A DNA stretch of 31,873 bases, taken from positions 1-31,873 of the IMG/VR virus record IMGVR_UViG_3300047376_000632. One strand, written 5' to 3'. A program made the translations under genes and the position numbers. Below the pieces are notes generated by a model that was not told the DNA's origin, searched no databases, and saw only the letters and a program-made list of their open reading frames with translations. The stretch comes from a virus. Numbering within the stretch: the stretch's first letter is position 1; each line of letters starts with the position of its first letter. This document shows, piece by piece, positions 1 to 31,873 of this stretch.

Positions 1-630
1 AAGCGCAGTGATCCAGATCTTAAAATTAGTGTAGATCAAAACATGGGTATGTTAGATCGTGCAATGAAAGTAGTGACTGGCATGAGCGAAGGCATTACTG
101 AAGAAGAACTTGAAGAATACAAAAGTATTGCAAGTCTGCGCAACAGGTCAAGTTTGGATGCAATGGCTAGATTGCAGGATAGAAATAAACCAAAAGAGCC
201 TAAAGTAATTGAAATTCCAAAGGGCACACAATTAGATTTGTTTAAAAAAGCCAGTGAAGACATTGAAGAAGGAGCTCGTGAAATAGATCCTAAAAAGATG
301 CAAGCATACATGGACTTTAAGAAAGAAAATGACATAGATGGCAGTAGTGTGCGTATGGCTGTGGATAATCCAGATCATCCTGAAACAAAACGCATGATGA
401 CAAATGATGACTTTGCTAAAGCAGTAGATATGTACAAGAGTGCAGTAAAAGAAAGTGTTGAAGAATCACTTACAGAAGAACAGTTTGATGAAAAAGCAGG
501 TGAAAAAGATGCTTGTTATCGCAAAGTAAAATCACGCTACAAAGTATGGCCCAGTGCATATGCTAGTGGCGCACTAGTAAAATGTCGCAAGGTTGGTGCA
601 GCCAACTGGGGCAACAGTAAGAAGAAATAA
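1..630 (+). CDS. Phage protein with basic cysteine-bearing C-terminal module (5' partial)
   Basis: The reading frame is open from the first base, with no stop before the ATG at 43, and that ATG has no Shine-Dalgarno. I therefore take this as the 3' part of a longer gene. The visible part is mostly acidic and helical (EEELEEY, SVEESLTEEQFDE). It ends in a conserved-looking basic module starting DACYRKVKSRYKVWPSAY and containing a second cysteine (LVKCRKVGAANWGN). From memory, this module recurs at the ends of hypothetical proteins in T4-like marine phages; its function is unknown to me. The stop overlaps the next start (TAATG), so the three genes here are probably co-translated. A virion or DNA-associated role is inference only. 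Confidence 0.75.
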   Translation, partial: KRSDPDLKISVDQNMGMLDRAMKVVTGMSEGITEEELEEYKSIASLRNRSSLDAMARLQDRNKPKEPKVIEIPKGTQLDLFKKASEDIEEGAREIDPKKMQAYMDFKKENDIDGSSVRMAVDNPDHPETKRMMTNDDFAKAVDMYKSAVKESVEESLTEEQFDEKAGEKDACYRKVKSRYKVWPSAYASGALVKCRKVGAANWGNSKKK

Positions 631-938
631 TGCGTATAGTTGAACTACATGAAGATTTACGTGACTGGTTCGGCAAAGGCAAAGGCGGCGGTGCCGGTGG
701 TGGCGGCTGGGATGCTTATGATAGTAGTGGTAACCGCATTGGCAAGTGTGGCGATACAAAAGGTAAAGCAAAACCCAAGTGTTTGAGTAAGAGTGCTGCA
801 GCAAAACTGCGCAACGCAGACAAGAATAAAGATGGCAAAAAGGACGGCAAGGCAGGTATTGCTCGTGCAGTAAAGCGCAAGAGAGCAAAAGATCCAAATA
901 AGAATCGCAGGGGCAAAGCAAAGAACGTGAGTAACTAA
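630..938 (+). CDS. Small Lys/Arg-rich phage protein, possible packaged protein
   Basis: This 102-residue protein opens with MRIVELHEDLRDWF, then a Gly-rich linker (GKGKGGGAGGGG), then a very basic module: GKCGDTKGKAKPKCLSKS followed by Lys/Arg-rich sequence ending KNRRGKAKNVSN. The two cysteines and the basic tail suggest nucleic-acid or structural contact, but I recognise no catalytic domain. Modules of this kind recur in T4-like marine phages (established only as a hypothetical family). It overlaps both neighbours by one base (TAATG). The start is fixed by that coupling. The LHE near the N-terminus fits the (L/I)xE pattern cut by T4-type prohead protease, which would suit a packaged protein; this is inference. 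Confidence 0.75.
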   Translation: MRIVELHEDLRDWFGKGKGGGAGGGGWDAYDSSGNRIGKCGDTKGKAKPKCLSKSAAAKLRNADKNKDGKKDGKAGIARAVKRKRAKDPNKNRRGKAKNVSN

Positions 939-1924
939 TGAGAGCAAACGAGTTTATTACAGAGCAGCCAGTAAATACAACTAACGCACAGGGTGTGCAA
1001 ACTACTGTGGACAAAGCAGCAAACAGAGTTACTACAAAAGATGCAGGTGGTACAGTAGTAAAAGATCGCTCTGGCAATATGCGCAGTATAACAACTCCTA
1101 ACATTGGCGGCTTTCAAGCAAAACAAACATTTAGACCAGATGCTACTCCAGGATATGGACAAGCAACTAGCAAGTCAGGCGGCGTTACGCTTGATGTGAA
1201 GGGTAGCCCAGAGACTGGTTATACTCAAACAGCCAAGATGGGCCTTGGCGGGGTAAACGTGCAAGCCAAACAACGCTATAGTGGACAGAAAGAATTTGGT
1301 GCAAGTGCAACTTTGGCAAACAATAAAAAAATTAGTGCAACATCAACTATATCAAAGCCTGGTGCTAAACCTGTTACTAAAATGTCAATGAGTGAGTTTG
1401 AGGATGTACAAGCAGCAATCCGTGAGCATGTTGCTAAACGTGTTCCATTTACAGAGTGCATGTTCCGTCCAGGCAGTACTGCATTTACAGAGTTCTATCG
1501 TCAAGTGCGCGAGTGTGCAGACAAACTAAACTTGGATTGGGAAGATCAAGAACTGATTGCTACAGACATTGGTGAATGTATCATGGTAGAAGGTGAAATT
1601 GTAGCACTTGATGTACCTATGATTGAAGAAGAAGAACTTGATGAAGCAGAGTATCAAGGACGCAAAGTAAAACTTAACAGTCCAAAGCGTGGCGGACCTA
1701 AAAAGTTTTATGTATACACGAAGAATAAAAAAGGCAACGTGATCAAAGTATCATGGGGCGACACAACTGGACTTAGTGTAAAAGCAAAAGACAGAGGTGC
1801 AGTTAAAAGTTTTGTTGCACGCCATAAATGTAAACAGAAAAATGACAAAACAAAAGCAGGTTATTGGGCGTGTCGTACACCACGTTACAAGGCCCTAGGA
1901 GTTAAAGGCGGACAATGGTGGTAA
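938..1924 (+). CDS. Phage protein with capsid-targeting-like N-terminus and basic C-terminal module
   Basis: This 328-residue protein starts MRANEFITEQ, closely like the T4 internal-protein capsid-targeting peptide MKTYQEFIAE, including an IxE cleavage pattern. Residues about 10-150 are low-complexity, polar and repetitive. About 150-235 is a helical acidic region (MSEFEDVQAAIREHVAKR, then ECMFRPGS). The last 90 residues form a basic module (YQGRKVKLNSPKRGGPKKFY, then FVARHKCKQKN and WACRTPRYKA) of a type common in marine T4-like phages; I believe this corresponds to DUF6321, from memory. The layout suggests a protein packaged into the head and cleaved there. Function is inferred, not shown. 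The next gene overlaps its last 10 bases. Confidence 0.75.
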   Translation: MRANEFITEQPVNTTNAQGVQTTVDKAANRVTTKDAGGTVVKDRSGNMRSITTPNIGGFQAKQTFRPDATPGYGQATSKSGGVTLDVKGSPETGYTQTAKMGLGGVNVQAKQRYSGQKEFGASATLANNKKISATSTISKPGAKPVTKMSMSEFEDVQAAIREHVAKRVPFTECMFRPGSTAFTEFYRQVRECADKLNLDWEDQELIATDIGECIMVEGEIVALDVPMIEEEELDEAEYQGRKVKLNSPKRGGPKKFYVYTKNKKGNVIKVSWGDTTGLSVKAKDRGAVKSFVARHKCKQKNDKTKAGYWACRTPRYKALGVKGGQWW

Positions 1925-2190
1925 AACCTTACGAGGAAACCCAAGTCGCACCTAACATCAAGCATAGAACATTTAGAGAAGACGCAGACAACAGTGACCT
2001 TTGCTGGCACCGTGATGCTGAGGATCGTACAGTTCGTGTGTTAGAAGGTGCAGGATGGAGTCTACAGTTAGACAACCGTTTGCCCATGGCACTAGTTCCT
2101 GGCAGAGAATATTTCATTCCTGAAGCAGTTTATCACAGACTTATTAAAGGATCTAGTGATTTAACTGTTGAAATTACACAACATATCTAG
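1915..2190 (+). CDS. Small cupin-like phage protein
   Basis: This 91-residue protein carries the pattern LCWHRDAEDRTVRVLEGAGW, then FIPEAVYHRLIKG, then LTVEI. Alternating strands around H...D...R and a later YHRLI look like a single small cupin barrel, as seen in conserved hypothetical proteins of T4-like marine phages. A metal site could be formed by the histidines, but no substrate can be named. It begins inside the last codons of the upstream gene (10-base overlap; ATG GTG GTA). It ends just before a separate promoter for the radical SAM gene, so it closes the first co-transcribed block. Confidence 0.7.
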   Translation: MVVKPYEETQVAPNIKHRTFREDADNSDLCWHRDAEDRTVRVLEGAGWSLQLDNRLPMALVPGREYFIPEAVYHRLIKGSSDLTVEITQHI

Positions 2191-2196
2191 TATAAT
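2168..2196 (+). promoter_or_regulatory. Sigma70-type promoter, possibly giving a leaderless mRNA
   Basis: TTGAAA (2168-2173), a 17-base spacer, then TATAAT (2191-2196). The expected transcription start, 6-8 bases after the -10, falls on or next to the A of the ATG at 2203. There is no Shine-Dalgarno before that ATG. Confidence 0.7.
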
Positions 2197-2202
2197 ACAT
2201 TT

Positions 2203-3036
2203 ATGAAACAGGTATTACCTTTTTTAGAAACAATGATAACACAATCATGTCAACTAAGTTGCACGGGTTGTACAAACTATAGTGACTTAAGGCACAGTGG
2301 ATATGTAAAATGGCAATACGGTAAACGTGATCTAGAACAGTGGCTTGAACGCTTGGATATACCGGACTTTGGTATTATGGGCGGTGAACCGTTAATAAAT
2401 CCAGAAGTTAAACAATGGCTAATTGGTGTACGAGAACTTTTGCCAAATAGTCAGATACGCTTCACAACAAATGGATTACTATTAGAAAAGCATTGGGACA
2501 TTATTGAACTAATGCATGACTTGGGAAATGTAAGTTTTAAAATAACTGCACACACTCCTGAGTTGCTAGAACATACAATTAATAAAATAATGACGATGTA
2601 TGAATGGCGACCTGTGAATGAATATGGTATTGATAGATTAATAACTACTAACCAATTTAGGTTACATGTTAAGACACCACTGAGTTTTCTAAAAACATTT
2701 CGCAATGACTACGCAGATATGATGCCTTGTTATAGCGATCACAAGCAAGCATTTAATAGTTGTATACAGCAGACATGTCCTTTACTATACAAAGGAAAGA
2801 TATACAAGTGCAGTACCAGTGGCTTACTAAGCGATACACTGGCAAAGTTTGGTAATCCAAATATAGAGCATTGGCGGCAGTTTATACCCAAGGGAATATC
2901 TCCCACTAGTAACAGCGATGAAATACAAGAGTTTATAGCAAACTTTGGGAAACCTAACAACATATGTGCGCAATGTCCAACACACTTGGATAAAGAACAA
3001 ATAATAAATCATCTTGACACAGTTGCATTTAAATAG
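2203..3036 (+). CDS. Radical SAM protein with C-terminal cysteine-rich region
   Basis: Residues 16-23 hold the CxxxCxxC cluster motif (CQLSCTGC) that binds the SAM-coordinating 4Fe-4S cluster. GGEP follows at 60-63, and the FTTNGLLL segment fits the next strand of the partial TIM barrel. The C-terminal third has further cysteines (FNSCIQQTC, YKCSTSG and CAQC near residues 255-258), suggesting an auxiliary-cluster region of the SPASM/twitch kind. At 277 residues it is compact. It is not QueE, which lies at 30735. Substrate unknown: base, sugar or peptide modification are all possible. It has its own consensus promoter and apparently no leader. Confidence 0.85.
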   Translation: MKQVLPFLETMITQSCQLSCTGCTNYSDLRHSGYVKWQYGKRDLEQWLERLDIPDFGIMGGEPLINPEVKQWLIGVRELLPNSQIRFTTNGLLLEKHWDIIELMHDLGNVSFKITAHTPELLEHTINKIMTMYEWRPVNEYGIDRLITTNQFRLHVKTPLSFLKTFRNDYADMMPCYSDHKQAFNSCIQQTCPLLYKGKIYKCSTSGLLSDTLAKFGNPNIEHWRQFIPKGISPTSNSDEIQEFIANFGKPNNICAQCPTHLDKEQIINHLDTVAFK

Positions 3037-3042
3037 TATAAT
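3014..3042 (+). promoter_or_regulatory. Perfect-consensus sigma70 promoter for the dsbA-polymerase unit
   Basis: TTGACA (3014-3019), a 17-base spacer and TATAAT (3037-3042) match the sigma70 consensus at every position. The -35 lies inside the end of the radical SAM gene. AAGGAG at 3056-3061 then precedes the ATG at 3070 by 8 bases. Confidence 0.8.
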
Positions 3043-3069
3043 AACTTATAATCAATAAGGAGTACTCAC

Positions 3070-3327
3070 ATGAGTGACAGAGTTTTCGGGCCTGAAGAAA
3101 AGGCAAAACTAACACAACTAGTAAACGAAGGCATTACAGTAATGCAGGAAGTCGATGACCTTAATGATGGTCTCAACGATACAATCAAAGCAATTGCAGA
3201 AGAAATGCAGATTAAACCAAGTGTATTGAAAAAAGCATTGCGCACAGCATACAAAGCAGACTTTGACAAGCACAGTGACGAATACAGCGAACTTGAGAAC
3301 ATCCTGGCTACTGTAGGCAAAATCTAA
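3070..3327 (+). CDS. dsbA: DsbA-like double-stranded DNA-binding protein
   Basis: This 85-residue, mostly helical protein (LVNEGITVMQEVDDLNDGL, then IKAIAEEMQIKPSVLKKALR, then an acidic tail) matches in size and layout T4 DsbA, a small dsDNA-binding protein that acts at late promoters. The assignment rests on pattern and position: it lies just upstream of the DNA polymerase, in the block where T4-like marine phages keep such genes. It has a strong AAGGAG and a perfect sigma70 promoter, so it probably leads the 3070-6523 transcript. Confidence in the exact T4 orthology is moderate. Confidence 0.7.
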   Translation: MSDRVFGPEEKAKLTQLVNEGITVMQEVDDLNDGLNDTIKAIAEEMQIKPSVLKKALRTAYKADFDKHSDEYSELENILATVGKI

Positions 3328-3609
3328 GTGCAAAAAGTAAAACAATTTTGGATTAACAGTTACACCAGTGACAAGACTGCGTTTTGCTTTGAGTTAATTA
3401 GTTTTATCTTTACAGTGGGCGCAAGTATGTTGTTGGCAGTAAATGCTGACAATCCAAATATGTTAATTGTATATCCAGGATTTTTTATAGGCAGTCTTAC
3501 ACAACTGTATGCAAGTTGGCGCAGAGGAGCAGCATGGATTATGTTGCTTACCTTCTATTTTGCATGCATTAATGTGTTTGGATATGGAGTAGCGGCACTA
3601 TGGTGGTAG
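3328..3609 (+). CDS. Small membrane protein, about three transmembrane helices
   Basis: Starts with GTG directly after the upstream stop (TAAGTG). The 93 residues hold hydrophobic segments around residues 21-40 (FELISFIFTVGASMLL), 47-62 (LIVYPGFFIGSLTQLY) and 70-90 (AWIMLLTFYFACINVFGYG), with basic RR between the last two. I do not recognise the family firmly. It overlaps the next membrane gene by 10 bases, so the two are probably made together in similar amounts. An inner-membrane location is inferred. Possible roles include a small transporter half, a holin-like function or host membrane remodelling; nothing in the sequence chooses among them. Confidence 0.7.
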   Translation: MQKVKQFWINSYTSDKTAFCFELISFIFTVGASMLLAVNADNPNMLIVYPGFFIGSLTQLYASWRRGAAWIMLLTFYFACINVFGYGVAALWW

Positions 3610-3863
3610 ATTACTATACAATGCACTGGAGCGACCTAGTTGGACTAACAGGTATGCTATTACTAGTGTTTACTTTTTTTCTACTGCAAACAGATCGTAT
3701 AGATCCAAAAGGATTTAACTACAGTTTTTTTAATCTTTTAGTTGCTATATTCCTAGGAATTAACTTGTACTATAAGCCAGTTCTTGCTAATATAGTACTA
3801 GAAGTATTTTGGGCTTCAATGAGTTGTTGGGGTATATACAAATGGCACAAGGCAAATAAATGA
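3600..3863 (+). CDS. Small membrane protein, CBU_0592-like
   Basis: This 87-residue protein starts in the last codons of the gene before it (ATGGTGGTAG) and ends ATGA-coupled to the polymerase. Hydrophobic segments lie at about 11-28 (LVGLTGMLLLVFTFFLL), 39-56 (YSFFNLLVAIFLGINLY) and 60-80 (VLANIVLEVFWASMSCWGIY). The pattern DLVG...LL...Q..R......N...A......LY....L.N...E..W resembles the bacterial CBU_0592 family of small membrane proteins, whose function is unknown. Its position between a DNA-binding protein and the polymerase is unusual for a membrane gene and could reflect a role in anchoring or metabolite exchange; this is inference. Confidence 0.7.
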   Translation: MVVDYYTMHWSDLVGLTGMLLLVFTFFLLQTDRIDPKGFNYSFFNLLVAIFLGINLYYKPVLANIVLEVFWASMSCWGIYKWHKANK

Positions 3864-6523
3864 GTTATGTAGACGCTTATTTTGATAGGGAACGTGATCG
3901 TATCCATGTAGTGGAACGTGTAGATGGCAAACGTGAATACAAAGAGTATAGTGCCAACTATGTGTTTTATTATGATGATCAACGTGGCAAATACAAAACT
4001 ATCTTTGATACGCCTGTAAGTCGATTTGCAACACGCAATCGCAAAGAGTTTCAGCGTGAACTAAAAATACAAGGAGACAAAGGCACATACGAGAGTGACA
4101 TCAATCCAGTGTTCCGTTGTTTGGAAGAGAACTATCTAGGAGCAGAAGCACCTAAACTACAGACAGCGTTCTTTGATATTGAAGTAGATTTTCACAAAGA
4201 AAAAGGCTACAGTAGTCCTGACGATCCTTTTAATCCAATTACAGCAATTAGTATATACTTGGACTGGACAGATACACTTGTAACACTTGCTATCCCGCCC
4301 AGTGGTATGACAATGGATACTGCTAAAGACTTGTGCAAGCGTTTTGACAACACATACCTGTTTACAAGTGAGGCAGAGATGCTGGAAGTATTCCTGGACT
4401 TGTTAGATGATGCAGATATTATAAGTGGCTGGAACAGTGAAGGATATGATATACCCTATACAATTAATCGTATTACCCGTGTGCTTAGTAAAGATGACAA
4501 CCGCAAGTGGTGCTTGTTTGGACAACAGCCCAAAAAGCGCACATTTGAACGCTTTGGTAAAGAAAGCAATACATTTGATCTAGTAGGGCGTGTACACTTG
4601 GACTACATGCAACTGTATCGCAAATACACATATGAAGAACGTCACAGTTACACACTGGATGCTATTGGTGAACATGAACTTGATGAACGCAAGGTTGCAT
4701 ATGAAGGCACACTGGATCAGTTATACAATCAAGACTTTGAAAAGTTTATTGACTATAACAGGCAAGATACTGCACTGCTAAACAAACTGGATAAGAAACT
4801 ACGTTTTATTGATCTAAGTAACATTCTTGCACATGAGAATACTGTGCTACTAATGACTACCATGGGTGCTGTTGCACTAACAGAGCAAGCAATTATCAAT
4901 GACGCACATAGTCGTGGTATGGTTGTCCCCAATCGCAAAAGCAGAGACGATGGCCCAAAGATAGTAGCAGCAGGTGCATATGTTGCGTATCCTAAAAAAG
5001 GATTGCATGATTGGATTGGTGCTATTGATATTAACAGTTTGTATCCAAGTGTAATTCGCGCACTTAACATGGGTCCAGAAACTGTGGTAGGACAACTTCG
5101 TCAAACAATGACTGAACACATGTTGCGTGAAAAGACTGCAAGTGGTACAAGTTTTGCACAGGCTTGGGAAAATGAGTTTGGAAGTAGAGAGTATCGCGCA
5201 GTAATGAACATGGAGCGTGGTACTGAAATTACTATTGACTGGGAGAACGGTGACGAGGATACGCTAAGTGCGTATGATGTTTGGCGGCTAATGTTTGATA
5301 GTAATCAGCCCTGGACACTGAGTGCTAATGGCACTATCTTTACATATGAACGCAAGGGAGTTATTCCTGCACTGCTTGAACGTTGGTATGCAGAACGCAA
5401 AGTTATGCAGAAAGAACTAAAGAAAGCCAAGGATGAAGGCGGTGATGTTGAGTATTGGGACAAGCGACAGTTGGTTAAAAAGATTAACTTGAACAGTTTG
5501 TATGGTGCTATTCTAAATCCTGGCTGTAGATTCTATGACTTCCGTATAGGACAAAGCACAACACTTACAGGACGTTGTATTACAAAACGCATGGCTGAAA
5601 CTGTAAATGGATTACTAACGGGTAAAGAAGAATACACAGGCGATGCTATTGTGTATGGCGATACTGATAGTGTGTACTTCAGTGCATGGCCCATGATGCG
5701 AGAGGACGTTGAGGCAGGGCGGCAAGAGTGGACAAAAGAGATTGTTGCACAACTATATGATGGCATTGCAGATCAAGTCAATGAGGAGTTTCCTGTGTTT
5801 ATGGAACGTGCTTTTCATTGTCCGCGTGAGAATGGTGAGATTATTCGAGGCGGTAGAGAGATTGTTGCAACCAAAGGACTGTACATTACTAAGAAGCGTT
5901 ATGCAGCACTGATCTATGACCTAGAAGGTTTCCGTTTGGATACAGATGGCAAGCCCGGCAAAGTAAAAGCAATGGGCTTGGATTTGAAGCGCAGTGATAC
6001 GCCAAAAGTTATGCAGGATTTCCTTAGTGAACTACTACTGGATGTGCTTACTGGTTGTCAGCGCGAAGAAATTATTGAAAAAGTAAAAGAGTTTAAGAAT
6101 ACATTCCATGAGCGTCCAGGTTGGGAAAAAGGCACACCCAAGCGTGTTAACAACTTGACCAAGTACAGTGCTGAAGAAAAGCGACTGGGCAAAGCAAACA
6201 TGCCAGGGCACGTTAGAGCAGCAATGAACTGGAACAACATGCGTAAGATGAATGGCGACAAGTACAGCCAAGAGATTATGGATGGTGCTAAAACTATTGT
6301 GTGCAAACTTAAAAGCAATCCACTGGGATATACAAGTATAGGTTACCCAACGGATGAGACTCATTTGCCACAGTGGTTCAAGGAACTGCCCTTTGATAAT
6401 GGACTAATGGAAGCAACTATTGTAGATCAAAAGATTGACAACTTATTAAGTGTACTAGACTGGGATTTGAAAGGTGCAACGCAAACTGCTAATACATTTG
6501 ACGACTTATTCTCGTTTGAGTAA
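3860..6523 (+). CDS. 43: Family-B DNA polymerase, T4 gp43 type
   Basis: At 887 residues it is close to T4 gp43 (898). The 3'-5' exonuclease motifs are visible: Exo I FFDIEVD near residue 105, Exo II ISGWNSEGYDIP, and Exo III YNRQDT. The polymerase motifs follow: A (DINSLYPS, about 390), B (KKINLNSLYGA, about 540), C (YGDTDSVYF, about 600) and KKRY downstream. All catalytic acidic residues are present, so the enzyme should be an active replicative polymerase with proofreading. It works with the sliding clamp at 7535; the clamp loader is not in this window. Nearly all its 37 serines use AGT/AGC (one TCG), a codon signature useful for judging other genes here. Confidence 0.97.
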   Translation: MSYVDAYFDRERDRIHVVERVDGKREYKEYSANYVFYYDDQRGKYKTIFDTPVSRFATRNRKEFQRELKIQGDKGTYESDINPVFRCLEENYLGAEAPKLQTAFFDIEVDFHKEKGYSSPDDPFNPITAISIYLDWTDTLVTLAIPPSGMTMDTAKDLCKRFDNTYLFTSEAEMLEVFLDLLDDADIISGWNSEGYDIPYTINRITRVLSKDDNRKWCLFGQQPKKRTFERFGKESNTFDLVGRVHLDYMQLYRKYTYEERHSYTLDAIGEHELDERKVAYEGTLDQLYNQDFEKFIDYNRQDTALLNKLDKKLRFIDLSNILAHENTVLLMTTMGAVALTEQAIINDAHSRGMVVPNRKSRDDGPKIVAAGAYVAYPKKGLHDWIGAIDINSLYPSVIRALNMGPETVVGQLRQTMTEHMLREKTASGTSFAQAWENEFGSREYRAVMNMERGTEITIDWENGDEDTLSAYDVWRLMFDSNQPWTLSANGTIFTYERKGVIPALLERWYAERKVMQKELKKAKDEGGDVEYWDKRQLVKKINLNSLYGAILNPGCRFYDFRIGQSTTLTGRCITKRMAETVNGLLTGKEEYTGDAIVYGDTDSVYFSAWPMMREDVEAGRQEWTKEIVAQLYDGIADQVNEEFPVFMERAFHCPRENGEIIRGGREIVATKGLYITKKRYAALIYDLEGFRLDTDGKPGKVKAMGLDLKRSDTPKVMQDFLSELLLDVLTGCQREEIIEKVKEFKNTFHERPGWEKGTPKRVNNLTKYSAEEKRLGKANMPGHVRAAMNWNNMRKMNGDKYSQEIMDGAKTIVCKLKSNPLGYTSIGYPTDETHLPQWFKELPFDNGLMEATIVDQKIDNLLSVLDWDLKGATQTANTFDDLFSFE

Positions 6524-6531
6524 TATACGCA

Positions 6532-6539
6532 TATAAATA
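6532..6539 (+). promoter_or_regulatory. T4-type late promoter
   Basis: TATAAATA, the exact T4 late-promoter -10 sequence, lies 17 bases before the ATG at 6557. No sigma70 -35 accompanies it, as expected for a sigma-gp55-type promoter. It is the only exact copy I found in the window. Confidence 0.65.
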
Positions 6540-6556
6540 CAGTAGAGGTATAGTCG

Positions 6557-7468
6557 ATGAAACTAGTGGATAAAATGATACTGCTTACTCGTATGGAACA
6601 AAATAACAATGATTACGAGTTAGATGTTGTTGCTGATATCCAAAGACAGCATAGTTTTTATCAAGATCAAAAAAGACACTTTAAAGATAAAAGTTTACAT
6701 GAACAAAGCCAGAGTATTCTTGCGGAAATGGAACAACTTCATTACAAGTATAATGAAAGCCATAAACAAATAAAACAAAAAGTATCCGGTCTCCTAAGAG
6801 ACGAAGAAGTCAATATACTGCGCAATGACTATGGCAGATTCGATGCTACAGTACCCAGTTTTGAATTAATGACAGAACGTGCAGCAATACTGACTGATGA
6901 TCTAGTAAGAGAAATATCAAAAACAATTGGATACTACAGTGACTGGCGCTGGGCAGGTATTGAACTAAATCCCAGTGATGGGAAACTTACACGCAGTTTG
7001 CTTGCATGCGATCCTCTCTATGTTTACAGTGGAAATGTAGTTGATACAGACGTTGTTAAAAATAGATTTAACAAGTTTTTTGCAGAAAAACGTCTTATAT
7101 TTGCTGACACCTTTACACATCTACCTCAACGGCAATTGGGACTAGCAGTCAGTATTAACTCATATGAATTCTGGCCTCTGGATCCTATTAAACAAGAAAT
7201 GCAGCAGGTGTTTCATCTATTGAGACCAGGTGGTCATTATATTTTCACCTATAATGATTGTGAAAAATTGCCAGGACTTGATTTTTGTACAAATGATTTT
7301 CGTGCATATAACACCAAAACACTGATGACTAATATAGCATATGGCTTGGGTTTCGATATTGTAAAAGAGCACTGCTATAAAGATGCCCATAGTTGGTTAG
7401 TTGTAAAAAAACCTGGCGAACTAACCAGTCAAAAACTTACCTCGCCGCTGGTTGAAATTAAGTATTAA
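6557..7468 (+). CDS. SAM-dependent methyltransferase-like protein with coiled-coil N-terminus
   Basis: This 303-residue protein has a helical, probably coiled-coil N-terminal third (about 20-95; repeats of Q, K and E with hydrophobic spacing). Residues 134-147 (GIELNPSDGKLTRS) resemble motif I of class I methyltransferases. A later VSINSYEFWPL and LRPGGHYIFTYND (about 225-240) fit the end of the Rossmann sheet. The glycine-rich loop is degenerate (ELNPSDG), so activity is uncertain. It is preceded by an exact late promoter and lies between polymerase and clamp, so its timing differs from its neighbours. Target unknown: DNA, protein or small molecule are possible. Confidence 0.65.
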   Translation: MKLVDKMILLTRMEQNNNDYELDVVADIQRQHSFYQDQKRHFKDKSLHEQSQSILAEMEQLHYKYNESHKQIKQKVSGLLRDEEVNILRNDYGRFDATVPSFELMTERAAILTDDLVREISKTIGYYSDWRWAGIELNPSDGKLTRSLLACDPLYVYSGNVVDTDVVKNRFNKFFAEKRLIFADTFTHLPQRQLGLAVSINSYEFWPLDPIKQEMQQVFHLLRPGGHYIFTYNDCEKLPGLDFCTNDFRAYNTKTLMTNIAYGLGFDIVKEHCYKDAHSWLVVKKPGELTSQKLTSPLVEIKY

Positions 7469-7476
7469 AAATAATA

Positions 7477-7505
7477 TTGACATTTACCCTAAACCTAAAT
7501 ATAAT
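7477..7505 (+). promoter_or_regulatory. Perfect-consensus sigma70 promoter for the sliding clamp
   Basis: TTGACA (7477-7482), a 17-base spacer, then TATAAT (7500-7505). AAGGA at 7523-7527 sits 7 bases before the clamp ATG. Confidence 0.8.
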
Positions 7506-7534
7506 AATACTATTATAAACATAAGGAAACTTCG

Positions 7535-8266
7535 ATGAAAGATTATCTACTCGACATCGTCAAGCACACACATTCGCTTGGCTTCATTAGTCTTGTTAAA
7601 GTAACAGGCACAGACAAAACCACAACATTTGAAGGACTTGCAGAAGACCGTAGTGTTATTCTACAAGCCACAACTAAGACACCAGTAGCAGACTTTATGG
7701 GTACTTTTGGTATGCCTAACTTGGACAAACTAGGTGTTATCCTGCGTATTCCAGAGTACGCAGAAAATGCTAACATTAGTATTAACAAGCAAGATCGCAA
7801 CGGTGAAAGTGTACCAGTTGGTATTGCATTTGAAAATGCTGGCAGCGACTTTAAGAACGATTATCGCTTTATGGCAAGTGAGATCATTAACGAAAAACTG
7901 AAAACAGTTAAGATGCGTGATGTAAACTGGGGTATTGAATTTCAGCCTACAGTAGCAAGCATCCAGCGTTTTAAGTTTATGATCAGTGCTAACAGTGAAG
8001 AGACTACGTTTATTGCTAAAACAGAAGATGGCAACCTTAAGTTTTACTTTGGTGACCATAGCACACATGCTGGTAACTTTGTGTTCCAACATGACGTTGC
8101 AGGTGAGGCGACACGCGGATGGGCATGGCCCGTTGAGCAGGTTAGCAAGATTTTAAGCCTAGGCGGTGACACTACATTCAAGATCAGTGACGATGGTGTT
8201 GCAGAGATTGTTGTAGACAGTGGACTTGCAGAGTATAGGTACTTACTACCAGCACAGAGCAAGTAG
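7535..8266 (+). CDS. 45: DNA polymerase sliding clamp, T4 gp45 type
   Basis: This 243-residue protein has the size and repeated two-domain strand pattern of a gp45-type clamp (T4: 228). The first half holds FMGTFGMPNLDKLGVILRIP, then NISINKQDRNGESVPVGIAF; the second repeats with VASIQRFKFMISA and ends in AEYRYLLPAQSK. Three copies would form the ring that tethers gp43 and, in T4, also activates late transcription. It has its own perfect sigma70 promoter, suggesting strong early expression. Its stop overlaps the GTG of the sulfotransferase by one base. The assignment rests on family pattern and on gp43 nearby. Confidence 0.85.
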   Translation: MKDYLLDIVKHTHSLGFISLVKVTGTDKTTTFEGLAEDRSVILQATTKTPVADFMGTFGMPNLDKLGVILRIPEYAENANISINKQDRNGESVPVGIAFENAGSDFKNDYRFMASEIINEKLKTVKMRDVNWGIEFQPTVASIQRFKFMISANSEETTFIAKTEDGNLKFYFGDHSTHAGNFVFQHDVAGEATRGWAWPVEQVSKILSLGGDTTFKISDDGVAEIVVDSGLAEYRYLLPAQSK

Positions 8267-8922
8267 TGAGTAACTTTTTCCGTCCAAGCTCTTATGCAGT
8301 AATGGTAAGTCCAGATCTAAAACATGCTTGGATTAACATTCCAAAAAATGCAAGTAGTTTTTGTCATACAGTTTTTACGAACAATGGATGGACAATGTGT
8401 CATGAAGATGATCTAGTAGATGGTATTCTCTTGGCACATACTATTAAAAAAATAGTTGTGCTGAGAGATCCTGTAGAAAGATGGATCAGTGGATTTTCAC
8501 AGTGTATGACTGACAGTCCACACAAAGATTTATTAGAATTGCTTGACAATAATGCATTTTGGCACACTGTAAGGATTAATCCTGTGTTTGACGATCACAC
8601 AGAATATCAGCATAGATTTATTGGTGCTGCACAAAATGTAAAATACATTAACATGCAGTCTAGAAACACACACGATGAAATCTCAGATCCCAATAGATTT
8701 TACAGAGACTTAACTGCGTTTGTTAGAAGTACTGGCGGCACAAGTGACTTTCAATATTGGGAAGAGCCCACAAACCCTGCAGAAAACGATCCGAAAAAAA
8801 TTGCAATTTATAATAAACTTCGTGCTATAATAAAAGAAAAAGATCATCGTAATTGCATATTACGAGAAGCATTTACTAAAGACTATGAATTATATAATAC
8901 ATTACAAAAGTTTGAGACATGA
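8266..8922 (+). CDS. PAPS-type sulfotransferase
   Basis: Residues 23-32 (INIPKNASSF) match the 5'-phosphosulfate-binding loop of carbohydrate sulfotransferases. Residues 64-77 (VVLRDPVERWISGF) match the 3'-phosphate-binding strand and helix. At 218 residues it is short but complete for the family. It should transfer sulfate from PAPS to a hydroxyl or amine; the acceptor cannot be read from sequence. It starts with GTG one base into the clamp stop codon and ends ATGA-coupled to the DpdA-like gene, so all three are made together. This coupling raises the idea of a sulfated DNA or surface sugar, but that is inference. Serine codons are more mixed than in gp43. Confidence 0.85.
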   Translation: MSNFFRPSSYAVMVSPDLKHAWINIPKNASSFCHTVFTNNGWTMCHEDDLVDGILLAHTIKKIVVLRDPVERWISGFSQCMTDSPHKDLLELLDNNAFWHTVRINPVFDDHTEYQHRFIGAAQNVKYINMQSRNTHDEISDPNRFYRDLTAFVRSTGGTSDFQYWEEPTNPAENDPKKIAIYNKLRAIIKEKDHRNCILREAFTKDYELYNTLQKFET

Positions 8923-10394
8923 TATTACCAACTAACCTAACAGAAGAACAACGAGACTATGCAGTGTTCCTGCCAGCACTTAGCACATTCTATGTTAATG
9001 TAACTGGCAAAACACAGCACAGTGCAGGATCTAACAATCCAAGTGTATTACCTGAACGTATTCCAGAGGCTCTGGGTACTGATGGTTCTAAATTGGATTA
9101 CCTTAAACCTGATGCACTATGGACTTACAAGTGGAGTCTGCACAGTGCTGGACACAGTAGTCTGGATATTGACAAAGATTTGCCACGTGAAATGATGTAT
9201 CGTGAACGTGATCGCAATACTAGTTTTATGTTAGGCGACAGTGGTGGATTCCAAATTGGTAAAGGTAAATGGGCAGGTGATTGGAAAGCAAACAGTGGTT
9301 GCCCTGCAGCACAGAAGAAACGTGACGGTGTACTAAAGTGGATGGACAAGTACATGGATTATGGTATGATCCTGGATGTGCCTGCTTGGTTAAGTCGTAG
9401 TCCAGAAGGTGCCGCTGCCGCACAAATTAGTTCATATCAGGAAGCAGCAGACGCTACTGCATTTAATAATGAATACTTTATTAAACATCGCAGCGGCGAC
9501 TGTAAGTTTTTAAATGTATTTCAGGGCGAGAATCATGCACAAGCAGATTTGTGGTATGAACAAATGAAACATTTTGGTGATCCTAAAAAATATCCAGATG
9601 CGCATTTCAATGGCTATGCAATGGGTGGACAAAACGCATGTGATGTACACTTAATCCTAAAACGTATTGTAACACTGATGCATGATGGCTTACTCGAAAA
9701 AGGCAAACATGATTGGATGCATGTCTTGGGTACAGGTAAACTTGAATGGGCAGGTGTGCTAACTGCAATGCAGCGTGGGGTGCGTAAACTTTACAATGAG
9801 AACTTTACTATTAGTTTTGACTGTGCTAGTCCTTTTCTTGCTGTAAGCAATGGAGCGCAGTATACACACTATAAGCATCCGCACAATGACAAATGGGGAT
9901 ACATCATGGAAAGTGCTCCAGACGACAAAGCATTTAGCAATGATACAACGCCCTGGGATGACTATTGTGCAAAACTATATGATAATTGGATGCCAAGTCC
10001 TATGTCACAGAACTTGAGACTAAAAGACATTTGTGTGTATGCTCCAGGTGATCTTAATAAGATAGGGTTAGAAGGCAAAACTAGTTGGGATACATTCAGT
10101 TATTGTTTGTTAATGAACCATAGCATATATCTACACATTCGCAGTGTACAGGAAACTAATAGACACTATGATGAAGGCAGTTATCCTTATCAACTAGTTG
10201 ACAATAACTTTGATGAAACCGCAGTCAAGGATGTAATTGCTCGCATATTTGAATTGGATGATTTTGACAAACAAATGAAACTTATTGATGATCATAGTCG
10301 TTTATGGATGCGTGTAGTTGGAAGTCGTGGGGCCATTGGCAAAAAAACAATAAATGCCAGTACACAATTTGCCAGTCTTTTTGAGGAAGTTTAA
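8919..10394 (+). CDS. dpdA: DpdA-like 7-deazaguanine DNA transglycosylase (TGT family)
   Basis: This 491-residue protein carries the tRNA-guanine transglycosylase active-site series: DSGGFQ (D107), ILDVP (D153), FQGEN (201-205), GYAMGGQ (232-238), HVLGTG (268-273) and FDCASP, whose D301 fits the catalytic nucleophile. The CxCxxC...H zinc site of bacterial TGT is not seen. Phage and island DpdA proteins of this family exchange guanine in DNA for preQ0 or preQ1, protecting it from restriction. With FolE, QueD and QueE in the same window, the DNA-modifying role is much more likely than tRNA queuine exchange. It is coupled by ATGA to the sulfotransferase and is near the clamp. Confidence 0.85.
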   Translation: MILPTNLTEEQRDYAVFLPALSTFYVNVTGKTQHSAGSNNPSVLPERIPEALGTDGSKLDYLKPDALWTYKWSLHSAGHSSLDIDKDLPREMMYRERDRNTSFMLGDSGGFQIGKGKWAGDWKANSGCPAAQKKRDGVLKWMDKYMDYGMILDVPAWLSRSPEGAAAAQISSYQEAADATAFNNEYFIKHRSGDCKFLNVFQGENHAQADLWYEQMKHFGDPKKYPDAHFNGYAMGGQNACDVHLILKRIVTLMHDGLLEKGKHDWMHVLGTGKLEWAGVLTAMQRGVRKLYNENFTISFDCASPFLAVSNGAQYTHYKHPHNDKWGYIMESAPDDKAFSNDTTPWDDYCAKLYDNWMPSPMSQNLRLKDICVYAPGDLNKIGLEGKTSWDTFSYCLLMNHSIYLHIRSVQETNRHYDEGSYPYQLVDNNFDETAVKDVIARIFELDDFDKQMKLIDDHSRLWMRVVGSRGAIGKKTINASTQFASLFEEV

Positions 10395-10395
10395 C

Positions 10396-10423
10396 TTGAC
10401 AAAACACTAGAATAGTGTATTAT
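10396..10423 (+). promoter_or_regulatory. Sigma70-type promoter
   Basis: TTGACA (10396-10401), a 16-base spacer and TATTAT (10418-10423), directly after the dpdA stop codon. It should start a transcript for 10459 and the following genes. Confidence 0.7.
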
Positions 10424-10458
10424 AGTAATTATTGTCAACAACAAATGAGGGTAGTGTA

Positions 10459-11220
10459 ATGGCTACACTAGAACAAAAAGAAAACTTAATCGAGGCTTTT
10501 AAAGGCCCACATTTCTATCGTGTCCGTCTTTGGGGGTATGGTGCAGAAACTAGTTACATGAACATTAGCAAAGAAGCATATGACTTCTGGAAAGCACATG
10601 GCGAAGAACATGGCGATAGTGATGTTGTGAATTATATTATCAATGCTGAAGATGTTGAGGCAGATGATATTGCTCAGCAAGAAGATTATGATGAATTAGA
10701 TCCTGCAACTATTCCTCGTGAAGCATTGTTTATGCATGACGAAGATGGCATTGGCAGTACTTACTACGAGCCAATTGATCAGTTCGAAGCAACATATAGT
10801 ATTGCACAGGATGCTGCATATCTTACTATAGAAAAAGTCAGCAGTGAAGATTTTAATGCAGATGTCTTGGAAGATACTATCGAACATGAAGACCTAAATG
10901 AATTTCTATCTCGTGTTGGAGAAGAAAGCGATTGGGAACATGATGGGTATGTTGAAGGTCACGAATTTGGCAATAAGTATCCAGAAAAAGGACAACACAT
11001 TTGTCAATTTCAAAGCCAGGAGAAAGGAACTTTCTTTGAGGCTATAATAGAAACTGCTTTACCTTTTAATCAAAATCTGTTAAAATTTGCTACAGAGGAA
11101 GCACCTGACGGCGAGGATCTCGTATACGGCGTAGAGTATGATGGTGTTGACCTGGACAATTATGGTGGCGATACCAACGGCAAAGGCTACTATGCACACT
11201 TTTGGAAACAGGAACATTAA
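10459..11220 (+). CDS. Acidic hypothetical phage protein
   Basis: This 253-residue protein is strongly acidic, with clusters such as EDVEADDIAQQEDYDELD and EHEDLNEFLSRVGEESDW. I recognise no catalytic motif. It opens with MATLEQKENLIEAF and a strand-rich segment (FYRVRLWGYGAE), and ends with an aromatic tail (YGGDTNGKGYYAHFWKQEH). I chose ATG 10459 because GAGGG lies 7 bases upstream and a sigma70 promoter precedes it; an upstream in-frame TTG has no such support. Its acidity and early-type promoter would suit a protein that binds a host factor or mimics DNA; this is speculation. Confidence 0.7.
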   Translation: MATLEQKENLIEAFKGPHFYRVRLWGYGAETSYMNISKEAYDFWKAHGEEHGDSDVVNYIINAEDVEADDIAQQEDYDELDPATIPREALFMHDEDGIGSTYYEPIDQFEATYSIAQDAAYLTIEKVSSEDFNADVLEDTIEHEDLNEFLSRVGEESDWEHDGYVEGHEFGNKYPEKGQHICQFQSQEKGTFFEAIIETALPFNQNLLKFATEEAPDGEDLVYGVEYDGVDLDNYGGDTNGKGYYAHFWKQEH

Positions 11221-11222
11221 AA

Positions 11223-11669
11223 ATGGCAGGTATGGATAACATGATGTTGGATGCAATGCGCGAAGATGCAATGCGTCAACAACTACACAAAAGCAAGCGC
11301 ATGATCTGGGTTACATTTCAGAAAGAGGGTATACACAAGTATCCTGCTGCACTGGATGATCCCAAACTAGCAACAGGCGATTGGGATGATGTATCGTTCC
11401 TGGGATATCCGCACAGACATATGTTTCACTTCCGTGTAAGCATCGAAGTATTCCATGATGATCGTGAGATTGAATTTATTCAGTTCAGTCGTTGGTTACA
11501 ACGGTTGTTCAGTGAAAACGTTATGACACTAGACTACAAATCATGTGAAATGATTGCAGACGAAATGTTTTTAGAGATTCGTAAGCGTTATGGATCAAAC
11601 AGAGAAGTTCACATTGAAGTGAGCGAAGATGGTGAGAACGGTTGTGTTGTCACCTTTCCAAAAGCCTAA
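11223..11669 (+). CDS. QueD/PTPS-like small protein (possible T-fold)
   Basis: This 148-residue protein begins two bases after the upstream stop. It shows HRHMFHFRVSIEVFH, then REIEFIQFSRWLQRLF, then SCEMIADEMFLEIRKRYG, then VHIEVSEDGENG. The order (H-x-H strand, a short DF-like turn into a helix, an ENLA-like helix, a strand ending in E-x-x-x-x-G) resembles 6-pyruvoyltetrahydropterin synthase and QueD. Key residues are only partly kept: there is no LHGH and no catalytic C-x-x-LHG. It may be a degenerate or repurposed tunnelling-fold protein. Small proteins of this pattern occur in T4-like marine phages as hypotheticals. Functional assignment is weak. Confidence 0.6.
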   Translation: MAGMDNMMLDAMREDAMRQQLHKSKRMIWVTFQKEGIHKYPAALDDPKLATGDWDDVSFLGYPHRHMFHFRVSIEVFHDDREIEFIQFSRWLQRLFSENVMTLDYKSCEMIADEMFLEIRKRYGSNREVHIEVSEDGENGCVVTFPKA

Positions 11670-11681
11670 GGGAGAACTATC

Positions 11682-11942
11682 GTGGCTGGAAAACCAATGA
11701 GTAATGAAATTGTTAAAGTATTTAATGACCTAGATGACTACTTGCGTTTCTGCAAGGAATTTGGCTGGGCATATGATGAAGCAGACTTATATCGTGCAGA
11801 TGCACCTGGTTATGCAGAATACACTCGCTTTAAAGCAGGTACTCGTATTCCTAAAAACTGGATGCGTGATGCAAAGTTTCGCTTGAGTCAGTACAATGAT
11901 AACCGCGGTGGAGGCAAGTTCCAAAGCGGTCGGAGAAATTAA
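11682..11942 (+). CDS. Small conserved phage protein
   Basis: Starts with GTG 11682, supported by GGGAGA at 11670-11675; an in-frame ATG at 11697 is an alternative. The 86-residue product reads VFNDLDDYLRFCKEFGW, then EADLYRADAPGYAEYTRFKAG, then a basic Gly-rich tail (NRGGGKFQSGRRN). Short proteins of this pattern are common hypotheticals in T4-like marine phages. There is no recognisable domain. It stops two bases before the glycosyltransferase start, so it belongs to the same transcript. Confidence 0.65.
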   Translation: MAGKPMSNEIVKVFNDLDDYLRFCKEFGWAYDEADLYRADAPGYAEYTRFKAGTRIPKNWMRDAKFRLSQYNDNRGGGKFQSGRRN

Positions 11943-11944
11943 CG

Positions 11945-13120
11945 ATGCGTAAACTTTTTTATATGGGACTTGAGCCCTATGAAGGACGTTACACACTTCA
12001 GTTGCAAGACTGGAGTGAACGTGCTTTCGCAAAACGTGGTATAGATTATGTTGTTGTGCCAGGTACAACTATTGACAATACTAAAAGTATTAGTGTAGGA
12101 CAAGTGCTTGATGCACATGGACGCAGTTATTTTGGTATGAGCCAACTTATGAATCTTGTGCAGATGATGCGCAATGGCGAATGTACAGGTGAGGATGCAG
12201 TGTTCTTCGAAGACATGTTTCAACCTGGCATCGAAAGTTTGCCTTATATTATGTGTCAGATTCCAGAGGAACAACGCCCTACAATATACTTGCGTTGTTT
12301 AGCACAAGCAGTAGATCCAGATGACTTTGTGCATGTATGGGGTATGAGCAAGTGGATGAGTTTGTATGAACAGATGTGCAACGAGATTCCAAACGTACAT
12401 ATACTAGCAACCAATGAAGAAATGGTTGCACACATGCGTATTGCAAACTGGAGTGCTCCTATCTATAACATTAGCGGTCTTAGTTTTGGCAAAGCAGAAG
12501 TACAAGAGCGTGTCGGTAATAGCATTAAGCCTTGGTCAGAGCGAAAAGATCGTGTAGTTTTTGCTGCACGGTTTGATCAAGAGAAGCAACCAGACTTCTT
12601 TATGGACATTATTGAAATGGTAAAGCAAGTACAACCTAATGTTGAATTTGCAGTACTAAGTGGTGGTCCATTGCGCAGTAACAATCCACGCTATTTAGAA
12701 CGTGCAGAAGAAATGAAACGTGTTGGTGATCTAGTTGTATATGAGGACTTGCAGAAAAATGATTACTACAATATTGTAAATGACAGTAAGGTATTATTTA
12801 ACTGTGCATTGCAAGACTGGGTAAGCAATACTGTAAGTGAAGCAGATGCACTTGGATGTAACGTAGTATATCCTGCGTATCGTAGTTTTCCAGAAACGTT
12901 TGCAAATGATTACACAAGGTTATATGTGCCCTGGAGTAAAGAAAATGCAATTAAAAAGATACTCAAAGGATTACGCGAGCCAAATGCAAACATGGGCAAG
13001 ATAAGCGACTGGACTGATGGCACAATTGATCGTATGCTTGATATTATGCAGGGCAATGGCGAACAGTGGTTGCGAAGCGGCAATAGATATCGTGACCATG
13101 TAGCAGAAAGCAAGTACTAA
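11945..13120 (+). CDS. GT-B fold glycosyltransferase
   Basis: This 391-residue protein has an N-terminal Rossmann-like half (MRKLFYMGLEPYEGRYTLQL; FFEDMFQPGIESLPYIM) and a C-terminal donor-binding half. The latter starts at about residue 204 with VVFAARFDQEKQPDFFMDII and holds NTVSEADALGCNVVYP near 295-310, where the E of SEADALGC fits the nucleotide-sugar ribose-binding acid of GT4-type enzymes. It should transfer a sugar from a nucleotide-sugar. Acceptors could be modified DNA bases, as with T4 glucosyltransferases, or a cell-surface glycan. The TAATG overlap with the epimerase, and the dehydrogenase after it, suggest the donor is made by its own operon. Confidence 0.8.
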   Translation: MRKLFYMGLEPYEGRYTLQLQDWSERAFAKRGIDYVVVPGTTIDNTKSISVGQVLDAHGRSYFGMSQLMNLVQMMRNGECTGEDAVFFEDMFQPGIESLPYIMCQIPEEQRPTIYLRCLAQAVDPDDFVHVWGMSKWMSLYEQMCNEIPNVHILATNEEMVAHMRIANWSAPIYNISGLSFGKAEVQERVGNSIKPWSERKDRVVFAARFDQEKQPDFFMDIIEMVKQVQPNVEFAVLSGGPLRSNNPRYLERAEEMKRVGDLVVYEDLQKNDYYNIVNDSKVLFNCALQDWVSNTVSEADALGCNVVYPAYRSFPETFANDYTRLYVPWSKENAIKKILKGLREPNANMGKISDWTDGTIDRMLDIMQGNGEQWLRSGNRYRDHVAESKY

Positions 13121-14055
13121 TGAGAGTATTAGTAACAGGTTCAAGTGGGTATATTGGCAGTCAAGTATGCAAACTGCTTACACAGCAAGGACATCAGGTT
13201 ATTGCAAACGATCGTAGAAGCGTGAGACACAACTACTACCATCAATCTGAAATCAACGCCTACGCTAACATTCCAGTAGGAGTGTTAGCAAGCATGGATG
13301 CCGTTGTTCATGCTGCCGCAACAAGCCTAGTAGGTCCAAGTGTAATGAATCCATCTGAGTACTATCAGAATAATGTGGGTGGTACACTGGACTTGTTGGG
13401 CAACTGTGTTGAAGCAGGCGTGCGTACATTTGTATTTGCAAGCAGTGCAGGAGTGTATGGTGAACCCAGTGAAGATGTATGCCATGAAAACATGAATGCA
13501 CAGCCTTGTTCACCTTATGGTTGGAGTAAGAAGATGATTGAAATTGTATTGCAGGACTACTATACTGCATACAATTTAAACAGTGTTAGTTTACGTTTCT
13601 TTAATGTCGCTGGTGCAGACTCAGATTGTGAGATGGGGCAAGAACCAAATGCTACACACATCATTGCTAAAGCAATTGAACTTACCATGGCTGGCAAGGA
13701 CTTTACACTTTTTGGTAAAGAGTTCGACACGCCAGATGGTACCTGTGTGCGTGATTATGTGCATGTCGAGGACGTTGCACATGGTATACTAAATAGTATT
13801 GAACTGCTACAAACAACTAGTGGTGCTCATACATTCAACTTAGGTGGCGAAAGAGGCTACAGTAATCTAGAAATTGTGGAAAGTATTAATCGCGTAACAC
13901 CACTTACAGTAAATTTAAAATATGGAGATCCTCGTGCAGGTGACCCAAGTACGCTAATATCAGACACAGATGCTGCAAATACAATCCTAAAGTGGAAGCC
14001 AAAACACAACTTAGACAGTATTATTAGTACTGCATACAAATGGTATAATAAATGA
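13120..14055 (+). CDS. galE: NAD-dependent UDP-sugar 4-epimerase, GalE-like
   Basis: This 311-residue short-chain dehydrogenase-type protein has the N-terminal NAD loop VLVTGSSGYIGSQV (GxxGxxG), FASSAGVYG with the active-site serine region, and the YxxxK catalytic pair at Y133 and K137 (SPYGWSKK). The stretch TPDGTCVRDYVHVEDVA is characteristic of UDP-glucose/galactose epimerases. It should interconvert UDP-glucose and UDP-galactose, or the corresponding uronic or amino sugars. It is coupled on both sides (TAATG and ATGA). Genes of this kind in phages usually serve DNA or surface glycosylation. The exact substrate is not settled. Confidence 0.88.
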   Translation: MRVLVTGSSGYIGSQVCKLLTQQGHQVIANDRRSVRHNYYHQSEINAYANIPVGVLASMDAVVHAAATSLVGPSVMNPSEYYQNNVGGTLDLLGNCVEAGVRTFVFASSAGVYGEPSEDVCHENMNAQPCSPYGWSKKMIEIVLQDYYTAYNLNSVSLRFFNVAGADSDCEMGQEPNATHIIAKAIELTMAGKDFTLFGKEFDTPDGTCVRDYVHVEDVAHGILNSIELLQTTSGAHTFNLGGERGYSNLEIVESINRVTPLTVNLKYGDPRAGDPSTLISDTDAANTILKWKPKHNLDSIISTAYKWYNK

Positions 14056-15299
14056 ACATAGCATTTATAGGATGCGGCAAACTGGGCATGCCCTGTGCAG
14101 AAGAAATAGTAAAAGCAGGACATAGTGTATCAGGATATGATCCTGCTAGTATCAAAAGAGACGGAACATTTTATAATCCCCATGGACTAGTTGATCTAAA
14201 GCACAGTATTGCAGAAGCAGTAAAGTTTGCAAAGATTGTTTTTGTTGCTGTTCCTACTCCACACGATTCTAGTTATGATGGTCGTGCTCCTACTGCACAT
14301 TTAGAACCAAAAGATTTTAACTATGACATTGTAAAAGATGTATTGCGCGAGTGCGATAGTGTGATGAATCCTGCACAAATGATTGTGCTTATTAGCACAG
14401 TATTACCTGGCACAGTTCGCAGAGAACTAGAACCACTGGTAACCAATACAAGGTTTGTATACAATCCCTATCTTATTGCCATGGGCAGTGTTGCCTGGGA
14501 CTTTAGAAATCCTGAAATGGTAATGATAGGCACTGAAGATGGTGACCAGTCAGGCGATGCACAAGAACTAATCGCCCTATACAAAACTGTTGTTGAAAAT
14601 GATCCTAGGTATGTCGTTGGTACCTGGGATGAGTGCGAATGTATCAAAGTGTTTTATAACACGTTTATTAGTACAAAGATTACACTAGCAAACATGATAC
14701 AAGATGTCGCAGTCAAGCAGGGCAATATCAATGTTGATGTGGTTACCCAAGCACTGGCAGAGTCAAGCAAACGGATCATGAGCCCGCAGTACATGACTGC
14801 TGGGATGGGTGATGGCGGTGCTTGCCATCCTAGAGACAATATTGCCCTGCGTTTCATGGCACAGGAACTTGATTTAGGTTATGACATTTTTGATGCTATT
14901 ATGAACGCTCGCGAAATACAAGCACACAACTTAGCAAAATTTTTAGTAGCACAAGCAAAGGAACACAATCTACCTGTGCTTATCCACGGCGTAGCATACA
15001 AGCCGGATGTGCCTTACAAAGATGGCAGTTATAGTTTGCTAGTTGCACACTACTGTGAACAGTTGGGTTACTATCCTATTATGGTAGATCCTCACACAAG
15101 TCCACAACGTGGACCATTTACTGCAGTTGCATTACTAGCACATAGCGCAGAGACAACATACAAATATACAAGACAAAACTACGAAGATGAGTTATACTGT
15201 TATCTGACTGAAGGCAGCGTAGTTGTTGATCCTTGGAGGAAATTTAAAGATGAACGATATAAAGTCATCCATTACGGAAACACACGATCGTTGGCATAG
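14052..15299 (+). CDS. ugd: UDP-sugar 6-dehydrogenase (UDP-glucose/GDP-mannose dehydrogenase family)
   Basis: This 415-residue protein shows the N-terminal NAD site MNIAFIGCGKLGMP, FVAVPTPHD, the linking helix YNTFISTKITLANMIQDVA, and the catalytic loop GMGDGGACHPRDN with Cys258 as the expected nucleophile. The C-terminal domain has GVAYKPDVPYKDGSY, close to the family GxAYKPNxxDxR-S signature with changes. It should oxidise a UDP-hexose at C6 to the uronate with two NAD. With the epimerase it would give UDP-glucuronate or UDP-galacturonate. Full family length, no visible damage. It overlaps the next gene by 50 bases. Confidence 0.88.
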   Translation: MNIAFIGCGKLGMPCAEEIVKAGHSVSGYDPASIKRDGTFYNPHGLVDLKHSIAEAVKFAKIVFVAVPTPHDSSYDGRAPTAHLEPKDFNYDIVKDVLRECDSVMNPAQMIVLISTVLPGTVRRELEPLVTNTRFVYNPYLIAMGSVAWDFRNPEMVMIGTEDGDQSGDAQELIALYKTVVENDPRYVVGTWDECECIKVFYNTFISTKITLANMIQDVAVKQGNINVDVVTQALAESSKRIMSPQYMTAGMGDGGACHPRDNIALRFMAQELDLGYDIFDAIMNAREIQAHNLAKFLVAQAKEHNLPVLIHGVAYKPDVPYKDGSYSLLVAHYCEQLGYYPIMVDPHTSPQRGPFTAVALLAHSAETTYKYTRQNYEDELYCYLTEGSVVVDPWRKFKDERYKVIHYGNTRSLA

Positions 15300-15813
15300 A
15301 GGCCACATTGATCCTTTTTGGAGTAAAGTAAGTTATACAAAACTTGACTATACTCACGAAGCGTTTAACAATCCGCTGGATGTACAAAAGTGGAAGCGTC
15401 AAGGATATGTACATCCTGTAAGTCACTACACTGGATTCTTGTGTGACATGAGAAAGACACAACCTGCGTGGAATGCTAGTATTGTTGAATGGTTTGAAGA
15501 TACCTACAATGTTAAAGATGTTGGCACCAGTTACTATCGCATGGGCACAGGTGTTATTCTCCCCACACACAAAGACACTTACAAAAAATACAGAGAATTG
15601 TTTAACGTTCGTTTGATGGACTGCGTTCGTGTTGTTGTATTCTTAGAAGATTGGCGTAGTGGGCACATCAGCGAAGTAGATGGTGTTCCCGTTACAGATT
15701 GGCGTGCAGGAGACTACATCTTTTGGCAAAGCGATACTCCGCACCTAGCAGCCAATATTGGTACAGATAAACGTTACACACTACAACTTACAGGAAGCGT
15801 CAATGCGTCTTAG
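15250..15813 (+). CDS. Fe(II)-dependent oxygenase, aspartyl-hydroxylase-like cupin
   Basis: I start it at ATG 15250, which has GGAGGA upstream, inside the end of the dehydrogenase gene. The 187-residue protein has the facial triad in order: H107-x-D109 (LPTHKDTY) and H165 (SDTPHLAANIG), with R175 in KRYTLQL fit to bind 2-oxoglutarate. The spacing suits the aspartyl/asparaginyl hydroxylase-type cupins. It probably hydroxylates a small molecule or sugar precursor made by the surrounding genes; the substrate is unknown. It overlaps the following aminotransferase start by 11 bases, so it belongs to the sugar module. Confidence 0.75.
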   Translation: MNDIKSSITETHDRWHRGHIDPFWSKVSYTKLDYTHEAFNNPLDVQKWKRQGYVHPVSHYTGFLCDMRKTQPAWNASIVEWFEDTYNVKDVGTSYYRMGTGVILPTHKDTYKKYRELFNVRLMDCVRVVVFLEDWRSGHISEVDGVPVTDWRAGDYIFWQSDTPHLAANIGTDKRYTLQLTGSVNAS

Positions 15814-16408
15814 TTATGGAACATTGACTAACTTTGAAAAAGACCTAAGCAAGTATACAGGTGCTCCTTATGTTGTGCTTACAGATAGTTGTACACATGC
15901 ATTAGAAATTTGCTTTAGATACAAGCAACCAGGTCCTGTTGTTTGTCCAGCAAACACTTATCTTAGTGTACCTATGATGTTACACAAACTAAACATTCCT
16001 TTTTACTATGATCACGAACCCTGGGAATATGAATATCGTTTTCCACCAAGCAATATCTGGGATAGTGCAAGAGCATTTGAACAGGGCATGTATCGTGCAG
16101 GACAACTACAATGTTTAAGTTTTGGACCTAGTAAACGTTTGGAAATAGGACACGGCGGTGCAATCCTAACAAACAAACTACATGAATACACTGCAATGAA
16201 GCGTATGGCTTATGATGGTAGAGATTTAAACATTAGTCCATGGCAAGATCAAAAAGACTTTGTTATTGGTTACCATTATAACATGCGATTAGAAGATGCA
16301 CTGCGAGGCACACAAATGTTACAAGATTTAGAACTAAAAGATAAACAATCACAACTAGTAAAATATCCAGATTGTAGCAAACTTAATATTGACAAATCAC
16401 CTAAATAA
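15803..16408 (+). CDS. Half-length DegT/StrS-family PLP aminotransferase
   Basis: The ATG at 15803 follows AGGAAG and gives 201 residues. It keeps the catalytic core of the DegT/DnrJ/EryC1/StrS family: LTDSCTHALE for PLP phosphate binding, PANTYLSVPMML, D87 in WDSAR, and Lys111 in LSFGPSKRLEIGHGGAILTN, the expected Schiff-base lysine. It ends soon after the YHYNMRLEDALRGTQM helix, so the small C-terminal domain found in the usual ~370-residue enzymes is missing. No frameshift continuation is seen downstream. It may be a naturally minimal enzyme, a regulatory PLP protein, or need a partner. It may aminate a keto-sugar made nearby. Confidence 0.8.
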   Translation: MRLSYGTLTNFEKDLSKYTGAPYVVLTDSCTHALEICFRYKQPGPVVCPANTYLSVPMMLHKLNIPFYYDHEPWEYEYRFPPSNIWDSARAFEQGMYRAGQLQCLSFGPSKRLEIGHGGAILTNKLHEYTAMKRMAYDGRDLNISPWQDQKDFVIGYHYNMRLEDALRGTQMLQDLELKDKQSQLVKYPDCSKLNIDKSPK

Positions 16409-16417
16409 ACTTACAAT
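16389..16417 (+). promoter_or_regulatory. Sigma70-type promoter for folE
   Basis: TTGACA (16389-16394), a 17-base spacer and TACAAT (16412-16417), one change from consensus. It overlaps the end of the aminotransferase gene. AAGGA at 16435-16439 precedes the folE ATG by 9 bases. Confidence 0.75.
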
Positions 16418-16448
16418 ACATATATTACTAAAGAAAGGAACTTAGTAC

Positions 16449-17141
16449 ATGGGAAAGACTTCCGATCTAATTAAACAACGACTAGAAGCGAACAACGTTA
16501 GATATTGGGCTAACGATAACATTGCTGATTACATTGAAGAAGGTGAGAAGCAACAACTAATTGACGAGGCAGTACCTGCCTTTGAAAACGTATTACAAAG
16601 TCTACTTATTGATATCAATACAGATCCTAACAGCATAGATACTGCAAGGCGTATGGCTAAGATGTATATCAATGAGATTATGAGTGGACGTTATGATCCA
16701 ATGCCTAACCCAAGTAGTTTCCCCAACTACATTGAAGGTGGCTATGAAGGCATGCTTGTAGTACGCAGTGAACTTACAAGTTTGTGTTCGCATCATCACC
16801 AGACTGTAAAAGGTGTTGCATATATTGGTATCATTGCAGGTCCTAAACTACTAGGATTAAGTAAGTACACAAGAATAGCACAATGGTGTGCTATGCGAGG
16901 CACTCTACAAGAAGATCTAAACGTTATGATTGCAAATGCAATTCAGAAAGAAACTGGCACAGAACACGTTGGTGTTTATGTACAAGCAACACATGGTTGC
17001 TGTGAGAACAGAGGCATTAGAGCGCATAGTAGTTTAACACAAACTACAGTGTTGCGCGGTGCATTTAAAGAAGATCCATCAGTGAAGAAAGAATTTACTG
17101 ACAACGTGAAACTCCAACAAGAGTTTGCTTGTGGCAAATAA
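16449..17141 (+). CDS. folE: GTP cyclohydrolase I
   Basis: This 230-residue protein has the family core: residues 111-128 (SLCSHHHQTVKGVAYIGI) with zinc ligands C113 and a following histidine, LGLSKYTRIAQ (135-145), and QATHGCCENRGI (179-190) supplying the third zinc cysteine. FolE opens GTP to dihydroneopterin triphosphate, the first step toward queuosine-type 7-deazaguanines and folate. With QueD and QueE in the same window, the deazaguanine route is the likely use. It has its own near-consensus promoter and overlaps the amidinotransferase by one base (TAATG), so these two are made together. Confidence 0.95.
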   Translation: MGKTSDLIKQRLEANNVRYWANDNIADYIEEGEKQQLIDEAVPAFENVLQSLLIDINTDPNSIDTARRMAKMYINEIMSGRYDPMPNPSSFPNYIEGGYEGMLVVRSELTSLCSHHHQTVKGVAYIGIIAGPKLLGLSKYTRIAQWCAMRGTLQEDLNVMIANAIQKETGTEHVGVYVQATHGCCENRGIRAHSSLTQTTVLRGAFKEDPSVKKEFTDNVKLQQEFACGK

Positions 17142-18034
17142 TGTTTCCATGGTCTAAAATAAAAATACATTCCACAAATGAATGGTCTCCCTTAAAAAGT
17201 GTAGTAGTCGGTGACGCACTAGGTGCATATAAACCTGACGGGCTACACTTTGAGGAACCTGGTGGCTATCGTAATGATATATTAGCACAGGCAACCATGG
17301 ATCTAGACCGTTTGGTTAGAACTTTACAACAAGAGAAAGTTAAAGTTTATCGCCCAGAACAACATGATTTTACCTGGACAGGTGGAATGTATAATTATTG
17401 TCCACGCGATAGGTTACTTGTAATAGGCGATACTGTTTTGGATTGTAATATGCAGTATCCAATGCGTAATGCAGAGTCTAAATATCTGGACTTTGTACTA
17501 AAAGATGCAAAACGTGTACTAACTGTACCACGCAACAAGGGTATATTTTTTGATGCTGCTAATGTTTGCAGACTAGACAATACACTGCTATATTTACAAA
17601 GTGTAAGCGGTAACAGAAAAGGTGCCCGCTGGTTACAAGCAGCATTTCCTAATCACACAGTAGAAGTTACAAAAACATATGGCGGTGTACACATTGACAG
17701 TACATTTAGTCCTGTTGCAGATGGACTTGTTGTAGTAAACAAGGATCGTGTCACAAAGAAAAAACTGCCCAAGTGTTTTAAAGACTGGGAAGTTATTTGG
17801 CTAGGTGATGAAGATCTAACACAGAAAAGTTTTTCTGGTGAGGCGTTCGCAAGTAACTATATACTACTGAACTTCTTTATGATTCGACCAGACTTGGCAG
17901 TAATTGATGACTGTCCTAAACTAGAGCAAGCATTAAGAGCAAATGGAGTACTAAGTTACACTGTTCCATTTGCACATTCGAGAACACTTGGCGGTGGGCA
18001 TCACTGCGCAACATTAGATTTACACAGGAGTTAA
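17141..18034 (+). CDS. Glycine-amidinotransferase-like enzyme
   Basis: This 297-residue protein has the order of the glycine amidinotransferase branch of the guanidino-modifying fold: NEWSPLKSVVVGDALGA near the N-terminus, YNYCPRDRLLVIG, FDAANVCR with D138, GGVHIDSTFSP with H184, and RTLGGGHHCATLDLHR with Cys289. D138, H184 and C289 fit the catalytic residues of human GATM. It should move an amidino group from arginine to a primary amine. Length is shorter than animal GATM but close to bacterial members. Start ATG 17141 overlaps the folE stop (TAATG). The acceptor is unknown; deazaguanine aminomethyl groups and amino-sugars are the candidates suggested by context. Confidence 0.88.
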   Translation: MFPWSKIKIHSTNEWSPLKSVVVGDALGAYKPDGLHFEEPGGYRNDILAQATMDLDRLVRTLQQEKVKVYRPEQHDFTWTGGMYNYCPRDRLLVIGDTVLDCNMQYPMRNAESKYLDFVLKDAKRVLTVPRNKGIFFDAANVCRLDNTLLYLQSVSGNRKGARWLQAAFPNHTVEVTKTYGGVHIDSTFSPVADGLVVVNKDRVTKKKLPKCFKDWEVIWLGDEDLTQKSFSGEAFASNYILLNFFMIRPDLAVIDDCPKLEQALRANGVLSYTVPFAHSRTLGGGHHCATLDLHRS

Positions 18035-18036
18035 AT

Positions 18037-18216
18037 ATGAGTAATGACGGACCACTATTAGAACACTTTAACAATATACCCGACGGGGTTATTCGACAAG
18101 AACTTACATCATACTACATGCGTGATGACAAGTTAATCAAGCATACTGTTGAGAGAACGTATAGTAGCGACGGCGACTATAACGATAGTACTGTTGTAGT
18201 ACCCTTAACAAAGTAA
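18037..18216 (+). CDS. Small phage protein, 59 residues
   Basis: ATG 18037 follows an AGGAG 6 bases upstream and lies two bases after the amidinotransferase stop. The product is short and polar, with VIRQELTSYYMRDDKLIK, then TVERTYSSDGDYND, ending VVVPLTK. It resembles short hypotheticals of T4-like marine phages in pattern, though I cannot name a function. Its phage-like character marks the left edge of the host-like transporter cassette that starts at 18272. Confidence 0.65.
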   Translation: MSNDGPLLEHFNNIPDGVIRQELTSYYMRDDKLIKHTVERTYSSDGDYNDSTVVVPLTK

Positions 18217-18222
18217 AAAAAC

Positions 18223-18257
18223 GGAGGATTCGAGCACCTCCAGTAAAAACCCTCGAA
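18223..18257 (+). promoter_or_regulatory. Leader with two mutually exclusive hairpins before the binding-protein gene
   Basis: GGAGG (18223-18227) can pair with CCTCC (18237-18241). TTCGAG (18229-18234), inside that loop, can pair with CTCGAA (18252-18257), just upstream of the AAAGGA before ATG 18272. The two stems cannot form fully together, so the arrangement could gate ribosome access or end transcription. Stems are only 5-6 bp, so this is a modest candidate. No U-run follows either stem, which argues against a simple terminator. Confidence 0.35.
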
Positions 18258-18271
18258 AGGAAAAGATCGAA

Positions 18272-19342
18272 ATGAATATGATTAAAACACTGGTAATTTC
18301 ACTAGCAGTTGTGCTTGGCATGACATTTAGTGCAGTTGCAGCAGACAAAGTAAAAGTTGGGTTTATCTATGTAGGCCCAATTGGTGACCATGGCTGGACG
18401 TATCGTCATGACATTGGTCGTCAGCAAGTAGAAGAAGCATACGGAGACAAAGTTGAAACAGCATTTGTTGAAAGTGTGCCAGAAGGTCCAGATGCCGAGC
18501 GTGTTATGCGTCAAATGGCAAAAGGCGGAGCAGATATTATCTTTGCAACAAGTTTTGGCTATATGCCATCAATGCTTAAAGTTGCAAAGGAGTTTCCAGA
18601 TGTAGCATTTGAACATGCAACTGGTTATAAGCGTTCAGACAACATGGCAACATATGGTCTACGCCTTTATCAAGCAAGACATGTACAAGGTATCATTGCG
18701 GGCATGATGACAAAAACAAACAAGATTTGTTATGTTGCTGCTTTCCCTATCCCAGAAGTTATTCGTGAGATTAACACATATTACTTGGGTGCAAAGAAAA
18801 TGAATCCAGATGTTGAAATCATGATTACTTGGGCAAACACTTGGTATGATCCAGGCAAAGAAGCACAAGCAGCAACAGTTATGATGGCTGAAGGTTGTGA
18901 CATGGTTGCACAGCACACTGATAGCCCTGCTCCATTGCAGGCTGCACAAGCAGAAGGAAAACTAGGTTTTGGACAAGCAAGTGACCAAATTAAGTTTGCT
19001 CCTAAAGCACAGTTGACAGCAACTATTGACAACTGGGGTCCTTACTATATTAAGCGTGTCGGTGATGTAATGAATGGCACTTGGAAAACAGGTGACTACT
19101 TTGGTCATATGGATGACGGTAGTGTACAAATGGCACCGTTTACTAATATGCCAGCAGACGTACAAGCAAAAGCACAGGAAATCAAAGATGCTATTGAAGC
19201 AGGCAAGTACTTTGCATTTACTGGCCCACTCAAAGACAACACTGGTAAACTACAACTTGCAGACGGTGAAGTAGCAACTGATTTACAATTGAATCAGATG
19301 ATGTACTACGTTGAAGGCATTAACGCAACAGTACCAAAATAA
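18272..19342 (+). CDS. BMP-family ABC transporter substrate-binding protein
   Basis: This 356-residue protein has a classical signal peptide (basic start, hydrophobic stretch, cleavage near AVA-A at residues 21-24) and no lipobox cysteine, so it should be free in the periplasm. The mature part follows the BMP/PnrA pattern: VKVGFIYVGPIGDHGWTYRH, IIFATSFGYMPSMLKVAKEF, YVAAFPIPEVIREIN, HTDSPAPLQAAQ and FGQASDQIKFAPKAQL. Known family members bind nucleosides or related purines. It leads the cassette 18272-24586, after a leader with possible hairpins and a good AAAGGA. Serine codons are more mixed than in the phage core. Such a periplasmic protein in a phage genome is unusual. Confidence 0.9.
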   Translation: MNMIKTLVISLAVVLGMTFSAVAADKVKVGFIYVGPIGDHGWTYRHDIGRQQVEEAYGDKVETAFVESVPEGPDAERVMRQMAKGGADIIFATSFGYMPSMLKVAKEFPDVAFEHATGYKRSDNMATYGLRLYQARHVQGIIAGMMTKTNKICYVAAFPIPEVIREINTYYLGAKKMNPDVEIMITWANTWYDPGKEAQAATVMMAEGCDMVAQHTDSPAPLQAAQAEGKLGFGQASDQIKFAPKAQLTATIDNWGPYYIKRVGDVMNGTWKTGDYFGHMDDGSVQMAPFTNMPADVQAKAQEIKDAIEAGKYFAFTGPLKDNTGKLQLADGEVATDLQLNQMMYYVEGINATVPK

Positions 19343-19390
19343 GGTGAAGCATTTTAGTTAAAGAACACCATCTATTAGAAAGGAAAAACA

Positions 19391-20329
19391 ATGAAACTAT
19401 TTAAGTATATGGCAGTTGGTCTAGCAGCAATGCTAATGGCAACTACCGCTCAAGCAAAAGAAGTAACACTTCTTATGGATTGGTTCCCCCAAGGTAACCA
19501 AAGTGTTTTCTGGCAAGCACAATTTGATACAAAATGGTCTGCGGATCTAAAAATTAAAGTCAAGTCAGGTGGCCCTAAAATTAACACTGCAGCAATGGTT
19601 GCGGCTGGACAAGCAGACTTTGGTCTACAGGGTTCAGACAGTGTTATGATGGCTAACAGCAAAGGTGCAGGCTTAGTTGCTATTATGGCTAACTTAAATC
19701 ACGTTCCTTACACACTAGTATTCCATCCAGACCAAGGCATTAAGTCTGTAAAGGACTTAGACGGCAGACGTTTTGCTGTTAAGATGGGTGTAACATATTG
19801 GAAGTGGGTAAAGGCTGAGTACGGAGTAAGTGCTGACGAATTTCCACTTAAAGGTGACTTAGGCTTGTTTGCAAGGGAAAAAGAAATGTTCCAACAAGGA
19901 TATTCACTTTTCTTACCTGCTAGACTTGCTGCAAAAGGTGTACCAACTGAGCAGATTACACTAGAGTCTTTAGGTTATAGACCTTACAGTGTTTTGTTTA
20001 CTACACAGAAGATGATTGATGAAAACCCAGAGTTAGTACAAAAGGTAATCACACAATTAAGAAAGTCTTTTGTAAAGAGTTTAAACAACCCAAAGCCAAC
20101 TGCGGATTTTATTCTTAGTAAGAGTAAAAAAGTTAACAGAGCAATCCACATGAATGCTATTGATTTAATGAAGAAGGACTTTCTTCCAAAAGACTATAGC
20201 AAACTAGGTTGTATGACTCCTGCACGTTGGGAAGAGAATGCCAAGCAACTAAAGCAGGTTGATGTTATTCCAGCAGACTTTGATCCAAAAGCAAGTTATA
20301 ACCTTTCATTTTTAGGCAACTGCGAGTAG
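19391..20329 (+). CDS. NMT1/THI5-like ABC transporter substrate-binding protein
   Basis: This 312-residue protein starts with a signal peptide ending AQA-K (residue 22). The mature chain opens VTLLMDWFPQGNQSVFWQAQ, then GGPKINTAAMVAAGQADFGL and GSDSVMMANSKGAGLVAIMA, then SVKDLDGRRFAV, typical of SsuA/ThiY-like periplasmic proteins. ThiY members bind pyrimidines, others sulfonates or aromatics, so a ring compound is plausible here. The ATPase and permease directly downstream are the matching ABC partners. A good AGAAAGGA lies before the start. By my count 8 of 18 serines use TCN codons against 1 of 37 in gp43, hinting at later arrival from a cellular genome. Confidence 0.9.
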   Translation: MKLFKYMAVGLAAMLMATTAQAKEVTLLMDWFPQGNQSVFWQAQFDTKWSADLKIKVKSGGPKINTAAMVAAGQADFGLQGSDSVMMANSKGAGLVAIMANLNHVPYTLVFHPDQGIKSVKDLDGRRFAVKMGVTYWKWVKAEYGVSADEFPLKGDLGLFAREKEMFQQGYSLFLPARLAAKGVPTEQITLESLGYRPYSVLFTTQKMIDENPELVQKVITQLRKSFVKSLNNPKPTADFILSKSKKVNRAIHMNAIDLMKKDFLPKDYSKLGCMTPARWEENAKQLKQVDVIPADFDPKASYNLSFLGNCE

Positions 20330-20339
20330 GAAAAACAAA

Positions 20340-21044
20340 ATGATTGCTGTTCAAAATGTAAGTAAACACTTTGAAAACAAGCAAGCATTATCAGAAGTAA
20401 ACTTAGATATTGCCACAGGCGAGTTCATCAGTATTGTTGGACCTTCAGGCTGTGGCAAGTCTACCCTACTTAGGATTATTGCTGATCTAGTAAGCACAAA
20501 CGGTGTTGTCACCAAGCCCGGTAAAGGCGCATTTGTATTTCAAGACAGTGCATTATTGCCATGGCGCACAGTACAACGCAATGTTGAACTGCTAATGGAA
20601 CTAGAAAAGACACCTGATAAGAAAACTAAAGCAGAACAAGCACTAGCACAGGTTGGACTTACAGGTTTTGAGAATCATTATCCACACGAACTAAGTGGCG
20701 GTATGAAAATGAGATTAAGTCTAGCAAGAAGTTTGGTATTAGAGCCAGAGTACTTGTTATTAGACGAACCACTAAGCGCAGTAGATGAACTTACTCGCGA
20801 AGTATTACAAGAAGAAATTTATGAAATTTGGCGTAAACACAAGTTTACTAGTATACTAGTTACACACAATGTTGCAGAAGCAGTATATCTAAGTAGCCGT
20901 GTTGTAGTAATGAGCCCGCGCCCAGGTAAGATCACAGACATAGTTGACATTCCTTTTAGCAAGCGCACACCAAAACTAAGATCAACTGCAGAGTTTAGTG
21001 CAGTATGTAACAACATATCAGGAAAGTTAAGAGCATGGAAATAA
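20340..21044 (+). CDS. ABC transporter ATP-binding protein (SsuB/TauB/ThiZ type)
   Basis: This 234-residue ATPase shows Walker A GPSGCGKST (34-42), the Q-loop FVFQDSALLPWR, the signature LSGGMKMRLSLARSL (from about 118), Walker B LLLDEPLSAVDE (from about 139) and the switch histidine VTHNVAEAV (about 173). All catalytic positions are intact. It would power the permease that overlaps its last 10 bases and receive substrate from the upstream binding protein. The size and LLPWRTV loop match the nitrate/sulfonate/taurine/pyrimidine importer class. Its serine codons are nearer to the phage core than those of the binding proteins. Confidence 0.95.
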   Translation: MIAVQNVSKHFENKQALSEVNLDIATGEFISIVGPSGCGKSTLLRIIADLVSTNGVVTKPGKGAFVFQDSALLPWRTVQRNVELLMELEKTPDKKTKAEQALAQVGLTGFENHYPHELSGGMKMRLSLARSLVLEPEYLLLDEPLSAVDELTREVLQEEIYEIWRKHKFTSILVTHNVAEAVYLSSRVVVMSPRPGKITDIVDIPFSKRTPKLRSTAEFSAVCNNISGKLRAWK

Positions 21045-21805
21045 AACGTACATTGCCGCCTGTGCTTATACTGGTTGCATTTATACTAAGTTGGCATATA
21101 GGTGCAACGATATATAATATGCCGTTCTTGTTACCAACACCAGGTGCAGTTGCAAGCACATTTGTTAGTGACTTTGGCATTATTATGACAGGACTTGCAC
21201 AAACATTTGAAGCAGCATTTACAGGATACATCGTTGCTGTTCTAATTGGTTTTGCAGTAGCAACTATAATGAGTTTAAATCACGTTGCTGAACGTAGTTT
21301 ATACCCATATGCAATACTGTTACAAACAGTGCCAGTAGTTGCAGTTGCTCCACTAATTGTATTATGGTTTGGGTTTGAAATGAAAAGTATAATTATTATT
21401 AGTGTAATAATAAGTTTGTTTCCAATCATCAATAACACACTACTAGGACTTAAATCTACACCAACTACACTAGTGGAATTATTTGAAATGCACAGTAAAA
21501 ACAGCATTGTTAGTTTTTTTAAATTACGAGTACCTGCTGCTCTTCCTGCTATATTCTCAGGGCTAAAGATAAGTGCAGGACTAAGTGTAATTGGAGCAAT
21601 TGTAGGAGAGTTCATTATTGGAAGTGGCAGTGAAGATGGTGGATTAGGTGTGCAAATTATATATGCACAAGCAGAACTTGAGACAGCATTAGTTATGGCT
21701 CTGATCACTGCTACAACATTGTTAGGGTTTACATTTTTTGCAACAATAAGCACTTTAGGTTATTATCTTATGCACAAATGGCATGAGAGTGAACAACGAG
21801 GATAG
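21035..21805 (+). CDS. ABC transporter permease (SsuC/ThiX type)
   Basis: This 256-residue membrane protein has about six hydrophobic segments, starting LPPVLILVAFILSWHIGA. Its cytoplasmic coupling loop lies around residues 150-172 (MHSKNSIVSFFKLRVPAALP), the place of the EAA motif in BPD permeases. PFLLPTPGAVASTFVSD near residue 30 is typical of the sulfonate/pyrimidine permease family. It would form a homodimeric inner-membrane channel with two copies of the ATPase. It starts within the last codons of the ATPase gene. Only about two of its serines use TCN codons. No permease of the BMP-partner type is present, so the BMP protein may share this channel or use a host one. Confidence 0.92.
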   Translation: MEIKRTLPPVLILVAFILSWHIGATIYNMPFLLPTPGAVASTFVSDFGIIMTGLAQTFEAAFTGYIVAVLIGFAVATIMSLNHVAERSLYPYAILLQTVPVVAVAPLIVLWFGFEMKSIIIISVIISLFPIINNTLLGLKSTPTTLVELFEMHSKNSIVSFFKLRVPAALPAIFSGLKISAGLSVIGAIVGEFIIGSGSEDGGLGVQIIYAQAELETALVMALITATTLLGFTFFATISTLGYYLMHKWHESEQRG

Positions 21806-21806
21806 T

Positions 21807-22817
21807 ATGACAACACTAAAACGCAGGCGACTTGGACTTACACATAGTACTGATAAGTCAGCAAACGGATACACACTGTATGCACCACAAACAGGAAACG
21901 GAAAAGTTATACTGCTAGATGCATCAGGACATGTACATCACAAATGGCAAATGCCTGTGCGTCCCGGACGTGACGCAGTGCTACTTCCAAACGGAAACTT
22001 GGGCTACAACGGTAGCCATGGTACAAGTGCTAACTTGTATGCTCCGTGGGACATCTGGCATGGTGGACATTTTATGGAAGCAACTTGGGATGGTGATATT
22101 GTTTGGGAACACGAGGACATCTATCATCACCATGATGCACAGTGGCTAGAAGATGGGCTAATATACACAGTTGCGGCAGAACACAATGGCAAACAAAGCG
22201 ACATTGTAAAGCAAGTTAATCGTGCAGGTGAAACTGTGTGGGAATGGCGTGCCTGGGAGCATTTATCAATGCAAAGATATCCTATACACCAATGTTTCTA
22301 CGATGATCACTGGCCCATGATTAATGGTGTACACAAAGTTGACAATCTAGTATATCTAAGTTTGCGTGTATGCAGTGGCATTATTGCTGTTGATATGAAC
22401 ACAGATGAAATAGTTTGGGAACTAGAATATCCTAATGTTGCACAACAACATTGTCCTACAGTAAACGATGGCAAGTTACTTGCATTTTGCAATGGAAACA
22501 TTCGTCCTGGTGTGCATCATAGTCGTATTGTTGAGTATGATCTTGCAACAAAGGAACTTGCATGGAGTTATGTAGATGACATGCCTCCTAGTTTCTTTAG
22601 TCCATATATGGGCAGTGCGCAAAGATTATGGAACGGCAATACATTTATATGTGAAAGTGCATTTGGAAGACTGTTTGAAGTTACACCTGAAGGCGAAACT
22701 TGTTGGGAATACGTTATTCCAGACTTTGCAGAATACCCAAAGCCACTTAACGAATTTATTACAGGCGAACAAAACAGTTGCTTTAAAGCACATAGATACA
22801 AGGACCTTCCGCAATGA
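21807..22817 (+). CDS. Arylsulfotransferase-like beta-propeller protein without signal peptide
   Basis: ATG 21807 follows ACGAGGA and lies just after the permease stop, giving 336 residues. The sequence repeats propeller-blade patterns: GYTLYAPQTGNGKVILLDAS, GHVHHKWQMP, GDIVWEHEDIYHHHDAQWLE, AGETVWEWRAW, TDEIVWELEYP and GETCWEYVIPD, as in the ASST/Arylsulfotran group. Many histidines could form an active site. Known bacterial ASST enzymes are periplasmic, but no signal peptide is visible here, so a cytoplasmic location is likely. Real sulfotransferase activity is not assured. It is ATGA-coupled to the oxygenase that follows, so both probably act on the imported compound. Confidence 0.8.
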   Translation: MTTLKRRRLGLTHSTDKSANGYTLYAPQTGNGKVILLDASGHVHHKWQMPVRPGRDAVLLPNGNLGYNGSHGTSANLYAPWDIWHGGHFMEATWDGDIVWEHEDIYHHHDAQWLEDGLIYTVAAEHNGKQSDIVKQVNRAGETVWEWRAWEHLSMQRYPIHQCFYDDHWPMINGVHKVDNLVYLSLRVCSGIIAVDMNTDEIVWELEYPNVAQQHCPTVNDGKLLAFCNGNIRPGVHHSRIVEYDLATKELAWSYVDDMPPSFFSPYMGSAQRLWNGNTFICESAFGRLFEVTPEGETCWEYVIPDFAEYPKPLNEFITGEQNSCFKAHRYKDLPQ

Positions 22818-23674
22818 TTCCAGTTATAGATTTTACCGGGGATACAGTACTAGATGAGATCAGAGATGCATACACAACTGTAGGCTTTGCAGTCTTTACC
22901 AATTCATTAAACACGCAAGATCAAACAGATATGACTGTATGGTGGAAACTGATGCAGGACTTTTTTGATATTGATGCCGAAACAAAACAAAAATACAAAT
23001 ATCAAAAAGAAAATAATTTGGGATATAGCATGGTTGGCGATGAGAATGTAGATCCAACCGCCCCCAAAGATATTAAAGAAAGTTTTAATTATAACAACAG
23101 TAGAATGCCAGAGGAACTATGGCCAACTGGCATAAATGGTTTTAAAGCAACTGCTCTCCAATCAATAGATATTGCAGATAGACTTACATTAAAGATATTA
23201 GAGAAGTTTGATACAATATTAGACTGTGGCACTACACTAGTAGATGCACATCTAAAACCCTATAATACTACTAGAGTAATTCACTACCCTGCGTATACTG
23301 GTCCACTAGAGGACAAGCAGATGCGTATAGGTGAACACAGTGACTACGGCACCATCACACTGTTATGGCAGATCAATGATGTGCCAGGACTTGAAGTACA
23401 GGATTTAGGAGGTGCTTGGCATCCCGTACCCTATGCAGAAGATGGTGTCGTAGTTAACATAGGCGATTTACTACAGCGTTGGACCAATGATTATTTTGTT
23501 AGCACCAAGCACAGAGTAGTAAACACACACATTGACCAAACACGTTACAGCATGCCACACTTTGTAGATCCTACACCAGGAACTATTGTGCAGAACTTGC
23601 GTAACGAGCCAAACAAGTATGATCCTATTGAAAGCAAGGAATACTTGATGTGGCGTTTAGCACAGAGTTATTAA
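22814..23674 (+). CDS. Isopenicillin-N-synthase-like Fe(II)/2-oxoglutarate oxygenase
   Basis: This 286-residue protein opens MIPVIDFTGD and TVGFAVFTN, the N-terminal pattern of the family. The iron ligands are H175-x-D177 (GEHSDYGTITLLW) and H233 (STKHRVVN), and R244-Y-S246 fits the 2-oxoglutarate RxS. All cofactor residues are present. Members oxidise small molecules, including free pyrimidines (thymine 7-hydroxylase), amino acids and alkaloids. Its place between an importer and two phosphoribosyltransferases makes a nucleobase or related ring the leading guess, as inference. It is ATGA-coupled to the propeller gene upstream. Confidence 0.9.
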   Translation: MIPVIDFTGDTVLDEIRDAYTTVGFAVFTNSLNTQDQTDMTVWWKLMQDFFDIDAETKQKYKYQKENNLGYSMVGDENVDPTAPKDIKESFNYNNSRMPEELWPTGINGFKATALQSIDIADRLTLKILEKFDTILDCGTTLVDAHLKPYNTTRVIHYPAYTGPLEDKQMRIGEHSDYGTITLLWQINDVPGLEVQDLGGAWHPVPYAEDGVVVNIGDLLQRWTNDYFVSTKHRVVNTHIDQTRYSMPHFVDPTPGTIVQNLRNEPNKYDPIESKEYLMWRLAQSY

Positions 23675-23675
23675 C

Positions 23676-24050
23676 ATGGATTTATTTCAAAAAGTAGACT
23701 TTATCAGTCATGCAGGCATTCCTATGAGTTGGAAAATTGAGTGTGATGCTATATCAAATGATGAATGGGCTGCACTAGCAAAAATGATCATGGAATATCA
23801 AACTGAACCTTTTAGGGCAGCAATTGGTATTCCACGTGGTGGTTCGCCCTTGGGTTTTGCACTTAATGCATACTGTACTGACGATCCCAATCATAAGTTT
23901 CTCATATGCGATGATGTGTATACAACAGGAACTAGTTTTAGAGAGTTCTTGGAGCAAGAAGGTCATGCCAGAGAAGATGTTTATTGTTGGACTGTGTTTG
24001 CTAGAAAGCCTACCACGGACGGTGTTCGCGCACTGTTTACTATGCCATGA
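23676..24050 (+). CDS. Small phosphoribosyltransferase-like protein
   Basis: This 124-residue protein has the PRPP-binding motif FLICDDVYTTGTSFREF with D79-D80, and an upstream GIPRGGSPLG loop that fits the type I fold. It opens FISHAGIPMSWKIECDAISN, a start seen in phage phosphoribosyltransferase-like proteins. It is shorter than full enzymes (170-210 residues), so the hood that reads the base is reduced and the substrate cannot be named; orotate-like is one possibility. It is coupled by ATGA to the apt gene after it, and the two may act on different bases. Confidence 0.85.
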   Translation: MDLFQKVDFISHAGIPMSWKIECDAISNDEWAALAKMIMEYQTEPFRAAIGIPRGGSPLGFALNAYCTDDPNHKFLICDDVYTTGTSFREFLEQEGHAREDVYCWTVFARKPTTDGVRALFTMP

Positions 24051-24586
24051 TAAAACATTATTTAGATCTTAAACAATACATTAGAAGTTATCAGGACTTT
24101 CCCAAAGAGGGTGTGGACTTTAAATGCACAGCAAGTTTATGTGCAGGTGAAGGCTTAAGACTTGTAAACAACTTTATGTATGATAACTTGCTAAAATATA
24201 TGCCCTGCGATAAAATTGTAGGATTGGATGCTAGGGGTTTTATTTTTGCTGGTGTGCTTGCACACAGGACACGCTGTCCGCTAGTGTTATGTCGCAAACA
24301 GGGCAAACTACCTGGTGCTACAGTAAGCAATACATTTGAACTTGAATATGGTACTGCTACAATGGAAATACAAAAAGACAGTATTAACAAAGGCGATAGA
24401 GTTATTATTATAGACGACTTGATGGCCACTGGCGGCACTATGCAAGCAGCCATTGATATGATATATGAACTACATGCTACACCAGTTGCCATTGCTGTTG
24501 CAATGGATTTGACTTATTTAGGTGGCAGTAAAAGTATAATACAGCAAGGAGTACCGTTTTATGCAGCAACAGAATACCAATCCTGA
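24047..24586 (+). CDS. apt: Adenine phosphoribosyltransferase
   Basis: This 179-residue protein matches APRT in length and motif order: IRSYQDFPKEGVDFKC near the N-terminus, GLDARGFIFAGVLA (59-72), the flexible-loop CRKQGKLPG and the PRPP motif VIIIDDLMATGGTMQAA with D123-D124. It should join adenine to PRPP to give AMP, saving purine synthesis during phage replication. It is the last clear metabolic gene of the uptake cassette and is ATGA-coupled to the phosphoribosyltransferase before it. Guanine or a deazapurine as substrate cannot be excluded from sequence alone. Confidence 0.9.
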   Translation: MIKHYLDLKQYIRSYQDFPKEGVDFKCTASLCAGEGLRLVNNFMYDNLLKYMPCDKIVGLDARGFIFAGVLAHRTRCPLVLCRKQGKLPGATVSNTFELEYGTATMEIQKDSINKGDRVIIIDDLMATGGTMQAAIDMIYELHATPVAIAVAMDLTYLGGSKSIIQQGVPFYAATEYQS

Positions 24587-24875
24587 TCACAACATACCTG
24601 GCGAACCACTAGTATATGAACGTGCCGCGGGCCTTGTATATGCAAGATATACAAATCCTGATCTGCGTCATATCAAACGTTGGATTATAGGCGGCGATCC
24701 TGAGGGATTTATTCCCGGTACCGGTATGCCTAAACCTGAAGAATGGTTGCATTTTCTACAGTGTACTCCGGACTGGAACATCATGCAAAAGTCTGATAAA
24801 CTACGAGAAATGTATACAGCGTTCCTCACAGAGCAAGACAAGTATGTTACATGGGAGAAACTAAATGGGCAGTGA
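24561..24875 (+). CDS. Small conserved phage protein
   Basis: This 104-residue protein starts inside the end of apt (26-base overlap). It contains EPLVYERAAGLVYARYTNPD, KRWIIGGDPEGF, and a C-terminal helix (LREMYTAFLTEQDKYVTWEK). The pattern VYAR...P...RW.IGG is one I associate with hypotheticals of T4-like marine phages, without known function. It overlaps the next gene by 11 bases. It marks the return to ordinary phage genes to the right of the host-like cassette. Confidence 0.65.
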   Translation: MQQQNTNPDHNIPGEPLVYERAAGLVYARYTNPDLRHIKRWIIGGDPEGFIPGTGMPKPEEWLHFLQCTPDWNIMQKSDKLREMYTAFLTEQDKYVTWEKLNGQ

Positions 24876-25098
24876 CTATATCTTTGATGAAGATGACAAT
24901 AGCATAGAAATTGATCCTAAAAATATAACTTGGAATGTAGACATGCATGGGTATCCTGTGTACGAAGACGTAGTAAAAGTACAAGCAGATCTTAAAGAAC
25001 AGCAACTTAGAGAGCAACACGCAGACCTTAAAAAAGCATATGATGACTATCAAGTACTGTTAGAAAAGTACGGTTTTTGGGATAAAATAACCAAATAA
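24865..25098 (+). CDS. Small acidic coiled-coil phage protein
   Basis: This 77-residue protein has an acidic start (MGSDYIFDEDDNSIEIDP), a middle ITWNVDMHGYPVYEDVVK, and a C-terminal helix likely to form a coiled coil (KEQQLREQHADLKKAYDDYQ). I know no function. It is the last gene before the promoter of the subtilase, so it probably ends the long transcript from folE or the cassette, though no clear terminator follows it. Confidence 0.65.
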   Translation: MGSDYIFDEDDNSIEIDPKNITWNVDMHGYPVYEDVVKVQADLKEQQLREQHADLKKAYDDYQVLLEKYGFWDKITK

Positions 25099-25102
25099 TA
25101 GG

Positions 25103-25130
25103 TTGACGTACCTTTAAATTGTGCTATTAT
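25103..25130 (+). promoter_or_regulatory. Sigma70-type promoter for the subtilase gene
   Basis: TTGACG (25103-25108), a 16-base spacer and TATTAT (25125-25130). AGGAG at 25150-25154 is 8 bases before ATG 25163. The gene thus has its own early-type promoter. Confidence 0.7.
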
Positions 25131-25162
25131 GAATAGTAAGTTGAGGTTTAGGAGAGTGTCAA

Positions 25163-28100
25163 ATGTTAAGTAAATCTTTTACAACTGTTTTATTGGCTAG
25201 TACAACTGCTCTTGCTGCATGTGGCGGCGGTGGTGGTGGAGGTGGTGGCACACCTGGAACTACTCCTATTACAATTACAAACTTGGGCAGTGTAGATACA
25301 AACAGTATTAGCAGTGGATTTGCCAGTGTTATACAGCAAGTATCCCAGGATGGCATGGTAGATGCTAAAGAAACTGTTGAAGTTTTTGAATGGGTAAATG
25401 CAAACAGCAACATTGATACAGCAGAACTTGCAAAGTATAATGTTGATATCAACGGTACTACCTACACACTAAAGCAAGCATGGAATATGCTTAAAGGTTA
25501 CAAAGCACTTTACTATGATGGTAAAGAAGGGTTTTGGTCTGCACTAGTAGACAGTGGCGAATACAATGATGAAAATGACACGTTTGTTGAACTAAAACAA
25601 CTTGCACAAAATGACGATCCCGACTTTGCTGAAGCAATTGGTAAAGGTGAAAAGACTGTTGAACAGTTTAAAGATGAAAAAGGTATTGTAGAAAAGCCAA
25701 TTCCGGAAACTCCTGAAGAGCCAGTAGTTGAGGAACCAGTTGAAGACACTCCTGTAGTCGAAGAGCCAGTAGAAGAGACTCCAGTTGAGGAAGAACCTGT
25801 AGAACAAGAGCCAGTAGTTGAAGAGCCGGTAGAGGAAACTCCTGAAGAAGACATTCCTGTTGAGGAAGAGCCAGTTGAAGAAGAAGAGCCTGTTGATGAA
25901 GTAGCAGAAGAAACTCCTGAAGAAGTTGTTACAATTGTAAGTGAAGAAACACGCACAGAAGCAGAGTATTGGTTACGTTTGGACAAGGTGGCATTGCCAG
26001 AAGAGATATACAGCACGGATGTTGAGAGTGTACAAGAAGGCGACTATACTGTAACTTACAGGGTAACAACTTTTATTACTCCGGAAACACACACTCATGT
26101 GTATGCAACAGACACTTATACAACAACCACATACAGTGATGGTAGTGTTGTTGAGGAACTTACACTTCAAGCATTGCGTTACAGAGAGCCTGTTACAAAG
26201 TATCCAACTGCTACACAACGAGTAGAACGTTTAGAGATTGCTCGCGATTCTACTGGCAAAAAACAAGATGATTATGTAGAAGAAAGTGACCATGCGGACA
26301 TGGGCACACGCACTCCTGGATATGTTGCGGATGCAGGACATTATCAGACAGATGAGTTTGCCTACATAAGCAACAAACAACTCAGTGTTAGTAACTTTGA
26401 TGTAGCATACAGCCGAGGCTGGACTGGAAAAGGTTCAACTATTGTGATTGCAGACACAGGTGCATATACTGGACACACAGACTTAGATGGCAACATTAAG
26501 CATACAAAAGACTTTACAGGCACTGGAGTAGCAACTAGTTCTAATCACGGCACACACGTTGCAGGTATTGCTGGTGCTGAAAAAAATGGTGTTGGTATGC
26601 ACGGTGCAGCATTTGATGCAGATCTTGCTATTGCAAAAGTTTCTGGTGGAAGCAGTTATAGTTTCAGTAATGCAATTAAGGCTGCTGAATGGGGACAAAG
26701 CCTGGGCAGTGCTGCTATCAATGTTAGTGCAGAAATGAACTACGACAGTGCATTTCGCAAAAGCATTGTAAAGCAAGCAGAAGGCGTATACTATAGCACA
26801 CATTGGTACTATGGTGAGCATGGTTACAACGGTGCTGTTAATGAAGCAGTAAAGTGGAAAGCCGCACTTGGTAATGAGCAGGTACTTGTTAAAGCAGCAG
26901 GCAACGCAGGCTGGGATTACAGCGCAGGCATGAACCAGATGGCTACTGCTACTGATGCAAATGGTAACCTTATACTTGATGGTCAAATGATCGTTGTTGG
27001 TAACTGGGACCAAAACAACAACAAGATTAACGGTTCAAGCAACAAAGCAGGCACAGTTTGTGCAACTATGCAGAACGGTGTGTGTATTGATGCCGCAAAG
27101 ATCAAAGACTACTACATTATGGCTAACGGAACAGCAATTACTAGCACAGCAGAAAATGGTGGCTATGTTACAATGAGCGGTACCTCAATGGCTGCTCCTG
27201 TTGTTACAGGTGCTATTGCAGTGTTACATCAGATGTGGCCACACATGAAAGGCAAGCATTTGGTACAGTTAGTTTTGGTAACTGGCAACAAGGACATTGC
27301 AGGCTACGATGAAAACGTTCACGGACAAGGTTTGTTGGACATGGACACTGCTACACGCCCTGTGGGTGCTACTGGTATTCCTACTACAGGACGTACCAAC
27401 GGAGGCGTTAGTGCAGTAGCAGGTGGTGCAAACGTAGCGGGTGTTGCTGCAAGTCAGATGCAGGCACTTACAAGTGTTATGGTACTTGACAGTTTCGAGC
27501 GTGACTTTTATATTGACCTCGGTGATATGACACAGGATGTTGATACTAGAACTGCTAGTGTTGCAGAGCAAATGGGTGCAATAAACTACTTTGCAGGTTA
27601 CATGAACAATGATCAACATGTGGCAGTACCTTTTGCATTAACAGAAAACAGCAACATTGAAGTCGGAGTTGGTAACAGCACTGGGCATTACTTGGGCAAT
27701 AGTTTCCAAGGTACACTTGGTACAACTACAGACAGTAACACAGTCTATGCTAACTACAACTATACTAACGGTGGCTTTTACGCACAGGCTGGAATAGGTT
27801 ATACCAGTGTAAACTTTGATATGAACAACAGCATGATGGTAGATGCAGAAAATGTAATAAGTACCACTGCTACTGCGGGTTATGAGTTTGCTCCCGCTGA
27901 AGGACATACACTGGGCTTTGCAGTAAGTCAACCAGTTACAGTCGAAAGTGCAAAGTTTACTTACCGTGTGCCTACTAGCAGAACATTGGACGGTAATGTA
28001 ATTACAGAACTACAAACAGTGGACTTCCGCAACTCAGATCGTGAGATTGATTTGGGTACCTACTACAAGTTTGATATTACAAAAACTGGCATTAAACAAG

Positions 28101-28228
28101 TAGACACTGTTACAAACATGCTGGGCATACAAGGTAATGTTCGAGCATTTGCAGAACTACGCAACAAAATAGATAGCGTCAGCGAAATTGAAAAGCGCGG
28201 CGGTATTAACTTAAACTTAAACTTCTAA
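25163..28228 (+). CDS. Lipoprotein autotransporter subtilase (NalP/SphB1-like)
   Basis: This 1021-residue protein starts with a lipoprotein signal: lipobox L17-A-A-C20, followed by nine glycines. A spacer and a Glu/Pro/Val repeat (179-256) lead to an S8 peptidase domain (about 410-720) with D431 (VIADTGAYTG), H462 (NHGTHVAG), oxyanion N581 (AAGNAGWD) and S675 (SGTSMAAP), all intact. Residues about 775-1021 are strand-rich, amphipathic and end in phenylalanine (GGINLNLNF), as an outer-membrane barrel would. This order matches the NalP and SphB1 surface proteases of Gram-negative bacteria. A surface role in remodelling host proteins, receptor masking or release is inferred; a virion protease is an alternative. 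Confidence 0.88.
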   Translation: MLSKSFTTVLLASTTALAACGGGGGGGGGTPGTTPITITNLGSVDTNSISSGFASVIQQVSQDGMVDAKETVEVFEWVNANSNIDTAELAKYNVDINGTTYTLKQAWNMLKGYKALYYDGKEGFWSALVDSGEYNDENDTFVELKQLAQNDDPDFAEAIGKGEKTVEQFKDEKGIVEKPIPETPEEPVVEEPVEDTPVVEEPVEETPVEEEPVEQEPVVEEPVEETPEEDIPVEEEPVEEEEPVDEVAEETPEEVVTIVSEETRTEAEYWLRLDKVALPEEIYSTDVESVQEGDYTVTYRVTTFITPETHTHVYATDTYTTTTYSDGSVVEELTLQALRYREPVTKYPTATQRVERLEIARDSTGKKQDDYVEESDHADMGTRTPGYVADAGHYQTDEFAYISNKQLSVSNFDVAYSRGWTGKGSTIVIADTGAYTGHTDLDGNIKHTKDFTGTGVATSSNHGTHVAGIAGAEKNGVGMHGAAFDADLAIAKVSGGSSYSFSNAIKAAEWGQSLGSAAINVSAEMNYDSAFRKSIVKQAEGVYYSTHWYYGEHGYNGAVNEAVKWKAALGNEQVLVKAAGNAGWDYSAGMNQMATATDANGNLILDGQMIVVGNWDQNNNKINGSSNKAGTVCATMQNGVCIDAAKIKDYYIMANGTAITSTAENGGYVTMSGTSMAAPVVTGAIAVLHQMWPHMKGKHLVQLVLVTGNKDIAGYDENVHGQGLLDMDTATRPVGATGIPTTGRTNGGVSAVAGGANVAGVAASQMQALTSVMVLDSFERDFYIDLGDMTQDVDTRTASVAEQMGAINYFAGYMNNDQHVAVPFALTENSNIEVGVGNSTGHYLGNSFQGTLGTTTDSNTVYANYNYTNGGFYAQAGIGYTSVNFDMNNSMMVDAENVISTTATAGYEFAPAEGHTLGFAVSQPVTVESAKFTYRVPTSRTLDGNVITELQTVDFRNSDREIDLGTYYKFDITKTGIKQVDTVTNMLGIQGNVRAFAELRNKIDSVSEIEKRGGINLNLNF
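25697..25930 (+). repeat. Glu/Pro/Val repeat region in the subtilase
   Basis: About 78 codons encode degenerate repeats of units such as EEPVEETPVEEEPVE. The DNA repeats are imperfect (gaagagccagt, gaggaacctgt and similar), so length change by slippage is possible. Such spacers usually act as an extended, protease-resistant stalk between a lipid anchor and a domain. Confidence 0.8.
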
Positions 28229-28237
28229 GGAGACACT

Positions 28238-28372
28238 ATGTTTAGAAAAATGTTAGATTGGTATGAAAGCCATGATGGATTAGAAATACTAGTAATGGCT
28301 TTTTGTATGAGTGCATTTGCTGTGATTATATACACATTCCTTGCAGAAGTAGTTTCAAGGATTGTGGGATGA
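28238..28372 (+). CDS. Small single-pass membrane protein, 44 residues
   Basis: ATG 28238 follows AAGGAGA and lies ten bases after the subtilase stop. The product starts MFRKMLDWYESHDGLEI, then has one hydrophobic helix (LVMAFCMSAFAVIIYTFLA) and ends EVVSRIVG. Its charge pattern suggests an N-in membrane anchor. It probably shares the subtilase transcript. It might help membrane or lysis functions, but nothing in the sequence shows this. The next gene overlaps by ATGA. Confidence 0.7.
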   Translation: MFRKMLDWYESHDGLEILVMAFCMSAFAVIIYTFLAEVVSRIVG

Positions 28373-28551
28373 TCAGTAAGCCAGCAAAAGTTATTGCAAT
28401 AGAAGAAGAAATAGTGTATGCTAAGAGTTGTTTACAACCACATGACACAGGGCATATTCATACTGCAATAGGCTGGATGGAACGTAGAGTAGAAGTGCTA
28501 AAAGCAGAACTACTTGCTCAGGGAGTAAAAGTAGAGTTCAATGGCAAATAA
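28369..28551 (+). CDS. Small helical phage protein, 60 residues
   Basis: ATG 28369 is chosen because it overlaps the upstream stop (ATGA); a longer frame upstream has no good start. The product reads MISKPAKVIAIEEEIVYAKS, then a short turn with two histidines (HDTGHIHTAIGW), then a helix MERRVEVLKAELLAQG. It looks like a small helical hairpin. The next gene has a similar pattern and may be a diverged duplicate. Function unknown. Confidence 0.65.
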   Translation: MISKPAKVIAIEEEIVYAKSCLQPHDTGHIHTAIGWMERRVEVLKAELLAQGVKVEFNGK

Positions 28552-28690
28552 TCATATAGCAATTCTAAAACTAGAAATTGCACTTGCTGAAGAAAAAATG
28601 AAATACAGTATTGCTATGAAACCTATTGTTGTTTATATGCAAAAAAGAGTGGAGGAACTAGTTTCCCAGGGAGAAGCAGATGACAAATAA
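28541..28690 (+). CDS. Small helical phage protein, 49 residues
   Basis: ATG 28541 overlaps the end of the previous gene by 11 bases. The product, MANNHIAILKLEIALAEEKM then a turn and VVYMQKRVEELVSQGEADDK, is helix-turn-helix in outline. It resembles the preceding gene in the order IAI...E...A / M.RRVE.L...L..QG. A tandem duplication is plausible. It overlaps the phosphoribosyltransferase start by 11 bases. No function can be assigned. Confidence 0.6.
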   Translation: MANNHIAILKLEIALAEEKMKYSIAMKPIVVYMQKRVEELVSQGEADDK

Positions 28691-29132
28691 AAGATACATC
28701 ACGCAAGAAGATATAAAGCACTCGTGCTTGGACATTGTACAGCAGATGTACAAGGATGATTGGCGTCCTGACTTTATCGTGGGTGTTACTCGCGGCGGTT
28801 TGTGGCCCGCTATGATGCTTAGTCATTATCTTGGAATTAAAATGTTCACACTGGATGTGCGCATGCGTGATGGTGATGAAAAAGAACACTGCGAATGGCT
28901 AATAGACGAAGCAACATGTGGAACCAATATTCTAATTATTGATGATATTAATGACACAGGCGAAACATTTACTTGGATACGCAATGACTGGGGGGTGTTA
29001 GAAAACAACCTAAGATTTGCCGCACTAATAGATAATGTTCCAAGTCAATTTGATGTAGATTATAGTAGTATTGAAATTAACAAAGCAGAAGATCCAGCAT
29101 GGATTGTATTTCCTTATGAGGAGTGGTGGTAA
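28680..29132 (+). CDS. Phosphoribosyltransferase, xanthine/hypoxanthine type
   Basis: This 150-residue protein holds the PRPP motif ILIIDDINDTGETF with D88-D89 and an upstream loop DFIVGVTRGGLWPAMMLSHY. The C-terminal PAWIVFPYEEWW resembles the WVVFPWE end of xanthine-guanine phosphoribosyltransferases. It probably salvages an oxopurine, complementing the apt gene. GGGAGA lies before ATG 28680. It is the third phosphoribosyltransferase-type gene in the window and lies outside the transporter cassette, so it may be an older phage gene. Confidence 0.85.
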   Translation: MTNKRYITQEDIKHSCLDIVQQMYKDDWRPDFIVGVTRGGLWPAMMLSHYLGIKMFTLDVRMRDGDEKEHCEWLIDEATCGTNILIIDDINDTGETFTWIRNDWGVLENNLRFAALIDNVPSQFDVDYSSIEINKAEDPAWIVFPYEEWW

Positions 29133-29362
29133 TGATTATTAAAAAGATTGAATATCATAGTGTACACAGTCATATGACATATGATCTGGATGATGAAGAT
29201 ATCGTTGCTGAATTTGGCAGCATGGAAGCATTTGAAAAACACTATGACGAAGAGTCAGATGAGTTTTATGAGTTTGTAAACAATCATGATTATGACAGAG
29301 AAGACGATTGGTTCAGTGATCGCAAAGGTGGATATGACATTGAATGGAGTATTGAAGAATGA
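29132..29362 (+). CDS. Small acidic phage protein, 76 residues
   Basis: ATG 29132 overlaps the upstream stop (TAATG), with GAGGAG 8 bases before; an in-frame ATG at 29123 is less well placed. The product is very acidic: MTYDLDDEDIVAEFGSMEAF, then YDEESDEFYEFVNNHDYD, then DDWFSDRKGGYDIEWSIEE. Acidic proteins of this size are common in T4-like phages and some act as DNA mimics or inhibitors; nothing here proves that. It is ATGA-coupled to the oxygenase after it. Confidence 0.65.
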   Translation: MIIKKIEYHSVHSHMTYDLDDEDIVAEFGSMEAFEKHYDEESDEFYEFVNNHDYDREDDWFSDRKGGYDIEWSIEE

Positions 29363-29940
29363 GTTTGATTACAGAATATCCGGACTGGGTTGATGAAAAT
29401 ATGCTAAAAAATCTTTGGGGCAGTACTGTATGTCAGCCTCGTTGGTTCTTTGGACAAAAATCAAACAATGATACTGTATATCCAATGTGGGGGCAGGCTT
29501 TTTACGATACATTTAACGGTGAGTATAAAGAAGATGCTAACCAATGGGTAAGAGAAGTTGGTGACCGTTTCCTGGATATCTGCGGTGATGAATACATTAT
29601 GGTTCGCAGTATGCTTGCTGGTAACACATACGGACAAGATGGTGATATCCACGATGATTGGCTTGTACCAGGTGAAAGTCTGACAGGCGTACTGTATCTT
29701 AACCGTCGTTGGGAGGACAACTGGGGCGGTGAAACTGTTGTTTATAACAGAGAAGATACAAGGAAAACAGAGATAAGTAAGTTTGAAGCAGGCAAACTTA
29801 TTGTGTTTGATGGAAGCAATCCACATATTGGAAAAGGTCCTCAACGTGCTTGTGGAGAACTGCGTTGTATTATTGCAGTTCAAGCAGTTAAACAGGATGC
29901 TTGGCAAAAACATCTTGACAAAATGCGTAATAAATCATAA
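29359..29940 (+). CDS. Fe(II)/2-oxoglutarate oxygenase, prolyl-4-hydroxylase-like
   Basis: This 193-residue protein has GQDGDIHDDWLVPGESLTGV with H98-x-D100, LYLNRRWEDNWGGETVVY, H156 in DGSNPHIGKG, and a following arginine (R169 in ELRCIIA) for 2-oxoglutarate. This is the usual pattern of P4H-type phage oxygenases. The substrate could be a protein, a nucleobase or a sugar. It has no clear link to the queDE genes apart from adjacency; a 68-base gap separates them. It is the third Fe(II) oxygenase-type enzyme in the window. Confidence 0.85.
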   Translation: MSLITEYPDWVDENMLKNLWGSTVCQPRWFFGQKSNNDTVYPMWGQAFYDTFNGEYKEDANQWVREVGDRFLDICGDEYIMVRSMLAGNTYGQDGDIHDDWLVPGESLTGVLYLNRRWEDNWGGETVVYNREDTRKTEISKFEAGKLIVFDGSNPHIGKGPQRACGELRCIIAVQAVKQDAWQKHLDKMRNKS

Positions 29941-30008
29941 AATACACTTAGACGTCTTAGGTTCGTCCGTCTTTAAACATTCCGCCCTATAACATAGGAG
30001 TAGGTATT

Positions 30009-30491
30009 ATGCCACATTATTCAACAAAAACATACGGACACAACATTGGTCTTAGTGCAGTGTTCCGTCAACCACATGCAGATCATTCACACTGCAGATT
30101 CTTGCATGGATACAGTCTAGCATTTAAATTTACATTTAGTGCAAGTGAATTGGATCATCGCAACTGGGTACAAGACTTTGGTGGCCTAAAACCATTAAAG
30201 CAATGGCTCGAGGAACAGTTCGATCATAAAGTTGTTATTGACAGTGAAGATCCTCACATGGAAGATTTTTATCATTTAGAGAAACTTGGTCTTGCAGAGA
30301 TCACAGTGATGGATGGTGTTGGTGCAGAAAAGTTTGCAGAACATGCATGGCGGTTTGCAGATGAACTTGTGCGCAATCAAACAGCAGGGCGTGTGCAGTG
30401 CGAAAGTGCAGAGTGCAGCGAGCATGGCGCAAACAGTGCTATCTATACACCATGGAATGTGCGCAAGGAGCGTTTTGCAGATGATGCGTGA
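30009..30491 (+). CDS. queD: QueD, 6-carboxy-tetrahydropterin synthase
   Basis: This 160-residue protein shows the QueD pattern: histidines at residues 23-28, HCRFLHGYSLAF with Cys29 and H33, NWVQDFGGLKPLKQWL, FDHKVV (D72-H73) and a late VQCES strand. It would turn the FolE product into 6-carboxy-tetrahydropterin, step two of the 7-deazaguanine route. The usual LHGH is LHGY here, so one zinc ligand of the cellular enzyme is a tyrosine; a nearby histidine may replace it. An AGGAG precedes ATG 30009. It overlaps the MazG-like gene by 11 bases. Confidence 0.9.
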   Translation: MPHYSTKTYGHNIGLSAVFRQPHADHSHCRFLHGYSLAFKFTFSASELDHRNWVQDFGGLKPLKQWLEEQFDHKVVIDSEDPHMEDFYHLEKLGLAEITVMDGVGAEKFAEHAWRFADELVRNQTAGRVQCESAECSEHGANSAIYTPWNVRKERFADDA

Positions 30492-30738
30492 ACTAGATGC
30501 AAGACAACAACTAATGGTAATCACTGCAGAAGAATGTGGCGAACTAGTACAAGTATGCAGTAAAATATTACGACAGGGAACCTTTGATAAAAAGCGTGAG
30601 CATCTTGTTGAAGAACTCGGCGATGTATACTGCATGATGCAACTTATTCAGGAATGGGATATTGTTAGTTGGCAAGAACTAGAAGATCGTGCAGAAGTTA
30701 AGCGAGCAAAACTTAGTAAGTGGAGTGAACTAGTATGA
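30481..30738 (+). CDS. mazG: MazG-like nucleotide pyrophosphohydrolase
   Basis: I start it at ATG 30481 (next codon also ATG), with AAGGAG at 30465-30470; in-frame starts further upstream lie deep inside queD. The 85-residue protein has ITAEECGELVQVCSKIL (E17, E18, E21) and HLVEELGDVYCMM (E45, D48), the EExxE and ExxD metal-binding pattern of all-alpha NTP pyrophosphohydrolases. It would hydrolyse an NTP or modified nucleotide to the monophosphate. Lying between queD and queE, it may clean up or shape nucleotide pools for the modified base. It is ATGA-coupled to queE. Confidence 0.85.
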   Translation: MMRELDARQQLMVITAEECGELVQVCSKILRQGTFDKKREHLVEELGDVYCMMQLIQEWDIVSWQELEDRAEVKRAKLSKWSELV

Positions 30739-31619
30739 AACTAAGATATAGCGAAGCGTTTTACAGCGTACAAGGTGAAGGCAAGTTTGTAGGAGTACCC
30801 AGTGTATTCCTACGCACATTCGGTTGTAACTTTCGTTGTATGAACTTTGGACTTCCTAGAGGTACTCCAATGCGCAGTGAACAAGGAAAACACAATGCAG
30901 AAGTCAAAGAACTACTGGATAGTGGAATAGTAAATACAGTAGAGAAGTTTAATGACTTGCCTATTATCCACACAGGCTGTGATACATATGCAAGTATCTA
31001 TCCAGAGTTTAAAAAGTTTATGATGGATAGAACTGTAGATGAAGTTGTAGAACATTTACTAAGTCTCACGCCTGAAGGCAGTTGGACTATGGAGAACGGT
31101 CAAGACGTACACCTCATTTTTACAGGCGGAGAACCACTGTTAGGATGGCAGAAATTTTACGCAGAACTACTAGAACATCCACGTATGAAGGATTTAAAGA
31201 ATGTCACATTTGAAACAAATGCTACTCAATCCCTTAGGGAAGACTTTAGAAACTATCTCAACAATCAAGAGCGATTTACTGTCACTTGGAGTTGTTCCCC
31301 GAAACTTACAGTTAGCGGAGAATCTCAAACTGATGCTATTAAGCCTGGGATTGTTGCCGATTACGCTGGTGTTAATAACAGTGAACTCTATCTCAAGTTT
31401 GTTGTCGCTGATAGTATGGATGTGGACGAAGTTGCAGATGCTGTTCAAGCATACCGTGACGCAGACGTTAACTGTGCAGTATATTGTATGCCGTTGGGCG
31501 GACGTAGTGAAGAGTATACACTCAATGTTCAGCAAGTCGCAGAACTTTGCATGGAGCGAGGTTGGCGCTTCACGCCAAGACTACACATCAGCCTCTTCGG
31601 AAATGCGTGGGGCACCTAG
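30735..31619 (+). CDS. queE: QueE, 7-carboxy-7-deazaguanine synthase (radical SAM)
   Basis: This 294-residue protein opens RYSEAFYSVQGEGKFVGVPS, the QueE signature, followed by FLRTFGCNFRC (C31, C35). The third cluster cysteine is delayed to C82 in HTGCDTYASIYPEF, so 46 residues lie between the second and third instead of the usual two. LIFTGGEPLL supplies the GGEP motif, and FETNAT and KLTVSGES follow. It ends SLFGNAWGT. It makes the 7-deazaguanine ring, whose product QueC would turn into preQ0. The CDTYA context matches queuosine-branch QueE proteins. Fused reading with mazG upstream (ATGA) suggests matched expression. Confidence 0.92.
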   Translation: MKLRYSEAFYSVQGEGKFVGVPSVFLRTFGCNFRCMNFGLPRGTPMRSEQGKHNAEVKELLDSGIVNTVEKFNDLPIIHTGCDTYASIYPEFKKFMMDRTVDEVVEHLLSLTPEGSWTMENGQDVHLIFTGGEPLLGWQKFYAELLEHPRMKDLKNVTFETNATQSLREDFRNYLNNQERFTVTWSCSPKLTVSGESQTDAIKPGIVADYAGVNNSELYLKFVVADSMDVDEVADAVQAYRDADVNCAVYCMPLGGRSEEYTLNVQQVAELCMERGWRFTPRLHISLFGNAWGT

Positions 31620-31752
31620 CATTAATCCAATGGGCATTGAAGCGGATCTGGATCCTGAACGTATACACAAAGAAGCAAAAGCGCAAACACCATTAGAACG
31701 TGCAATGAAACATCCAGTTGACATAGAAAAACTAAGAAAAGCAGGAATGTAA
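31603..31752 (+). CDS. Small phage protein, 49 residues
   Basis: ATG 31603 overlaps the end of queE; an alternative in-frame ATG is at 31630, which would give 40 residues. The product contains MGIEADLDPERIHKEAKAQ and a basic end (KHPVDIEKLRKAGM). I cannot assign a domain. It overlaps the next gene by one base (TAATG), which supports it being real. It belongs to the queD-mazG-queE transcript. Confidence 0.55.
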   Translation: MRGAPSINPMGIEADLDPERIHKEAKAQTPLERAMKHPVDIEKLRKAGM

Positions 31753-31873
31753 TGTTTGATAAAATTAAAAAAGCAGTATTAGGTAACCCTAAACCTGTAA
31801 AAGCAACAAAAACAAAACCTCGCAAAAGTGAAAAAGATCTTGCTACTGAAGCAGGCGAACCCTGGGTAAGTGT
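31752..31873 (+). CDS. Basic phage protein, N-terminal part (cut by window end)
   Basis: ATG 31752 overlaps the upstream stop (TAATG). The visible start is basic and Lys-rich (MFDKIKKAVLGNPKPVKATK), then KPRKSEKDLATEAGEPWVSV up to the window edge. Proteins opening like this, with a GEPWV segment, occur in T4-like marine phages as hypotheticals. The gene continues beyond the window, so length and function are unknown. Confidence 0.6.
   Translation, partial: MFDKIKKAVLGNPKPVKATKTKPRKSEKDLATEAGEPWVS

Follow-up and report, generated by a model that had tools for sequence, protein, structure and literature searches.

The eight-gene cassette at 18272-24586 of the window (the whole stretch of viral DNA analysed, 31,873 nt) is a mosaic of two modules, each of which recurs in many viral contigs. 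The core module consists of a BMP receptor and a 2OG-Fe(II) oxygenase (OXY); the inserted module, consisting of an NMT1/THI5-like solute receptor, an ABC importer ATPase, a permease, and a beta-propeller, is positioned exactly between the two. Judged from families, site residues, and gene neighbourhoods, we consider it somewhat more probable than otherwise that the whole serves phage nutrient acquisition, with a purine core and a second importer. By its location in phage DNA together with its recurrence, the cassette is a candidate phage auxiliary metabolic gene set. Literature searches, judged from the search results alone, gave no paper describing it.

Cassette layout and setting in phage DNA

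All eight open reading frames (ORFs) of the run described in an earlier note are present, open, and intact on the plus strand, in the order first given, according to ORF, Pfam, and NCBIfam checks. Neighbouring ORFs overlap at four of the seven internal junctions; the remaining gaps are of 48, 10, and 1 nt. The upstream flanking ORF at 18037 has 59 amino acids, and the flanking ORF at 24561-24875 is without match in Pfam, NCBIfam, and PHROG. Compared with other phages, the cassette genes have dN/dS values of 0.05-0.28 (range without the saturated OXY pairs, L082, L083, and L114, and without the Apt pair with L114, 36% identical, at 0.33); because of these values the ORFs are not regarded as chance, and by the same measure the genes are under purifying selection.

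The inserted module extends over 19343-22813 (plus strand) and is missing from relative L002 (87-91% identical), which aligns with 16001-19336 at 90.6% and with 22814-24692 at 87.1%, with nothing in between. Searched against viral genomes, the run resolved into two recurrent modules, the core and the insert; the latter is complete in 23 other contigs, eight of them also with BMP and OXY. Among the best 80 of 191 viral BMP loci, the BMP-OXY pair is retained in 79; OXY lies 60 nt or less from BMP in 77, two loci have OXY 1.7 kb from BMP, and one contig ends at BMP.

Relatives of the cassette genes occur repeatedly in uncultured marine phages. The carrier is an ocean phage with a T4-like polymerase, and its host is probably an alphaproteobacterium; gp23 was found in one of 12 related virus records, a relative of 316 kb. 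An assembly join of phage and bacterial DNA, named with the earlier note as what would undo its reading, has in its favour the bacterial type of the cassette genes and the lack of close BMP, OXY, NMT1, propeller, or permease relatives in 50,697 annotated phage records. Queried with these five and with Apt, this set gave BMP in 13 records (all below 40%, all from faecal samples), OXY in one, NMT1 in two (21%), the propeller in three (56-59%, with Salmonella or E. coli names), the permease in five (none with 80% coverage), and Apt in 24 (all below 60%). However, the phage flanks are colinear without the inserted module in L002, L009, and L008, the module has phage-type neighbours in L136, from a separate metagenome, and GC is 0.38-0.41 inside the cassette against 0.38-0.43 around it. 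From the module-free colinear relatives, L136, and the recurrence in 23 contigs, a join is rejected as extremely improbable, and the cassette is truly phage DNA. Both modules resemble bacterial genes that selection now maintains in phages.

BMP receptor, oxygenase, and phosphoribosyltransferases

BMP (18272-19342, plus strand) matches PF02608 (1.2e-50; 172.7 bits, cut-off 24.1), 3s99 (1.5e-117), and AtzT (3.4e-102). Residues discussed here and below follow parts of PMC6834077, PMC13426309, and PMC4787775. The ligand-site set of BMP (W42, S94, F95, E162, W191, H215, and D217) equals that of 3s99 in all seven positions and that of AtzT in four; in the 3S99 structure, adenine is modelled in the ligand site. 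The set is retained in 84 of 84 viral loci of at least 70% (81 contigs plus the window's own copy) and in 30 of 33 bacterial rows of at least 48%, some rows being one gene fetched twice; the exact site is lost in all six bacterial BMPs below 48%. Three of four named bacterial records have the order xdhABC-ATPase-permease-permease-BMP, one of them also with guanine deaminase, 8-oxoguanine deaminase, and PuuD. Purine enzymes lie near BMP relatives in further bacterial genomes; for the Azospirillum BMP none lies within the stretch read. The site residues and the bacterial xdhABC context make a purine-base receptor the most likely identity of BMP. The suggestion of base uptake in the earlier note is thereby upheld, and that of nucleosides as BMP ligands is not, since the nearest solved relatives take bases, not nucleosides.

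Bacterial relatives of the phage BMP pair with an ATPase of about 500 amino acids and PF02653 permeases. A PF02653 permease is absent from the window and from all 12 related virus records (one of 316 kb), all of them fragments (control, 12 of 14), which suggests that the phage BMP probably borrows the host importer. A partnership of BMP with the NMT1-type importer of the phage itself is quite unlikely: the bacterial pairing with PF02653 permeases argues against this, as do the best 80 of 191 viral loci, 77 of which have BMP-OXY without ABC genes between and none of which has NMT1 within the fetched stretch. What favours it is the presence of BMP, NMT1, ATPase, and permease together in 11 of the 23 complete-module contigs, a co-occurrence that spans distant phage lineages. 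One importer with two receptors was judged unlikely from the PF02653 absence in the window and the 12 records and from the BMP-OXY loci without NMT1. Signal-peptide-like starts on the BMP and NMT1 proteins were recognized by eye only.

OXY (22814-23674, plus strand), an oxygenase of the IPNS kind, matches PF03171 (2OG-FeII_Oxy, 2e-20) and PF14226 (DIOX_N, 8.8e-14); its nearest solved relative is thymine dioxygenase (5c3p, 7.1e-25). Metal and 2OG residues are kept as compared with NcT7H. In the T7H base site (Phe292, Tyr217, Arg190, Asn87, Glu122, Asn294), four of six residues are kept, all common in the wider family, and Glu122 and Asn294 are changed to N92 and D252, respectively; the Arg, Tyr, and Phe are common to 21 of 27 bacterial homologues and hence not specific. 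At least four alphaproteobacterial genomes have OXY near a BMP, in one run together with AMP nucleosidase. A phage-like Asn pair is present in seven bacterial OXYs; of 14 fetched bacterial OXY regions, eight were read (all but L240, L242-L245, and L247), and none of the four with the Asn pair among these has BMP nearby, one of them adjoining AllG. No near bacterial parent of OXY was found among 385 genomes by sequence or profile search: a single-sequence search gave none at 1e-40, and a profile search gave homologues in 154 at 1e-15 (best 7e-57).

Apt (24047-24586, plus strand; Pribosyltran, 8.6e-15; 5b6h, 5.4e-32) passes two curated NCBIfam cut-offs, NF002634 (171.5 against 170 bits) and NF002636 (169.8 against 125), in agreement with its earlier identification as adenine phosphoribosyltransferase; others are missed, for example TIGR01090 (156.7 against 185.85 bits). 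It is not a constant partner of BMP-OXY, with a match in 24 of the best 80 of 191 viral BMP loci and in 19 of the 54 among them having at least 1 kb after OXY. Related phages add Apt above its cut-off (L096) and GMP reductase (L148); a 377-aa membrane protein of L096 matches none of Pfam, NCBIfam, and PDB. The small phosphoribosyltransferase (PRT)-like protein (23676-24050, plus strand; 124 aa) is without match in Pfam, NCBIfam, and PHROG; its DDVYTTGTS is PRPP-loop-like by eye. An extra phosphoribosyltransferase outside the cassette (28680-29132, plus strand; PF00156, 2.4e-10; xanthine PRT NF006613, 54.7 bits, below the cut-off of 138) is possibly part of purine salvage.

Inserted importer and propeller

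The NMT1/THI5-like receptor (19391-20329; PF09084, 2.9e-24, 86.6 against 20.5 bits), the ATPase (20340-21044; PF00005, ABC_tran, 3.6e-28), and the permease of BPD_transp_1 type (21035-21805; PF00528, 8.9e-23), all on the plus strand, would on family grounds form one importer set; Walker A, LSGGM, Walker B, and EAA-like motifs of ATPase and permease were recognized by visual inspection only. The Pfam and NCBIfam matches bear out the earlier claim that the phage carries a full importer, here of type I. The receptor profile matches 4nmy (3.2e-17) and THI5 (9.1e-8); the predicted receptor structure (pLDDT 67.8) was too poor for a structure search.

The last gene of the module (21783-22817, plus strand; PF05935, Arylsulfotrans, 1.8e-13, 50.7 against 24.2 bits) had been called a propeller enzyme; the propeller is present, and the description is corrected to an arylsulfotransferase fold with the catalytic histidine kept. 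Its predicted structure (pLDDT 87.0) matches Cpz4 (Z 31.6) and ASST (3ets; Z 28.9). H223 is invariant in alignment A4 and aligns with the sulfated His436 of ASST (Asn there in the H436N chain); His252, Asn358, and Arg374 of ASST are kept as H117 (in a weak stretch), N181, and R195, respectively, and His356 and Thr501 are Met (M179, M276). By eye, the propeller has no signal peptide. In Salmonella, Pantoea, and Burkholderia, relatives of the propeller are neighbours of uracil-xanthine permeases; in Variovorax and Streptomyces, copies have flavin monooxygenases, FMN reductase, and NrtA/SsuA receptors nearby, and the flavin monooxygenase neighbours suggest sulfur compounds.

The inserted module may instead import organosulfates (aryl sulfate or sulfonate) and include a cytoplasmic sulfuryl transferase, having nothing to do with nucleobases, with BMP, OXY, and Apt alone serving purines; this we regard as a substantial possibility, though not a probable one. 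The kept sulfated histidine, Arg374, and Asn358 and the Variovorax and Streptomyces neighbourhoods are consistent with it, and ATPase and receptor are nearest to sulfonate-type families (for the ATPase, SaoA at 209.9 and taurine ATPase at 185.1 bits, both below cut-off). However, two sulfuryl-site residues are Met, the receptor misses the cut-off of the SsuA family (TIGR01728, 59.8 against 163.5 bits), its profile has THI5 but neither SsuA nor TauA among its PDB matches, and propeller relatives are paired with uracil-xanthine permeases. For the NMT1 receptor, the pyrimidine suggested by the earlier note is no more than a candidate ligand, and a sulfate ester is a possible one; for the module, the balance is slightly toward a nucleobase-like ring rather than an aryl sulfate. 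Since propeller relatives adjoin uracil-xanthine permeases but the sulfotransferase nucleophile is kept, the earlier proposal, in which a single nucleobase importer is served by two receptors, is only partly supported: the full importer is present, but the receptors, on family grounds, belong to different importer families.

Proposed function and known systems

In the preferred reading, of a purine core with a second importer, the phage BMP would be placed in the host periplasm as a purine-base receptor and would feed the host's own BMP-type importer (ATPase and PF02653 permeases). OXY may act on the base after import, either as it is or in modified form, and nucleotides for phage DNA would be made by Apt, perhaps helped by the two other phosphoribosyltransferases. 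The NMT1-type ABC importer would bring in a planar aromatic molecule, which the sulfotransferase-fold propeller would handle in the cytoplasm. More speculatively, and rather unlikely as a whole, marine phages of a widespread group might scavenge nucleic-acid debris, the phage receptor turning a host purine-catabolic importer to DNA synthesis, OXY converting modified (e.g., methylated) purines for Apt and its kin, and the second importer providing the propeller, sulfated at its histidine, with a further ring compound.

By the usual view, phage DNA draws on nucleotides of the host and on new synthesis. Judged from the BMP-OXY pair in 79 of the best 80 of 191 loci and from the complete importer in 23 further contigs, it seems that some marine phages obtain ring compounds, most likely purines, from outside the cell. 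This would tie dissolved purines to host purine importers and to phage yield, and two little-known groups, BMP-linked oxygenases and cytoplasmic sulfotransferase-fold propellers, would gain ligand leads.

The alphaproteobacterial purine importer beside xdhABC has a receptor 52-58% identical to the phage BMP, with identical ligand-site residues and purine context; in the phage, this receptor stands without PF02653 permeases and without the double ATPase, and an oxygenase and Apt are added. Cyanophage PstS is likewise a phage receptor on its own, presumed to supply an importer of the host; PstS is for phosphate, whereas the phage BMP is probably for purine and is accompanied by an oxygenase and, in part of the phages, by another complete importer. 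Thymine 7-hydroxylase (NcT7H, 5C3P) is the best solved relative of OXY, differing at Glu122 and Asn294. The PAPS-independent arylsulfotransferases (ASST, Cpz4) share fold and sulfated histidine with the propeller, which is 17-19% identical to them, has no signal peptide seen, and has Met for His356 and Thr501. On Variovorax plasmid CP063167, a unit of propeller, receptor, ATPase, and permease matches the phage module at 43-58%, in a different gene order and, over the stretch read, without a match to BMP or OXY.

Cassette genes, phage and host

The eight cassette ORFs (18272–24586) lie on one strand at the positions proposed in an earlier note, which are confirmed here; four of the seven internal junctions overlap. 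Family matches were obtained for seven of the eight in Pfam- and NCBIfam-type searches, and the small phosphoribosyltransferase-like product (PRT, 124 aa) shows only a PRPP-loop-like motif, recognised by eye. The virus record is linear (31,873 bases), with GC of 0.36–0.44 across the window and no tRNA genes found in it. Its family B DNA polymerase is closest to that of Sinorhizobium phage Phosso (51.0%), followed by Agrobacterium phage Atu_ph07 (47.6%), with records of 469 and 490 kb, respectively. The gp23 capsid protein (4.7e-98) was found in a 316-kb relative that carries the receptor BMP and the oxygenase OXY, and not in the other 11 of 12 related records searched, all 32–80 kb fragments. 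Judged by the relatives of the polymerase and of BMP, the host is probably an alphaproteobacterium.

The window also encodes GTP cyclohydrolase I, a PTPS-family, QueD-like protein, a weak QueE-like radical SAM protein, and a protein that is DpdA-like by eye, the last without Pfam or NCBIfam match; the four ORFs, given in order of position and not of the names above, are 8919–10394, 16449–17141, 30009–30491, and 30735–31619, and the set may perhaps serve 7-deazaguanine DNA modification. The product of 17129–18034 has an amidinotransferase/deiminase-fold look by eye, no Pfam or NCBIfam match, and one PHROG of unknown function. The 1021-aa protein of 25163–28228 has a lipobox-like start, a subtilase domain (PF00082, 2.2e-25), and, by eye, an apparent outer-membrane barrel, which is unusual for a phage.

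Two modules and their recurrence in viral contigs

The viral collection yielded 191 stretches with BMP relatives, and the following counts rest on the best 80 of these. OXY (22814–23674 in the window) lies on the strand of BMP (18272–19342) in 79/80 and starts at most 60 nt from the BMP match in 77/80; it follows after 1669 nt in L078 and L079, and contig L068 stops 19 nt past the match. Apt was matched in 24 of the 80 (19 of the 54 in which at least 1 kb follows OXY), NMT1 and the propeller in none of the fetched stretches; here and in the counts below, absences are weak because viral contigs are fragments. Searches with NMT1, propeller, and permease retrieved 29 other contigs, 23 of them with all four genes of the inserted module (NMT1-ATPase-permease-propeller, 19343–22813); among these 23, BMP is present in 11, OXY in 10, and both in 8. 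Three of the eight (3300008735_001084, 3300008952_003580, 3300007512_002494) look like one phage, so that independent cases are fewer than eight.

In contig L002, a match of 90.6% to the window runs as far as 19336, and a second one, of 87.1%, begins at 22814. Nothing of the intervening stretch is present, so that L002 has either an unoccupied site or a precise loss, with borders exactly at the ends of the inserted module. In L136, from another metagenome, FolE is followed by the inserted module, PRT, the 24561–24875 ORF, and a relative of the 25163–28228 subtilase protein.

Other arrangements were seen. In L078 (11054–12722) and L079, the 1669 nt separating BMP from OXY are a different insertion, with ORFs that by eye are of asparagine-synthetase or tRNA-synthetase kind and of ClpP kind; the site where BMP meets OXY may be prone to insertions. 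In 7 of the 23 complete-module contigs, permease and propeller are separated by a second oxygenase of IPNS type, 27% like OXY (L084, 3250–4140, and relatives; best PDB match, ethylene/succinate-forming enzyme). The BMP-to-NMT1 interval of L096 (8270–9983) holds a 377-aa membrane protein without family or PDB match and Apt (NF005592, 230.5 bits; cut-off, 143). L148 (PAAV01000031.1, 6482–15316), a contig in a Chloroflexi MAG, carries BMP-NMT1-ATPase-permease-propeller of the phage kind, with isocitrate lyase and GMP reductase each above the NCBIfam cut-off, and is probably a misbinned phage.

Receptor and oxygenase

The best solved relatives of BMP are 3s99 (1.5e-117), in which adenine was modelled according to the AtzT paper, and AtzT (3.4e-102), which binds guanine with a Kd of 0.11 uM and adenine with one of 2.5 uM (PMC6834077). 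Aligned with the AtzT guanine site given in that paper (Tyr45, Ser97, Phe98, Glu165, Trp194, Asn218, Asn220), BMP has W42, S94, F95, E162, W191, H215, and D217, all seven identical to 3s99. This set is kept in 84/84 viral loci of at least 70% (81 contigs and the copy in the window); in distant phage BMPs the sole change is Thr at H215 (29/29 loci, 12 contigs). Among bacterial rows, some being one gene fetched twice, it is kept in 30/33 of at least 48%, with Tyr in place of W42 in the remaining three, and in 0/6 below 48%.

Three of four named relatives read (Ruegeria, Paroceanicella, Rhodobacter) show the order xdhA-xdhB-xdhC-ATPase-permease-permease-BMP, with guanine deaminase, 8-oxoguanine deaminase, urate hydroxylase, and UraD also at the Paroceanicella locus; the Azospirillum stretch read holds two permeases and no purine enzyme. 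Near BMP in other bacterial genomes are PF02653 permeases, XdhC, a molybdopterin subunit, a urate-oxidase-domain protein, and adenosine deaminases; a phosphoribosyltransferase-like gene adjoins it in two 1.4-Mb genomes.

Thymine dioxygenase heads the 58 matches of OXY to solved structures (7.1e-25). By the residues given in PMC4787775, OXY has the metal triad H175, D177, and H233 and the 2OG residues R244, S246, and Y158, and it retains the base-site residues F250, Y178, R154, and N68; Glu122 and Asn294 of thymine dioxygenase, however, are replaced by N92 and D252. Among 27 bacterial homologues examined as a control, 21 carry the same Arg/Tyr/Phe, which are thus uninformative about the substrate, and 7 carry the Asn68-Asn92 pair. 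At least four genomes of alphaproteobacteria (G265, G038, G167, G331) have OXY <3 kb from a BMP of 37–38% identity; in G265 the pair is followed by ATPase, two permeases, and AMP nucleosidase, a run that G038 resembles by eye. In the bacterial stretch L250 (474–9011), an oxygenase that shares this phage-like pair of Asn residues lies near oxamate carbamoyltransferase AllG and amino-acid-kinase-family and isochorismatase-family proteins, a neighborhood that hints at allantoin (purine) breakdown.

Importers, propeller, and comparison with known systems

Bacterial receptors of BMP's kind pair with an ATPase of ~500 aa and PF02653 permeases; the permease of the phage belongs to PF00528. Neither the window nor any of the 12 related virus records searched gave a PF02653 match (control search positive in 12/14 genomes). 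The simplest reading is that phage BMP works with the membrane components of the host; NMT1, ATPase, and permease form a complete importer set on their own.

The propeller model (pLDDT 87.0) superposes on sulfotransferase Cpz4 with Z 31.6 and rmsd 2.7 over 300 residues, and on ASST of E. coli with Z 28.9 and rmsd 3.1 over 304; the next propeller scores Z 21.8. H223 aligns by profile on His436, which is Asn in the H436N chain; by the active-site list of PMC13426309, Arg374 (R195) and Asn358 (N181) are kept, and His252 falls on H117 in a weak alignment stretch, whereas His356 and Thr501 of the ASST site are M179 and M276. No signal peptide was seen by eye, and the propeller is therefore presumably cytoplasmic. 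Phage propellers form one group in the tree (100/99), closest to Rhodobacterales rows (86/73).

Variovorax has relatives of all four inserted-module genes (43–58%). Beside the nearest propellers, in Rhodobacterales, lies an importer of only distant similarity, with ATPase at 36–40% and permease at 23–25% to the phage and no match to its receptor; the Streptomyces propeller is likewise near ABC genes. The propeller adjoins a uracil-xanthine permease, of a family that carries nucleobases, in Salmonella (PF00860, 9.1e-54), Pantoea, and Burkholderia. That a single propeller family occurs next to different transporters suggests each transporter as the supplier of the propeller's substrate. The Variovorax and Streptomyces copies, with flavin monooxygenases and an FMN reductase nearby, speak for sulfur compounds instead, and the nucleobase and sulfur-compound readings are nearly even.

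Beyond the observed genes, order, recurrence, predicted fold, conserved sites, and purifying selection on the cassette genes, we propose that the receptors would be exported and would dock on the host importer; the ligand would be a base, which would be oxidised, then converted by Apt, and its product would enter phage DNA.

No description of the cassette was found in the literature searched, nor close relatives of BMP, OXY, NMT1, or permease in 50,697 annotated phage records; the propeller has matches of 56–59% in such records named Salmonella or E. coli, one of which bears the label of a Salmonella genome contig. Phage metabolic genes and lone phage receptors are already known; what is new here is the combination of this receptor-oxygenase pair with a second, full importer.
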